From contig JAHDCF010000016.1 of assembly GCA_020630015.1 (NCBI GenBank), forward strand, positions 1-54,961: 54,961 nt of DNA, in the 5' to 3' direction. Made by a program: the position numbers and the translations under genes. The notes beneath the pieces are model-generated. The model ran no database searches and was not told where the DNA came from. It saw only the letters and a program-made list of their open reading frames with translations. Below are positions 1 to 54,961 of this stretch, piece after piece (the first letter of the stretch is position 1; each line of letters opens with the position of its first letter). The stretch is from Planktomarina sp. (GTDB taxonomy: Bacteria > Pseudomonadota > Alphaproteobacteria > Rhodobacterales > Rhodobacteraceae).

Positions 1-313
1 CGCCGAACAGGTTGGCTGCAACGTGCTTACCACCCCAGTAGTGTGTCCAAGCGAAACCACCTTCAACCAGACCTGCGTCAACAGCGTCCATGATGTCGCG
101 TGGGCCAACAACGGCACCCGCAGGCAGAACTTCGATTGTCAATGAACCGCCTGTCAGGGCAGCAACGTCATCACCGAATGCTTTCAGCATGGTGACTTCG
201 TCAGCGGTGTTCGCAAGAACAGATTGGATACGCAGAACTTTTTCCGCGAATGCGCCAGAGGCCAGCACGGAAAGTGCAACGGCGCCAGCGGCTACTTTTT
301 TAAGATCAAACAT
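1..313 (-). CDS. TRAP transporter substrate-binding protein (DctP-like), N-terminal part only
   Basis: The 104 visible residues are the N-terminus of a periplasmic solute receptor for a tripartite ATP-independent (TRAP) transporter; the gene runs off the left edge. The sequence opens with MFDLKKVAAGAVALSVLASG and AFA, a standard Sec signal peptide with cleavage expected after residue 23. After it comes KVLRIQSV and then the DctP-type stretch GSLTIEVLPAGAVVGPRDI. The later motif AWTHYWGGKH is typical of the C4-dicarboxylate/mannitol-chloroaromatic receptor branch. ATG at 313-311 is preceded by a strong GGGAGGAG ribosome site at 323-330. It lies 107 bp downstream of the TerC gene on the same strand, so it may be expressed separately. 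The ligand cannot be inferred from this fragment. Confidence 0.85.
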   Translation of the reverse strand, partial: MFDLKKVAAGAVALSVLASGAFAEKVLRIQSVLANTADEVTMLKAFGDDVAALTGGSLTIEVLPAGAVVGPRDIMDAVDAGLVEGGFAWTHYWGGKHVAANLFG

Positions 314-353
314 TTCTGTTTTCTCCTCCCTATGATGCCTTCTGTTGAAGTGG

Positions 354-410
354 CCCAGGCGCGAAGGCATCCGCCTGGGACCAATGGCTTGGCCCCCGAT
401 GTGGGGCCAA
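354..410 (-). terminator. two tandem hairpins between the TerC and TRAP receptor genes
   Basis: Two perfect 8-bp stems lie side by side. One pairs TTGGCCCC (389-396) with GGGGCCAA (403-410) over a 6-nt loop; the other pairs CCCAGGCG (354-361) with CGCCTGGG (372-379) over a 10-nt loop. They begin 11 bp past the TerC stop codon on the minus strand. Neither is followed by a clear U run, so they could be a weak terminator or mRNA-stabilising structures. Confidence 0.4.
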
Positions 411-420
411 ATCCGAAACT

Positions 421-1116
421 TTAGTGGCTGCCACCTTTGCCGGTTGGCCAACCTTCCATCAGACCCAACATCGGGCCGACACCTGTGTTCACGTCTACAA
501 CCCCACGATAGAGCATTTCACCGGCCACATAGATCAAAACGATCAGGCCCAGCCATGAAATCCAAGGGTATTTGGTCAGAATGTGCATGATCAACGTGGC
601 GGCAAAGGCCATCATCAAGATCGCCAAGCCCAAACCGACGACCAATTTGGTGGTGTCTTGGTCCGCAATCGCGGCCACGGCCAACACGTTATCCAGCGAC
701 ATAGAAACATCAGCAATGGTGATGGAGATCAGCGCGGAAAACAAGGTGCGACGTGGGGCGCCGGTGTATCCTTTTTCTGGATCTTCGGCGTCTTCCAACG
801 CATGTTCGGCCTGTTCGTCGATGCCTGCGCGGATTTCCACGTAAAGACGCCAGCAAACCCAGCACAAAAGCAAGCCACCCACAAACAAAAGGCCCGGAAT
901 GCCCAGAAGTTTGGTTGCAACCACCGCAAAAACAATGCGCAACAAGGCGGCAATGATCATCCCATACAAGATCGCCTGTTTACGACGTTCCGGGGCAAGG
1001 CCCGCAGCCGCCATACCGATGATCAAGGCGTTATCACCCGACAAGATCAAGTCTGCGATGATGATCTTGGCATAATCACCAATGTCGCCACCATACAAAG
1101 AAAGCCATTCCATCAT
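421..1116 (-). CDS. TerC/YjbE-family integral membrane protein
   Basis: This is a 231-residue polytopic membrane protein of the TerC family, whose better-studied members export metal ions such as manganese at the cytoplasmic membrane. Two family signatures are visible: LILSGDNALIIG near residues 22-33 and the related DVSMSLDNVLAVAAIAD around residue 136. These are the two acidic Dx(n)DN repeats of the family. About seven hydrophobic segments are present, with a charged cytoplasmic loop (about 88-120) between the two halves. Its ATG overlaps the stop codon of the upstream GMC oxidoreductase by 4 bp (ATGA), so the two are translationally coupled. The substrate is not evident from the sequence; a metal-export role is family knowledge only. 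Confidence 0.85.
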   Translation of the reverse strand: MMEWLSLYGGDIGDYAKIIIADLILSGDNALIIGMAAAGLAPERRKQAILYGMIIAALLRIVFAVVATKLLGIPGLLFVGGLLLCWVCWRLYVEIRAGIDEQAEHALEDAEDPEKGYTGAPRRTLFSALISITIADVSMSLDNVLAVAAIADQDTTKLVVGLGLAILMMAFAATLIMHILTKYPWISWLGLIVLIYVAGEMLYRGVVDVNTGVGPMLGLMEGWPTGKGGSH

Positions 1117-2711
1117 GCGTTAACATCCTTCAAAATCATATCCGCCGCTTTTTCACCAATCATGATGCAAGGGGCATTTGTGTTTCCTGAAACAAGTCTT
1201 GGCATGATGGACGCATCTGCGATGCGCAACCCATCAATGCCTTTGACCTTAAGTTGTGGATCAACAACGGCACCGTCGTCGACCCCCATCCGGGCTGTGC
1301 CCGATGGATGATAGATCGTCACGGCCGTTTCACGGGCCCAATCCAAAATTTTATCCTCATCATCCTTGGCCACACCTTCACCCGGGGCATGTTCTTCCAA
1401 GATGTGGGGCTTCAGCGGTTCAAATTCGGCGATCCGGCGGGCGATTTGAATTCCGCGCACGATCGTTTGCTGATCGCCGGGGGTGGCAAGGTAATTGGGA
1501 TGGAAATGCGGATGGTCACGCCAATTCGCGGATGCCAATTCCATGTGTCCCATGCTTTCGGGGCGCAATTGGCACACACTGGCGGTAAAGCCTGAAAACT
1601 TATGTGGCCCGTCGGCCGGGTTATCGGCGCTGAACGGTTGGATGTGAAATTGGATATCTGGCGTTTCCAAACGATCATCCGTTTTCAAGAAAGCCGTGCC
1701 CAAGCTGGCGGCCATTGTCATGGGGCCCTTGCGCGTCAGCGCATATTGCAGGGCGATCATCCCTTGTTTCAGGATATTGTTCGTTTCCACATTCATTGTG
1801 GGCAAATCCGTTTTGAACACGGGGCGGGCTTGCAAATGGTCTTGCAGGTTCTGTCCCACCTCGGGCGCGTCAACAACGGTTGCAATGCCGTGGTCCGACA
1901 AATGCTGTCCCGGACCAATTCCCGACAACATCAAAATTTGCGGGCTGCCGATGGCCCCGGCGCTGAGGATTACCTCATGGCGTGCCTTAACAGTTTTGAG
2001 TTTTCCTTTGTGATCAAATTCCACACCCGTCGCCCGGCCATTTTCGATGATAAGCTTTGTTGTTTGGGCGTTTGTGATCACCTCAAGATTTTTGCGGGAT
2101 CTGGCGGGTTTGAGGTAGGCAACAGCGGAACTGCACCGTTTGCCTTTGTGGGCTGTAAATTGGAAATAGCCCACCCCCTCTTGATCGCCGCTGTTGTAAT
2201 CTTCGTTCAGGGGATATCCTGCGGCCACACCCGCGCTGACCCAATGATCAACTATTTCACGAGACAGGCTTTTGCTGGAAACAAGCAATGGGCCGTCGTT
2301 GCCGCGATCTTCGTGTTCGGGCCCATGCCATGTTTCAGACCGCTTGAAAATTGGCAGGACATCATCCCAGCCCCAACCGGTGCACCCCATCTGGCGCCAT
2401 GCGTCGTAATCTTCTTTTTGGCCGCGCACATACAAAAGCCCGTTTATGGAACTGGATCCCCCAAGCACACGCCCCCGCGGCCATTTGTGTTCGCGGTTTG
2501 CGGTATTGGGGTCCGCTTGGGTTTTGTAACACCAATCGGTGGCAGGATTGCCCATGGTTTTGAAGTATCCAACGGGGATGTGGATCCAAGGATTCCAGTC
2601 ACGCGGACCTGCCTCCAGAAGGGCAACACTGTGGCGCCCATTTTCTGAAAGTTTTGCGGCTAATGCACATCCAGCAGAGCCGGCGCCCACTACGACAAAG
2701 TCAAATTCCAA
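1113..2711 (-). CDS. GMC-family FAD-dependent oxidoreductase (choline/alcohol dehydrogenase-like)
   Basis: This is a 532-residue glucose-methanol-choline oxidoreductase that oxidises a primary alcohol using FAD. The N-terminal dinucleotide fold is FVVVGAGSAGCALAAKL (about 5-21). The first GMC signature follows as WPRGRVLGGSSSINGLLYVRG (about 78-98), with the second, GAIGSPQILMLSGIGP, near 255-270. The C-terminus has the catalytic-type YHPSGTARMG and SGNTNAPCIMIGEKAADMI segments. The length matches BetA-like enzymes. The start is probably TTG at 2711-2709, since it is preceded by a run of six G and no ATG lies nearby. It is divergent from the IclR regulator and coupled to terC. The substrate is unknown; choline is one possibility, but no betaine aldehyde dehydrogenase or BetI-type regulator adjoins it. 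Confidence 0.88.
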   Translation of the reverse strand: MEFDFVVVGAGSAGCALAAKLSENGRHSVALLEAGPRDWNPWIHIPVGYFKTMGNPATDWCYKTQADPNTANREHKWPRGRVLGGSSSINGLLYVRGQKEDYDAWRQMGCTGWGWDDVLPIFKRSETWHGPEHEDRGNDGPLLVSSKSLSREIVDHWVSAGVAAGYPLNEDYNSGDQEGVGYFQFTAHKGKRCSSAVAYLKPARSRKNLEVITNAQTTKLIIENGRATGVEFDHKGKLKTVKARHEVILSAGAIGSPQILMLSGIGPGQHLSDHGIATVVDAPEVGQNLQDHLQARPVFKTDLPTMNVETNNILKQGMIALQYALTRKGPMTMAASLGTAFLKTDDRLETPDIQFHIQPFSADNPADGPHKFSGFTASVCQLRPESMGHMELASANWRDHPHFHPNYLATPGDQQTIVRGIQIARRIAEFEPLKPHILEEHAPGEGVAKDDEDKILDWARETAVTIYHPSGTARMGVDDGAVVDPQLKVKGIDGLRIADASIMPRLVSGNTNAPCIMIGEKAADMILKDVNA

Positions 2712-2738
2712 GTTTCCCCCCTAGGAAATTTAAATATT

Positions 2739-2753
2739 GAGACTTTTCGTCTC
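2739..2753. promoter_or_regulatory. inverted repeat in the IclR/GMC divergent promoter region
   Basis: GAGAC-ttttc-GTCTC is a perfect 15-bp inverted repeat in the 100-bp divergent gap between the GMC gene and the IclR-type regulator. IclR proteins usually bind palindromes of about this size near their own promoter. The assignment as operator is inferred from position only. Confidence 0.45.
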
Positions 2754-2811
2754 GATTTTTGTAAGGTTATACGCTATACATCTTTATAACGGCACACAAA
2801 CAAAAACTGAC

Positions 2812-3567
2812 ATGACCACAAGAATTCCCACCAACATGCGCGCGCTTCTTATATTGGAAGCCATCTCAGCCGCCTCTGAACCCATGACTGCCAGCGGTGT
2901 TGCAAAGGTGTTGGGTTTGCCAAAACAAACGGTGCATCGGGTTTGTACGTCTTTGGTTGAAGAAGGGTTTTTGATGCGAGAAGGATCGGGGCATCGCTTG
3001 CGCCCGGCATTACGCCTGCGTGAGATTGCAAATGGCATCTTACATGCCAGCCAATTTCATACGGCCCGGCATTTGGTCTTGAAACAATTGGCGGAACTTT
3101 CGCGCGAAACGGTGAATTTCGTGCAACCCGGCGTCGCGGGTATGCAATATCGTGACCGTGTTGAAACCGACTGGGCCTTTCGGGTGAATTTGCCCGTTGG
3201 GTCTGAGGTGCCATTTCATTGCACGGCCAGCGGCAAGGTGTATCTGGCAACATTGTCGCCCGCCGATCGATCCCGATTTGTGTCAACATTGGACCTGAAG
3301 TATATGACGGCCAATACCCACGTGAATTTTGATACGTTGCTGCCTGATCTTCAGTCAGTTCGCAAAAACAAATACGCCGTCGATAATGAAGAGTTTATGG
3401 AAGGCATGATTGCCGTCGCGGTGCCCGTCTATGATCAAAACAACAGGTATTTTGCGTCCCTTGCGATCCATGGCCCGTCGCAACGATTGGGTTTAGAAGA
3501 TGTCGTCAAACATGTGGATGATTTGCATGCGGCGGCAGAGAAACTGACTCACGTCTTTTTTGCCTAG
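2812..3567 (+). CDS. IclR-family transcriptional regulator
   Basis: This is a 251-residue regulator with the IclR layout. An N-terminal winged helix (about residues 8-70) contains ASGVAKVLGLPKQTVHR as recognition helix-turn-helix, followed by an effector-binding domain (about 85-250). The effector domain contains the family pattern VPFHCTASGKVYLATL and, near the C-terminus, GMIAVAVPVYDQNNRYFASLAIHGP. I chose ATG 2812 because upstream in-frame codons give a hydrophobic stretch unlike the family, although no strong ribosome site precedes it. It is transcribed away from the GMC-TerC-TRAP genes and most likely controls them, with the alcohol or a catabolite as effector. Confidence 0.88.
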   Translation: MTTRIPTNMRALLILEAISAASEPMTASGVAKVLGLPKQTVHRVCTSLVEEGFLMREGSGHRLRPALRLREIANGILHASQFHTARHLVLKQLAELSRETVNFVQPGVAGMQYRDRVETDWAFRVNLPVGSEVPFHCTASGKVYLATLSPADRSRFVSTLDLKYMTANTHVNFDTLLPDLQSVRKNKYAVDNEEFMEGMIAVAVPVYDQNNRYFASLAIHGPSQRLGLEDVVKHVDDLHAAAEKLTHVFFA

Positions 3568-3621
3568 CGTCCCTATGATACCGATACGCAAAGACGATGT
3601 TTGTAGTTGGGAAGGGTTTTC

Positions 3622-4410
3622 GTGAAACGCAAAGCCATCATTGTTGGGTCGGCCCCGATATCTGCGGATTTGTCCGATGCGGATCTTTCGAATTACCACC
3701 GGATTGCGATTAATAAATCTTGGCGATTGCGCGATGATTTTAACACCCACGTCTTTTTGCGATCCCTCAAACCCAAAGATCGACCAGATGCCGCAGGGGG
3801 CATGACATCTGTTGGGATAGAGGTGTTTGCAAATGTTTTAAACAAGGCGGGCGGTTTGTTTATCACATCGGGATCTGTGGCCATGATTGCAGGATATTGG
3901 GCCGCCACCCATTGTGATGCACGATACGTCAGCTTTTTTGGGTGTGACTTGGTCTTTGACACCACAACCGATCAGCCCAAAACCCATTATTACGGCACGG
4001 GCGATGAAGGCCCCTTATTGGGGAATTTTCAGTATAATCTGCGCCAAGAGGAACGCGCGATCCGGTTGTTTATCTGGGGATTGATGCACCGCGTTATCAT
4101 GACCAACAGTTCCGCGTTGCCGGGAACGAAATTATGTTTTCCGCATTTGTCCGTGGATGCGGAATCCAATGATGTCTTTCGCGAAGTCTTTGCCAGCCGC
4201 GAATGTGCAGAGCTTCTCAAACTTGGCGGGCAGGGGTTGGCGTTTGAAGCGATGCATCGCACCGAAACCTTTTACAAAAAACAAAAACTGTTCGAAGCCG
4301 ATGAAGATGCCTTGGCCGCCATGAATGCCATATTGGACAATTGGGGCGGATATCGCCCGGCGATCGAAGCTTTTAACGAAAAGTTCGCCCAGATTGTTGG
4401 GGTGTCATGA
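3622..4410 (+). CDS. uncharacterised protein with DUF115/GT29-like nucleotide-sugar features
   Basis: I do not recognise a characterised homologue for this 262-residue protein. Visible features are an N-terminal strand and loop, KAIIVGSAPIS, then a conserved-looking RIAINKSW and, at mid-protein, YVSFFGCDLVFD followed by THYYGTGDEGPLL. This arrangement resembles DUF115/MAF-type or GT29-type Rossmann-like proteins that act on sugar-phosphate or nucleotide-sugar substrates. GTG 3622 is preferred over the upstream TTG because GGAAGG lies about 7 nt before it. Its stop overlaps the start of the sulfotransferase-like gene (ATGA), so the two form one operon. There is no signal peptide or membrane span. 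Role in surface glycan assembly is inferred from neighbours. Confidence 0.55.
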   Translation: MKRKAIIVGSAPISADLSDADLSNYHRIAINKSWRLRDDFNTHVFLRSLKPKDRPDAAGGMTSVGIEVFANVLNKAGGLFITSGSVAMIAGYWAATHCDARYVSFFGCDLVFDTTTDQPKTHYYGTGDEGPLLGNFQYNLRQEERAIRLFIWGLMHRVIMTNSSALPGTKLCFPHLSVDAESNDVFREVFASRECAELLKLGGQGLAFEAMHRTETFYKKQKLFEADEDALAAMNAILDNWGGYRPAIEAFNEKFAQIVGVS

Positions 4411-5357
4411 CATTGGATGCCGCTGATAACCGCGCCGATGATGGTTTGAAATTCCATTTGCATCTTGGGTTCCACAAAACCGCATCCACCCATATTCAGC
4501 GTTTGTTGGATCACAATCACCAACGGTTTCGCAAAGATGGAATCTATATCGTTCCGCACAAAAAGCTGCGCAACAGATATACCCGAGTCACCGAAACATA
4601 TGCGAACCAGCAGATCGGCATGGATTTTGGCGAACCCATGTCGGATGCTGAATTCGCCCAGATGACGCAGCATTTCTGGGACAGCATCCCCCATCAAAAA
4701 TTTGAACGTTTGGTTTTAAGCGAAGAAAACGTTGCGGGCCATGTGGGGCAATGTGTGTTTCCTGGATTATTGTACCGGTTTCCCAAACATTACATGCAAT
4801 ATTTCGCCCAAGCCTTACCCCGCAATCCGACACAGATTGATGTGGTGATCCGCCGGTATGACACGTTCTTTGCGTCTTGTTATTTGGAATACATCAGCTC
4901 TACGGGCGCGCATCGATACATCCCCGTGGCCGAGATGATGGAAAAAGTCATGATCAACACGCCCAGCTGGTGGGATGTGTTGCAACTAATGGCGCAAGTG
5001 TTTGGCACCGCCCGCATAAATGTGTGGCTGTATGAAGATTTACGCAAAACCATGCCCGATCTGTTGCACAGCACCGTTGGCGTGCCGGCGGATCGTTTGG
5101 AAAAACCGGATGAAGAGGGGCGATCTCGTGCCTCCCCCTCGAAAGAGGTTCATGACGCCTTTTTGCAGGTTGTGGCCAACAAAGGGGTGGAGGCCGGGTT
5201 GATGGAATGGAAACAACTAAAAGAAACGATCGGTGCCACCAAAGGATCGGCGTTTGAACCATGGTCGGATCAGGATGCAGCCCATCTTCAACGTCTTTAT
5301 ACCCAAGACATTCAACAGATTGCCCAAGACCCCCGATTCAATTTGATGGGTGTTTGA
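4407..5357 (+). CDS. sulfotransferase-fold protein
   Basis: The 316-residue protein begins with FHLHLGFHKTASTHIQRLL (about 14-32). This matches the 5'-phosphosulfate-binding loop region of bacterial sulfotransferases, where K-[TS]-[AG]-[ST] contacts the PAPS cofactor. A later segment, LVLSEENVAGH (about 103-113), and IDVVIRRYDTFFASCYLEYI (about 148-167) correspond to the second, 3'-phosphate-binding region in which Arg and Ser are expected. It starts in a 4-bp overlap with the preceding DUF115-like gene. Its stop codon abuts that of the convergent kinase-like gene. A sulfated or otherwise modified surface sugar is a reasonable guess for its product, but the acceptor is unknown. Confidence 0.65.
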   Translation: MTLDAADNRADDGLKFHLHLGFHKTASTHIQRLLDHNHQRFRKDGIYIVPHKKLRNRYTRVTETYANQQIGMDFGEPMSDAEFAQMTQHFWDSIPHQKFERLVLSEENVAGHVGQCVFPGLLYRFPKHYMQYFAQALPRNPTQIDVVIRRYDTFFASCYLEYISSTGAHRYIPVAEMMEKVMINTPSWWDVLQLMAQVFGTARINVWLYEDLRKTMPDLLHSTVGVPADRLEKPDEEGRSRASPSKEVHDAFLQVVANKGVEAGLMEWKQLKETIGATKGSAFEPWSDQDAAHLQRLYTQDIQQIAQDPRFNLMGV

Positions 5358-6074
5358 TCAAAGGCCCAAAGCCCCAAGTGCGCTGTTTGCCATATCCTTG
5401 ATATTGCCGTGGGCCGGGATTTTGACAATATTCACGCCCTTATCTGCCAACTGCGCGACAGCGCGATTAATTTGATGCGCGCGTGCCTTCAGGCCTGCAG
5501 CACCGCCGAACACCTTTTCGATCCGGGCTTCGGCCTCTGGCTCTGTTCGGCCATTTTGTGCCATGCGGTGGCGCAGGCCAGATAGGGCCAGATCGGGATC
5601 CGCCACTGTATAAAGCACCGCATCGGGCAGGGGCATGGCGGAAATCAGGTGATCCACCCAATCGCTGGCATCCCCGTGATCAGACGCAAGGGCGGCGTGA
5701 ATGCCGTAATGCAAAAATCCTTCGTCCACCCAAAAGGCATCGATCTCCGATTCAGATTTGGCAAATTTCGAAAGATCCCCCCCAACGGCGTGAATAAAGG
5801 CCATGTTGCGCCGGTTGTCGGCGTAAAGGGTGTTGAAATAATCCAAGATTTGCGGCTGGGTTCTGCAAAATTCGGCAGTGTGAAACGCCTGCCTTAAACG
5901 TTCGCTTTTCCAAATCACCGGCATGCCGGGGCTGTCTTTTTTATCCAGCGCATCAAGGGACGCGGCTTGCAAGCTGCGCCCCCCCTTTGATTTCAGACCG
6001 TCATGGCAGGCCTTTACAAGGGTGCTTTTGCCACTTCCGGACAAACCGACGCTTTCAATCCTGATCCCTGACAT
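5358..6074 (-). CDS. P-loop kinase/ATPase-like protein
   Basis: This 238-residue cytoplasmic protein has a clear Walker A motif, VGLSGSGKSTLV, at about residues 9-20, and a loosely hydrophobic acidic strand with FWVDEGFLHYG (about 113-123) that may act as Walker B. The overall size fits the deoxynucleoside kinase/adenylylsulfate kinase/AAA_33 group of small P-loop kinases. The start is ATG 6074, which shares one base with the stop of the glycosyltransferase gene (TGATG). Its stop abuts the convergent sulfotransferase-like gene. A small-molecule kinase, possibly supplying an activated donor for the neighbouring transferases, is plausible; I see no motif that proves APS kinase activity. Confidence 0.6.
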   Translation of the reverse strand: MSGIRIESVGLSGSGKSTLVKACHDGLKSKGGRSLQAASLDALDKKDSPGMPVIWKSERLRQAFHTAEFCRTQPQILDYFNTLYADNRRNMAFIHAVGGDLSKFAKSESEIDAFWVDEGFLHYGIHAALASDHGDASDWVDHLISAMPLPDAVLYTVADPDLALSGLRHRMAQNGRTEPEAEARIEKVFGGAAGLKARAHQINRAVAQLADKGVNIVKIPAHGNIKDMANSALGALGL

Positions 6075-7084
6075 CAACTTGATCCCAATTCGGCCAAGGC
6101 GGCTTGATCAAATTCGCGCATGGCCTGTTTGCGCAACTGTACGCTTTCACGATGCAGGGCAAGACTTTCGTCGTGCATCTGGGCCAAGCCGGGAATTGTG
6201 TTTTTCCATCTGCGAATTTGATCTTGCACGGCGGGAATATGCCGGGTGATCAACGTTTCTTCGACATCATTGGTGTTAAAGGCGTGATAATATTCCAGAT
6301 TTAACCGATCATACCCGCCCGCGTTGGCGGCACCGCGCAATTGTTTGAACAAAAACCCATCCACAGATCGCGTGGCGTAATGATTGAGTTCGGCCACTGC
6401 GTTTCCGTGGCTGTCGCGATTAACACGCCACCCGGTGTCGCGAAATTTGTCGGGCATCCGTTGACCAGACCCATTAAGCCATATCACGGGCGTCTTACCA
6501 TCGCGGATGTCGCGCGTGTGATACGGGCGATGGATGCCAAATTTTACCACGTTCGTGGGGCTGAACATCGTTTTGACCCCCCACAGCCGCACCATTTTGG
6601 GCGGAATTTCGGCGCGCGCTGACGTGAAATCCTGCAACACCGGGTTGCCTGTGATGGCCTCTTGCCCGTTGGTGCCAAACAAACGCCATGTAAAGCTGAT
6701 CGCGTGAAACGGCCCCATGGATTGAAACAGATCATTCAGATGGCCATTTCCCGCCTTGATGTTCAAAAATTCATCAGCATCCGCCACAAAAACATAACTG
6801 GCCTCGGCCACCTGCGGCACATCCCGCGCCAGGATATAGGCACGCCGCTGTGGATCGTGATGCGTGCCTGAAACCTTTTTGTCATTATTCGCGGTCAGAA
6901 CAAAATCTGTGCGGCGCTGTAATGCGCGCAACATGTCATCGGTGTAATCCGTGCAATCATTGTGAAAGATCATCGCCTTGGAAAAGCCGATCACCTTGTA
7001 ATAGGCCAACCATTCTAACAAATATGGCCCTTCGTCTTTGACTGTACCGACCAGAACACAGGATTTTTGCGCAACCTCTGCCAT
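6074..7084 (-). CDS. glycosyltransferase family 2/GT92-like
   Basis: The 336-residue protein has the pattern of GT-A transferases of the Glyco_tranf_2_4/GT92-like group. VGTVKDEGPYLLEWLAYYK (about 12-30) is the N-terminal nucleotide-sugar strand and loop. FHNDCTDYTDDMLRAL follows, and FVADADEFL (about 93-101) contains the metal-binding DxD. There is no membrane segment. ATG 7084 shares a base with the stop of the upstream alpha/beta hydrolase (TGATG), and its own stop overlaps the kinase-like gene the same way, so the three genes form a tightly coupled minus-strand unit. It probably adds a sugar to a surface or secreted polymer; donor and acceptor are unknown. Confidence 0.75.
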   Translation of the reverse strand: MAEVAQKSCVLVGTVKDEGPYLLEWLAYYKVIGFSKAMIFHNDCTDYTDDMLRALQRRTDFVLTANNDKKVSGTHHDPQRRAYILARDVPQVAEASYVFVADADEFLNIKAGNGHLNDLFQSMGPFHAISFTWRLFGTNGQEAITGNPVLQDFTSARAEIPPKMVRLWGVKTMFSPTNVVKFGIHRPYHTRDIRDGKTPVIWLNGSGQRMPDKFRDTGWRVNRDSHGNAVAELNHYATRSVDGFLFKQLRGAANAGGYDRLNLEYYHAFNTNDVEETLITRHIPAVQDQIRRWKNTIPGLAQMHDESLALHRESVQLRKQAMREFDQAALAELGSS

Positions 7085-7965
7085 CACAGGTAATCCGGCG
7101 CCGCGCGATTGATTTTCAGATCGGTTGCATTGGCGACCATATCTGCATGGGTTTTTTCGATGGTGGGGATGCGATCTGTGCGATCTGTCTTTTCAAGGTA
7201 TTTCACCAGTGAATTGCGATACCAATCCAAATGCCGCCGCGCGCGATAGGCCTTGTAAAACGCAGGCACCGATAAGCTGTCCTCAAAAATATCATCGATC
7301 AGGGATTGGGCGATGCCCATCCTGTTTAAAAACAAGAAACTGGCATGGCTGGCCAGATGGCAGGGGATCGCGGTCACAGTTTTGCCCATCAAGCGCGCGG
7401 CATGCCTGCGATCATCTTCTTGGCGGGGGTCATAAAACACCCATGCCTTCTTTAGTTTTGCCACGGCGGTTGCTGCGTCTGATTGGGGGTCTGACCAATC
7501 CAACCGATTGGCCCTGCCAAACCGGGCGTCAAAATCAATCACATCACGGTTAAGGGTGGATTGCGGCGAAAACGCCACCACGGTTGCATTTGGAATGTGG
7601 CGCGCGGCGATCAAGGCGCCATATCCCCCCATGGAATGCCCGGCCACCAAGATGCGATTAAACGGTTTGAAAAAGCCTTCCTTTTTCAAGGACAGGATCT
7701 TTTGTTCGGGCCATCCATCGCGATACCAATTGGGCATATGGGTGGCAAAGCCCAGAAAGCTGATGTCGCGATCCATGGCATAGGCACTGCCCCAAGGGGT
7801 AAAAACCGCATCGGGCTTTTTCAAATCAAATTGTGAATTGAACCCCACCAGCAAATCATTTCGATTGCCTTTGAAGTGAACCATGGTGTTGTTCAAATGG
7901 CGTTCAAAACGACCTTCAGACCATGACCTGACATGAAGCTTTTGAATCCAATCGGAATATCGCAA
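7084..7965 (-). CDS. alpha/beta-hydrolase fold protein
   Basis: This 293-residue protein contains the nucleophile elbow GHSMGGYGALIAARH (about 109-123; Ser111 is the expected nucleophile) followed by VVAFSPQSTL, typical of esterase/acyltransferase-type alpha/beta hydrolases. A late histidine in HLASHASF (about 205-212) could complete the triad. There is no signal peptide. The likely start is TTG 7965, because GGGAG lies about 10 nt upstream and no ATG fits. It is first in the coupled hydrolase-glycosyltransferase-kinase unit. An O-acyl esterase or transferase acting on the same glycan is one possibility. The C-terminal 90 residues are rich in Arg, Tyr and Trp and do not match a family I know. 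Confidence 0.65.
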   Translation of the reverse strand: MRYSDWIQKLHVRSWSEGRFERHLNNTMVHFKGNRNDLLVGFNSQFDLKKPDAVFTPWGSAYAMDRDISFLGFATHMPNWYRDGWPEQKILSLKKEGFFKPFNRILVAGHSMGGYGALIAARHIPNATVVAFSPQSTLNRDVIDFDARFGRANRLDWSDPQSDAATAVAKLKKAWVFYDPRQEDDRRHAARLMGKTVTAIPCHLASHASFLFLNRMGIAQSLIDDIFEDSLSVPAFYKAYRARRHLDWYRNSLVKYLEKTDRTDRIPTIEKTHADMVANATDLKINRAAPDYL

Positions 7966-8116
7966 ACCAAAAGCTCCCTCAGGGTCGAAAACACAGACTT
8001 ACACGCGCTGAACCTGCACCGATTGTTGCCATAGGTAAAACAATTTTTGATAAACAGCGAGGATTGAACAGGAATTTGCCACTTATGGGGTCATATCGCG
8101 GGCGTCCCTTGGGCGG

Positions 8117-9157
8117 TTATGCCGGTTCGCGCAGGTCCAATGCATCGGCCCCAAGGGGCAAAAGCATCTTGGTTGCCGCCAACCCGAAAGGCCCATCCAG
8201 ATCATGTTGCCATTTGGGGGATTTGTCTTTGTCGATGATCATGGCACGAATGCCTTCTATGAATTCACCATCGCTGGCGGATCGAAAGGTATATCGATAT
8301 TCAAGCTCGAGCGATTTCACGATATCGTCTGCGGCCCGCGCGCGGTGGATCAATTCCACGGCCGCCGCCATGGCCATCGGCGATGGGGTCGACAGTTTTT
8401 GCAAAGTGTCTTTGGCAAAGCTTGTTTCATCAGATCGCAGCGCCCTGAGGATATCGCCAAAAGTTTCACCCGCAAAATTTCGATCAATATCGCCCTGCAT
8501 CGCAAGAAGTGGGGCAGGGCCCGCATCCCCCACAAAGGTTTCGATCACGCCGATATCGCCCGTGTCGATCAATGCCTGTTTTAATGCGGGCCATTGGTCA
8601 TAGGGGACAAACCGATCAGCAAACCCAGCCCAAATCGCATCCGCGGCCGACATGCGATATGTCGTAACACCCATGAATTCCCCAACACGGCCCGGCGCGA
8701 GTGCCAATAAATAGGACCCACCCACATCCGGCACCAATCCAATGGCGCATTCGGGCATCGCAATCTTGGAGGTTTCGCAAACGATGCGATGCGCCACGTG
8801 GCATCCAACCCCAACACCGCCCCCCATGGTGAAGCCTTGTAAAAAGGAAACAACCGGTTTGGGACAGGTCGCCAACTTTGCGTTCAGGCGATATTCATCT
8901 GTCCAAAATTTTCGCCCGTATTCATAGTTTCCATCTTTGGCGGTTTCGTACATGTGCGAGATATCCCCGCCTGCACAGAATGCCTTATCCCCCACGGCAT
9001 CTATGGCGATGATTTTGACGGTGTCATCTGCCTCAAACTCGCCCAAAATCTTTTCGATACCAAGACACATATCATAGGTCAGCGCATTTAACGCATCGGG
9101 TCGATTTAACGTGATAATGCCCAAGGGGCCATGAATGTTCGAAATAAGTTCAGACAT
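8117..9157 (-). CDS. 3-hydroxyisobutyryl-CoA hydrolase (crotonase superfamily)
   Basis: This 346-residue enzyme hydrolyses 3-hydroxyisobutyryl-CoA in valine catabolism. The crotonase core is seen as GIITLNRPDALNALTYDM (about 13-30), then AFCAGGDISHMYE (oxyanion hole) and FTMGGGVGVGCHVAHRIV. PECAIGLVPDVGGSYLL carries the catalytic Glu/Asp pair expected of HIBYL-CoA hydrolases rather than simple hydratases. The C-terminal extension to about 346 residues also fits this subfamily. ATG 9157 is used; an in-frame TTG lies three codons upstream. It appears monocistronic. The 235 bp upstream (9158-9392) hold no gene I can support, only an A+T-rich leader and a run of nine T at about 9381-9389. Confidence 0.88.
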   Translation of the reverse strand: MSELISNIHGPLGIITLNRPDALNALTYDMCLGIEKILGEFEADDTVKIIAIDAVGDKAFCAGGDISHMYETAKDGNYEYGRKFWTDEYRLNAKLATCPKPVVSFLQGFTMGGGVGVGCHVAHRIVCETSKIAMPECAIGLVPDVGGSYLLALAPGRVGEFMGVTTYRMSAADAIWAGFADRFVPYDQWPALKQALIDTGDIGVIETFVGDAGPAPLLAMQGDIDRNFAGETFGDILRALRSDETSFAKDTLQKLSTPSPMAMAAAVELIHRARAADDIVKSLELEYRYTFRSASDGEFIEGIRAMIIDKDKSPKWQHDLDGPFGLAATKMLLPLGADALDLREPA

Positions 9158-9392
9158 GATATTCAAATGGTTTTCTTACGCTTCGGGACAATCTGCAGGG
9201 CTGATCTGAGCGGATTCATATCAACCCCTTTGATGATGACCAAGCAGATATCTTTTGACGCTCTCAAAATAGGGCTGATCGGGGTAAAAGGTTCGAAAAA
9301 TGTAGTTATATGCTGAATTATAGCGTGAAAATCTTTCGAAGAGTTGAAAAAAGAATGCTCACAATTCCTGCTTTCGCGTCTTTTTTTTTGGC

Positions 9393-10238
9393 TTAAGCTG
9401 CCTTTGGTTTAAGTTTTTGCAAGACTTGATCAAACCAGGCCCATGCGTTTTGCGCGCGTCTGTTGATGACCAAATAGATGGGCCGGTGAAAGACGGGTGC
9501 GTCGGGCACCGCATGTAATTTCCCGGTGTTCAGATGCGGCTGTGCGATGCGGCGGGGCAAATATGCACTGCCACCGTGGGTCAGGATATGATCCAATCCC
9601 AACCGGGCGGACCCAAATGCAATGCGTGCGGCATTGGCATCGGCGTAGGCCGCCGCGTGGTTGCGACCAAATTCATACCCGGCTTCAACAAACACATATC
9701 CCGGATCAAATCGCAGGGGGCTGTCTGGGTTTGTGGACACCAAGATCAGGTCATCGGCGGGCAATTCAAATTGGGTTTGATCTGCACCGGTGCGGGGGGT
9801 GTATGTCAGGGCCAAATCAGATTTTTCGCTTTGCAGCCAACCCGCAATTGTGGTGGCATCCCCTTCCCAAACGGACATGGCCACCGGGGGATCAAGTGTC
9901 AAAACAAGCTGATGCAAGTGTTCCCCAAGGCCCACCCACAGATCGGTTTCAATCGACATATTACAAATGGCGCCCATCCCCTTGGGCAGGGCTGTTTCTT
10001 GTTGGGCCTGCCGCCAAAGATCAGAGATTGTGCCGGCATATCGTTTCAGCCGTTGCCCGGCGGGGCTGGCCACCGCGCCGGATTTACGACGTATGATCAG
10101 ATCCTGCCCCAATTGTTGTTCCAAAGATTTCAGTCGGGCAGTCACAGTGGATTGCGTCACGTTCAGCCGATCCGCCGCAGCGATCAAACTACCGGTTTCA
10201 AGGATCGTTAGGAAGGTGCGAAGCTCTGTCAGGGTCAT
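9393..10238 (-). CDS. LysR-family transcriptional regulator
   Basis: This is a 281-residue LysR-type regulator. The N-terminal winged helix (1-60) has the usual signature TFLTILETGSLIAAADRL followed by VTQSTVTARLKSLEQQLG. A linker helix and a substrate-binding domain fill residues about 90-281. It is divergent from the aldehyde dehydrogenase operon across a 102-bp A+T-rich gap that contains a palindrome. By the normal LysR arrangement it would control that operon in response to the pathway substrate or an intermediate. Confidence 0.9.
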   Translation of the reverse strand: MTLTELRTFLTILETGSLIAAADRLNVTQSTVTARLKSLEQQLGQDLIIRRKSGAVASPAGQRLKRYAGTISDLWRQAQQETALPKGMGAICNMSIETDLWVGLGEHLHQLVLTLDPPVAMSVWEGDATTIAGWLQSEKSDLALTYTPRTGADQTQFELPADDLILVSTNPDSPLRFDPGYVFVEAGYEFGRNHAAAYADANAARIAFGSARLGLDHILTHGGSAYLPRRIAQPHLNTGKLHAVPDAPVFHRPIYLVINRRAQNAWAWFDQVLQKLKPKAA

Positions 10239-10244
10239 TTCAGT

Positions 10245-10263
10245 AATTTGAAATATTCGAATT
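10245..10263. promoter_or_regulatory. palindromic candidate LysR operator
   Basis: AATTTGAAATATTCGAATT reads nearly the same on both strands (14 of 19 positions; arms AATT-GAA and TTC-AATT). It contains T-N11-A spacings. It lies just upstream of the LysR start and about 80 bp before the aldehyde dehydrogenase start. A weaker relative, with TTCGTTATTCAAAT, follows near 10279-10292. Function is inferred from position and symmetry. Confidence 0.5.
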
Positions 10264-10340
10264 AAGTGTGCAATATTATTCGTTATTCAAATTTAAAAAA
10301 CTACACTAACCTCGTCCAAAGATTGTACGGGGGGCGACCA

Positions 10341-11816
10341 ATGTCGCAGATTCAAAATTACCAGATGTTGATCAATGGCGCATGGGTTGCGGCCTCTGAC
10401 GGGGGATCGTTTGAAAGTGTCGATCCGGCCACGGGCGATGTGTGGTCCACCGTGCCAGAAGCCACCGTCGACGATGTGGAACAGGCGGTGCAAGCTGCCC
10501 ATGCGGCGCTGACCGGCCCATGGGGGCAGATGACACCAACGCAAAGGGGCAAATGCCTGCGCAAGCTGGCGGATCTGATGGCCCAAAAGACCGAGGATTT
10601 GGGCCGCATCGAAACCCGCGACACAGGCAAGATGTTCAGCGAAACGGCATGGCAGGCGACATATATTGCAGAATATCTGCATTTCTTTGCCGGGGCAGCG
10701 GATAAGATTCATGGGGAAACCCTGCCGATTGATAAGCCGGATATGTTCGTCTTCACCCGGCGCGAACCTTTGGGGGTGATTGCCGCTGTTATCCCATGGA
10801 ACAGTCAATTTTTCCTCAGCGCGGTGAAGATCGGTCCGGCATTGGCCGCGGGCAACACGATTGTTTTGAAGGCGTCTGAACATGCCTCGGCCCCTTTGTT
10901 GGAATTTGGTAAGCTGATGGCTGAGGCCGGGATTCCAGATGGTGTTGTCAATATCATTACGGGCCACGCAGAACCCTGTGGTCGCGTCCTGACGTCACAT
11001 CCCTTGGTGGCCAAAGTTGCGTTCACCGGCGGGCCAGAGGCCGCGCGCCACATCGTGCGCAATTCGGCGGAAAACTTTGCAGAGGTTTCGTTGGAACTGG
11101 GTGGGAAGTCACCTTTCATCGTTTTTGAAGACGCCGATATCGAAAGCGCCGTGAACGGATCGGTTGCAGGTATTTTTGGCGCCACCGGGCAAAGCTGCGT
11201 GGCGGGATCGCGATTGTATCTGCACGAAGATATCGCAGATGCCTTTTTGGAAAAAATGGTCGCGATTGCGCAAAATATTCGCATCGGTGATCCACAAGAC
11301 AGCGACACAGAAATGGGGCCGTTGTGCACAACGGGCCAGTTGAACCACATCAAGGCTCAGGTGGATTTGGCAGTAAAAGAAGGTGGAACGGTACTTACCG
11401 GTGGGGCGCAACCGGATATGCCCGGGCAATATTTTCAACCAACGATCATCGATTGCCCCCGCCAAGATCTGACGATTGTGGATACAGAATTGTTTGGGCC
11501 TGTTTTGGCCGTTCAAAGATTCAAAACAGAGGCCGAGGTGACCGCGCTTGCCAATGACACCAAACACGGGTTGGCGGCGGGGGTTTTCACCCGCGACAGT
11601 GCGCGCGCCTTGCGTATGACGCAAAATGTTCAGGCCGGCATTGTGTGGGTGAATACCTATCGCGCGATCAGCCCGGTTGCCGAATTTGGCGGCCTAAAGA
11701 ACAGCGGATATGGCCGCGAAGCGGGGCTTCAGGCCGTGTATTCCTATACCCGCCCAAAAACAGTTTGGATGAACATGTCCGACGATCCCATCGCAAACCC
11801 TTTTAAGCCGAGGTAA
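10341..11816 (+). CDS. NAD(P)-dependent aldehyde dehydrogenase
   Basis: This 491-residue enzyme oxidises an aldehyde to a carboxylate. It carries all catalytic elements of the ALDH superfamily: Asn154 in PWN, the LELGGKSP motif with Glu252, and the nucleophile Cys286 in GQSCVAGSRLYL. The cofactor-binding TIVLKASEHA is near residues 173-182. ATG 10341 is preferred because a GGGGGG purine run lies upstream and the longer reading frame adds unlike sequence. It is the first gene of a five-gene plus-strand operon, and the next gene starts 5 bp after its stop. The physiological aldehyde cannot be told from the sequence. Confidence 0.92.
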   Translation: MSQIQNYQMLINGAWVAASDGGSFESVDPATGDVWSTVPEATVDDVEQAVQAAHAALTGPWGQMTPTQRGKCLRKLADLMAQKTEDLGRIETRDTGKMFSETAWQATYIAEYLHFFAGAADKIHGETLPIDKPDMFVFTRREPLGVIAAVIPWNSQFFLSAVKIGPALAAGNTIVLKASEHASAPLLEFGKLMAEAGIPDGVVNIITGHAEPCGRVLTSHPLVAKVAFTGGPEAARHIVRNSAENFAEVSLELGGKSPFIVFEDADIESAVNGSVAGIFGATGQSCVAGSRLYLHEDIADAFLEKMVAIAQNIRIGDPQDSDTEMGPLCTTGQLNHIKAQVDLAVKEGGTVLTGGAQPDMPGQYFQPTIIDCPRQDLTIVDTELFGPVLAVQRFKTEAEVTALANDTKHGLAAGVFTRDSARALRMTQNVQAGIVWVNTYRAISPVAEFGGLKNSGYGREAGLQAVYSYTRPKTVWMNMSDDPIANPFKPR

Positions 11817-11821
11817 GTGCA

Positions 11822-12853
11822 ATGAAATTTCACATCGCAGTCAATCTAGAACGCATGGACAATGCCACTGATATGAAAGCCGTGCGGGATCATACCTTGG
11901 ATATGGTGAAAATGGCGGATCAAGCCGGGTTTGAAATTGCTTGGGCCGCGGAACATCACGCGCTTGAAATGACCATTGCGCCCAATCCGTTTCAAATCAT
12001 GACATGGTGGGCGGATCACACTGAAAACATTCGCCTTGGATGTGGTGTGGCCAATGCCAGCTATTGGCACCCCATCAACATCGCCGGAGAGGCGGCGATG
12101 GTTGATCTGATCTCTGGTGGTCGTTTGGAAATGGGGCTTGGCTCGGGTGCCTATCAACGTGAATTTGATCGCATGCGTCCGGGATTGGATCAAAAAGATG
12201 GATATAAATATCTGCAAGAAATGCTGCCTTTGGTGCGCGAGTTGTGGAAAGGGGATGTGGAACACAATGGCGAACATTGGCAGTTCCCAACAGCCACATC
12301 ATGTCCCAAACCCGTGCAATCGGATGTGCCCATGTGGGTGGCGGCGCGATCCCCGGTGACGTTTGATTATGCCGTTGAAAACAAATGCAATGTGATGTCA
12401 TGGCCCCTGACCATGCCCATGTCTGAGGCGGAAAAATATAAAGCCCAGCTGGATGATGCCATCAAACGGGCGCAGGGGTGGGATGGAACCTTTGCGATGA
12501 TGCGCCATTCAGCCGTTTATGACAACGAAGATGATCGGCAGGCATCCATGACCGCGATCCGCAATGTATTGGGTAAATTCGGCAATCTGATGATGAAAAA
12601 GGGTGAGGTGCGGAACGGATTTCCAGACAATGTTCCCTTTGAAGAACTGGAAGGGAACGTGCGGGTTGAACCCAAGATGTTGGAAGAAAACCTGATGTTT
12701 GGATCGCCCGATGCGGTGACACAAAAGCTGAAGAAATACGAAGATTTAGGTGTTGACGCCTTCATCTATTACGCGTCCATGGGATTAGACATGGATGTCC
12801 AGAAACGGTCGTTGAAATTGTTCATCGACGAAGTCATGCCGGAGTTTGCATAA
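11822..12853 (+). CDS. LLM-class flavin-dependent monooxygenase
   Basis: The 343-residue protein belongs to the bacterial luciferase-like monooxygenases, which use reduced flavin to oxygenate or cleave organic substrates. Typical segments are AEHHALEMTIAPNPF (about 42-56), RLGCGVANASYWHPINIAGE, and LISGGRLEMGLGSGAYQREF (about 96-115), which line the TIM-barrel flavin pocket. A C-terminal FGSPDAVTQKLKKYEDLGVD is also standard. An AGGTAAG ribosome site precedes ATG 11822, and the stop overlaps the next start (TAATG). No flavin reductase lies in the operon, so the reduced flavin would have to come from elsewhere. Together with its neighbours it suggests oxidative breakdown of a nitrogen-containing or cyclic compound, which is inference. 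Confidence 0.88.
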   Translation: MKFHIAVNLERMDNATDMKAVRDHTLDMVKMADQAGFEIAWAAEHHALEMTIAPNPFQIMTWWADHTENIRLGCGVANASYWHPINIAGEAAMVDLISGGRLEMGLGSGAYQREFDRMRPGLDQKDGYKYLQEMLPLVRELWKGDVEHNGEHWQFPTATSCPKPVQSDVPMWVAARSPVTFDYAVENKCNVMSWPLTMPMSEAEKYKAQLDDAIKRAQGWDGTFAMMRHSAVYDNEDDRQASMTAIRNVLGKFGNLMMKKGEVRNGFPDNVPFEELEGNVRVEPKMLEENLMFGSPDAVTQKLKKYEDLGVDAFIYYASMGLDMDVQKRSLKLFIDEVMPEFA

Positions 12854-13449
12854 TGCCAGCCGAAATACGCCGCACAATCTTAAACATTCAAGATACCCAC
12901 ATTGAAGGGTGGAAAAAAGTGGATACACCCACCCGTTTGGTGACCGCCATGGCGATTATCAAAAACCCTTGGTATGGGCGCGGCCATGTTGAAAATTTGC
13001 GACCGGAAATTCAGGATATTGGCCCAGAAATTGGCGGCCTGTTGACCAAGATGATTTTGGACGTCACGGGGGACAAGCTGGAAGGATACGGAAAAGCATC
13101 CGTCGTTGGGATGGGGGGCGAACTGGAACATGCGCAGGCCCTGACCCACACGTTGTGGTTCGGCAACAAATATCGTGAGGCCGTGAATGCCCAGTCATAT
13201 CTGGTGTTTTCGAACACCCGTGGGGCGGCGGGCACATCTTTGATGATCCCCTTGATGGACAAAGATGATGGGGGCCGTCGGTCCCATTATCAAACCATCC
13301 ATGTGTCTGTGCAGGATGCCCCGGCCGATGATGAAATCATTATCGCTTTGGGGGCCTCTATCGGCGGGCATCCAAACCACCGCATCGGTGACAGATATCA
13401 AGATCTGGCCGAAATGGGGCGTGACGTGGACAATCCCGCCGGTGTTTGA
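12853..13449 (+). CDS. AA_synth/DUF1185 family protein
   Basis: This is a 198-residue protein of the 'amino acid synthesis' family (Pfam PF06684, formerly DUF1185), whose biochemical role has not been established. Family-like segments are RLVTAMAIIKNPWYGRG, GYGKASVVGMGGELEHAQAL (about 77-96) and DAPADDEIIIALGASIGG (about 155-172), which correspond to the barbiturase-like fold core. The start shares a base with the stop of the LLM monooxygenase, implying coupling. Its 3' end overlaps the 5' end of the alpha/beta hydrolase. A place next to a monooxygenase and a hydrolase makes a catabolic role more likely than amino acid synthesis. Confidence 0.8.
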   Translation: MPAEIRRTILNIQDTHIEGWKKVDTPTRLVTAMAIIKNPWYGRGHVENLRPEIQDIGPEIGGLLTKMILDVTGDKLEGYGKASVVGMGGELEHAQALTHTLWFGNKYREAVNAQSYLVFSNTRGAAGTSLMIPLMDKDDGGRRSHYQTIHVSVQDAPADDEIIIALGASIGGHPNHRIGDRYQDLAEMGRDVDNPAGV

Positions 13450-14227
13450 ACGTGCACCAGATGGCACAGCCTTTGCCCTGACGGGACCACGCGATGGGCC
13501 TTTGGTGGTGCTGATCCATGGGTTGGGCCTGACACGCCACCTGTGGGATCCCCACCTGCCTGCATTTCGCGATTTTCGCGTTCTGGCCTATGATCTTTAT
13601 GGCCACGGTGACAGTGCGCCCACCCCTGAAACGGCAAGTTTGACCGTGTTTTCAAATCAATTGGCCGGGTTGTTGGATCACATCGGCGCGCAGCGCGCCC
13701 ATGTGGTTGGGTTTTCCATTGGCGGGATGATAAATCGGCGATTTGCGTTGGATCATCCTGGGAATTTGGATCGTCTGGTTATTTTGAATTCCCCGCATGA
13801 CCGCGGGGAAGAGGCACAGCAATTGGTCGAAGACCGGGCCCGTTCTGTACGAGATCAAGGGGCGTTTTCCACCTTTGATGCGGCCTTGAAACGCTGGTTC
13901 ACACCGCAATTTCTGGCCCTGGGTGATGGATCAAACCTGGTCAGGGCTTGGCGTGAACAGGTGGATGCTGAAAGCTATGCTCAGGCGGCGTGGGTATTGG
14001 CCAATGGCGTGCGTGAATTAATCGCGCCCAAGCCCCCAATCACCGCACCAACCCTTGTGATGACCTGCGAAAACGACAGTGGCAGCACCCCAAAACACAG
14101 CCAAGATATCGCCGCCGAAATCGACGGCAGTCTTTGTAAGATCATCCCCACATTGCAGCATCTGGGTTTGATGGAAGATCCAGATGCCTTCACGTCCCCC
14201 ATTGTTGATTTCCTCAAAAGGACCTAA
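13421..14227 (+). CDS. alpha/beta hydrolase, 3-oxoadipate enol-lactonase-like
   Basis: This is an alpha/beta hydrolase of about 268 residues. The oxyanion segment VVLIHGLGLTRHLWDPHLPA and the strand VLAYDLYGHGDS come first. The nucleophile elbow is VVGFSIGGMINRRFALDHP, followed by a late PTLQHLGLMEDPDAF that supplies the catalytic His. This pattern is closest to PcaD-type enol-lactonases and their relatives. The start is uncertain: GTG 13421 and GTG 13442 both lie inside the preceding gene, and no ATG is available. The four-base gap to the ThDP enzyme suggests co-translation. It probably hydrolyses a ring-opened lactone, ester or amide produced by the monooxygenase. Confidence 0.8.
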   Translation: MTWTIPPVFERAPDGTAFALTGPRDGPLVVLIHGLGLTRHLWDPHLPAFRDFRVLAYDLYGHGDSAPTPETASLTVFSNQLAGLLDHIGAQRAHVVGFSIGGMINRRFALDHPGNLDRLVILNSPHDRGEEAQQLVEDRARSVRDQGAFSTFDAALKRWFTPQFLALGDGSNLVRAWREQVDAESYAQAAWVLANGVRELIAPKPPITAPTLVMTCENDSGSTPKHSQDIAAEIDGSLCKIIPTLQHLGLMEDPDAFTSPIVDFLKRT

Positions 14228-14230
14228 CCC

Positions 14231-15916
14231 ATGACATTGATGAGCGGTGGCCAAGCGGCCGTAGAGGCCCTGAAGGCAGAAAAAGTAAGCCATGTTTTCG
14301 GCCTTATTGGATCAGCCACGATGGAGATGTTCGATGCGTTGTATGATGCCAAGGACATAAACTTTATCGGTGTGCATGATGAACGCACGGGCACCCACAT
14401 GGCGGATGGATTTGCGCGCGCGTCGGGTCAGGCTGGGGTGGTTTTGGCCGGTCAGAACGGGCCGGGGGCCACCAATTTGGTGACAGGTCTTTCACAGGCC
14501 AAGGCGGCCTTTTCACCGGTGGTGTCGATCGCGGGGATGTTGGCGCAAGGTCATATCTACCGCGATGCCTTTCAAGAGGTGGATCAGCAATCCCTGTTTA
14601 CGCCGGTCACCAAGAAAACATGGACAGCCCCCAGTGCCGATCGGGTGCCCGAACTGATGCGAGAGGCATTTCGCACCGCCCTGTCGCCGCGCCGTGGGCC
14701 GGTTCATTTGAACCTGCCACGGGATGTGTTGGCGGCCCAAGCCGAATTTGAACAGATGCAAAGCCCAGATGGGTATCGTGTGCACCGCGCGCCGGCTGGC
14801 CATCCAGAAGATATCGCCGCCGCCGCCGCTTTGCTTGCCAATGCAGATCGCCCTGTCATCATCGCCGGTGGTGGGATCAAGAATACTTTGGGCCATGCAC
14901 AGGCGCTTGCTTTGGCAGAGGCCCTAAATTGCCCCATCGTCACCAGCCCCGGCCATGGTGATGCGATCCCCTTTGCGCACCCGTTAAACGCGGGTCAGAT
15001 GGGGCCGCGCGGAAATGCGGTGGCCAGCCGTTTGGTGAAAGAGGCTGATGTGATCTTGGCCTTGGGAACACGTCTTGGGTTTAATTCCACATTTTACAGT
15101 TATGACAACATCAACAAGGATGCGAAAATCATCCATGTTGAACTTGAACCCACGGCCATTGGTCGGTTCTTTCCCGTTGAAATTGGAATCTGGGGGGATG
15201 CACCGCAGATCGCGGCGCAAATTCAAGCAGCGTTGAACCAAACCATGTCGCGTTCCGCGATGGACATGTGGGCAATCGGATTTCAGGCAGAGCGTCAGAA
15301 ATTTCTGGACACCCGTGATGCTGAGGCCATTGAAACGCATCCGACGCAACCATCAGGATTGTTCAAAGCCCTGCGTCAAGTGATCCCCCATGATGCGGCT
15401 GTAACGATGGATGCGGGTACCCTGTGCCTGCAGGCCACGGATGCTTTGAATTATCACACGCCGCGCAGCTTGTTCACACCACTGGATTTCGGTTTGGTTG
15501 GGTTTTCCTTTGCGGCCGGTCTGGGGGTGAAATGCGCCCAACCCAACAGGCCTGTCATCAGTTTGATGGGGGACGGTGGGTTCGGCATGACGTTGAGCGA
15601 GCTGAGCACAGCCGTGGATCATGGCATCAACACCGTAACTGTTGTGATGAACAACGGCTGTTGGGGGGCCGAAAAAGCGTATCAACGGGATTTCTTTAAC
15701 GCGCGTTACATCGGTGCGGATATCGGCAGCCCCCCATTTGATGTGGTTGCAGAAACCTATGGCGCGGCGGGGTTCCGGGCGGAAAAATTGTCAGATGTTG
15801 CCCCCGCGATCGAGGCCGCCTTGGCCTGCGGCAAACCCGCGGTGGTGGATGTGGCCGTTGATCCCAATGCGCTGTATTCCTTCCGACGCGACAGTTTCAA
15901 ACATCGCGGGGGATAG
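14231..15916 (+). CDS. thiamine diphosphate-dependent enzyme, acetolactate synthase-like
   Basis: This 561-residue enzyme has the POX/ALS three-domain layout. The PYR domain includes FGLIGSATMEMFDAL and the catalytic Glu51 in HDERTGTHMADGFAR. A middle Rossmann-like domain contains RPVIIAGGGIKNT, and the PP domain has the ThDP-Mg motif from GDGGFGMTLSEL to VVMNNGCWG. It lacks an obvious acetolactate-synthase FAD segment. The GLIGSA and GFQEV-like DAFQEVDQQSLF segments are reminiscent of sulfoacetaldehyde acetyltransferase and oxalyl-CoA decarboxylase relatives. It is the last gene of the operon, so it probably decarboxylates or cleaves a 2-oxo acid made by the upstream steps. The substrate is unknown. 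Confidence 0.82.
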   Translation: MTLMSGGQAAVEALKAEKVSHVFGLIGSATMEMFDALYDAKDINFIGVHDERTGTHMADGFARASGQAGVVLAGQNGPGATNLVTGLSQAKAAFSPVVSIAGMLAQGHIYRDAFQEVDQQSLFTPVTKKTWTAPSADRVPELMREAFRTALSPRRGPVHLNLPRDVLAAQAEFEQMQSPDGYRVHRAPAGHPEDIAAAAALLANADRPVIIAGGGIKNTLGHAQALALAEALNCPIVTSPGHGDAIPFAHPLNAGQMGPRGNAVASRLVKEADVILALGTRLGFNSTFYSYDNINKDAKIIHVELEPTAIGRFFPVEIGIWGDAPQIAAQIQAALNQTMSRSAMDMWAIGFQAERQKFLDTRDAEAIETHPTQPSGLFKALRQVIPHDAAVTMDAGTLCLQATDALNYHTPRSLFTPLDFGLVGFSFAAGLGVKCAQPNRPVISLMGDGGFGMTLSELSTAVDHGINTVTVVMNNGCWGAEKAYQRDFFNARYIGADIGSPPFDVVAETYGAAGFRAEKLSDVAPAIEAALACGKPAVVDVAVDPNALYSFRRDSFKHRGG

Positions 15917-15935
15917 GCTGGACATTTCAGTCAGT

Positions 15936-15948
15936 GTTATAATATAAC
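15936..15948. promoter_or_regulatory. Zur box
   Basis: GTTATAATATAAC is a perfect 6-1-6 palindrome 32 bp upstream of the zur start. It matches the core of the known bacterial zinc-uptake-regulator operator (GTTATANTATAAC). Zn-loaded Zur bound here would repress zur-znuCB, giving autoregulation. Confidence 0.85.
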
Positions 15949-15979
15949 GCACCTCTGGTGGCCAAGTCTAAGGCGGTGC

Positions 15980-16453
15980 ATGATGACACAGGTTGAATTC
16001 CATCCCCATGATCACGACCATTGCGTGGAAGATCGCATTTCGCGGGTCGATGACGTGTGCAAACAAAAGGGGCTGAAGCTGACACCAGCACGCCGCAATG
16101 TCTTAGAGATTTTGTTGCGCGATCACAGGGCCTTAGGGGCCTATGAGATTTTGGGAGGTTTGAAGGCCAAGGGCCGGGCGGCACAGCCACCTGTTGCCTA
16201 TCGCGCCTTGGATTTTTTGGTCAGCCACGGGTTTGCCCATAAGATCGAACATAAAAACGCCTTTGTGGCCTGCGCTCATCCTGATACCGCCCATGCCCCG
16301 GCCTTTTTGATCTGTGAAAGCTGCGATGTGGTGGCCGAAGCGACGCCGCAAGTCGATCTGTCCCAGATTGCCGATGGGGGATTTGAAGTCGCCTCTGTCA
16401 TGGTCGAAGTTAAGGGCCTGTGCCCCACATGTAAGTCGGAGCCTGCCCAATGA
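15980..16453 (+). CDS. zur: zinc uptake regulator Zur (Fur family)
   Basis: This 157-residue Fur-family repressor has a winged-helix N-terminal half (KLTPARRNVLEILLRDH; recognition region PPVAYRALDFLVSHGFAHKI) and a metal-binding C-terminal half. The structural zinc site is formed by two Cys pairs, CESCDVV and CPTCKSE. The regulatory-site His/Cys residues are in NAFVACAHPDTAHAPAFLIC. The N-terminus is His/Asp-rich (HPHDHDHC). ATG 15980 and ATG 15983 are adjacent alternatives. Its last bases overlap znuC (ATGA), and the Zur box lies just upstream. The RxNVL...CAHP arrangement and the zinc transporter neighbours identify it as Zur rather than Fur. Confidence 0.92.
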   Translation: MMTQVEFHPHDHDHCVEDRISRVDDVCKQKGLKLTPARRNVLEILLRDHRALGAYEILGGLKAKGRAAQPPVAYRALDFLVSHGFAHKIEHKNAFVACAHPDTAHAPAFLICESCDVVAEATPQVDLSQIADGGFEVASVMVEVKGLCPTCKSEPAQ

Positions 16454-17187
16454 CAGAACACCTGTTGTCGGTGGATCACTTAGACGTGCGTGTGGATGGC
16501 AAGATCATTCTGGATGATGTGTCTTTGCGCGTAGATCCGGGCGAGATTATTACGATTGTGGGGCCAAACGGATCGGGCAAATCCACATTGTTGCGCACCA
16601 TCATTGGCGTCACCCCACCGAATGGAGGGAAGGTTACCCGCAGGCCAGGACTGAAAGTGGGCTATGTTCCCCAAAAGCTGCGTATTGATGACACGTTGCC
16701 TGTGACCGTGCGGCGCTTTTTGGATATGCCCAGACCTGTCGGGGGTGCGCGTGCCGCGCAAATGTTGGAACGGGTGGGTGCCGGTGAAATCGCGCAACAA
16801 CAATTGTCGGATTTATCGGGTGGACAGTTGCAGCGGGTTTTGTTGGCCCGCGCCTTGTTGGAAAACCCAGATCTGTTGATTTTGGACGAAGCAACCCAAG
16901 GTCTGGATCAGCAAGGTTCAGCGGTGTTTTACGCCCTTTTGGATGATATCCGTGCAGATACGGGATGCGCGGTTTTGATGGTTAGCCACGAATTGCATGT
17001 TGTGATGGCCGCCTCAGACAGGGTGATTTGTCTCAATGGCCATGTATGTTGCCACGGCACGCCTGAAATTGTGGCATCCGCCCCAGAATATCGTGCCTTG
17101 TTTGGGCGTGGCACGAAGGGGGCATTGGCCCTGTATCGCCATGAACACAACCACACCCACGACGCAACTTGCGATCACACCCATTAA
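16450..17187 (+). CDS. znuC: zinc ABC transporter ATP-binding protein ZnuC
   Basis: This 245-residue ABC ATPase energises zinc uptake. Walker A is GPNGSGKST (about 38-46), the signature LSDLSGGQLQRVLLARAL is near 118-135, Walker B is LLILDEATQGLD, and the switch His is in VSHELH. The C-terminus is histidine-rich (HEHNHTHDATCDHTH), as in many ZnuC proteins, and may bind zinc. It begins inside the end of zur and is followed 12 bp later by znuB. The periplasmic zinc-binding protein ZnuA is not in this window, though it commonly sits next to these genes. Confidence 0.93.
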   Translation: MTEHLLSVDHLDVRVDGKIILDDVSLRVDPGEIITIVGPNGSGKSTLLRTIIGVTPPNGGKVTRRPGLKVGYVPQKLRIDDTLPVTVRRFLDMPRPVGGARAAQMLERVGAGEIAQQQLSDLSGGQLQRVLLARALLENPDLLILDEATQGLDQQGSAVFYALLDDIRADTGCAVLMVSHELHVVMAASDRVICLNGHVCCHGTPEIVASAPEYRALFGRGTKGALALYRHEHNHTHDATCDHTH

Positions 17188-17199
17188 AGGGATTTTTGA

Positions 17200-17994
17200 A
17201 TGTTTGATGACTTCCTTGTCAGGGCGATTGTTGCGGCGGTTCTGACCTCTTTGGTGGCGGCGCCTTTGGGGTGTTTTTTGCTGTGGCGGCGGATGGCCTA
17301 TTTTGGGGATGCAACGGCACATTCGGCGATCTTGGGTGTTGCACTTGCATTGTTGCTGAACGTTCCGATTGTGGGTGGCATATTGGCTGTCACCATCTTT
17401 GCAGCGCTTTGTGTCACCCTTTTGGCGGGGCGCACGCATTCCAGCGACACGATACTGGGTGTTATTTCACACGGTGGTTTGGCCATTGGTTTGGTCGCCG
17501 TCGCAACCTTACCTAGCCAGAACATATCGCTTGAAACCTATCTGTTCGGGGATATCTTGGCCGTCCGAAAAATCGATGTTTTAGGCTTCGCCTTAGGGGC
17601 CTTTGTGATTTTGGGATTAATGATGTTGCGCTGGTCGCGATTGGTGACGGCCACTTTCAGCCCTGAATTGGCCTTTGCATCCGGGCAAAACCCAAAAAGA
17701 GAGGAACTTTGGCTGGCATTAATCATTGCTGTCACGGTTGCCTTGGCCGTTAAGGTGGTCGGGGTGTTGTTGGTGGCCGCATTGTTAATTATCCCCGCCG
17801 CCGCAGCACGGCCTTTGGCCCGCACGCCTGAGGGGATGGCGATTTGGGCCGCTGTGTTTGGGGTCTTGTCCGCCATTGCAGGCCCATTGATATCTTTGCA
17901 ATTTGACACACCAGCCGGGCCAACCATTGTTTGTGTGGCCCTTGCCATTTTTGTGATCACGAATGTGGTTTTGGCCCTAAGATCCCGTACCTGA
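17200..17994 (+). CDS. znuB: zinc ABC transporter permease ZnuB
   Basis: This 264-residue integral membrane protein of the ABC-3 (metal) permease family forms the zinc channel with ZnuC. It has about eight hydrophobic helices. Family segments are GCFLLWRRMAYFGDATAHSA (about 25-44), EAA-like coupling region near FGDILAVRKIDVLGF, and KVVGVLLVAALLIIPAAAARPLA toward the C-terminus. ATG 17200 is preceded by AAAGGGA. It is the last gene of the zur operon and converges on the XdhC-like gene with 8 bp between stops. Confidence 0.92.
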   Translation: MFDDFLVRAIVAAVLTSLVAAPLGCFLLWRRMAYFGDATAHSAILGVALALLLNVPIVGGILAVTIFAALCVTLLAGRTHSSDTILGVISHGGLAIGLVAVATLPSQNISLETYLFGDILAVRKIDVLGFALGAFVILGLMMLRWSRLVTATFSPELAFASGQNPKREELWLALIIAVTVALAVKVVGVLLVAALLIIPAAAARPLARTPEGMAIWAAVFGVLSAIAGPLISLQFDTPAGPTIVCVALAIFVITNVVLALRSRT

Positions 17995-18001
17995 ACGGGA
18001 T
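17982..18001. terminator. hairpin between convergent znuB and xdhC-like genes
   Basis: ATCCCGT (17982-17988) pairs with ACGGGAT (17995-18001) across a 6-nt loop, overlapping the znuB stop codon. A bidirectional terminator is plausible from position, but no T run follows on either strand. Confidence 0.4.
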
Positions 18002-18002
18002 A

Positions 18003-18902
18003 TCATCCGGCACAAGCCAGTATTTCAGCCAAAACCCCAACCGCCAATTTGCGCGGATCCTTGGCCGATGGCACAAGGCCAATGGGGCCTTTGATGCGAT
18101 CAATCTCTGGCCCCGATAAGCCCAGCACCAAAAGTTCGTTTTGCCGGGTTTGGGCCGCCCGAACACTGCCTTGGCAGCCGATATAAAAGGCATCACTTTT
18201 CACAATCTTTTGCAGGATTTGTGGTTCCCATGAGTGGTCATGGAAAAATAAAACAGCGGCACTGCGTGCATCTGGCGCCACGCCCATCGGAAGGGTGGGG
18301 GACGTCAGGTGGTGCGCTGTCCTGCCCATGGCGCAGGCCGTGTCACACACCCCGGCATCAGGTGTGATCAAGACCTGAGGATACCCACAGGCATCAATTA
18401 AATTGGAAAAAGTTTCGACCTCGGGCCCTTTGCCGAAAATGTAAAAGAACACCTCTGGCTCAATACGGGTGCGAAAGCCTTGAAACGTTTGGTCAGGGTT
18501 AAGATGGACATGACCTGAACCGAATTCGAACCCAATATCAAACGGGATACGCGCATCAAAATGTTGGCAAGCCATTGAAAGGATGGATGAATCCGGGCTG
18601 GGGATCAACAAGATGTCGAGCTGCCCACCACATGGCAATTCGATATCTTGGAACGGGGATCCATCCCCATATCGCAGGGTTTTTGGACCGATCAGATCTT
18701 TTGCATGAAGGGCAAGATCGGCCTCTATGCATCCTGAAGACAGGTTCCCAACACAAGTTCCATCCGCCAAAATCGCCATCATTGCACCCTTCGGGCGATA
18801 GGAGGGCCCCTGGGTGTTGGTGATCACGGCCAATGTGCCGGGGGTCTGTTGCAAAGCCCGGATTGGATCAATGACAGAGCTTGCAGAGGCGATGGTCGTC
18901 AT
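18003..18902 (-). CDS. XdhC/CoxF-family molybdenum-enzyme maturation protein
   Basis: This 299-residue protein belongs to the XdhC family, which binds molybdenum cofactor and helps sulfurate and insert it into xanthine dehydrogenase-type enzymes. Diagnostic segments are AVITNTQGPSYRPKGAMM (about 25-42) and VGNLSSGCIEADLALHA (about 51-67) in the N-terminal XdhC_CoxI domain. The Rossmann-like C-terminal domain has FYIFGKGPEVETF, the FYIGCQGSVRAAQTR turn (about 240-254) and GPIGLVPSAKDPRKLAVGVLAEI. No molybdenum hydroxylase genes adjoin it. Its ATG overlaps the stop of the upstream CoA-transferase gene by 4 bp, an unusual partner. Confidence 0.85.
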   Translation of the reverse strand: MTTIASASSVIDPIRALQQTPGTLAVITNTQGPSYRPKGAMMAILADGTCVGNLSSGCIEADLALHAKDLIGPKTLRYGDGSPFQDIELPCGGQLDILLIPSPDSSILSMACQHFDARIPFDIGFEFGSGHVHLNPDQTFQGFRTRIEPEVFFYIFGKGPEVETFSNLIDACGYPQVLITPDAGVCDTACAMGRTAHHLTSPTLPMGVAPDARSAAVLFFHDHSWEPQILQKIVKSDAFYIGCQGSVRAAQTRQNELLVLGLSGPEIDRIKGPIGLVPSAKDPRKLAVGVLAEILACAG

Positions 18903-20026
18903 GTTGTCGGATCGTCGTTGGAATGTTCGCCCAGATTGGGGGCGGCGCGGTCCAGCTTTAGCGTGCTGTCAGAAAACTGAAAAGGGCTGACCACAGTTGG
19001 AACACCTTGCAAAGTTTGAACCAAGCCGCGGTGCTGAATTTGGGGGTCATTCAGGGCCTCAGCAACCGTGTTAATCGGCCCGCCTGGAATTGCGTTTTCT
19101 TCCATTCTTTCCAGGATTGTGTCTTTCTTCCAAAGGCTCAACGCATTTGTGATCACATCAGCAAGCTCTGCGCGATTTTCCAAGCGCGCAGTGTTTGTTT
19201 CAAACTTCGGATCAGTCGCAAGATCACGCAGTTCCAATACATCACACAGGGCGCGGAATTGGCGATCGTTGCCGCAGGCCACGATGATATGACCATCTGA
19301 TACGGGGAAAACTTGATACGGCACAATGTTGGGATGGGCGTTGCCCATGCGTTTAGGGGTGTTGCCCGTGGCAAGATAATTCATGTTTTGATTGGCTTGG
19401 GCCGCAACCAAACAATCAAACAGGGCCATATCAACCTGTTGCCCTAGGCCCGTAACGGCACGTTGTGCCAACGCTGCCTGAATACCAATCACCGCATAAA
19501 GCCCGGTAAAGACATCGGCAAAGGCCACGCCGATCTTTTGTGGCATACCATCGGGTTCACCGGTCAAATCCATGATCCCGCTCATGCCTTGGATCATGAA
19601 ATCATACCCCGCGCGGTGGGCATAAGGCCCAGTTTGCCCAAATCCAGTGATTGAACAGTAAACCAATCCGGGATTGCGCGCTTTGACAGCTTCGTAATCA
19701 AGCCCGTATTTGTGCAATCCGCCCACTTTGAAGTTTTCGATCACAACATCGGCGGTTTCTATCATCTGCTTCAGGCTTGCCAATTGATGTTCATTGTTGA
19801 AATCAATGGTGATGCCGCGTTTTCCCCGATTTGCGCTGTGAAAATAAGCTGAGGTTGTTTCCCCATCTTTGGTGATATGCGGCGGGCCCCACCCGCGGGT
19901 GTCATCGCCGTTGGGGCTTTCCACCTTGATAACATCCGCGCCCAAATCAGCCAGAGTTTGCCCAACCCAAGGGCCCGCCAAAACGCGCGCGATTTCGATC
20001 ACTTTTAAACCGGCAAGCGGATGCAT
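18899..20026 (-). CDS. CaiB/BaiF family (class III) CoA transferase
   Basis: This 375-residue CoA transferase moves CoA between carboxylic acids. Family hallmarks are PLAGLKVIEIARVLAGPWVG at the N-terminus, LGADVIKVESPNGDDTRGWGPP, NRGKRGITIDF, and GQQVDMALFDCLVAAQANQNM (about 168-188), which carries the catalytic Asp region. The C-terminal part has FRALCDVLELRDLATDPKF. It has the usual length. It is followed by the XdhC-like gene with an ATGA overlap and is divergent from gap across 76 bp. The acid substrate cannot be deduced. Confidence 0.88.
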   Translation of the reverse strand: MHPLAGLKVIEIARVLAGPWVGQTLADLGADVIKVESPNGDDTRGWGPPHITKDGETTSAYFHSANRGKRGITIDFNNEHQLASLKQMIETADVVIENFKVGGLHKYGLDYEAVKARNPGLVYCSITGFGQTGPYAHRAGYDFMIQGMSGIMDLTGEPDGMPQKIGVAFADVFTGLYAVIGIQAALAQRAVTGLGQQVDMALFDCLVAAQANQNMNYLATGNTPKRMGNAHPNIVPYQVFPVSDGHIIVACGNDRQFRALCDVLELRDLATDPKFETNTARLENRAELADVITNALSLWKKDTILERMEENAIPGGPINTVAEALNDPQIQHRGLVQTLQGVPTVVSPFQFSDSTLKLDRAAPNLGEHSNDDPTT

Positions 20027-20102
20027 GGTGTAACGTTCCTATTTTTGCACTGGACAATTGCCGCCAAAACCCCGCGTTGTGTCAAGCATAAGGAGGTGCG
20101 TC

Positions 20103-21104
20103 ATGACCAGGCCAATCAGATTTGCCATCAATGGATTTGGGCGTATTGGACGTGCGATTGCGCGTCAATGGATGGCGATGCCCAAGCCGCGCCAATTTGA
20201 ATTGGTTGCCGTAAATGACATCGCCCCCATTGAAACCTGCGCCTATCTTTTGGAATTCGACAGCGTCTATGGCCCGGCCCAAGGTGATATTTCCCAAATG
20301 GGGACAAATCTGTGGATAAGTGGTGAACAGGTTCGTTTTTCACAAGAAACAACTCTAGATAGAGTGGATTTAAGGGATGTGGATGTTGTATTTGAATCCA
20401 CAGGTAAGGCCATTGATCGCGATTTTGCCGCCGCTGGACTGCGGGCTGGGGCGCAAAAGGTTCTGATATCGGGGCCATCGGCGGTGGCGGATATCACCGT
20501 GGTGGAAGGGGCAAACGCCAATTTATTGGCCAATCAAAAGATTGTGTCGAATGCGTCATGCACCACCAACGCCTTGGCCCCGTTGATTAAAGCGTTGGAT
20601 CAGGCCTTTGGGGTGCAATCGGGCCATATGACCACCATCCATTGCTATACAGGCAGCCAACCCACAATTGATGCCCCGCGTGGTCCGGCCCTTGAACGCA
20701 ACCGCGCGGCGGCACTTTCGATGGTGCCAACCACCACATCGGCCACCCAACTGATGGATCAGATTTTGCCAGATATGAAAGGCCGGGTTACCGGATGTGC
20801 CGTCCGTGTGCCCACGGCCAGTGTTTCAGCTGTGGATCTGACATGTGTTTTGGAAAAAAGACCCAAAGTTGAAGATGTGCACGGCCATCTGCGCGATTAT
20901 GCCCCCCAAATCATTGGTTGGACAGATCGGCCCTTGGTGTCATCCGATTTGAAGGCCCGATCCGAAAGTCTGGTGATTGCGGAACCGCAAACGTCGGTGA
21001 TGGCGGGCGGATTAACACGCGTCTTTGGTTGGTATGACAATGAATGGGGATTTTCTGCACGGATGTTTGATGTGGCCCAGCGGATGATATCAGATCAAGC
21101 CTAA
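20103..21104 (+). CDS. gap: type I glyceraldehyde-3-phosphate dehydrogenase
   Basis: This 333-residue tetrameric NAD-dependent enzyme oxidises glyceraldehyde 3-phosphate. INGFGRIGRAIAR (about 9-21) is the dinucleotide fold, and VAVNDI (35-40) ends in Asp, favouring NAD over NADP. The catalytic segment SNASCTTNALAP contains Cys153, and the C-terminal VFGWYDNEWGFSARM is invariant-like. ATG 20103 follows a textbook AAGGAGGT site 6 bp upstream, so the longer in-frame start is rejected. It stands alone, without pgk or tkt, and its 3' end overlaps that of the convergent photolyase-like gene by 15 bp. A second gap copy elsewhere is likely; erythrose-4-phosphate dehydrogenase is an alternative role. 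Confidence 0.9.
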   Translation: MTRPIRFAINGFGRIGRAIARQWMAMPKPRQFELVAVNDIAPIETCAYLLEFDSVYGPAQGDISQMGTNLWISGEQVRFSQETTLDRVDLRDVDVVFESTGKAIDRDFAAAGLRAGAQKVLISGPSAVADITVVEGANANLLANQKIVSNASCTTNALAPLIKALDQAFGVQSGHMTTIHCYTGSQPTIDAPRGPALERNRAAALSMVPTTTSATQLMDQILPDMKGRVTGCAVRVPTASVSAVDLTCVLEKRPKVEDVHGHLRDYAPQIIGWTDRPLVSSDLKARSESLVIAEPQTSVMAGGLTRVFGWYDNEWGFSARMFDVAQRMISDQA

Positions 21105-22280
21105 GGTCTTGAGAAGGCTTGGAATATTCTCTTTGAACTTAAAAAAACCACGGGTGGCATGTGGCCAACAGAGGCTGTCGTATTCCCGCCGGTGTTGACG
21201 TATTGTCAAGCCAGATCCCTGCGCCAAATCACGCAAACTGTCTGCATTTGGTCCGACGGGGGCAAAGGGCGAAACGATTTGTTGGCATTCTAGGCGCTGT
21301 GCGTGGTTTTCAATCATATCAGGGGAAATCACCGGAATGTTGCCCAACCGATCAGACCATCGGCCGGCCACATCCCCCGCCAACCCTGTCACAAATTTCG
21401 AAAGTTGCGGCGAAATTTCCAAAGGTGATCGCCGATGGGTATTCAGCATGATGGCGCATTTTGCCTTGCCCAGCAGGTGTTTTAAGATTGGCCATGGGTC
21501 AAGATCATCACAATGTAACAGGATCAATGTTGGGGTTTGGGCGTCAAATGCATCCGGATCGGTCAATGGAATCGGGGCCGGATGTGGTGCGGTGGCAATC
21601 GGATGGGCCACAGACGACAGCCCGGGCGTATTTGGAAACCGGCCATTGGTAAATTTCGCAATGTTGGACGTGGTTGCCGCATATGTTTTGCCAAGCGTTT
21701 GTTGCCCAGAAACCCATCGCCAGCTCAACGTGTTTGACGCGGGATCGCCATCCAAAAGGTGGCGCATAAAAAAATCTGCCCCCAATTGCCACGGTAACTG
21801 CAAGGTGAACACCCAGACGGAGGCAAACCACATCCGTGCGTGATTATGTAAATATCCCGTTTCGGTCAGCTCTGCCGTCCAGGCATCAAAGGGGGCAATC
21901 CCCGTGCGGCCAAGGCAAGCATCTTGCCAACGGTCTTGCAAACCGGCCTCCGATTGCAGGCGGTTTATTTGTGATTTCAAGCTGATTTGATAATCCCGCC
22001 AAACACCGGGCCGTTGTTGCAGCCACCCCTTCCAATAGGTGCGCCAAAATACCTCTTGCACGAATTTATCACATGAATTCAATGAATTACGTTTGAGAAC
22101 AGCCCCCAAAACATCCAGTTCAGATATGATGCGATGCCGGATATAGGGCGACAGGCATGAAACACCTGTATGATTGCCAGCCCCCAGATCATAGTTTCTG
22201 TTTCGTGCATATGCCGCCCCAGCATTTGGGGCAAACTTTGCCAAAGTTTCCAGGGCGGCGGTATGGGTGGGTTCAAACAT
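21090..22280 (-). CDS. photolyase/cryptochrome-like protein with N-terminal FAD domain
   Basis: This is a 396-residue flavoprotein relative of DNA photolyases. The first 240 residues form the FAD-binding helical domain: FVQEVFWRTYWKGWL, GRTGIAPFDAWTAELTETGY, LHNHARMWFASVWVF, and FFMRHLLDGDPASNTLSWRW (about 193-212), which parallel the photolyase motifs for FAD and DNA contact. The following 150 residues (about 250-396) begin TPTLILLHCDDLDPW and look like an alpha/beta nucleotide-like domain, ending in WPHATRGFFKFK. In ordinary photolyases the alpha/beta domain comes first, so the order is reversed. ATG 22280 is supported by GGAAAGG upstream. It may repair DNA or sense light; I cannot tell which. 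Confidence 0.78.
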   Translation of the reverse strand: MFEPTHTAALETLAKFAPNAGAAYARNRNYDLGAGNHTGVSCLSPYIRHRIISELDVLGAVLKRNSLNSCDKFVQEVFWRTYWKGWLQQRPGVWRDYQISLKSQINRLQSEAGLQDRWQDACLGRTGIAPFDAWTAELTETGYLHNHARMWFASVWVFTLQLPWQLGADFFMRHLLDGDPASNTLSWRWVSGQQTLGKTYAATTSNIAKFTNGRFPNTPGLSSVAHPIATAPHPAPIPLTDPDAFDAQTPTLILLHCDDLDPWPILKHLLGKAKCAIMLNTHRRSPLEISPQLSKFVTGLAGDVAGRWSDRLGNIPVISPDMIENHAQRLECQQIVSPFAPVGPNADSLRDLAQGSGLTIRQHRREYDSLCWPHATRGFFKFKENIPSLLKTLGLI

Positions 22281-22454
22281 CAGGCACCTTTCCTCCACCC
22301 GGCACCTAGAAGGATGGCCCCAATCGGCAAGAGGGGGCGCGAAAATCAACGATGAAATTTAAGGGCTGCCCTTGTTCATCCATGATCGCGATACTAAGAC
22401 TCCGTTAGCACCTCATTGATAAAGACCTTGGTCAGAGCAGCAGGCGGAAATTAT

Positions 22455-23084
22455 ATGCACGATCCCGTTGAAACCTATATGAACCTTGTCCCCATGGTGG
22501 TTGAACAAACCAGCCGCGGTGAACGGGCGTATGACATCTTTTCCCGATTGTTGAAGGAACGGATTATCTTTTTGAATGGACCAGTCCACGATGGCATGGC
22601 CCATCTTGTGGTGGCACAGCTTTTGCATCTGGAAGCGGAAAACCCATCCAAAGAAATCAGCATGTATATCAACAGCCCCGGTGGCGTTGTGACCAGCGGC
22701 CTGTCGATTTACGATACAATGCAATACATCAAGCCAAAGGTATCCACTTTGGTGATTGGACAGGCGGCTTCGATGGGGTCTTTGCTGTTGACGGCTGGGG
22801 AAAAGGGCATGCGCTTTTCATTGCCCAACAGCCGGATTATGGTGCATCAACCATCTGGCGGATATCGCGGCACGGCGACAGATATTCTGATCCACGCCGA
22901 AGAAACGCAGAAACTGAAAACGCGTTTGAACCAGATTTATGAACGTCATACCGGACAAGATATCGCATCGATCGAAGCGGCGCTTGAACGGGATAACTTT
23001 ATGTCACCAGAAGAAGCCAAAGATTGGGGTCTTTTGGATGAAATCGTTGAAAACCGCCCAAAAGGCGCTGACGACGCGGCATAA
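22455..23084 (+). CDS. clpP: ATP-dependent Clp protease proteolytic subunit ClpP
   Basis: This 209-residue serine protease forms the barrel of the ClpXP/ClpAP machine. Its catalytic triad is visible: Ser106 in [10 protein letters not shown], His131 in MVHQPSGG, and Asp180 in [12 protein letters not shown]. The N-terminus matches mature ClpP ([29 protein letters not shown]). ATG 22455 is chosen because GGCGGAAA precedes it and the longer frame adds unlike residues. It is followed 106 bp later by clpX, the standard arrangement. Confidence 0.95.
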
Positions 23085-23190
23085 GACAGAATTGTGTTGT
23101 GGGTATGTGCTGGCTGGCCTAAGCTGTCGCAAAAGACCCCAAAACGGGTAAATAATTGGCAGACCGGGCGCGCGGGCGCAGAGGTGGATC

Positions 23191-24456
23191 ATGGCGAATA
23201 ATTCAGGCGGCGATAGCAAAAACACTTTGTACTGCAGTTTTTGCGGTAAATCACAGCATGAGGTGCGCAAGCTGATTGCGGGACCGACAGTGTTCATCTG
23301 TGATGAATGTGTCGAATTGTGTATGGATATCATCCGCGAGGAAACAAAGGCCACGGGCCTTAAGGCCTCTGACGGGGTGCCGACACCTCTCGAAATTTGT
23401 GAGGTGTTGGACGATTACGTAATTGGGCAGGGCGTTGCAAAGCGCGTGTTGTCTGTTGCGGTGCATAACCATTACAAGCGCCTGAACCATGCCGCCAAAA
23501 CATCTGACATTGAGTTGGCCAAATCAAATATCATGCTGATTGGCCCAACAGGTTGCGGTAAAACCCTTTTGGCACAAACACTTGCACGCATTTTGGATGT
23601 GCCGTTCACCATGGCTGACGCCACGACCCTGACCGAGGCTGGGTATGTGGGCGAAGACGTGGAAAATATCATTCTGAAGCTTTTGCAGGCCAGCGAATAT
23701 AACGTCGAACGTGCGCAACGTGGCATCGTGTATATTGACGAGGTCGACAAAATCACCCGCAAGTCTGACAACCCATCGATTACCCGCGATGTATCGGGCG
23801 AAGGGGTGCAACAAGCGCTTTTGAAAATCATGGAAGGCACCGTGGCCAGTGTGCCCCCACAAGGTGGGCGCAAGCATCCGCAACAAGAATTTTTGCAGGT
23901 GGATACGACAAATATCCTGTTCATCTGCGGCGGCGCATTTGCGGGCTTAGATAAAATCATCGCCCAACGTGGCAAAGGCAGTTCGATCGGGTTCGGCGCT
24001 GAAGTGCGTAACAATGATGATCGTGGTGTTGGTGAAATTTTCACTGATCTTGAGCCGGAAGATTTGTTGAAATTTGGTTTGATCCCTGAATTTGTGGGCC
24101 GTTTGCCGGTTATCGCCACTTTGGAAGATCTGGATGAGGATGCGCTTGTGACCATCCTGACCAAACCGAAAAACGCATTGGTAAAACAATACCAGCGTCT
24201 GTTCGAACTGGAAGATACGGCGCTGACCTTTACCGATGATGCGTTGTCTGCGATCGCCAAACGGGCCATTGAACGCAAAACCGGTGCCCGTGGATTGCGA
24301 TCTATTTTGGAAGATATCTTGTTGGACACCATGTTTGATCTGCCCGGAATGGACAGTGTGACAGAAGTGGTGGTCAATGAAGAGGCCGTCACATCAGATG
24401 CGCAGCCGTTGATGATCCATGGCGAAGCCCAAAAAGAACCAGCAACAGCAGGATAA
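23191..24456 (+). CDS. clpX: ATP-dependent Clp protease ATP-binding subunit ClpX
   Basis: This 421-residue AAA+ unfoldase feeds substrates to ClpP. The N-terminal zinc-binding domain has Cys15, Cys18, Cys37 and Cys40 (CSFCGK...CDECVELC). The AAA+ module shows Walker [13 protein letters not shown] (about 119-130), Walker [10 protein letters not shown], the pore-loop EAGYVGEDV, and the ClpP-docking loop IGFGAE (about 268-273). The sensor-2 region [10 protein letters not shown] follows. Length and all motifs are complete. It follows clpP, and the RidA gene begins 7 bp after its stop. Confidence 0.96.
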
Positions 24457-24463
24457 GAAGCTG

Positions 24464-24841
24464 ATGAAACGCATTTTTTCGGGCAGCGAGTTTGAGAAAA
24501 AGATCGGGTATTGTCGCGCCGTTGTGGCAGGCGGTTTTGTGCATGTGGCCGGGTCGTGCTGTGCCACGGACCCAGACACCGGTGAAGATACTTTGGATGT
24601 TGCCAAGCAATGCCGCGGCATTTTGAACATCATTGAAAAGGCCTTGGGCGAAGCGGGGGCAAATCTGTCTGATGTGGTGCGGGTGAATTATTACCTTCCA
24701 GATCGCACTGAATTTGAAGCTTGCTTTCCGGTTTTGTCCGCGGCGTTTGGCGACAATCCCCCGGCTGCAACGATGATCGAATGCGGTTTGATCGATCCAA
24801 AATTTCGCATTGAAATCGAAGTGACGGCACTGGCCCCCTAG
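24464..24841 (+). CDS. RidA-family protein (YjgF/YER057c/UK114)
   Basis: This 125-residue protein belongs to the RidA family, which hydrolyses reactive enamine/imine intermediates made by PLP enzymes. Typical features are [17 protein letters not shown], a central helix around [32 protein letters not shown] (the subunit-interface region), and the ending [12 protein letters not shown], whose Arg could bind the substrate carboxylate. ATG 24464 is chosen since the longer frame overlaps clpX and adds a Lys/Gln-rich tail. Its close spacing suggests cotranscription with clpX. Some RidA subgroups lack deaminase activity; this copy has not been assigned to a subgroup. Confidence 0.85.
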
Positions 24842-24894
24842 ACCTTTCTGCCGACCTGCGCCATATAAGTTTCGTAAGTTTGGTGGAGGCCAAA

Positions 24895-25278
24895 ATGGGC
24901 ATTCTTTCTTTCGTTAAACGACTGGTCACTTGGTGGGATGGTCAAACCTTGGGCACGCAATTGTTCACGTGGCGCAAAGGTGTGAAGGTTGGTGAAGATG
25001 ACCAAGGCAATCGCTTTTTCGAAACCCGTGATGGAAAGCGCCGTTGGGTGATTTACAATGGCGAGGCCGAGGCAAGCCGCGTCAGCCCAGAATGGCATGG
25101 CTGGTTGCATCATACTTGGGAACAGCCACCCACAGATGCGCCCTTGGTGCACAAGGATTGGGAAAAGCCCCACCATGAAAATCTGACCGGAACCGCCATG
25201 GCATATGCCCCCGCGGGATCAATACGCCGGAAAGAGGCCGTGTCGCGCAGCGACTATGAGGCCTGGAGCCCGGAATAA
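24895..25278 (+). CDS. NADH:ubiquinone oxidoreductase NDUFA12-like (17.2 kDa) subunit
   Basis: This 127-residue protein is the alphaproteobacterial homologue of the mitochondrial complex I accessory subunit NDUFA12 (B17.2). Family features are [17 protein letters not shown] (about 14-30), GRRWVIYNG-type [27 protein letters not shown] (about 50-77) and the C-terminal YEAWSPE. A GGAGG site at 24885-24889 supports ATG 24895. It is followed at once by the MlaD-like gene (TAAATG). In related genomes this gene often stands away from the nuo operon, as here. Confidence 0.9.
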
Positions 25279-25722
25279 ATGCGAGGACAATGGGCCGAAT
25301 TTGTTGCCGGCGCATGTGTTTTATTGCTTGCGATTGGTTTTTTGGTTTTTGGATTTCAACGCACCGGTTTGGGTGGGGGCGCATCCGATTACACCCTTGT
25401 GGCCAGCTTTCGATCCGCGGAAGGTATTTCCATCGGAACGGATGTACGATTGGCCGGTGTCAAAGTTGGCACGGTGGAAGCATTGACCCTAAACCCTGAA
25501 ACCTTTCGCGCGGATGCAACGATTGGTTTAAGCAAAGACATCCAACTGCCCGATGACAGTGCCATTTTGGTATCCTCAGAAGGGTTGCTGGGTGGATCAT
25601 TTGTTGAAATTCAGCCCGGTGGATCCCCCTTTAATCTGGAAGAAGGGGATGAGTTTACGGATACTCAAGGCGCCGTCAGCCTGATCAACCTTTTGTTGAA
25701 ATTTGTAGGTGGTGACGGGTAA
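25279..25722 (+). CDS. MlaD-family lipid-transport protein
   Basis: This is a 147-residue inner-membrane-anchored periplasmic protein with one MCE/MlaD domain. The N-terminal anchor is EFVAGACVLLLAIGFLVFGF (about 7-26). After it come YTLVASFRSAEGISIGTDVRLAGVKVGTV, the MCE core, and ILVSSEGLLGGSFVEIQPGG (about 94-113). It begins one base after the preceding stop codon. MlaD works with an ABC transporter (MlaEF) to move phospholipids between membranes; those genes are not adjacent here. Confidence 0.88.
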   Translation: MRGQWAEFVAGACVLLLAIGFLVFGFQRTGLGGGASDYTLVASFRSAEGISIGTDVRLAGVKVGTVEALTLNPETFRADATIGLSKDIQLPDDSAILVSSEGLLGGSFVEIQPGGSPFNLEEGDEFTDTQGAVSLINLLLKFVGGDG

Positions 25723-26085
25723 ATGTTGCGTATTTTGGCTCTTTTTTGTTCGGTATTGTTAACTCCGGTTGTGGCCTCTGCGCAGCAGGCAACCTCTGCC
25801 GCTGGTGCATCACTGCGTGTTTTGGATCGAACAACCGGTGAATTGGAAGATATCACCCTGCAACGCGAAAGTGCCGCACGCATGGGATCCCTGATCGTGA
25901 CATTGCGTGAATGTCGGTATCCGCGCCGTGCCATCAATTCCAACGCCTATGCCTATATCACTGTTGTTGACGAAAACTTGGGTGGGGTTGAGGTATTTTC
26001 CGGTTGGATGATTGCTTCATCGCCTGCTTTGAATTCTATGGAACACACACGTTATGACGTGTGGGTGCTGCGCTGCAAAAACTGA
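25723..26085 (+). CDS. DUF2155 domain protein, secreted
   Basis: This 120-residue protein starts with a signal peptide (MLRILALFCSVLLTPVVASA), so it is exported to the periplasm. The mature part carries the DUF2155 pattern: LRVLDRTTGELEDITLQ, TLRECRYP and the ending YDVWVLRC, where two Cys (in RECRYP and VLRCKN) may form a disulfide. The start follows the MlaD-like stop directly, so the two are probably cotranslated. The function of DUF2155 is unknown; the MlaD-DUF2155-aat neighbourhood points to an envelope role. Its 3' end overlaps convergent aat by 34 bp. Confidence 0.85.
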   Translation: MLRILALFCSVLLTPVVASAQQATSAAGASLRVLDRTTGELEDITLQRESAARMGSLIVTLRECRYPRRAINSNAYAYITVVDENLGGVEVFSGWMIASSPALNSMEHTRYDVWVLRCKN

Positions 26086-26693
26086 TCTTTATTCGGCAAT
26101 TCAAAACGGGTGATGTCAGCGTGATTGGTGATCGCCTCGGCCAATTGTGCGTGATACGACGCGCGCGATATTTCGATGGCGCCTAAGCTGATCAAATGAT
26201 CGGTGACAAATTGCGTGTCAAACAGTGTGAAACCACAGGCGCGTAAATGTTGGATCAAAAAGGCCAATGCGATTTTTGATCCATTGGTTTGGGCCGAATA
26301 CATGCTTTCCCCAAAAAACGCACCACCAATGGTCAGGCCAAAAACACCTCCCATCACGCCATGTTCATTCGAAACTTCGATGGCATGGGCATGCCCAAGC
26401 CGATGTAATGACAGGTAAACTTCCAAAAGATCATCGTTGATCCAAGTCCGTTCCCGATCAGAACAGGCGGCCACCGTCGCTGCAAAATCTCGGTTCAGTT
26501 CAGCAGTGACGGGATGGGTGCGGATGAATTTGCGCAGACTGCGTGACATGTGAAATCCATCCAGCGGAAAAACACCCCGTTCCTGTGGATCCAGCCAAAA
26601 CACCTCTTCACTGTCGCTGTCTTCGGCCATGGGAAACACGCCCATGGCATAGGCGTGCAACATTAATTCAGGTGTTAGATCAAAATCCGTCAC
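26052..26693 (-). CDS. aat: leucyl/phenylalanyl-tRNA--protein transferase
   Basis: This 213-residue enzyme adds Leu or Phe from tRNA to the N-terminus of proteins starting with Lys or Arg, marking them for ClpAP. Conserved segments are LMLHAYAMGVFPMAED (about 11-26), VFWLDPQERGVFPLD, GHAHAIEV...GVMGGVFGLTIGGAFFGESMYS (about 97-132) and FDTQFVTDHLISLGA. It lies 27 bp downstream of accC on the same strand, so is probably in the accBC operon. Its closeness to clpX is apt but may be coincidental. Confidence 0.94.
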   Translation of the reverse strand: MTDFDLTPELMLHAYAMGVFPMAEDSDSEEVFWLDPQERGVFPLDGFHMSRSLRKFIRTHPVTAELNRDFAATVAACSDRERTWINDDLLEVYLSLHRLGHAHAIEVSNEHGVMGGVFGLTIGGAFFGESMYSAQTNGSKIALAFLIQHLRACGFTLFDTQFVTDHLISLGAIEISRASYHAQLAEAITNHADITRFELPNKDQFLQRSTHTS

Positions 26694-26720
26694 AACCCGG
26701 CCTGATCCCGGAATCTGGCG

Positions 26721-28073
26721 TCAAACTTGGCCAAATTCCTTTTCCAACCATGTTTCCAACCAATGAATGGTGTAATCCCCGCTGTGCACGGCCTCTTCCT
26801 GCAACAAAGCATGAAAAAGCGGAACCGTGGTTTCAACGCCATCGACGATCAATTCGCCCAGTGCACGATGCAGCCGTGCCAAGGCAGATTGCCGGTCACG
26901 GCCATGAACAATCAATTTTCCGATCAAGCTGTCATAATATGGCGGGATTGAATATCCGTCGTACAAGGCAGAATCCATGCGAACACCAAGACCACCCGGC
27001 GCATGATACGCCGAAACCTTACCGGGGCGGGGCGCAAAACCGGGAAATGTTTCCGCGTTGATCCGCACCTCGATGGCATGGCCAGAGATTTCCAGATCTT
27101 CTTGTGCAAAGCTTAAGGGATCACCTTGGGCCACCAAGATTTGTTCACGGACCAGATCAACGCCAAAAATCGCCTCGGTTACTGGGTGTTCCACCTGAAG
27201 GCGGGTGTTCATTTCGATGAAATAGAACTCGCCTTTTTCATACAAGAATTCGATTGTACCGGCACCGATGTAATTAATCCGGGCGACGGCATCGGCACAA
27301 GTATTCCCGATTTTTGCGCGTTCTTCGGGGCTGATGCAGGGGCCGGGGGCCTCCTCAAATACTTTTTGATGGCGACGTTGCAGGGAACAATCGCGTTCCC
27401 CCAAATGCACGGCGTTGCCTTTGCCATCTCCAAAGACCTGAATTTCGATGTGGCGCGGCGTGGTCAGATATTTTTCGATGTAAACTTCATCATTGCCAAA
27501 GGCGGCTTTGCCTTCGGCCCGGGCCGCGCCAAATGCCGTTGGCATTTCTTCAGCGGAATTTGCCACCTTCATACCACGGCCACCGCCGCCTGCGGTCGCT
27601 TTGATGATTACTGGATACCCGAAATCTTCACCGATTTTCAAAGCGGTCTCCAGATCGGGAACCCCGCCATCAGATCCGGGAACACAAGGAACTCCCAGTG
27701 CTTTCATCGTGTCTTTGGCGCTGATTTTATCGCCCATGATACGGATGTGTTCTGCAGTTGGGCCAATAAATGTGATGTCGTGATCTTCAAGCGCCTGCAC
27801 AAATGCGGCGTTTTCGCTGAGAAAGCCGTACCCGGGATGAATGGCATCCGCGCCTGTTATTTCGGCGGCCGCGATGATCGCGGGAATGCAAAGATAACTG
27901 TCGGTGCTGGATGGTGGGCCAATGCAAACCGCTTCATCCGCCATTCGAACATGCATGGCATCCACATCAGCCGTCGAATGCACCGCGACAGTGGCAATTC
28001 CCATTTCGCGCGCGGCGCGAATGACACGCAGGGCGATTTCGCCCCGGTTGGCGACAAGAATTTTCTGAATCAT
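26721..28073 (-). CDS. accC: acetyl-CoA carboxylase biotin carboxylase subunit
   Basis: This 450-residue ATP-grasp enzyme carboxylates biotin on BCCP, the first step of fatty acid synthesis. The N-terminal [21 protein letters not shown], the glycine-rich ATP loop [14 protein letters not shown] (about 159-172) and the active-site [14 protein letters not shown] (about 287-300) are all present. The length is typical. The start shares a base with the accB stop (TAATG), so BCCP and carboxylase are made together. Confidence 0.96.
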
Positions 28074-28585
28074 TATTCCAAAATCACCAAAGGCGCCCCG
28101 AATTCGACAGGTGAACCATCTTCCACCAGAATGCGTTTAACCGTTCCACTGCGCGGTGCAGGAATTTGGTTCATTGTTTTCATGGCTTCGATGATCAGCA
28201 ATGTGTCGCCTTCGTTCACCTTTTGCCCAACGCTGATAAAGGACGGTGCGCCGGGTTCCGCCTGCATATAGATGGTGCCAACCATCGGGGATGGAACCGC
28301 ACCTGGGTGGGATGATGGATCGTCGGCTGCGGGTGCAGGGGCCTCTGCCGCTGCGGCGGGCGCTGCTGCCACTGGGGCGGCGGCCGGAGCGGGGGCCGGG
28401 GCGGCTGCCAGTGCGGCTGGGGCGGCAGTTGCAACCACTTGTTGGGCCTTGCTGACGCGCACTGTCAGGCTGTCGGCTTCACCGTATTCGCGGTCAACTT
28501 CGATTTCGGTCAAATCTTGATCATTCAGCAATTCTGCCAGTGCCTTAATAAAGGCGACGTCGGAGTCGTGCGGTTTCTTCGCCAT
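28073..28585 (-). CDS. accB: acetyl-CoA carboxylase biotin carboxyl carrier protein
   Basis: This 170-residue carrier has an N-terminal helical segment (about 1-50), an Ala/Pro-rich flexible linker (about 53-90) and a biotinyl domain (about 92-170). The biotinylated residue is Lys136 in EAMKTMNQ, and the protruding thumb region matches [13 protein letters not shown]. It is the first gene of the accB-accC(-aat) operon. The 250 bp upstream contain no other gene I can support. Confidence 0.95.
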
Positions 28586-28795
28586 ATTTTCCCTCTCGCG
28601 GCTGATGGCCTGCGTCTCAAATTTTGTTTGGGTATAGGCGAAGGTTTAAGCAAGGGAAAGCGGTCAGGTGACGTGACGTTAAGAAAACAGTCCCTTCATC
28701 GCTCAAAATTGGTGATTTCGCACAGGAACTCTGGAGATTTTTGTCTCCTATCCCTGCAGATGGGCCACCTGATGTTTGCGGTAACCCATTGATGG

Positions 28796-28824
28796 CGCGC
28801 GCCCTGATTCACTCAAAGCGCGCG
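28796..28824. terminator. G+C-rich hairpin downstream of acs
   Basis: CGCGCGC (28796-28802) pairs with GCGCGCG (28818-28824) over a 15-nt loop, about 12 bp past the acs stop codon on the minus strand. No U tract follows, so termination is only suggested by position. Confidence 0.3.
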
Positions 28825-28835
28825 TATCTTTCGTT

Positions 28836-30779
28836 TTAGCTGCGGTTCATCCGATTTTCGATCAGATCATCCACCACCGAAGGATCGGCAAGGGTGGATG
28901 TATCCCCCAAGGCGCCGAAATCATCTTCGGCCACTTTGCGCAGGATGCGGCGCATGATTTTGCCGGATCTGGTTTTTGGCAAACCCGGTGCCCATTGGAT
29001 CAAATCGGGTGATGCAATGGGGCCGATTTCTTTGCGCACCCAGTTGCGCAGTTCTGTGCGCAGATCCTCAGTCGGTTCTTCGCCGACCATCAAAGTAACA
29101 TAGCAATAGATGCCTTGGCCTTTGATCTCGTGCGGGTAACCAACCACAGCGGCTTCTGACACTTTGTCATGGGCCACCAACGCGCTCTCAACCTCGGCCG
29201 TTCCCATGCGGTGACCGGATACATTGATCACATCATCCACGCGGCCGGTGATCCAATAATCACCATCTTCATCCCGGCGACAGCCATCGCCCGTGAAATA
29301 GTACCCTTTGTAATCGCTGAAATAGGTTTTCACGAACCTTTCGTGATCCCCCCAAACGGTGCGCATCTGCCCCGGCCAGCTGTCTTTGATGCACAAAACA
29401 CCCTCGGCTGGATTTCCGGTGATTTCTTTTCCAGTTTGAGCATCCAAAACAATCGGTTCGATGCCAAAGAAAGGTTGTTGGCAAGAACCGGGTTTTGTGG
29501 CTGTTGCCCCGGGCAGGGGTGTCATGAGGTGACCGCCTGTTTCGGTTTGCCACCAGGTGTCGACGATGGGCGCTTTGCCTTTGCCCACAACATCGTTGTA
29601 CCAATTCCATGCCTCGGGATTGATGGGTTCACCCACGGTGCCCAAAACTTTGATGGACGACAGATCGTATTTTTCAACAAAGCTGTTGCCTTGCCCCATC
29701 AGCGCGCGAATGGCGGTTGGGGCGGTATAGAATTGGTTGACTTTGTGCTTTTCGCACACGGCCCAGAACCGACCAGCGTCGGGGTATGTTGGCACGCCTT
29801 CAAACATTAGCGTTGTCGCACCGTTGGCCAAGGGGCCATAAACGATATAGCTGTGCCCAGTCACCCAACCCACATCTGCGGTGCACCAATAGATATCCCC
29901 ATCGTGATAATCGAAGCTAATTTTATGGGTCATGGCTGCGTAGACAAGATACCCACCCGTGGTGTGCACAACACCCTTGGGCGCACCGGTGGAACCGGAG
30001 GTATACAGAATGAACAACGGGTCTTCGGCGTTCATCGGTTCTGGCGCACAATCGGCAGAGGCATCAGCCATCATCGCATTATAGCTGTGATCACGGCCGT
30101 CTTTGTTGCCGGGCCCGCCGTTGGTGCGTTCCACAACCAAGGTTGTTACATCCCCTGAAATCTCAAGCGCCTTATCAACGTTGGCCTTTAGAGGGGTGGC
30201 TTTGCCACCGCGCGGGGCCTCGTCTGCGGTGACAATCAGTTTGGCATCGCAAGCTGAAACACGGGCGGCCAGCGCCTCGGGCGAGAAGCCGCCAAATACG
30301 ATGGAATGAATGGCACCAACACGGTTACACGCCAGCATGGCATAGGCGGCCTCTGGGATCATGGGCATATAAAGGACAACACGATCCCCTTTGCCCACGC
30401 CCAAGGATTTATAAACATTGGCCAATTTGCACACCTGTTCGTGCAATTGGGCATAGGTGATGTGTTTGCTGTCGTCTGGATTATCGCCTTCCCAGATGAT
30501 TGCGGTTTGATCCCCGCGGGTGGCAAGGTGGCGATCAATGCAGTTGGCGGAAACGTTCAGGACACCATCTTCGTACCATTTGATGGATACATCCGGATGG
30601 GCATAGCTGACATTTTTGATTTTTGTGGGGGCCTTGATCCAATCCACGCGGTTGCTTTGTTCGGCCCAAAAGGCATCCGGATCTTTAATCGATGCGGCAT
30701 ACATATCTTTGTATTTGGCAGCATCCACATGGGATTTTGCAGAAAAATCAGATGATGGGGGGTACGTCTTGTCAGCCAT
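28836..30779 (-). CDS. acs: acetyl-CoA synthetase (AMP-forming)
   Basis: This 647-residue enzyme activates acetate to acetyl-CoA through acetyl-AMP. The AMP-binding loop [15 protein letters not shown] (about 265-279), the WWQTETGG motif (about 415-422), and the acetylatable Lys in [15 protein letters not shown] near the C-terminus are present. Deacetylation at that residue normally controls Acs. The length fits the family. It lies 104 bp downstream of livF on the same strand, separated by two palindromes. The context (ScfR regulator, symporter-kinase) suggests acetate-responsive expression. Confidence 0.95.
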
Positions 30780-30802
30780 GGCTGGTCCTTTCGTCGGGTC
30801 CT

Positions 30803-30823
30803 GTTCCGGATTTAATCCGGAAC
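30803..30823. repeat. perfect palindromic element upstream of acs
   Basis: GTTCCGGAT-tta-ATCCGGAAC is a perfect 9-bp inverted repeat with a 3-nt loop. It lies in the 104-bp gap between livF and acs and resembles short extragenic palindromes common in alphaproteobacteria. It could also act as an RNA hairpin affecting acs. Confidence 0.55.
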
Positions 30824-30850
30824 CTCATGGTTATGTGGTCTTTGAAAGTT

Positions 30851-30871
30851 GCCCCGGGCAAAGCCCGAGGC
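30851..30871. repeat. second palindromic element, possible liv terminator
   Basis: GCCCCGGGC-aaa-GCCCGAGGC forms a 9-bp stem with one mismatch, 13 bp past the livF stop codon on the minus strand. It could end or weaken the liv transcript before acs. It pairs with the element at 30803-30823 as a tandem palindrome. Confidence 0.5.
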
Positions 30872-30883
30872 ACAAAAGGGCGA

Positions 30884-31636
30884 TTAGATCGCCAAATATT
30901 TTTCGCGCAGTTTTTGATCGTCCAGCACTTCTTTTGCCGAACCATCATAAACAACGGTGCCTGTGTCCAAAATCACGGCGCGATCGGCCAGTTTAAGGGC
31001 GGCCACGGCGTTTTGTTCCACAATCACGGTTGTGATGCCTTGTTCGCGGATGTGATTCAGGGTCTTTGCAATTTCTTGCACAATCACCGGGGCCAAACCT
31101 TCGTACGGTTCATCCAGCAACAGAACCTTAATGTCGCGACACAAGGCACGACCAATGGCCAACATTTGTTGTTCACCACCAGACAATGTTACCCCATCTT
31201 GCTTGCGACGTTCCCCCAAGCGTGGAAACAGATCAAAAATCCGATCAATTCCCCATCCTTTGGGTGGGGCGATCTGGGCCAGTTGGAGGTTTTCTTCCAC
31301 CGTTAGGCCGGGAATGATCCGCCGATCCTCGGGCACAAGGCCAAGCCCCGCTTGCGATGCTTCGTGGCTGGCCATTTCGTGCAACGGTTGGTGATCAAGC
31401 CAGATTTCCCCTTTGGTCAATTCTGGGTCGCCCATCCGCGCAATGGTGCGCAGGGTGGATGTTTTCCCTGCGCCGTTGCGGCCCAAAAGGGCAAGGATCT
31501 CACCCTCGTGGATATTAAAGCTGACGCCTTGAACGATATAGCTTTCCCCGTAATAGGCATGAATATCATGTACGCTGAGAAAGGCCGGGGCCGTAGAGGC
31601 ATGGTTCGCATTTGGATCAAAAGGTTGGTTCATCAT
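30884..31636 (-). CDS. livF: branched-chain amino acid-type ABC transporter ATPase LivF
   Basis: This 250-residue ABC ATPase has Walker A LLGRNGAGKTSTLRTI (about 50-65), signature VTLSGGEQQMLAIGRAL (about 148-164), Walker B VLLLDEPYEGLAP, and a LivF-type ending. The consecutive ATG codons at 31636 and 31633 follow AAGGAT. It is the last gene of the minus-strand Liv cluster (binding protein, livH, livM, livG, livF). The ligand is not necessarily an amino acid; next to acs and an ScfR-like regulator it may be a short-chain acid or related compound. Confidence 0.9.
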   Translation of the reverse strand: MMNQPFDPNANHASTAPAFLSVHDIHAYYGESYIVQGVSFNIHEGEILALLGRNGAGKTSTLRTIARMGDPELTKGEIWLDHQPLHEMASHEASQAGLGLVPEDRRIIPGLTVEENLQLAQIAPPKGWGIDRIFDLFPRLGERRKQDGVTLSGGEQQMLAIGRALCRDIKVLLLDEPYEGLAPVIVQEIAKTLNHIREQGITTVIVEQNAVAALKLADRAVILDTGTVVYDGSAKEVLDDQKLREKYLAI

Positions 31637-31644
31637 ACTGATCC

Positions 31645-32403
31645 TTATACCTGTGCTTCGCCCAAATACGCTTCGCGCACTTTGGGGTGGCCTTTAATGT
31701 TGTCGGGCGTGTCTTCCACCAACGGTGTCCCTTGGGCCAAAACGGTGATCCGTTCGGCAAGGCTGAACACCACGTGCATGTCGTGTTCAATGATTGCGAT
31801 GGTGATGTCGCGCTGGTCCTTGATCTCTTTCAACAGATCAATGGTGTTGTTGGTATCGGCCCGCGCCATCCCGGCGGTGGGTTCATCCAACAAAAGCAAC
31901 CGAGGCTCTTGCGCCAAACACATGCCAATCTCAAGGCGGCGTTTATCCCCCCGAGACAGGCTTGAAGCATGCATGTCGCGCTTTTCAGCCATGTTCATAT
32001 CTTCCAGCACCTGTTCGGCGTGTTCGATGATGTCCTTTTGGCTGTTCACGCTGGGCCACGCGTTTAATTCGAAAGACCCATCGCGTTTGGCAAGGCATGG
32101 GATCATCATGTTTTCCATAACGCTGAGGTCGCCAAAGATTTCAGGGGTTTGAAACACCCGCGAAATACCCATCTGGTTAATCTGATAAGGCGTTTGGCCC
32201 AACACAGATTGTCCGTCGAACATGACAGATCCCGTGTCGGGGATCAGTTTGCCCACCAAACAGTTCAGAAGGGTGGATTTGCCAGCCCCATTGGGGCCGA
32301 TAATGGCATGGACAGAGTTTTCTGACACGCTGAGGTTTACATCCCCCAGCGCCTGCAGACCGCCGAAGCGTTTGTTCACACCTTTAACTTCAAGGATACC
32401 CAT
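31645..32403 (-). CDS. livG: branched-chain amino acid-type ABC transporter ATPase LivG
   Basis: This 252-residue ABC ATPase contains Walker A IGPNGAGKSTLLNCLVG (about 35-51) and signature SSLSRGDKRRLEIGMCLA (about 149-166), in which the common LSxGxQR is LSRGDKR, as in many LivG proteins. Walker B is LLLDEPTAGMA. It lies 8 bp from livF and 12 bp from livM, forming one operon. Confidence 0.9.
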   Translation of the reverse strand: MGILEVKGVNKRFGGLQALGDVNLSVSENSVHAIIGPNGAGKSTLLNCLVGKLIPDTGSVMFDGQSVLGQTPYQINQMGISRVFQTPEIFGDLSVMENMMIPCLAKRDGSFELNAWPSVNSQKDIIEHAEQVLEDMNMAEKRDMHASSLSRGDKRRLEIGMCLAQEPRLLLLDEPTAGMARADTNNTIDLLKEIKDQRDITIAIIEHDMHVVFSLAERITVLAQGTPLVEDTPDNIKGHPKVREAYLGEAQV

Positions 32404-32415
32404 AATTCTGCTTCC

Positions 32416-33606
32416 TTATTCTGCGGGTGTGGATTGTGCGGCGGTGTCTTTGGAACCACCACGGCGGAACAAACGGCCAATGCGTTGCCCCAGTTCAACC
32501 AAACCACCGGGCAGGAAGATGATCACGGCCATAAACAACAGGCCAAGTGTCAAATGCCAGCCTTTCCCGATGAAGGGGTGGATGATGGTAACGAGGAAAT
32601 CCTCGATCCCGTCAGGCATAAATTCAAACCACTTGTGCAAGATGTTGTCGTTGATCTTGGAAATGATGTTTTCCATGTATTTGATCATACCTGCGCCCAA
32701 AACGGGGCCAATCAACGTGCCAGCACCGCCCAAGATGGACATCAACACAACCTCGCCAGAGGCGGTCCAGAACATGCGTTCCGGGCCAACTTGTGTGTCC
32801 ATGGCAACCATAAGCCCACCAGCCAGACCCGCATACATGCCAGAGATGACAAAGGCCGCAAGTGTATAGGGCTTAGAGTTCAGACCGGTGTAATTCATGC
32901 GCTGTTGGTTGGATTTCACGGCTCGCAACATCATGCCGAATGGTGATCTGAACAGGCGGATCGACAGATAGAATGCGATCAACATGAACACCACGGCGAT
33001 GTAATATCCCGCATTGAAAGTGAACAACCAATTACCCAATTCAAGTTCAAAGCTGGACCGCATATCAAGGCCAAACAGGTTGGCACGTCCAATTTCACCT
33101 TCAGCCAGATTTGACAGCAATGGTGTGTCGGTTGCTTTGATTTGAAGCCCGGTTTCACCACCAGTGATTGGTGTCAAAACAGAGTAGGCAAGGGCATAAG
33201 ACATCTGCGCAAACGCAAGCGTGAGGATCGAAAAGTAAATCCCAGACCGGCGCAAAGAGATATATCCAACAACCACGGCAAACAAACCGGCGAACACAAT
33301 CGACATCAAGATTGCCGGAATAACGTTCAGGGTCAGAAGCTTCATCATCCAGATCGCTGCGTAAGACCCCACACCCAAGAAAGCGGCGTGACCAAACGAC
33401 AGGTATCCGGTCAGGCCGAACAGGATGTTAAAACCAATGGCAAAGATACCAAAAATGATGAACCGCTGCATCAAGTCAGGATAGCCTGCATTGAACTGAG
33501 CCAGCTCTGATGTTTCAGGGAATGGGTTCAGGATGAACGGTGCAAATACGGTCAAACAGATGACAATGATAAACAACCGCAAGTCTTTGTTATTGAGACC
33601 TAGCAT
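32416..33606 (-). CDS. livM: branched-chain amino acid-type ABC permease LivM
   Basis: This 396-residue permease has about nine or ten membrane segments. The LivM-type signature is [21 protein letters not shown] (about 64-84). The coupling region [23 protein letters not shown] (about 221-243) contacts the ATPase, followed by [20 protein letters not shown]. It is slightly longer than many LivM because of a periplasmic insertion near 170-190. It starts 3 bp after the livH stop. Confidence 0.9.
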
Positions 33607-33609
33607 GGA

Positions 33610-34635
33610 TTATTCCTCCATCACGCCTTTGCGACCCATAAGGCCACGTGGACGCGTCAGCAAAACGATGATGGCGACCAGATAGATGATAACCTGGTTG
33701 ATGCCTGGAATGATCGCGATGACCTGTGCCATCGATGCGAAACTTTCAAGAATGCCCAGCAGAAACCCTGCTAAGACGGCGCCGGGAAGCGATCCCATGC
33801 CACCCACAACAACCACCACAAAGCTGAGAACCAAGAAATCCATTCCCATATGATAGTTGGGTGAATTGATGGGCGTGTACATCACACCAGCCAGACCCGC
33901 CACACAGGCCGCGATGGCGAACATGATGGTAAAGCGCCGGTCAATGTTGATCCCCAAAAGCCCCACTGTTTCGCGATCTGCCATACCCGCACGCACAACC
34001 ATCCCAAAGGTGGTGAACTGCAAAAAGGCAAAGACCGCAGCAATGGTGATCATCGCAAAGGCAAAATAAATCAGGCGCCAATATGGATAGATTATGTTTT
34101 CCATCCCAATCAAAACGCCAAAGTCAAACGATCCGTCCAACGCCGCCGGAGCAGGGGTCGGGATCGGGTTTGCGCCATAGATTGCTTTGATGATTTCTTG
34201 CAAAACAATCGCCAAACCAAATGTCACAAGGATTTGGTCGGCATGGGGGCGCTTATAGAAATGTTTGATCAGGCCGCGTTCCATGATCACGCCAACCAAC
34301 ATCATGATGGGGATCGAAAACAAAATGGCCAATGGCACTGACCAGTTTATGATCATTTGCCCCGCATCCGCACCGAACCAATCGTAGACATACGGAATAT
34401 CCACTTTCAGCGGATTGCCCAGAAAATCTGTCCGCGTTTCATCAATGGTTTCGCGGCTTATGCTTAAAATACGCTGAAGTGTCACAGCACAAAATGCGCC
34501 GATCATAAACAGCGCACCATGGGCAAAGTTCACAACGCCCAAGGTTCCGAAAATCAAGGTCAATCCCAAAGCAATCAGCGCATACGCGCTGCCTTTGTCC
34601 AACCCATTAAGAATCTGCAAGATTAAGGCTTCCAT
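33610..34635 (-). CDS. livH: branched-chain amino acid-type ABC permease LivH
   Basis: This 341-residue permease partner of LivM has the LivH signature GLTLIFGTLGVVNFAHGALFM (about 24-44). It shows QILVTFGLAIVLQEI, the coupling loop FGMVVRAGMADRETVGLLGI (about 212-231) and GGMGSLPGAVLAGFLLGI. A hydrophilic stretch near residues 58-85 is longer than in E. coli LivH. It follows the binding-protein gene after a 93-bp gap with a hairpin. Confidence 0.9.
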   Translation of the reverse strand: MEALILQILNGLDKGSAYALIALGLTLIFGTLGVVNFAHGALFMIGAFCAVTLQRILSISRETIDETRTDFLGNPLKVDIPYVYDWFGADAGQMIINWSVPLAILFSIPIMMLVGVIMERGLIKHFYKRPHADQILVTFGLAIVLQEIIKAIYGANPIPTPAPAALDGSFDFGVLIGMENIIYPYWRLIYFAFAMITIAAVFAFLQFTTFGMVVRAGMADRETVGLLGINIDRRFTIMFAIAACVAGLAGVMYTPINSPNYHMGMDFLVLSFVVVVVGGMGSLPGAVLAGFLLGILESFASMAQVIAIIPGINQVIIYLVAIIVLLTRPRGLMGRKGVMEE

Positions 34636-34682
34636 GTCCCCACCTGGATCTTTGTGCCCGTTTGAACGGTCAGCAAGTTAGT

Positions 34683-34716
34683 ATGAAAAGAAGGGCAGGT
34701 CACATCGGACCTGCCC
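34683..34716 (-). terminator. intercistronic hairpin after the Liv binding-protein gene
   Basis: GGGCAGGTC (34693-34701) pairs perfectly with GACCTGCCC (34708-34716) over a 6-nt loop. On the minus strand it is followed by TTCTTTTCAT. It sits 12 bp past the binding-protein stop codon and before livH. Such partial terminators commonly keep binding-protein mRNA in excess over the permease genes. Confidence 0.7.
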
Positions 34717-34728
34717 AACAAAGATCGC

Positions 34729-36081
34729 TTATGCGCCAGGGTTACAAGACCCCAAAGTTGCTTCAGCACCACCCATTTGTGGGTGATCTGGCTCGTACAT
34801 CACCTGAGCGACAGGTGTGACTTCGACAACTTCCAGAAGGTCGAATTCTGATGTTGGGTTTTCTTTACCCTTCACAACCAGAACGTCTTTGAAACACTGG
34901 TGATCGGCGCCACGGTACAATGTCTTACCGTTGCCCAATCCGTCGAATTCAAAGTCTTCCAAAGCTTCTGCAACCGCACATGGGTTGAAGGACTTCGCAC
35001 GGTTTACAGCATCAGCATACAAAAGTGTCTGACAGTAAACTGTGTGCGCCGCCTGTGATGGCGGGAAGCCGTACTTGGTGCCGAATGATTTTGTGAAGGC
35101 TTTTGAACCTTCGTCAGTCAGTGACCAGTGCCAGTTTGTTGAACCGAAGATGCCTTTAACGTTTGCACCAGCACCACGTGCCATCAAACGAGAGTACAAA
35201 GGAACAACGATCTGGAAGTCTTTGTTGTTCACGACTTTGTCGCGCAGACCAAACTGAACCGCAGAGGTCAAAGAGTTGATCATGTTACCGCCATAGTGGT
35301 TCAGAACCAAAACGTCAGCATCTGTTTGAAGAACAGGCGCGATGTAAGAAGAGAAGTCAGTTTGTGTCAGTGGTGTCTTAACCGCGTTCACAGTTTCCCA
35401 ACCCATGCCTTCTGTCGCTTGAACAACAGCTTCTTCAGTTGTGTAACCCCAGTTATAGTCAGCGGTCAGGTGATATGCTTTACGATCTTTACCGTAGGCA
35501 TTCGCCAACACCGGCGCCAAAGCAGCACCTGACATATAGGAGTTAAAGAAGTGGCGGAAACCGTTTGCTTTACGGTCTTTACCGGTTGTGTCGTTTGAGT
35601 GTGTCAAACCAGCCATGAAGATGATGCCGGCTTCTTGGCACAAGGCCTGAACCGCAACAGCAACACCAGAAGACGAACCACCTGTGATCATCACAGCACC
35701 GTCTTTTTCGATCATGGATTTCGCAGACGCACGTGCAGCATCTGATTTGGTCTGAGTGTCACCTGTGACGTACTCTACCTTTTTGCCCAGGATGCCGTTG
35801 CCTTCCAAAGTTTTGGAAGAGAACGTGTTGATCATCCCGCCGTCGCCGCCACCGTTCAGGTGCTCTACCGCCAACTCATAGGCGCGCAGTTCGTCTGCAC
35901 CTTCGTCCGCGTATGGGCCTGATTGTGGAACGTTGAAGCCCAAGGTTACCGTGCTGCCGGTTGGCGCGTTGGTGAAACCAGAGTGGCTTCCAGCTGTGAG
36001 GATCGTGGGCAGAGCCAAACCGGCGCCTGCGGCGGCACCAGTTTTCAATACACCACGACGGGTCACATTAGATTTAGACAT
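34729..36081 (-). CDS. Liv-type periplasmic substrate-binding protein (Tat-exported)
   Basis: This 450-residue receptor starts with a twin-arginine signal, [20 protein letters not shown] (about 5-24), so it is exported folded by Tat. The mature part is a type I periplasmic-binding fold: VTLGFNVPQSGPYADEGADELRAYELAVEHLN, a DTQTKSDAARASAKSMIEKDGAVMITGGSSSG region that forms the first ligand lobe, and YNWGYTTEEAVV. A GGGAGGA site precedes ATG 36081. It heads the liv operon and is divergent from the ScfR-like regulator. It is longer than E. coli LivJ, resembling amide/urea-type receptors in size; the ligand is unknown. Confidence 0.88.
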   Translation of the reverse strand: MSKSNVTRRGVLKTGAAAGAGLALPTILTAGSHSGFTNAPTGSTVTLGFNVPQSGPYADEGADELRAYELAVEHLNGGGDGGMINTFSSKTLEGNGILGKKVEYVTGDTQTKSDAARASAKSMIEKDGAVMITGGSSSGVAVAVQALCQEAGIIFMAGLTHSNDTTGKDRKANGFRHFFNSYMSGAALAPVLANAYGKDRKAYHLTADYNWGYTTEEAVVQATEGMGWETVNAVKTPLTQTDFSSYIAPVLQTDADVLVLNHYGGNMINSLTSAVQFGLRDKVVNNKDFQIVVPLYSRLMARGAGANVKGIFGSTNWHWSLTDEGSKAFTKSFGTKYGFPPSQAAHTVYCQTLLYADAVNRAKSFNPCAVAEALEDFEFDGLGNGKTLYRGADHQCFKDVLVVKGKENPTSEFDLLEVVEVTPVAQVMYEPDHPQMGGAEATLGSCNPGA

Positions 36082-36215
36082 GAAGTGTCCTCCCGTTGAT
36101 TACGAGGGGGGCCATGTATGCTAACGATTTCCCCCCAAATACACTTAACAGTGTGTGTGCAATATCGCTGGGACGCTGAAAAGAAATCAACAAAACCCTT
36201 GAAACATTGAATTAT

Positions 36216-36290
36216 TTTGTAAAGATTTACACCATCCCACGGTGTACTTTGTAAATTAATTCTCTCGCACCTGCAGAAACTGCTTGCAAA
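36216..36290. promoter_or_regulatory. three TTTGTAAA/CTTGCAAA-type sites, candidate ScfR operator
   Basis: The 224-bp divergent gap (36082-36305) carries TTTGTAAA at 36216-36223, TTTGTAAA at 36248-36255 and CTTGCAAA at 36283-36290, about three helical turns apart. The first overlaps the perfect inverted repeat TGTAAA-GA-TTTACA (36218-36231). ScfR-family regulators (RamB, PccR) are reported to bind TTTGCAAA-like elements, so these may be the neighbouring regulator's own operator. The rest of the gap holds nothing else I can support. Confidence 0.5.
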
Positions 36291-36305
36291 TAAACAGGTT
36301 TTTTA

Positions 36306-37649
36306 ATGTCTCGGAAGATTTTGATCGGCACCCGCGTTCGCGAGAGACGCTTGTTGAAGGGGTTAAAGCAAGCGGAATTGGCCAACTTGGTTGGAATTTC
36401 TGGATCATATCTGAACCTGATCGAACACAATCGCCGCCGAATCGGGGGTAAACTGCTGGCCGATCTGGCACGCACGCTTGAGGTGGAACAATCCCTGCTG
36501 TCTGATGGGGTCGAGGCGGGCTTGATCGCGGATTTGCGCGATGCGGTTGAAGATCAACCCGCGAATGCAGACCGGGCAGAGGAACTGGCGGGTCGATTTC
36601 CCAGATGGGCAAAGGTGATCGTTTCGCAAAAGGCGCGGATTGCCGAATTGGAACAACGGGTCGCGGCGTTATCTGACAGGGTGTCCCACGATCCGTTTTT
36701 GTCAGAATCCTTACATGAAATCTTGTCCACCGTGACGGCTATTCATTCCACGGCCTCAATCTTGGTCGATCCTGAACAGATGAATGCCACGTGGCGCAAA
36801 AGGTTTTCCGACAACCTGTTTAGCGACAGTGAACGCTTGGCCAGCGCGGGCAAAGCTTTGGCAAAATATTTGGACAGTGACAAAGCCTCTGACTTTGAGG
36901 CCTTTTCCCCACATGATGAACTGGACCGTGCCATTCAATCGGTCGGTGGCCATTTTGAAGAGCTTGAAACAGGCAGGTTCGGTCCAGAAGGGGTGGCCAA
37001 ATCTGTGTTGCAATCCGTGTCGCCATCCGCATTGGCGCTGGGTTTAACGTATTTGGACCGATATCGGAAGGATGCCCAAGCCTTGCCGATGGATGTTTTG
37101 GTGCCTTTGTATCAACGGGTTGGATGTAATCCCGCCCGGATTGGGGAAGAAACGGGTGTGTCATTGCCCATCGTGTTGCGCAGGTTGGCGTCATTGCCGG
37201 CGGATATCACGGGCGGGCATGTGGGTGTGATCACCTGTGATGGCACCGGAACTTTGTTGCATAAATTGCCACCAGAAGGATTTTCCGTGCCCCGGGTGGG
37301 GGCGGCTTGTTCCCTTTGGCCTTTGTTTGGGGCCTTGTTGCAACCTTTGGTGCCATTGCATCGTGTGCTGGGGGCCAGCTTACGGGCAGGGGGATCAGGG
37401 GCCGATGGCACGGCAAACCTGTTTGATGCCTACACAATTTGTGAACCCATCGGGCAACCAAAGTTCAACGAAACCCCAACATATGAGGCAACCATGCTGT
37501 TGGTGCGCCGCACTGACGGGCGGGGGGTGTCGGATGTGTTGAATGTGGGTCCCGCATGCCGATTATGCCCGGTTACAGATTGCGCCGCTCGCCGGGAAAG
37601 ATCCGTTTTGGCGATGGGTTTTGACTCTGACCCCCTCAATAGGGTTTAG
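36306..37649 (+). CDS. XRE/ScfR-family (RamB-like) transcriptional regulator
   Basis: This is a 447-residue regulator. An N-terminal XRE helix-turn-helix (about 8-62; KQAELANLVGISGSYLNLIE) is followed by a coiled segment (about 105-125). The C-terminal DUF2083-type region ends in CRLCPVTDC (Cys418, 421, 426), the Cys cluster typical of short-chain fatty acyl regulators such as RamB and PccR. The usual IrrE-like HExxH metallopeptidase segment is not visible. Instead residues about 130-190 (SLHEILSTVTAIHSTAS) look like a histidine kinase dimerisation helix pair. It probably senses acyl-CoA state and controls liv/acs and itself. It lies 40 bp upstream of the receiver gene. Confidence 0.8.
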   Translation: MSRKILIGTRVRERRLLKGLKQAELANLVGISGSYLNLIEHNRRRIGGKLLADLARTLEVEQSLLSDGVEAGLIADLRDAVEDQPANADRAEELAGRFPRWAKVIVSQKARIAELEQRVAALSDRVSHDPFLSESLHEILSTVTAIHSTASILVDPEQMNATWRKRFSDNLFSDSERLASAGKALAKYLDSDKASDFEAFSPHDELDRAIQSVGGHFEELETGRFGPEGVAKSVLQSVSPSALALGLTYLDRYRKDAQALPMDVLVPLYQRVGCNPARIGEETGVSLPIVLRRLASLPADITGGHVGVITCDGTGTLLHKLPPEGFSVPRVGAACSLWPLFGALLQPLVPLHRVLGASLRAGGSGADGTANLFDAYTICEPIGQPKFNETPTYEATMLLVRRTDGRGVSDVLNVGPACRLCPVTDCAARRERSVLAMGFDSDPLNRV

Positions 37650-37689
37650 TGCGCCCAAGGCAGAATGATCATGCATCTAAAGGGGTGGG

Positions 37690-38064
37690 GTGGTGACAAA
37701 ACATATTTTGTTGATCGAAGATGAACCCAACATCATCGAAGCGATCACATTTATTTTGTTGCGAAAAGGGATTAAGGTGGATGCCCATTCAAATGGCGCA
37801 TCTGCGCTTGAAACTGTGAAATCCACAAATCCAGATGCGGTGATATTGGATGTGATGCTGCCCAATCGATCTGGGTTTGATATCTTACAAGACATCCGCG
37901 AAGATACTGATTTTGCAGAGATTCCAGTGATGATGTTGACGGCACGAGGGCAAACCAAAGATCGCGAAAGGGCGATGGAATTGGGGGCCACGGCCTATAT
38001 GACCAAACCATTTTCCAATTCAGATGTGATTGAGGCCATCACAGCTTTGTTGGAGGGTGCTTGA
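37690..38064 (+). CDS. single-domain response regulator (CheY-like receiver)
   Basis: This 124-residue protein is a complete receiver domain with no output domain. The acidic pocket is Glu10-Asp11, the phospho-acceptor is Asp54 in VILDVMLPNRSG, the switch Thr84 lies in MLTARG, and Lys106 lies in TKPF. Start GTG 37690 or GTG 37693, after an AAAGGGG site. It overlaps the small membrane-protein gene by one base (TGATG) and sits upstream of the symporter-histidine kinase. That kinase is its obvious phosphodonor. Unlike CrbR-type regulators it has no LuxR-like helix-turn-helix, so it must act through a partner protein. Confidence 0.9.
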   Translation: MVTKHILLIEDEPNIIEAITFILLRKGIKVDAHSNGASALETVKSTNPDAVILDVMLPNRSGFDILQDIREDTDFAEIPVMMLTARGQTKDRERAMELGATAYMTKPFSNSDVIEAITALLEGA

Positions 38065-38312
38065 TGGAAAACACCCCACAAAAGGCGCAAGGCCAAGGGC
38101 GGCGAAAGCTGATCGAATTTGCCATGATCCTTCCCTTTGGTGGGGCAATCTTGGTGGGGCTGCCTTTGCTGTGGCCCGCTGCAGGTGGGGCATCAGACCG
38201 AGGTGTCAGCACATCATCGGCGATGATTTATCTGTTTTCTGCATGGTTTGTGATGATTGTTTTGGCATCATGGCTGTCATGGCGTTTGCGCAGATATCAG
38301 GCTGACGACTAA
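38064..38312 (+). CDS. small two-helix membrane protein of the symporter-kinase operon
   Basis: I do not recognise a family for this 82-residue protein. A basic N-terminus precedes two hydrophobic segments, FAMILPFGGAILVGLPLLW (about 19-37) and IYLFSAWFVMIVLASWLSW (about 54-72), and the C-terminus is basic (RLRRYQ). This layout is like the small subunits that accompany solute:sodium symporters, for example YjcH/DUF485 beside ActP, though I cannot show homology. It is translationally coupled to the receiver gene upstream and ends 2 bp before the symporter-kinase start. Confidence 0.7.
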   Translation: MENTPQKAQGQGRRKLIEFAMILPFGGAILVGLPLLWPAAGGASDRGVSTSSAMIYLFSAWFVMIVLASWLSWRLRRYQADD

Positions 38313-38314
38313 CG

Positions 38315-40981
38315 ATGTTTTCCACGGATATTCTGATCGGGGTTTCCCTGATTTACGTGGCCTTCTTGTTCGCCGTGGCTTTTTTGGCCGAACGCGCAAA
38401 TCAACGCGGCCGGGCGAAATGGTTGCGATCCCCCTTAACATATACTTTGTCCCTGTCGGTTTATTGCACCGCTTGGACATTTTACGGTGCCGTGGGATTT
38501 GCCGCCCGTTCTGGGTTGGAATTTCTGACGATTTACCTTGGGCCAACGGGTGTCTTGATCGGTTGGTGGTGGGTGTTGCGCCGCCTTGTGCGGATCGGTC
38601 GGGCCGAACGAATTACATCCATTGCTGATTTGATTTCATCGCGGTTTGGGAAATCGACGTCGCTGGGTTGGATCGTGACGGTATTGGCCGTGATCGGGAC
38701 GACGCCTTATATTGCACTGCAACTGCAATCGGTGACCCTTTCGTTGGCGGTATTTGGTCAGGGCGACGGGGCGGTAAATGTGAACGCAGATGCAACAGCC
38801 CTGTGGGTGGCGGCCGGTTTGGCCGTTTTTACCATTGTGTTCGGCACCCGGAATTTGGACGTGAATGAACGTCACAGTGGTGTTGTGATGGCCATTGCGG
38901 TTGAGGCGGTGGTGAAACTTTTGGCGCTGTTGGCGGTGGGGGTGTTTGTGGTTTGGGGGTTGGCCGGGGGCATTGGGCCAACGCTGAATCTGATCGATAC
39001 CTCCCCAATTGCGGATTGGTCTGTTCCCACTGGCCGTTGGATCGGATTAACATTTTTGTCTGCGGCGGCCTTTTTGTGTCTGCCCCGGATGTATCAGGTT
39101 TTGGTGGTGGAAAATTCTGACGAACGGCATCTGGCCACGGCGGGTTGGGCGTTCCCATTTTATCTTTTGTTGATGTCTCTTTTTGTGGTGCCCATTGCCG
39201 TTGTGGGGTTAAAGATGATGCCCGCAGGCGCCAATCCTGACTTGTTTGTTTTGACGCTACCTTTGTCTGCAGGGCAAAACGAATTGGCGGTATTTGCCTT
39301 TTTGGGTGGATTTTCATCCGCCACGTCCATGGTGATTGTGGCTGCAATTGCGCTTTCCACGATGGTGTCAAACCACATCGTCACCCCGATTTGGCTGCGG
39401 GCCGCGGGTGAAGGGGCAACCGTATCGGGCGATATCAGAAGTGTTGTGATTTTATCGCGCCGTTTATCCATCGCCGCGATTTTGGGGCTGGGGTATGTGT
39501 ATTACCGCCTGTCGGGGGGTGGGGCGGCCTTGGCGGCCATCGGTTTGATCTCTTTTGCGGGTGTGGCGCAGGTTTTGCCGGTGATGCTGGGTGGCATTTT
39601 CTGGCGCGGGGCCACGCGCATTGGGGCAGCTGCTGGATTGATCGCCGGGTTTTTGGTGTGGGCTTACACGATGTTCTTGCCATCGGTTGGCACGGGAATG
39701 TTCCTATCCGACAGCATCTTGAACAACGGACTGTTTGGTCTGCATTGGTTGAAACCCCGTGCTTTGTTTGGAATTTCTGATCTTGATCCGGTTTTGCACG
39801 CGGTCTTCTGGTCTTTGTTAATCAACACATTGGTCTTTGTGATTGGATCATTGTTAACCAACCCCACCCCGTTGGAACGCATGCAGGCCTTTCAGTTTAT
39901 TACGGCCTTTGACAGTGGGGCATCCCCTCGCAGTTGGCGCAGTGGTGCCGCGGAATCAGAGGATTTGTTGTTGATGGCCCAGCGCATTTTGGGGGCAACT
40001 GAGGCGCAAAAATTGTTTCGACGATTTGCCCAAGATCAAGGGATTGAAGGATATCTGCCCAGCCCGACACCTGCATTCTTGGATGATTTGGAACGCGCTT
40101 TGGCGGGATCGGTTGGATCGGCCACCGCGCACGCCATGGTGGGGCAAATGGTGGCGGGATCGGCCGTCACAGTGGAGGATTTGATGGCGGTGGCAGATGA
40201 AACCGCTCAGATCATGGAATATTCGCATCAGTTGGAAACGAAATCCGCGGAACTGACATCCACGGCAACCCAGTTGCGTGACGCGAATGAAAAACTGATG
40301 CAGCTTTCAGTGCAAAAAGATGCGTTCCTCAGCCAGATCAGTCATGAATTGCGCACGCCAATGACATCGATCCGATCTTTTTCAGAGATTTTGCAAGACA
40401 AAGGTCTGAAGGCCGCCGATCGCGTGAAATACGCCACCATCATTTCAGATGAAACCCAACGCCTGACACGGCTTCTTGATGATTTGCTTGACCTCAGCGT
40501 TTTGGAAAACGGTCAGGTCACGCTGAACATTGAAACCGGTACATTGGGGCAAGTGTTGGATCAGGCCTTGGCGGCCACGGACATCAAGGGGCAGGTGACA
40601 GTGCTGCGCCCCAAATCGCGAGAGTCCCTCTCAATCACAACTGATCTTGATCGTCTTGCGCAGGTGGTTATCAATCTGATCACCAATGCGGCCAAATATT
40701 GCGATGCTGTTAAGCCCCAATTGAAAATTTTGGCGCGCGAAACTGACACTGGCATTGAAGTTGATTTTATCGACAACGGAAGTGGTGTCCCACGTGGCAA
40801 GCGAGATCTGATTTTTGAAAAATTTGCGCGTATCTCGGACGAGGCCAAGGCCGGAAGTGCCGGGTTGGGCCTCGCAATCTGTCGCGAAATTATGACCAAC
40901 CTTGGCGGCAGTATTGAATATTTGCCTGGGCAAAAAGGAGCGGCCTTCCGCCTGAGGTTGCCGCATCAACCAACCGTATGA
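38315..40981 (+). CDS. sodium:solute symporter-histidine kinase fusion (CrbS/CbrA-type)
   Basis: This is an 888-residue sensor kinase. About 13 membrane helices fill residues 1-515 and form an SLC5/SSS-type transporter (SLSVYCTAWTFYGAVGF near 47-63; FSSATSMVIVAAIALSTMVSN). A STAC-like linker (about 525-620) and a coiled segment follow. HisKA contains the phospho-His677 in SQISHELRTPM. HATPase_c has N-box VINLITNAAKYC, G1 DNGSGVPRG and G2 GSAGLGLAICREIM. No PAS domain is evident. CrbS and MxtR kinases with this architecture control acs in Vibrio and Pseudomonas, and CbrA senses carbon/nitrogen balance. With acs nearby, acetate sensing by transport or binding is the leading idea. Confidence 0.9.
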   Translation: MFSTDILIGVSLIYVAFLFAVAFLAERANQRGRAKWLRSPLTYTLSLSVYCTAWTFYGAVGFAARSGLEFLTIYLGPTGVLIGWWWVLRRLVRIGRAERITSIADLISSRFGKSTSLGWIVTVLAVIGTTPYIALQLQSVTLSLAVFGQGDGAVNVNADATALWVAAGLAVFTIVFGTRNLDVNERHSGVVMAIAVEAVVKLLALLAVGVFVVWGLAGGIGPTLNLIDTSPIADWSVPTGRWIGLTFLSAAAFLCLPRMYQVLVVENSDERHLATAGWAFPFYLLLMSLFVVPIAVVGLKMMPAGANPDLFVLTLPLSAGQNELAVFAFLGGFSSATSMVIVAAIALSTMVSNHIVTPIWLRAAGEGATVSGDIRSVVILSRRLSIAAILGLGYVYYRLSGGGAALAAIGLISFAGVAQVLPVMLGGIFWRGATRIGAAAGLIAGFLVWAYTMFLPSVGTGMFLSDSILNNGLFGLHWLKPRALFGISDLDPVLHAVFWSLLINTLVFVIGSLLTNPTPLERMQAFQFITAFDSGASPRSWRSGAAESEDLLLMAQRILGATEAQKLFRRFAQDQGIEGYLPSPTPAFLDDLERALAGSVGSATAHAMVGQMVAGSAVTVEDLMAVADETAQIMEYSHQLETKSAELTSTATQLRDANEKLMQLSVQKDAFLSQISHELRTPMTSIRSFSEILQDKGLKAADRVKYATIISDETQRLTRLLDDLLDLSVLENGQVTLNIETGTLGQVLDQALAATDIKGQVTVLRPKSRESLSITTDLDRLAQVVINLITNAAKYCDAVKPQLKILARETDTGIEVDFIDNGSGVPRGKRDLIFEKFARISDEAKAGSAGLGLAICREIMTNLGGSIEYLPGQKGAAFRLRLPHQPTV

Positions 40982-40987
40982 CGGGAT

Positions 40988-41413
40988 TTACGACTGGGCA
41001 AATCCATCCAGTTGCAGGCGCATATGGGCCATTGGATATCCGGCATTTTCAACCGCTTCGACGATTTGGTCTGTCGGCAGATGCCCCGCTTGGGTGAAGG
41101 CCCAAACAATGCTGCACCGATTTCCCGACGCACAATAGGCCAAAACGGGGCCTTCCACCGTGTCTAACAATTTACGCTGTGTGGCGATTGCGTCGGGGCC
41201 AAAAGTGCGTGCATCGAAAGGGTTGTCATAAAAGGCCATGCCGGCCTTTTTAACCGCTTCTTCAATTTCACACATATGCAGATCGCCGGGATTTTCGGTG
41301 TCGGGGCGATTGCAAATAACCGTTTTAAACCCCGCAGCCGCGATATCAGACACTTGATCACAGGTGATTTGCGGTGAAACAGAATATGAGTCCGATAGTT
41401 GCCGAATATCCAA
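40988..41413 (-). CDS. TIGR01244/DUF442 phosphatase-like sulfur-metabolism protein
   Basis: This 141-residue protein has the protein-tyrosine-phosphatase-like fold of the DUF442/TIGR01244 family, found fused to or beside Blh/PRF sulfur dioxygenases. The substrate loop is YCASGNRCSIVW (about 93-104), equivalent to Cx5R; here Cys-Ala-Ser-Gly-Asn-Arg gives C-x4-R, as in the family. ICNRPDTENPGD is the early conserved segment. It converges on the symporter-kinase gene and is followed upstream by the SnoaL-like gene with a 9-bp gap. The partner dioxygenase is not here. Confidence 0.85.
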   Translation of the reverse strand: MDIRQLSDSYSVSPQITCDQVSDIAAAGFKTVICNRPDTENPGDLHMCEIEEAVKKAGMAFYDNPFDARTFGPDAIATQRKLLDTVEGPVLAYCASGNRCSIVWAFTQAGHLPTDQIVEAVENAGYPMAHMRLQLDGFAQS

Positions 41414-41422
41414 AGGGGCCTC

Positions 41423-42448
41423 CTATATGTCTTTGGGCAGGGTACCTGTCATATGGCGCAAACGCGCAAACACATCGACACCCATTTGAAGGGCGATGTC
41501 GATAATATCTATGGGCACCCAATTTTCAGCGATCATACCATCGCCATCGATGCGATAAAAATCCATAACCCTCATATTGATTATGCGACCTGTTGGACCA
41601 ATGCCCAACCATTCCCCATCATGGGTGGCCGTCACCGAAGGCCAACCGCCGGTCACGGCAAAGTTGCCATCCCCAATGCGAATGTAGTGACCAGCACCTG
41701 CGCGATCTGGAAAGGCCTTCAAAAATGGAATCTGATGATGGGCGCGAAAACCCGGCAACCCTCGGCTGCTGCCGATGCCCGATGGGCCATACCACATGAA
41801 ATCGCGGGTCCAGTAATCTGCATGAGGCATACTGTCTAATGTTTTCCCATCAAATTGACCAAGGGCAGCATGCATTTTCAAAACTTGATCCATCGCCTGT
41901 TTTCCCGCATCGCCGTCGCAAGTGGACAGATGCACACCATCCAAGGTGGCGGGGGGTTGCCAGGCACCTTCACTTCCCAAGGATGGGGGCAGGGGCCACA
42001 GGCCCACCTGATGCATCAGATCAAGATAATCCCACAACATCCAACTTTGGCAAATTTTCCCGGTTTGGGGGTCCAATTCATGAACCTCACAAAACCGCAA
42101 CGTCACGGTGCCATGGGAAGGTGGAATATCAAACAAAGGGGCTTGAAACGTTCCTTGATAAACACCCATTGTGGCCACCAATTGGGCAGGGCGCGCTGTA
42201 TCAACCCGATCATCGGGCAGGTTATCACCCGCCACAAAAATCTGATCACGGCGTTCAACATCCGGCAATGCAGTGCGCAACGCGTCAAACAAGCCTTGCA
42301 CGGCCTTGTGACCGGAAATGGCGTTCACCGGTTGACTGGCCAATACCTGGACATGTGCATCAAAATAATCTGACACAGGTGCGCCTTTTGTGACTGCCTG
42401 CAAATGGTTGAACGCCGTTTGTTTAAGCGCTGCGATATCCCAACTCAC
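41423..42448 (-). CDS. tandem SnoaL-like (NTF2 fold) protein
   Basis: This 341-residue protein is built from two SnoaL-like polyketide-cyclase folds. The first half (about 1-155) contains YFDAHVQVLASQPVNAISGH and the second half (about 185-341) contains YWTRDFMWYGPSGIGSSRGLPGFRAHHQIPFL. Each half ends with a WxxxD-type strand: SWMLWDYLDLMHQVGLW and ENWVPIDIIDIALQMG. These folds catalyse ester cyclisation, isomerisation or small hydrolytic steps. The start is GTG 42448, whose GTGA overlaps the stop of the 70-residue membrane-protein gene. The reaction is unknown. Confidence 0.75.
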   Translation of the reverse strand: MSWDIAALKQTAFNHLQAVTKGAPVSDYFDAHVQVLASQPVNAISGHKAVQGLFDALRTALPDVERRDQIFVAGDNLPDDRVDTARPAQLVATMGVYQGTFQAPLFDIPPSHGTVTLRFCEVHELDPQTGKICQSWMLWDYLDLMHQVGLWPLPPSLGSEGAWQPPATLDGVHLSTCDGDAGKQAMDQVLKMHAALGQFDGKTLDSMPHADYWTRDFMWYGPSGIGSSRGLPGFRAHHQIPFLKAFPDRAGAGHYIRIGDGNFAVTGGWPSVTATHDGEWLGIGPTGRIINMRVMDFYRIDGDGMIAENWVPIDIIDIALQMGVDVFARLRHMTGTLPKDI

Positions 42449-42657
42449 AACAAGACACCGATCACAACAAGCATCAAACCAATGCCCGACAACCCCATCG
42501 CGGCAAGGTTCCAAGGCAAGACGGCCTGTAACGTTGCGCGTAAGGCATCATCATCCGCGCCGGATTTTTTGGCCTTCCAAACCCGCGCGATGCACCAAAT
42601 CAACAACGCAATTCCAACCAATGACAAAACAATGCCCGGGAAAATTAACCAGCCCAT
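42445..42657 (-). CDS. small membrane protein upstream of the SnoaL-like gene
   Basis: This is a 70-residue protein with two hydrophobic helices, LIFPGIVLSLVGIALLIWCIARVW (about 4-27, shown as one hydrophobic run) and LAAMGLSGIGLMLVVIGVLL at the C-terminus, joined by a charged loop (KAKKSGADDDALR). AAAAAGGGG precedes ATG 42657. The GTGA overlap with the SnoaL-like start supports its being real and cotranslated. I do not recognise the family. Confidence 0.65.
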   Translation of the reverse strand: MGWLIFPGIVLSLVGIALLIWCIARVWKAKKSGADDDALRATLQAVLPWNLAAMGLSGIGLMLVVIGVLL

Positions 42658-42760
42658 GACACACCCCTTTTTCCAATCATCGGCACGTTAGAAAATCATT
42701 GCGGTTGTGCAAGCGCAAAGAGCCGCGTATTGCACAAATTTATCAAGTGAAGGAGGTCTC

Positions 42761-43012
42761 ATGTCAGACGTTTCTGAAAGTTCCCGTGTCGCCGCGCAAG
42801 AATTGCGCCAGTTTATTGAACGGTTTGAACGGCTGGAGGCCGAAAAGAAAGACATTGCGGATCAGCAAAAAGAAGTGATGGCCGAAGCAAAGGGGCGTGG
42901 ATATGACACGCGTGTCATGCGTAAAATTGTGGCCCTTCGCAAACGTGATGCCAATGATTTGGCCGAAGAAGAAGCCGTTCTTGATATGTATAAAGAAGCG
43001 TTGGGGATGTAA
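42761..43012 (+). CDS. gapR: GapR/DUF2312 nucleoid-associated protein
   Basis: This 83-residue, highly charged helical protein belongs to DUF2312. The family member GapR in Caulobacter clamps overtwisted DNA ahead of replication and transcription. Family segments are LRQFIERFERLEAEKKDIAD (about 13-32) and MAEAKGRGYDTRVMRKIVAL (about 39-58), ending with EEAVLDMYKEALG. ATG 42761 follows a strong AAGGAGG. It lies 4 bp from the end of the convergent hypothetical gene. Confidence 0.9.
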   Translation: MSDVSESSRVAAQELRQFIERFERLEAEKKDIADQQKEVMAEAKGRGYDTRVMRKIVALRKRDANDLAEEEAVLDMYKEALGM

Positions 43013-43016
43013 CCGC

Positions 43017-43901
43017 TTAGCCGATTTCAGGCATCAGAAATGTCACATCATCACGCCCGGCGATTTCGGCGATTTCGTCTTGATACATTTCTGAAAATTC
43101 ATCCAAAACAGCATCGCTAAGGCCCGGGTTGTCAAATTCTTCGACCATCGCCTCGGGCCGGGCGAACCTTTCGATGAAGGCCCCAAGGACTTTGATGCGC
43201 TGTGCCTCAGATTTCGGGGGGTTTTTGCGGAAATACAGCTTTAATTTTTCAATCCCCTCTGGGCTGAGGATTTCACCGATCAAATCATACCCGCCTACAA
43301 TGCGGGTTCCGGGTTCCACACCCGCCATTGACCGCAAAACATGGGGCCAGATAAAGGGGCTGTCTTCATCACACCAAACGGTCAATTCGACGTCTGGTAT
43401 GGCCTCCAAAATCCGATCGATAAGATAAACCCAAGAAATGTCATCAGGGTTGATGCCAGACATAAAGCTTTCAAATGACCGCCCGCTGGATTGGGCAAAG
43501 GCTGATGGCACAAAGGCGGCCGGATCACGGATCGCCAGTTTGATTTCGATCTCATCCTCAGCAAAAATTTCACCCAATGCGGTCAACTTCGCATCCGCCA
43601 GCCCATAAAATTGACCGTTTTCAAAGATGCGATTGGGCACACAAAAGAAATTTCGGTTGCTCATGGCCACGCGTTTGGCATCAGGCATTGGCAAAATAGC
43701 CTCAAGCAGGCTTTCGCGAGAGTGCCGCATTTCTTTGCCACGGATCACATCCCCCACCGCCTCGCTTAGGATGCGGCGATATTTTTGGGGGCCGGGCAGG
43801 GCGATACCATGGTCTGACAGTATTTGCCTGTTCTTAACCAAAGATTTCAACAATGCGTCATCATCGCTGCAATGTGCACCGATATGAAAGGCGATTTGCA
43901 T
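43017..43901 (-). CDS. sulfotransferase-like protein with altered cofactor loop
   Basis: I have no characterised homologue for this 294-residue protein. Its opening AFHIGAHCSDDDALLKSL (about 3-20) aligns by eye with the sulfotransferase-like gene at 4407-5357 (LHLGFHKTASTHIQRLL), but the K-T-A-S cofactor loop is replaced by C-S-D-D. A later IKLAIRDPAAFVPSAFAQ (about 122-139) matches the position of the 3'-phosphate-binding Arg/Ser segment. It may thus be an inactive or repurposed sulfotransferase fold. It has no signal peptide. It is divergent from the iron-type permease. Confidence 0.55.
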   Translation of the reverse strand: MQIAFHIGAHCSDDDALLKSLVKNRQILSDHGIALPGPQKYRRILSEAVGDVIRGKEMRHSRESLLEAILPMPDAKRVAMSNRNFFCVPNRIFENGQFYGLADAKLTALGEIFAEDEIEIKLAIRDPAAFVPSAFAQSSGRSFESFMSGINPDDISWVYLIDRILEAIPDVELTVWCDEDSPFIWPHVLRSMAGVEPGTRIVGGYDLIGEILSPEGIEKLKLYFRKNPPKSEAQRIKVLGAFIERFARPEAMVEEFDNPGLSDAVLDEFSEMYQDEIAEIAGRDDVTFLMPEIG

Positions 43902-43970
43902 GTGATCTGCCCTCGTACGTCACTCAATGGCTTGACTATAGGCGCACTCACACGGCAAGGACCAGCCCTG

Positions 43971-45632
43971 ATGGCAAAGAACTCTGCAGATGTGGCGCAA
44001 CCGCGCGAAAAAGCCCGCAGGCATCGCCCAACCATTTGGGTTTTGCTGGCTGCAGTTTGTGCAGGGTTGGTGGTTCTGCCGTTAGTGGCACTGGTTTGGA
44101 TTGCCGCCACCCCTTCAGAACCTATTTGGGCGCATTTGGTGACCACAAGTTTGGCGCGATACGTGACCAACACCATTTGTTTGATGATCACCGTGGGGGC
44201 CGGAACCGTGATTTTGGGCACGGGATTGGCCTATTTGGTGACCCACATCGCCTTTCCCGGACGGTGGTGGCTGCAATACGCCTTGTTTTTTCCCTTGGCA
44301 GTTCCAGCCTATATCGCGGCCTTCGCTGTGGTGGATTTCTTTGAATTTGCCGGTCCGTTGCAGGTTTGGTTGCGGTCTGTGTTCGGATGGTCGCGACCGG
44401 GGGATTATTGGTTCTTTGAAATTCGAAGTTTCGGCGGCGCGGCGTCCGTCTTTACCCTGACATTATACCCTTATGTGTATCTTTTGGCCCGCAGTTCTTT
44501 TCGCAGCCAAGCTGCCGGTGTCCGTGATACGGCAAGATCGCTTGGGTTGGGGCCGCTTGCCACCGCGTGGCGGGTATCCCTGCCATTGGCGCGGCCGGGG
44601 ATTGTGGCGGGTGTCGCGATCGTAATGATGGAAACCATCAGCGATTTTGGAACGGTGGAATTTTTTGCCGTGCAAACCCTGACAACGGGCATCTTTTCGG
44701 TTTGGTTGGAAAGTTACAACGCAGGTGGCGCGGCGCAGCTGTCGTTGTGTTTGTTGATCCTTGTGATTGTATTGGTCAGCCTGGAAAGGATCCAAAGGCA
44801 AAGCGCCCAATTCAACAAAACCGGGCGTCAAACTCAGCTTGTCCCGCCTCGGCGGGTGTCACCTGTCGGACGGGCCGCTGCCTTGGTGGCCTGTTTGATC
44901 GTTTTCGCGCTGGGCTTTGGTCTTCCGATGGGGTTGTTGATCACCCATGCCTTGGCCATCGGGTTTGCAATGTCACAGGGGGTTTTGGGCGCCCTTGCCA
45001 ACAGTGTGGTTTTGGGATCGGTCACCGCTGGATTGACCGTGATTGCAGGTTTTGCGGTGGTCTATGGCGTGGTGCAGCGGGGAGGGCATCTTTTGGCCAT
45101 CCTCAGCCGGATATCGACATTGGGCTATGCGATCCCCGGGGCTGTTTTGGGCATTGGCCTTCTCAGCCCGTTAGCCGGATTGGATCACCTGATCGCCAAT
45201 GGCATAGAAGCCGTAACCGGGCGTAATATCGGCCTTTTATTCACGGGCGGTATCGTGGCCTTGATCTTTGCCTACGTGGTGCGCTTTTTTGCGATTGCCA
45301 TCGGGGCCGCGGAAACCGGTTTTGCAAGCTTGCCCACATCCGTCACACTTGCCGCGCGCACCCTTGGCGCTTCGCAATTGCGCACCCTGGGGCAAGTCAC
45401 TGGCCCGATGATGAAAACATCTGTGCTGTCCGCCCTGTTGTTGGTATTTGTGGACACGGTGAAAGAATTGCCCGCAACATTGCTGTTGCGCCCGTTTGGG
45501 TTTGAAACCTTGGCAACCTATACCTATGCCCAAGCCACCTTGGAAAACCTTGCCGAAGCCGCCGTTCCAGCCCTGATGATCGTGGCCCTTTCGGTGGCGG
45601 CCGTAATCTTTTTGGCCAGAACCAATCGCTAG
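43971..45632 (+). CDS. fused two-domain iron-type ABC permease (FbpB/ThiP-like)
   Basis: This 553-residue permease contains two fused membrane halves with about 12 helices. Each half has a BPD-type coupling loop: DTARSLGLGPLATAWRVSLPLARPGI (about 187-212; listed as a continuous segment by position only) and, in the second half, LAARTLGASQLRTLGQVTGP (about 461-480). This fused form is typical of ferric-iron (FbpB/SfuB) and thiamine (ThiP) importers. ATG 43971 follows GGCAAGGAC. The ATPase and binding-protein genes are not next to it; tRNA-Thr and the integrated element lie directly downstream and may have interrupted such a cluster. Confidence 0.85.
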   Translation: MAKNSADVAQPREKARRHRPTIWVLLAAVCAGLVVLPLVALVWIAATPSEPIWAHLVTTSLARYVTNTICLMITVGAGTVILGTGLAYLVTHIAFPGRWWLQYALFFPLAVPAYIAAFAVVDFFEFAGPLQVWLRSVFGWSRPGDYWFFEIRSFGGAASVFTLTLYPYVYLLARSSFRSQAAGVRDTARSLGLGPLATAWRVSLPLARPGIVAGVAIVMMETISDFGTVEFFAVQTLTTGIFSVWLESYNAGGAAQLSLCLLILVIVLVSLERIQRQSAQFNKTGRQTQLVPPRRVSPVGRAAALVACLIVFALGFGLPMGLLITHALAIGFAMSQGVLGALANSVVLGSVTAGLTVIAGFAVVYGVVQRGGHLLAILSRISTLGYAIPGAVLGIGLLSPLAGLDHLIANGIEAVTGRNIGLLFTGGIVALIFAYVVRFFAIAIGAAETGFASLPTSVTLAARTLGASQLRTLGQVTGPMMKTSVLSALLLVFVDTVKELPATLLLRPFGFETLATYTYAQATLENLAEAAVPALMIVALSVAAVIFLARTNR

Positions 45633-45674
45633 GGCTTGCAACCCTCAAAACTTTTCCCTAAACGACCGCCCAGT

Positions 45675-45750
45675 GCCCCTATAGCTCAGCTGGTAGAGCA
45701 ACTGATTTGTAATCAGTAGGTCCGCGGTTCGAGTCCGTGTGGGGGCACCA
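45675..45750 (+). tRNA. tRNA-Thr (UGU)
   Basis: A complete cloverleaf folds by hand. The acceptor GCCCCTA pairs with TGGGGGC (one G-U), the D arm is GCTC-AGCTGGTA-GAGC, the anticodon arm is ACTGA-TTTGTAA-TCAGT with anticodon TGT, and the T arm is CGCGG-TTCGAGT-CCGTG. Discriminator A and encoded CCA follow. It reads ACA codons and serves as the integration site for the adjacent element, whose left boundary lies within the T arm. Confidence 0.97.
45731..45743. repeat. left attachment-site repeat (attL core)
   Basis: GAGTCCGTGTGGG lies in the T loop, T stem and acceptor stem of tRNA-Thr and recurs exactly at 54843-54855. The tRNA remains intact on this side, as expected when an element carries a copy of the tRNA 3' end. 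Confidence 0.7.
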
Positions 45751-45862
45751 TTTTCACATCCAGATGTATCCAATGACATTCGCAAAGCCCTAGTTTATAA
45801 GGGTTTTTATGGAAAATATTGTCCGATACGGTTTTGTGCGATTTGATACGATAACCCCAGAT

Positions 45863-45884
45863 TGGGGGTATCCGTGGGGGTATC
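45863..45884 (+). repeat. left pair of 10-bp repeats, probable integrase arm sites
   Basis: TGGGGGTATC-cg-TGGGGGTATC: two direct copies with 2-bp spacing, overlapping the start region of the integrase gene. A third, inverted copy lies at 45904-45913. An identical 10-2-10 arrangement recurs at 54766-54787 near the right end. Placement at both ends of the element fits arm-type integrase or excisionase binding. Confidence 0.65.
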
Positions 45885-47106
45885 TGCAAATCGCGAAAAA
45901 AGTGATACCCCCAGCAAGATTTTAAGCGATATCAAGATTCGGAACTTAAAACCCAAAGAAAAGCTGTATAAAGTTTCTGACTTCGATGGTCTGTATATTG
46001 CAGTTAAACCAAACGGATCAAAATTGTGGCGGCTAAAATATCGGATTGATGGAAGGGTAAAGACCTATTCCATCGGTGTTTATCCTGCCGTCAGTTTGGC
46101 CCAAGCCCGCAAGGCGCGGGACGCGGCACGGGTTCAGATTGCGCAAGGCATTGACCCTAGTGAAGTCAAGCAAGAGGAAAAATTGATCCGGCGAGAGGCC
46201 CAAGGCCATACGTTTGCTAAGATCGGGTTGGAGTTTCTGGATAAGCAAAGAAAAGAGGGGAAGTCGAAAGCGACTTTGGACAAAACCGAATATCACCTGA
46301 AAATGGCGAATAAAGATTTTGGCAAGAAACCTATAACAGAAATCACCGCGCCAATGATTTTGAAAACCTTGCGCAAGGTTGAGGCGAAGGGCAACTACGA
46401 AACCGCCCATCGATTACGTGCCCGAATTGGTTCGATCTTTCGCTATGCCGTGGCAAGCGGAGTTGCGGAAACTGATCCTACATATGCGCTACGCGATGCA
46501 TTGATCCGCCCAACACGGGTGCACCGAGCGGCGATCACAGACCCAAAAGCGCTGGGCCAATTGTTGAACGCCATTGATGCATTTGAAGGGCAAACGACCA
46601 CCCGAATTGGACTGCAGCTTTTGGCGCTACTGGCCCAACGCCCGGGCGAAAGTCGTCATGCGAAGTGGCAAGAGTTCGATTTAGAGGAAAATGTCTGGTC
46701 GATCCCAGCCGAAAAAATGAAAATGCGACGCGATCATTCGATACCATTGCCCGAACAAGCGCGGCAGATTTTGCATGAATTGCGAAAGTTTACCGGACAT
46801 AGTGAATTTCTGTTCCCGTCACTGCGATCAGTTAAACGTCCCATGTCCGAAAACACCCTAAACGCCGCATTGCGCCGCATGGGTTATTCCGGCGAAGAAA
46901 TGACCGCGCACGGGTTTCGGGCCAGCTTTTCAACACTGGCCAATGAAAGCAGCCTATGGAATCCGGACGCCATTGAGCGGGCTTTGGCGCATGTCGAAAA
47001 GAACGAAGTGCGTCGCGCATATGCACGTGGTGAACATTGGGATGAACGCGTAAGGCTTGCGAATTGGTGGGCGATGGAGTTGGATGGGTTTAGGCAAATA
47101 GGATAA
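45874..47106 (+). CDS. P4-type tyrosine integrase (DUF4102 N-terminal domain)
   Basis: This site-specific recombinase has about 410 residues. The N-terminal DUF4102-type arm-binding domain (DIKIRNLKPKEKLYKVSD and LWRLKYRIDGRVKTYSIGVYP) is followed by the core-binding domain (about 110-200). The catalytic domain contains Arg in LLALLAQRPGESRHAKW, Lys in EKMKMRRDHSIPL, HGFRASFSTLANE (His-x-x-Arg) and the final Arg/Tyr region ALAHVEKNEVRRAYARG. It lies about 110 bp from tRNA-Thr. The start is uncertain: GTG 45874 or TTG 45862, both inside the TGGGGGTATC repeats; there is no ATG near the domain start. It should integrate and help excise the element. Confidence 0.92.
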   Translation: MGVSANREKSDTPSKILSDIKIRNLKPKEKLYKVSDFDGLYIAVKPNGSKLWRLKYRIDGRVKTYSIGVYPAVSLAQARKARDAARVQIAQGIDPSEVKQEEKLIRREAQGHTFAKIGLEFLDKQRKEGKSKATLDKTEYHLKMANKDFGKKPITEITAPMILKTLRKVEAKGNYETAHRLRARIGSIFRYAVASGVAETDPTYALRDALIRPTRVHRAAITDPKALGQLLNAIDAFEGQTTTRIGLQLLALLAQRPGESRHAKWQEFDLEENVWSIPAEKMKMRRDHSIPLPEQARQILHELRKFTGHSEFLFPSLRSVKRPMSENTLNAALRRMGYSGEEMTAHGFRASFSTLANESSLWNPDAIERALAHVEKNEVRRAYARGEHWDERVRLANWWAMELDGFRQIG

Positions 47107-47112
47107 TAATTT

Positions 47113-48057
47113 TTGTGTAATTCCGAAAAACAACAACTGGTAAAAGACGCACTTTTTTGGATTGTCTCCGATGTAGAATATTTACACGAAGCAACCGGTT
47201 TGTTTGCTAAAGAAGTCATCGAGGCGCGACGGTTTAGTCAATTTCTTTCCAATCGACGTCAGCAGGAACTCAACAAGACTGCGCATGTTTCAAGTTTAAA
47301 CTATCGTAGAGCGTTTAACAAAATTTTGGATGCCCCGCGAGAATTTGATCCTGAAACAATTGACGCAATCAAAGTGGAACAAAGGCGGCTTGAAGGATCG
47401 ACTGTAGATGAATTGAAGCAGGAAGTTGCCACGCTCATTCAAAAAAACAAAGATCGACGAGAAGAAGGGCCAATTTATAATCGACCCGAAAATCGACTGC
47501 ATCGATTAGAGGTTTGGGTTCGAAAAAGTGCATGGTTGCCGAGTGAAGCGGTATTGATCTTAGGATATCGGGAGCCGAGCGAAGCGGTGGTGGTCGAGCT
47601 AGAAAATCTACGCGCGCATCAAATCGAAGATTCTCCATTTGCAACGGCGTTTCATACTGTCAAAGAAACCATGCAATCTGCCATTGATGTTGGCGAAATT
47701 TCCAGTCCTGGACGCCCTTTAGAGTATTTGCGTTGGTTTGATAAAGTGAAGTATGAAGTGCCAGACGAATTGCGACACGCAATCTTGGAAATTCATGCTC
47801 CCGAAGAATTAGCCCGTCTAAAAAATATACCTGATGAAAAAGAAATCGTGCTGAGTCCGAGCGAAAAAAACTCGCTTTTGAAACTTGTCGCGACGATGGG
47901 TTTAAAAGGCTATGGATTTGATCCAGATGCCACTAGAAGTAACACCGCTGTTGAAATTCAATCAGATGCGAATTTGATCGGCCTAAGCCTTGATCAAAAG
48001 ACCATTCTTAAGTGGCTCCGACATGCTGTTAAGTTGGTACCTGAAGTCGAGGACTAA
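47113..48057 (+). CDS. uncharacterised integrase-linked protein
   Basis: I do not recognise a characterised family for this 314-residue protein. It begins at TTG 47113 (AGGATAA upstream), 6 bp after the integrase stop, so it is probably cotranscribed. It is mostly helical and charged, with coiled-coil-like RRLEGSTVDELKQEVATLIQ around residues 92-111. The C-terminal 60 residues have SEKNSLLKLVATMGLKGYGF and then DANLIGLSLDQKTILKWLRH, a pattern that looks like a small DNA-binding helix-turn-helix often seen in proteins beside P4-type integrases. It has no membrane segment. Its A+T content is higher than that of the chromosome. Role unknown; accessory integration or regulatory protein is possible. 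Confidence 0.6.
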   Translation: MCNSEKQQLVKDALFWIVSDVEYLHEATGLFAKEVIEARRFSQFLSNRRQQELNKTAHVSSLNYRRAFNKILDAPREFDPETIDAIKVEQRRLEGSTVDELKQEVATLIQKNKDRREEGPIYNRPENRLHRLEVWVRKSAWLPSEAVLILGYREPSEAVVVELENLRAHQIEDSPFATAFHTVKETMQSAIDVGEISSPGRPLEYLRWFDKVKYEVPDELRHAILEIHAPEELARLKNIPDEKEIVLSPSEKNSLLKLVATMGLKGYGFDPDATRSNTAVEIQSDANLIGLSLDQKTILKWLRHAVKLVPEVED

Positions 48058-48148
48058 CGGAATCCTTATCGGAACGTCTCAATCCGGCAAATTCGATCTT
48101 GGACAATGCAAGCTCACCTCGAACGTAACAACTCGTAGGTGAACCCAA

Positions 48149-48355
48149 ATGGACTACCCCAATTTCCCACAAACAGGCTTGGTGCGCCTTTCCCAAATTC
48201 TTGCACCCGCAGGCCCTATTCCTGTTGCCAGGTCCACATGGTGGCAAGGCGTCAAGGAAGGCCGTTTCCCGAAACCCCAAAAGCTAGGCCCACGCACAAC
48301 AGTCTGGAAGGTGGAAGATATTCGCGCGCTGTTTGACGGTGACGACAATGGTTAG
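48149..48355 (+). CDS. AlpA-like helix-turn-helix regulator/excisionase
   Basis: This 68-residue protein has the AlpA/MerR-like pattern: LVRLSQILAPAGPIPVARST (first helices and turn), WWQGVKEGRFPKPQKLGPRTT, and WKVEDIRALFDG. AlpA-type proteins activate or act as directionality factors for P4-like integrases. AGGTGA precedes ATG 48149. Its last codons overlap the next gene (ATG 48348). Confidence 0.85.
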   Translation: MDYPNFPQTGLVRLSQILAPAGPIPVARSTWWQGVKEGRFPKPQKLGPRTTVWKVEDIRALFDGDDNG

Positions 48356-48794
48356 GGCGGGCACCATTCGTAAGATCAGACGCTCGAAAACGTATAGCTA
48401 TGCTGAATTGGCAATCGCCACAGGCCGGTGCGAAGCAACGGTTCGCGGCTGGGTTAAGCGTGGGATGCGTGTTTTAGATGGGTCTATCCCGCATTTGATC
48501 ATTGGGTCGGACGCCCGTGATTTCTTGACCGCCCAATTGCGCCCGAAAAAACCGAAAATGGCGCTGGGCGAAGTGTGTTGTTTCAAATGCAAACAGCGTC
48601 ATGTCCCCAAAGGTGATTTGGCCGAACTCCTGCCCAATGGTCCAAATGGCTGGCGATTGGCCGCGTTGTGCCCGTGTGGCGCAATGTGTTCGCGGATCGT
48701 CGCACAAGGCGATCTTCGGGGGCATGCTGAAAAATTGGGGTTGCAGTTGGGTGGGGTGAATCAAGCCTATTCGATAACCCATTCCCCCACTTAA
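48348..48794 (+). CDS. small HTH/zinc-ribbon protein of the island
   Basis: This 148-residue protein has an N-terminal helix-turn-helix-like segment (YSYAELAIATGRCEATVRGW, about 16-35) followed by a Cys-rich region, CCFKCKQRHVP (about 77-87) and LCPCGAMCSR (about 106-115), which could bind zinc. It overlaps the AlpA-like gene and lies 28 bp before the second recombinase. I do not recognise a named family; a DNA-binding accessory factor for excision or transcription is a reasonable inference. Confidence 0.65.
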   Translation: MVRAGTIRKIRRSKTYSYAELAIATGRCEATVRGWVKRGMRVLDGSIPHLIIGSDARDFLTAQLRPKKPKMALGEVCCFKCKQRHVPKGDLAELLPNGPNGWRLAALCPCGAMCSRIVAQGDLRGHAEKLGLQLGGVNQAYSITHSPT

Positions 48795-48822
48795 ATTTAC
48801 ATTCAAACAGGACCAAACCAAT

Positions 48823-49842
48823 ATGAGAAAGTTTAACGAAGAAAATGAGCGGATAAAACGCAAATACAGCCAATATCTGCGCGAAGCAAAACGGATGGAC
48901 CATAAAACGGTTCAAAAGGCTGAAGATGCGATTTTGAAGTTTGAGGCGAGCACTGGATTTAAATCGTTCAAGCTGTTTCACATCGAACAGGCAGTCGCGT
49001 TTAAAGCCAAGTTTGAAAATGAGATCAGCAAAACCACGGGTAAGCCATTGGCAAAAGAGACCATAGCGGCAACATTGACGGCTTTGAAAAAGTTCTTCTT
49101 CTGGCTGGCAGGTCAGCAAGGCTATAAAAAACGCATTGCCCATTCGGATGCGGATTATTTTAACCAAAACGCCAAAGATGCGCGGGTGGCGTCAGCGCGG
49201 CGCGAAATACCGTTCCCGTCTTTGCAGCAATGTGCCCACGCCTTTGCGCAAATGCCCAGCGCAACAGATATGGATAAGCGGAACCGTGCTTTGTTTGCTT
49301 TTTTGATGATTGCAACGGCACGGGATGGGGCCATTGCATCGCTGCGTCTAAAACACATCGATTTGGTGGAAGGTTGCGTTTACCAAGATGCGCGGGACGT
49401 TAAGACCAAGTTTTCCAAGACGTTCACAACATGGTTTATGCCAGTTGGCACGGAATATACCGACTGTTTCTATGCATGGGTGCAATACTTGCGTGATGAA
49501 AAACTGTTTGCCCCAGATGATCCGCTGTTTCCACGTCCCTTGATGGGGCTGTCGGATATGGGTGGTTTTGAGGTTCAAGGTCTGTCGCGGGATATGTACG
49601 CCAGCGCCAATGCCCTGCGCCTAACTATCCATGATGCATTCACCAACGCAGGCCTGCCCAAATACCCGCCACATACATTCCGCAAGACCATTACAAAATG
49701 GGGGCAGGGGTACTACACATCCCCCGCCGCACTTAAGGCGTTTAGCCAAAATTTGGGGCACGATAGTGTTGCGACGACATTAGATAGTTACTGCCCTGTA
49801 GGGCCGGAAGAACAAAAGCGGCTGATAGTTGGGTGCCGCTAG
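48823..49842 (+). CDS. second tyrosine recombinase (XerC/D-like)
   Basis: This 339-residue phage-integrase-family protein has an N-terminal SAM-like domain (about 10-100) and a catalytic domain (about 125-339). The catalytic residues are Arg in TARDGAIASLRLKHID (about 165-180), His-x-x-Arg in PHTFRKTITKWG, and LGHDSVATTLDSYCPVG (His...Tyr nucleophile, about 309-325). It is unrelated in N-terminal domain to the P4-type integrase at the left end. ATG 48823 has only a weak AGGA upstream. Two recombinases in one small element suggest either a composite element or separate jobs such as excision and multimer resolution. Confidence 0.88.
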   Translation: MRKFNEENERIKRKYSQYLREAKRMDHKTVQKAEDAILKFEASTGFKSFKLFHIEQAVAFKAKFENEISKTTGKPLAKETIAATLTALKKFFFWLAGQQGYKKRIAHSDADYFNQNAKDARVASARREIPFPSLQQCAHAFAQMPSATDMDKRNRALFAFLMIATARDGAIASLRLKHIDLVEGCVYQDARDVKTKFSKTFTTWFMPVGTEYTDCFYAWVQYLRDEKLFAPDDPLFPRPLMGLSDMGGFEVQGLSRDMYASANALRLTIHDAFTNAGLPKYPPHTFRKTITKWGQGYYTSPAALKAFSQNLGHDSVATTLDSYCPVGPEEQKRLIVGCR

Positions 49843-49939
49843 GCTTAAGCGGTGATTTTCGCACGACATAGCAGGGGTAAAGGCTGGATGTTTGAATATG
49901 ATTGGCATAGCTTCCCCCCAAATAAGATGGGGTTCAGTC

Positions 49940-50758
49940 GTGCAACAAGAAATCAAAAAGAATGCCGATATCACCGCCAATTCCGAACAACTGGCCACGT
50001 TGAAAACTCATTTTCCCCAGTGTTTTGATAAAGACGGCAAGTTTCGCCCCGACAAGTTGGAAGATATCGTGCGGGCCAGTCGCGCGGATATCACCCGCGA
50101 AGGGTATAAGCTGGACTGGCTGGGTAAATCTTATGCGCGGCTTTTGGCGAACCTGAAAACCGAAACACTGCTGGCCCCCAATGCGGAACATAACGCATTG
50201 CCCGAAAACGCGAAATCCGAAAACCTGTTGATCCAAGGGGATAACCTGGATGTGCTGAAACACCTTGTGAATGCCTATTCCGAAAAGGTGAAAATGATCT
50301 ATATCGACCCGCCTTATAACACAGGGTCAGATGGGTTTGTCTATAATGACACGCGCAAATTCACAGTGGAAGAATTGCAGCGACTGGCGGGTGTGGAAGA
50401 GGACGAGGCCAAACGCATTCTGGATTTCACCAATTCGGCCAGCAATTCCCATTCCGCCTGGCTGACCTTTATGTACCCCCGTCTGTATGTGGCCCGCGAA
50501 TTACTGCGCGAAGATGGGGTTATTTTTATTTCCATAGATGACCACGAACAGGCGCAATTGAAGTTATTATGTGACGACGTGTTTGGGGAGGAGAATTTTT
50601 TAGCCAAGCTCATCATCTCAACGGGAGCAAACAAATCTGGAAAAGGCGTCAAAATTCAAACAAACACTGAATACTGTTTTGCCTTCGCTAAAAGCGATCA
50701 GCTTGTTCAGGTAGAACGGATTGACAAAGTAGATGAAACCCTAAGAAATCATCAATGA
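49940..50758 (+). pseudogene. mod: type III restriction-modification methyltransferase (mod), 5' part before frameshift
   Basis: This is the N-terminal part of a type III DNA methyltransferase. NSEQLATLKTHFPQCFDKDG and ENLLIQGDNLDVLKHLVNAY come first, then the catalytic motif IV YIDPPYNTGSDGFVY (about 118-132), and GVIFISIDDHEQAQLK. The frame ends prematurely at TGA 50756-50758 while Mod homology resumes in another frame just downstream. The break lies at the AAA of 50746-50748: skipping one A joins CTA-AGA to ATC-ATC-AAT-GAT and restores the frame. The start is probably GTG 49940 (GGGG upstream). The 3' end of this part is A+T-rich. Confidence 0.85.
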
Positions 50759-51869
50759 TGCCCCAACACCGTTAGAAACAAGAGAGGATATGGGCTATAC
50801 GGTATATTGGAATAACAAAACAGGTGAGCTTGTTCCGGTATACGACTATGACAAAACAAAAATTCCAACAAATGATCCAGCGCAAGTTTACACAGACGAC
50901 GCAGGCCTACTTTCGAAGGGATTTATCCCCATAAGGCCAGGTTTCAGGGGTAAAAAACTACATCGTTGGCGCTGGGGATTAGAAACATTTAAGTCAAGAG
51001 CTCACGACGTATCAGTGGTCGAAACTAAAAACGGAATGACCTTAAAATTTTTTCAAAGTGGATTCAATGCGCCAAAAAATATTATTAGTTGTGGAAGTGG
51101 AACGAAAGAAACCACAAAGATTTTTGATGGCGATCCAATTTTTGAAAACCCGAAAAGCACTTCATTACTTTCGCGGCTTTTGTCAATCGGTGGTGATAAA
51201 GAACTAGTTGCACTCGACTTTTTCTCCGGCTCCGGCACCACCGCCCACGCAGTGATGGCGCTTAACGCACAAGATGGCGGCAATCGCAAGCATATCTCTG
51301 TGCAACTTGATGAACCCACCGACCCAAAGTCAGAGGCGCGCAAGGCAGGTTACAAAACCATCTTTGAAATCACCCGCGAACGGATCAAACGCGCGGCAGC
51401 CAAGATAAGGACAGATCACCCCGATGCCACCTGTGATTTTGGGTTCAAAGAATTCAAAACCATTCCGGCCAACGAAGGCCAATTTGCGGGATACATGGAT
51501 GACGCCGAAACGATGGAAGACTACACCCCTTTTAACGGTATGGCCTTGGATGATGATGGTATTCAGGCATTATTGACCACATGGGCCGCCTATGACGGTC
51601 TGCCCCTGAATCAATCCTTGGACGCGGTCGATCTGGATGGCTATACCGCCTTTGCGGGCGGGGATAAGCTGTATTTTGTGAACAGCGGTCTGAATATCAA
51701 ACACATTGTAACCATGCTAACCCGCATTGACGAAGACCCCACATTCACCCCGCGCAAGATTGTGGTGTTTCACCATCGTTTCAACGACAAGCAATTGCGC
51801 GAATTTTCAGAGGCCGTGAACGCCCCAAACCGCAAGCACCTGCAACTTGAATTCATTCAGCGGTTCTAA
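50745..51869 (+). pseudogene. mod: type III methyltransferase (mod), 3' part after frameshift
   Basis: This is the C-terminal part of the same Mod. The open frame begins after TAA 50742-50744, with an internal ATG at 50790 that could allow independent translation (359 residues). Residues after 50745 read IINDAPTPLETREDMGYTVYW, continuing the upstream protein. A target-recognition-like stretch follows, then the SAM-binding motif I ALDFFSGSGTTAHAVMAL near 51209-51262 and the conserved end. With the 5' part it would give about 640 residues, normal for Mod. The stop lies 3 bp before res. As written the two halves are separate, so methylation would require frameshifting or reassociation. Confidence 0.85.
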
Positions 51870-51872
51870 GGC

Positions 51873-54755
51873 ATGGGATTTGTATTTGAAAACGACCTGC
51901 CCCACCAAACCCGCGCCGTACAGGGTGTTTTAAGCGCCTTTGAAAGTGTGGCGGTTACAAAGGCCCGACGCGGCTCACAAAACCCTGTATTGGTTCTAGA
52001 CGGGCAGGACGCCTTGCTGCAATCCAACCTTGAAAGGTTGCGCAAAGAACGCGGGTTTAGCCAGGCTTACACAATTGATACGACAGAACGTGTGTTTGAT
52101 ATCGCGATGGAAACAGGTACGGGCAAAACCTATGCGTATACCAAAACGATGCTTGAGCTGAACCGTCAAACGGGAATTGCAAAATTCATTGTCGCGGTAC
52201 CCCGTGTGGCTGTTAAGGCTGGCACAGTGGGTTTCTTAAAGTCCGACGCTGTTCGCGAACATTTTCGCGATGAATTTGAACGCAACATTAAGGTTTACGA
52301 GGTTCAAAGCCAAAAGGGCAGCAAGGCCAAGAAAGACCATATGCCCCAAGCAATTGCCGATTTTTGCCGTGCCGATATCGCGATGAACAAGGGGGCTATT
52401 CATGTTCTGGTGATCAATGCAGGAATGATCACATCCAAAACAATGAGCAAGATTTTCGACGTGGCCTTGTGGGATGAATTTGACCAACCCTTTGCCGGTG
52501 TTGCCCATACCAACCCCGTTTTGATTGTGGACGAACCCCATATGTTTCGCCGTGGGAATAAAACCTTCAAAGAAATGATGCGGTTCAAGCCGCAGTTCAC
52601 CTTGCGATATGGGGCCACGTTTGATGGTGACTTGATCAACATGGTCAATGAACTAACCGCTGTCGAAGCCTTTAACGACGATCTGGTCAAAGGCATTGTT
52701 GCGCATGTGGAACGGTTTGATGAAGGCAATAACGTCACCCTAAAGCTAACCGATTTGACTGGCACCGAAGCCAAGTTTGAACTGAATGACGCGGGTCAGA
52801 AAACAAAGCACGCGCTGGGCAAAGGACAAAGCTTTGAAACCGTTCATCCTGAAATGTATGGGTTGACTGTTGAAAAGCTGAATAAGTCGAAGCTGGTTCT
52901 TTCAAACGGTTTGGAACTTGCAAAGGGGTCAAAGATTAACCCGTTCAGCTATGCCGAAAGCCTTAGCGATAAGATGATGCAAAACGCGATACGCGTGCAT
53001 TTTGAAAACGAACGCGAATTGTTTTTGACAATTCCTAGGATAAAACCCCTTACCTTGTTTTTCATCGATAACATCGACAGCTATCGTGACAAGGCCGGTG
53101 CGATGCGTGTTCAATTTGAAGCGATGGTCAAAGCGCATATCGAAGGGTTGTTGCAAGAAGAGGCCGATGACGCCTATCGCGCCCACTTAAGCGCCGCACT
53201 TGCGAATATTAGCGCCCTACATGGCGGTTACTTTTCGAAAGACAATTCCGACAAAGACGAAGCCATCGAAAAAGAAACGTTGGAAATTTTACACGAAAAA
53301 GAACGTCTTTTAGAATTCTCTAACCCACGACGATTTATTTTTTCAAAGTGGACCCTGCGCGAAGGCTGGGACAACCCGAATGTTTTCACAATTTGCAAGC
53401 TGCGGTCCAGTGGGTCCGAAACATCCAAGTTGCAAGAGGTAGGTCGTGGTCTACGGCTTCCCGTAAATGAATTTATGACCCGCGATAAAAGTAAGACATA
53501 TTATTTGAATTATTTTGTTGATTTTACCGAAGGTGATTTTGTTGAGCGTTTGGTTGGTGAAATTAACAGCAAATCGAGTGTCATGTTTGATACGGTCAAA
53601 CTTGATGAAGCCCTTAAGGTTAAGTTGCTTAAGGAATACAGCCAATTTGAAAACAATGAAGATGAGTTGTTAGAAACGCTTGTTGATGCAGGGATGATAA
53701 CAATTTCCCAAAAATTCAAAGATGGCGGGTTTGAAAAGCTTAAATCTGAATATCCAAATGCGTTTGGTGCTGGGCTTAAAAGTGGGAAAGTTAAAAAAGA
53801 CAAAGAAAAATCGAAAACCACAATACGCGCTGGCAAATATGCTGATTTGAAAGAATTGTGGGAAAAGCTAAATCGAAAGGTTGTTCTGGAATATCAATTC
53901 GACACGGATGAATTGTTGGGAACTCTTTTCCGAGAATATCTTCAAAGCCATATTGATGACTATACGCAAACGGGTGCGAGAACTGAAACTGTAACTATCA
54001 AAAAGATGGGGGCCCAAGTCGGGGCGCAAGGTGTGATATCTGACACTCAATTCACCGCTTTAAACATGATGAGTTATAAGACTTTTATCGAAGCGTTGTC
54101 TGATAAGGTCGCATTGACAACTGCGAGCCTGCACAATGCTTTCACTGATTTGAAAACAAATTTTGATATCAATTCTTACTTAAGCCAAACTACAATCAGA
54201 AAAATTCAAAAAGGGTTTAATGATTTCCTTCTTCAAAAAGTATTTGGTGAATTTAAAGTGGGATATCGTGAAACAAGTAACAAAGTGCATCCGACGCCGC
54301 TAACAACCGCAAACGGAAAGCCTAGAAGTGAAATTGACAGTGGAAATGTGGGTGTTTTATATCAAACGGGTTCAACACCTGATAACTATCTATTTGATGA
54401 ACTATATTATGATGGTCAGCTTGAACTAGAGAATATCCAAAATGATGTTCAGGAAGTTATCGTATTCTCCAAAATCCCTAAAAATTCGATCCGTATCCCA
54501 CTAGTCGGAGGCGGTTCTTACTCGCCGGATTTTGCATACGTTGTTAAATCAAAAGATGGACGTTCCCAATTAAGCTTAGTTGTCGAAACCAAGGGTAAAT
54601 GTGAAATTAACTTGGCAGAGCTGGAAGTGCAAAAAATCCGACATGCAGAAGAGTATTTTAATCGAAAAGGGGCGGGCTTAGATATTCGTTTCGAAACACA
54701 GCTGGAAAGTATGGCTATAAAAAGGATTATTGAGTCCGCAATTTCTGCGGCCTAA
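51873..54755 (+). CDS. res: type III restriction endonuclease subunit Res
   Basis: This 960-residue SF2 helicase-nuclease cuts DNA in complex with Mod. Walker A is AMETGTGKTYAYTKTM (about 80-95). Motif II is ILIVDEPHMFRRG (DEPH, near 218), and motif VI-like KLQEVGRGLRLPVNE lies near 520-534. The C-terminal PD-(D/E)xK nuclease has SPDFAYVVKS and VVETKGKCEINLAELE (about 885-910). The reading frame is complete. It begins 3 bp after mod. The 3' half (from about 53.2 kb) is clearly more A+T-rich than the 5' half, which hints at a mosaic origin. Without working Mod, Res should be inactive. Confidence 0.94.
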   Translation: MGFVFENDLPHQTRAVQGVLSAFESVAVTKARRGSQNPVLVLDGQDALLQSNLERLRKERGFSQAYTIDTTERVFDIAMETGTGKTYAYTKTMLELNRQTGIAKFIVAVPRVAVKAGTVGFLKSDAVREHFRDEFERNIKVYEVQSQKGSKAKKDHMPQAIADFCRADIAMNKGAIHVLVINAGMITSKTMSKIFDVALWDEFDQPFAGVAHTNPVLIVDEPHMFRRGNKTFKEMMRFKPQFTLRYGATFDGDLINMVNELTAVEAFNDDLVKGIVAHVERFDEGNNVTLKLTDLTGTEAKFELNDAGQKTKHALGKGQSFETVHPEMYGLTVEKLNKSKLVLSNGLELAKGSKINPFSYAESLSDKMMQNAIRVHFENERELFLTIPRIKPLTLFFIDNIDSYRDKAGAMRVQFEAMVKAHIEGLLQEEADDAYRAHLSAALANISALHGGYFSKDNSDKDEAIEKETLEILHEKERLLEFSNPRRFIFSKWTLREGWDNPNVFTICKLRSSGSETSKLQEVGRGLRLPVNEFMTRDKSKTYYLNYFVDFTEGDFVERLVGEINSKSSVMFDTVKLDEALKVKLLKEYSQFENNEDELLETLVDAGMITISQKFKDGGFEKLKSEYPNAFGAGLKSGKVKKDKEKSKTTIRAGKYADLKELWEKLNRKVVLEYQFDTDELLGTLFREYLQSHIDDYTQTGARTETVTIKKMGAQVGAQGVISDTQFTALNMMSYKTFIEALSDKVALTTASLHNAFTDLKTNFDINSYLSQTTIRKIQKGFNDFLLQKVFGEFKVGYRETSNKVHPTPLTTANGKPRSEIDSGNVGVLYQTGSTPDNYLFDELYYDGQLELENIQNDVQEVIVFSKIPKNSIRIPLVGGGSYSPDFAYVVKSKDGRSQLSLVVETKGKCEINLAELEVQKIRHAEEYFNRKGAGLDIRFETQLESMAIKRIIESAISAA

Positions 54756-54765
54756 AATTCGTTGT

Positions 54766-54787
54766 TGGGGGTATCATTGGGGGTATC
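54766..54787 (+). repeat. right pair of 10-bp repeats, probable integrase arm sites
   Basis: TGGGGGTATC-at-TGGGGGTATC repeats the unit and spacing of 45863-45884 in the same orientation, 55 bp inside the right att repeat. Confidence 0.65.
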
Positions 54788-54842
54788 GGAAATAACCACA
54801 TTTATAAAAGTTATATAAAACAAATACTTATGTACTAAATAT

Positions 54843-54855
54843 GAGTCCGTGTGGG
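54843..54855. repeat. right attachment-site repeat (attR core)
   Basis: This is an exact second copy of GAGTCCGTGTGGG from the tRNA-Thr T arm. It lacks the following GGCACCA of the tRNA end, so the boundary has either decayed or the true core is shorter. Confidence 0.65.
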
Positions 54856-54961
54856 ATCCAGATTCATCCAATGACATCCGTAAACGCCTTGTTTATAAGT
54901 GGATTGAGGCTTCTTTTGTCCGATAGCGTCTTTTGTGATGTGGGGGCATTTTGCCCGATTG

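Follow-up and report, generated by a model that had tools for sequence, protein, structure and literature searches.

The locus studied here raises the question of where the signal of a symporter-like histidine kinase goes when the receiver encoded beside it carries no output domain and the genes facing it include acs. We analysed a window (the whole stretch of DNA under study) of 54,961 nt from Planktomarina sp. (Rhodobacteraceae; assembly GCA_020630015.1, contig JAHDCF010000016.1); family and class counts refer to Rhodobacteraceae and Alphaproteobacteria, respectively. Many relatives of the marine Roseobacter group appear to switch on acetate use via a DNA-binding protein with a domain related to the DHp of its partner kinase.

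The gene block and its conservation

The block is confirmed as the first-pass annotation had described it, and the position and strand of each of its ten genes were verified. Two features had been overlooked, a DHp-like segment inside the ScfR-type regulator and a two-box operator. The features are the following:

28836-30779, minus strand: acs, acetate--CoA ligase, 647 aa (TIGR02188), 104 bp behind livF
30884-31636, minus strand: livF-type ABC ATPase, 250 aa (PF00005; NCBIfam ranks UrtE and LivF highest, neither reaching its cut-off)
31645-32403, minus strand: livG-type ABC ATPase, 252 aa (PF00005, PF12399)
32416-33606, minus strand: livM-type permease, 396 aa (PF02653)
33610-34635, minus strand: livH-type permease, 341 aa (PF02653)
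34693-34716, minus strand: terminator-like stem in the gap between binding protein and livH, 9 pairs and a T-rich tail
34729-36081, minus strand: periplasmic binding protein, 450 aa, with a Tat-like leader (PF13458, 1e-66)
36216-36255, plus strand: candidate two-box operator, TTTGTAAA-N24-TTTGTAAA, boxes at 36216-36223 and 36248-36255
36306-37649, plus strand: DHp-bearing ScfR-type regulator, 447 aa (Pfam HTH_3, ScfRs)
36654-36899, plus strand: DHp-like segment within the regulator (residues 117-198), with a phosphoacceptor-like H137 at 36714-36716 (hhalign, HMMs)
37690-38064, plus strand: output-less receiver, 124 aa, with D54 at 37849-37851 (PF00072, 2.2e-28)
38064-38312, plus strand: predicted two-TM protein, 82 aa, whose ATG overlaps the receiver's stop
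38315-40981, plus strand: SSS-type histidine kinase, 888 aa (HisKA, HATPase_c)
40316-40513, plus strand: HisKA/DHp of the kinase, residues 668-733 (Pfam), the top-scoring relative of the regulator DHp among the kinases of its own genome

The region holds 11 terminator-like sites against 9.9 in shuffled sequence, so the stem before livH represents no excess.

The first-pass annotation had made its proposal depend on the block being kept beyond close relatives, and it is. The kinase is present in 90/100 family genomes, and regulator and kinase occur together in 37/288 class genomes spanning 20 families. Among 89 fetched family kinase loci, the ScfR was found in 84, a receiver match in 88 and the binding protein in 66, and in 39 livF is followed immediately by acs in the same orientation, with a gap of 14-299 bp (median 82). 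Since gene order is conserved across the family and beyond, the block is not a product of chance. Every genome with a DHp-type regulator also has the kinase (37/37). For 32 of 36 DHp-type ScfRs such a kinase is encoded no more than 15 kb away, the remaining 4/36 having none in that range; among 85 other ScfR rows none has one so near. Outside the family, 24 of 33 genomes with a DHp-type ScfR were fetched wide; the others were read from short loci, and G335 from search rows alone. Seven sampled genomes carry the kinase without the regulator; in 5 of these the genes for receiver and kinase flank one for a PAS/exonuclease protein, which has a HisKA-like stretch wherever this was tested.

The kinase and the output-less receiver

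Pfam bears out HisKA and HATPase_c in the symporter-kinase, whose first 460 residues match a PDB chain named 'histidine kinase' (10ed_A, E 4e-73). A simple scan found 12 hydrophobic stretches in its membrane part, so that a symporter-like membrane part is fused to HisKA-HATPase as in SLC5/STAC-type kinases; Pfam SSF is reached by just 2/21 kinase orthologs. The 'STAC' label itself we assume, following the first-pass annotation. At E<=1, PAS was not found in the 21 orthologs, and the window kinase terminates with HATPase_c at residue 885 of 888. The kinase alignment comprises 20 hand-picked members of the 87 listed.

The receiver had been described as output-less, and indeed Response_reg is the sole Pfam domain in its 124 residues. 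In an alignment of 32 sequences (that of the window plus 31 hand-picked from 88 relatives), D11, E12, D54 and K106 never vary, and at least 90% of the sequences keep T84. Between receiver and kinase, 84/87 loci have an open frame in which a simple hydropathy scan shows two hydrophobic stretches; the 82-aa member in the window has no match in Pfam or NCBIfam.

The operator, acs and the importer

The identity of acs holds, as a TIGR02188 equivalog (1003 bits against a cut-off of 725). The two-box operator, allowing 2 mismatches and with a spacing of 32, is present in 54/67 divergent intergenics, compared with at most 13/67 for the same pattern at any other spacing from 10 to 74. Within the window genome the only exact copy lies in the regulator's own divergent promoter; at up to 2 mismatches, the own-genome count is no higher than that of a reversed control pattern. 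The operator also precedes 19 of 29 acs genes at other sites (the other 10 lack it at 2 mismatches), and it was found before acs in 0/9 module-lacking genomes and in 0/39 cases where acs follows liv directly. The acs that adjoins ScfR in L096 has no operator at 2 mismatches. These shared sites in divergent promoters and before displaced acs genes suggest that the proposed link of the block to acs is a regulatory one. As a separate observation, the window genome has a TTTGCAAA pair at the spacing of the operator some 2 kb away from its other ScfR gene (C30).

With regard to the importer, the binding protein is 71-88% identical to its 65 family orthologs, and its TAT_signal score (21.3 bits) falls slightly below the cut-off of 22.7. 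The importer proteins score below every Liv or Urt NCBIfam cut-off listed, including those for LivF, LivG, LivM and LivH. In 16 loci without liv, the open frames upstream of ScfR were inspected for a replacement transporter, and only acs (L096) was recognised. The available parts of PMC10130141 (R. pomeroyi transporters), PMC12632250 (C. sphaeroides transposons) and PMC9007349 hold nothing on this importer. Because it is apparently co-regulated with acs, we infer that the importer may serve acetate, a precursor of it or a short-chain acid. A rival to be taken seriously, at clearly less than even chance, is that it is a common importer of the amino-acid or urea type, whose place next to acs reflects nitrogen or general carbon supply. 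In its favour, the top-scoring NCBIfam models, all short of their cut-offs, are Urt and Liv ones; against it, promoter region and operator are common to the importer and acs.

A DHp-like hairpin in an ScfR-type regulator

The regulator consists of a helix-turn-helix, a coiled coil, a hairpin resembling the DHp of histidine kinases and an ScfR/PrpR-like core. When the segment was aligned by hhalign with the DHp of the neighbouring kinase, a probability of 97.1 and an E of 6.7e-11 (for this one comparison) were obtained; 100 column shuffles scored no higher than 23, against 61 for the actual pair. An HMM of the regulator segment, run against the 21 HisKA loci of its own genome, placed the neighbouring kinase on top (21.7 bits, the next 11.1). 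Conversely, an HMM of the kinase DHp matched 68/68 regulators in a small database and 77/84 at E<=1e-3 in a larger one. Across 288 whole genomes, at E<=1e-5, the segment profile found 37 regulators, 41 SSS-type kinases like this one and only 6 further places, and even plain tblastn with the kinase matched the regulator gene in at least 8/30 class loci. None of 85 other ScfR rows matched the segment.

General-purpose searches were less telling. Pfam HisKA at E<=10 was reached by 15/68 regulator orthologs (best E 9.3e-4), the window member not being one of them. A PDB sequence search with the segment alone returned no kinase (top row RRP6, E 0.11), and in a fold search with the hairpin alone unrelated hairpins scored level with HK853. 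A search of the literature found no ScfR with a recognised DHp; the 2015 ScfR classification paper may mention one.

The histidine corresponding to H137 of the window is conserved in 82/84 family regulators and 21/24 outside, the replacements being Y in two family members and, outside, F in two and Q in one; since it is replaced in some regulators, phosphotransfer cannot be universal. A tie between loss of H137 and loss of the kinase was ruled out, as G298 and G204 (H to Q) retain receiver and kinase elsewhere. In HisKA kinases, the acid beside the phosphoacceptor histidine is needed for phosphorylation from ATP; the acid adjoining H137 is retained in just 3/24 regulators outside the family. 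When the two DHps of one genome are compared, the family shows no excess of similarity (0.303 vs 0.303) and the genomes outside it a small one (0.401 vs 0.385; 15/2000 permutations), in which kinship is still contained. The DHp tree was built with about one in four of the family rows.

The ScfR identity given to the regulator is upheld by PF09856 (24.6 bits, gathering score 24.0) together with four Fe-S cysteines in place (one Cys and C-X2-C-X4-C). The Pfam family is matched by 68/68 orthologs at E<=10 (best 2.1e-23); C335, C418 and C421 are present in 67/67 family rows and C426 in 66/67, and all four in 26/26 rows outside. For this alignment 67 of 84 family matches were used, leaving out 6 with a stop in the reference and 11 beyond the length or coverage limits. 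PrpR structures match profile positions 231-430 (E 6.5e-33). A structure search with the full AF2 model (mean pLDDT 87.3) gave PrpR, HTH proteins and a few others, and no kinase, among the best 50 matches listed. Assignment as RamB (NF038139) was rejected, with 72.1 bits over residues 7-129 only, against an equivalog cut-off of 700 over 465 positions. The position of PrpR H319, which stacks on adenine/CoA, was located by eye in the PrpR alignment; it is Arg in 64/67 family rows and His in 19/26 outside. This makes acyl-CoA binding in the manner of PrpR less likely for the window protein, with the fold unaffected, and acyl-CoA sensing by the regulator of the window's family may thus be weakened.

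These data bear on the view that the regulator DHp is a mere dimerisation hairpin left by an old gene fusion, the regulator sensing acyl-CoA alone and the receiver being a phosphate sink or having another target. PrpR and RamB are described, in the available parts of PMC6765138 and PMC10370305, as acting via bound CoA esters; moreover, H137 is lost in 5/108 regulators, and the DHps lack same-genome covariation within the family. However, the histidine is otherwise near-invariant despite the lack of an ATPase domain, DHp-type ScfRs accompany the kinase (32/36 vs 0/85), and the Arg at the H319 position speaks against this view too, which we hold to be unlikely.

A model for a proposed acetate switch

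Our preferred reading, to which we assign a probability of roughly 0.62, is that this block works as a switch for acetate use, through a rewired two-component path running from kinase to receiver to DHp-bearing regulator to liv and acs. It builds on the observed gene order, domain homology, co-occurrence and shared operator. The symporter-like kinase would phosphorylate the output-less receiver, and this would act on the neighbouring ScfR-type Fe-S regulator. Because the hairpin is related to the kinase DHp, it would offer a second copy of a surface that the receiver already recognises, and thus an obvious target for a receiver without output. The receiver would dock on it, with phosphotransfer to H137 in most lineages; docking would alter the geometry of the regulator dimer and its hold on the two-box operator, which would drive the liv operon and the acs behind it, or acs alone where this has been relocated. 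The direction of signal flow, receiver-DHp binding and operator binding by the regulator are what we infer here from sequence. The first-pass annotation had guessed that the receiver signals to the ScfR, and the DHp-like domain, in regulators that have the kinase in 37/37 genomes, would give that guess a physical basis.

Kinase and regulator could also pair directly through their related DHps, H137 being phosphorylated or a mixed bundle being formed, with the receiver only tuning. The kinase DHp is the top match of the regulator segment both in the window genome and in the class sample, but the rarely kept acid beside the histidine (3/24 outside) and the receiver match in 88/89 family stretches make this improbable. 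There is equally little to recommend another binder of the two-box operator (RamB, PccR or an unrelated factor), with the block kept together for a different reason: paired boxes are not unique, RamB using two with an 18-bp spacer (PMC10370305, in its available part), and the TTTGCAAA pair lies near the other ScfR gene, but acs promoters lack the operator in all nine module-lacking genomes tested and its sole exact copy is in the regulator's own promoter.

Going beyond the switch model, the path may be a relay that ends on a histidine instead of an aspartate. A DNA-binding output protein would have taken up the DHp of its own kinase lineage, and the receiver would pass phosphate, or dock, between DHps; this would be a counterpart of the known acetate switch, present in many families of the class, in which the Fe-S core joins the phosphate signal to metabolic state. 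We consider this extension tentative, with odds somewhat short of even.

Relation to known systems and significance

The block shares with CrbS/CrbR (MxtR/ErdR) and other SLC5/STAC kinases a symporter-like histidine kinase and, as the operator suggests, acs as a putative target. According to the available parts of PMC7918813 and PMC9100948, CrbS combines PAS and a C-terminal receiver in a hybrid kinase that signals to a LuxR-type regulator; in the latter source, CrbS/R of the alphaproteobacterium Sinorhizobium fredii is needed for growth on acetate. In contrast, the 888-aa kinase of the block ends at HATPase_c, and its receiver is separate and output-less. The likeness to CrbS/R that had been drawn thus holds for the front half of the kinase and fails beyond it, with no PAS in 21 orthologs, no C-terminal receiver and no LuxR-type domain in the ten proteins; other parts of the earlier interpretation (receiver to ScfR, link to acs, conservation) fared better.

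With the ScfR/IsaR proteins (PrpR, RamB, PccR, MccR) the regulator has in common the XRE-type HTH, the C-terminal ScfR core, the Fe-S Cys pattern, paired boxes and acyl-CoA metabolism. It differs in the DHp-like hairpin added between HTH and core, in a counterpart of the IrrE-like DIII of PrpR that looks shortened in the window's family, and in accompanying a receiver and a kinase, which 0/85 other ScfR rows do. In the Spo0F/Spo0B and CckA-ChpT phosphorelays, an output-less or linking receiver works with a DHp-fold phosphotransfer protein without ATPase, whereas in the block the DHp-fold module belongs to a DNA-binding regulator. DivK, an output-less receiver, reads a DHp surface on DivL and does not need the histidine; unlike the regulator, a transcription factor, DivL is a membrane pseudokinase.

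What an output-less receiver acts on is often unknown; here the sequence points to a target, a transcription factor in which the docking domain of the kinase has a relative. With the shared operator, the regulon can be tested immediately, and captured DHp hairpins can be searched for in other DNA-binding families beside lone receivers. If the model is true, the regulator would represent a design intermediate between a response regulator and a one-component one, which might account for the control of acs without CrbR in most of the window's family and in 37/288 genomes of the class.

Organization and conservation of the locus

The ten genes that the first-pass annotation had placed in an acetate or short-chain-acid locus were all found where it had described them. 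On the minus strand, the liv operon presents intergenic gaps of 3-93 bp, and acs lies 104 bp downstream of livF. On the plus strand, the genes for the ScfR-type regulator, the receiver, a small two-helix protein and the SSS-kinase are separated by 40, -1 and 2 bp, which is operon spacing. Of 87 loci examined with a simple hydropathy scan, 84 have an open frame encoding two hydrophobic segments between the receiver and kinase genes. A terminator-like stem at 34693-34716, between the binding protein gene and livH, could cause the binding protein to be made in excess over the permease. Adjoining acs on the same strand, accC/accB-type genes (biotin carboxylase and biotin carrier protein) are located at 26721-28585.

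The receiver had been described as lacking an output domain and, indeed, its 124 residues comprise a receiver domain alone, with D54 (the phosphorylation site) and K106 invariant in 32 aligned rows. The kinase has 888 residues, with HisKA at 668-733 and HATPase_c at 777-885. Its residues 1-460 match 10ed_A, a chain of known structure named 'histidine kinase' (E 4e-73), and the Pfam SSF model was reached in only 2 of 21 kinase orthologs.

Kinase orthologs (over 600 bits) were found in 90 of 100 Rhodobacteraceae genomes from 99 genera, the window's own genome counted. The regions around the remaining 89 kinases were searched with HMMs, which detected an ScfR in 84, the binding protein in 66, at least three liv genes in 65 and acs in 41; since the upstream part is shorter than 9.5 kb in 11 of these regions, the absences counted are upper bounds. 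The receiver was found in 88 of these loci by tblastn and in 83 by a stricter HMM filter, and acs is immediately downstream of livF in 39. Among the ten family genomes lacking the kinase, eight gave a weak match to the window's ScfR (best 63 bits), and no DHp match was observed in five full-length ScfR loci from such genomes (L110-L113 and L119). Among named contigs found by the regulator profile (80 kept of 586 relatives), 52 were full-length; the kinase was present in all 52, the receiver in 50, the binding protein in 44, four liv genes in 43 and acs in 18. The genera of the kept contigs include Phaeobacter, Ruegeria, Roseovarius, Leisingera, Tropicimonas and Rhodovulum.

In the class, the regulator profile (E<=1e-30) matched 41 of 288 genomes. 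A DHp-type regulator is present in 37 of them, from 20 families as labelled by the search, and absent from four (G254, G317, G336 and G358). The conservation beyond close relatives that the first-pass annotation had proposed to check is thus confirmed, by the kinase within the family and by the regulator across the class. Outside the family, 28 loci were fetched wide, 24 of them with a DHp-bearing regulator (from 33 such genomes): 20 of the 24 contain the binding protein and four liv genes, and 22 contain the receiver or the kinase on the same stretch. Within the fetched stretches of the four non-DHp loci (L194, L196, L197 and L198), no binding protein, liv gene, receiver or kinase was found. 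At another locus, L173, the kinase is present and no receiver match was found within the stretch. A different arrangement was observed in genome G288, where acs is immediately upstream of the receiver-kinase pair (L281) and the DHp-type ScfR and liv genes are on a different contig.

A DHp-like domain in the regulator

Judging from profile comparisons, the regulator carries a kinase-type (DHp-like) domain. PrpR structures match its profile at positions 231-430 (E 6.5e-33) and weakly at 58-135, and have no counterpart for positions 136-202; the match to the RamB model is confined to residues 7-129. Residues 117-198 of the regulator read SHDPFLSESLHEILSTVTAIHSTASIL...RF..NL..DSERLASAG, and the corresponding sequence of the neighbouring kinase is QKDAFLSQISHELRTPMTSIRSFSEIL. 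Compared as profiles, this segment and the neighbouring kinase DHp gave a probability of 97.1, an E of 6.7e-11 and a score of 61.0, against scores of 11-13 for four other kinase/regulator region pairings and at most 23.2 for 100 column shuffles. When the segment HMM was run on the 21 HisKA loci of the own genome, the neighbouring kinase came top (21.7 bits, E 7e-7; runner-up 11.1). Conversely, the kinase-DHp HMM matched 68 of 68 regulators (68 proteins searched, E between 5e-13 and 5e-5) and 77 of 84 at E<=1e-3 when all frames of the loci were searched, with scores of up to 65 bits in regulators outside the family. Pfam HisKA was matched by 15 of 68 regulator orthologs at E<=10 (best 9.3e-4). 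With the kinase protein as tblastn query, the regulator gene was matched in at least 8 of 30 class loci, the best kinase match per locus being kept.

The profile of the aligned segment (E<=1e-5) marked 84 places in the 288 whole genomes, namely 37 DHp-type regulators, 41 SSS-kinases of this type and six others; none of the 85 other ScfR rows was among them. In locus L192, the two DHps of the same genome are 58% identical. In the AlphaFold2 model of the regulator (mean pLDDT 87.3), the segment forms a hairpin of residues 130-154 and 161-194 (pLDDT 86-94 over 131-190), preceded by a coiled coil at 99-126. A tree of 101 DHp segments, with family rows subsampled, grouped 36 regulators (support 0.98) beside the SSS-kinase DHps (support 0.59-0.73); the regulator DHp is likely to have descended from the SSS-kinase lineage, a placement that the tree does not firmly resolve. 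Searches of open-licence literature, to which this statement is limited, turned up no account of a DHp in any ScfR.

Most regulators retain the phosphoacceptor-like histidine, 82 of 84 in the family and 21 of 24 outside it. An acidic residue (Glu or Asp) follows the histidine position in 73 of those 84 but in just 3 of those 24, and the H-box Pro is absent from both consensus lines. This is the pattern expected if the ATP step had gone and the receiver contact had been retained, as we infer here. The exceptions have Y (L028 and L108), F (L193 and L195) or Q (L187) instead of the histidine, and in L187, L193 and L195 the remainder of the segment is preserved. In some lineages, docking without phosphotransfer must therefore suffice, as it does between DivK and DivL. 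Likeness between regulator and kinase DHps of the same genome showed no excess within the family and a small one outside it.

Partnership of regulator and kinase

The 288 genomes contain 121 PF09856 rows, fragments among them, 36 of the DHp type and 85 others. A full-length SSS-kinase (over 650 bits) lies within 15 kb of 32 of the 36, versus none of the 85. The kinase is present in all 37 genomes with a DHp-type regulator versus 7 of the 251 without (Fisher p 6e-40, kinship ignored). At the receiver-kinase pair of five of these seven kinase-only genomes, and of one family locus, there is a gene for a PAS/exonuclease-type protein:

L287, 10936-13083, minus strand: PAS/exonuclease-type protein
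L286, L289, L283, L288 and L109 (family locus): PAS/exonuclease-type protein

The L287 protein, the one scanned, has a PAS domain, a HisKA-like stretch that scores below the Pfam threshold and whose H-box by eye lacks the histidine, and an exonuclease domain. Proteins of this type may offer the receiver another DHp-bearing partner. In another family, a CrbS-size kinase (1151 aa) has liv-type genes and the beginning of an acs-like frame in its vicinity (L294, genome G136), so the link between liv genes and SSS-kinases may extend to larger kinases.

A putative two-box operator

The divergent promoter between the regulator and binding protein genes contains a repeated box pair:

36216-36255: putative two-box operator, 51 bp upstream of the regulator and 135 bp upstream of the binding protein

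Of the 67 divergent intergenics compared, those of 66 loci and that of the window, 54 contain the pair TTTGTAAA-N24-TTTGTAAA with up to two mismatches; no other spacing between 10 and 74 gave more than 13. The window copy is the sole exact one in its genome, and it alone is distinctive there: with up to two mismatches, three forward and one reverse places were counted, against five and one for the reversed control. On another contig of this genome (C30), a TTTGCAAA pair with the same 32-bp spacing was observed on both strands at 9200-9239, about 2 kb from the genome's other ScfR gene (6500-6970), and is perhaps that regulator's own operator.

For acs genes away from liv, 30 genomes were chosen: in 16 of them liv is missing from beside the ScfR, and in 14 liv is there and is not followed by acs. 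An acs gene was present in 28 of the 30, with 30 genes in total. Within 420 bp upstream, at spacing 31 or 32 and up to two mismatches, the pair was found at 13 of the first 20 genes (mean 0.07 and maximum 1 in 30 dinucleotide shuffles) and 6 of a further 9, that is 19 of 29; it was not found upstream of the thirtieth (L096). It was found in none of nine acs promoters tested from genomes without kinase and regulator (p 0.0011; a tenth acs is at a contig start), nor at any of the 39 acs genes that follow livF (p 6e-10). Given this difference from the displaced genes, acs seems to use the liv promoter when behind liv, and to carry its own operator once moved away. The pair (spacing 32, two mismatches) was found in none of 16 ScfR promoters of loci without liv, an absence that points to liv and acs as its likely targets and not to the gene of the regulator itself.

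Proposed mechanism

Beyond the gene order, homology, co-occurrence and common operator sequence observed, we propose a route for the signal. The kinase would phosphorylate the receiver, given their adjacency and intact residues; the receiver would act on the regulator's DHp, which is homologous to a surface that the receiver already reads; and the regulator would bind the two-box operator, considering its position and the paired boxes described for RamB (PMC10370305). The regulator would also form an Fe-S core, because its Cys and C-X2-C-X4-C are arranged like the ligands described for PrpR (PMC6765138). Binding of acyl-CoA by this core may be weakened in the family: where PrpR has the adenine-stacking H319, 64 of 67 family rows have Arg, against His in 19 of 26 outside rows, and the DIII part is apparently shortened in the family.

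In the account of a transposon screen in C. sphaeroides, a strain that may or may not carry the block, the acetate-compromised mutants that are named have their insertions in carbon pathway genes and Rsp_0653, and no locus of this kind is among them (PMC12632250). The nearest known system in purpose is CrbS/R, which in the alphaproteobacterium S. fredii is described as required for growth on acetate and consists of a hybrid kinase and a LuxR-type regulator (PMC9100948). The block in the window differs from it in the build of the kinase, the lone receiver and the regulator. The block is real and widely conserved, and more specific than the first-pass annotation had supposed.
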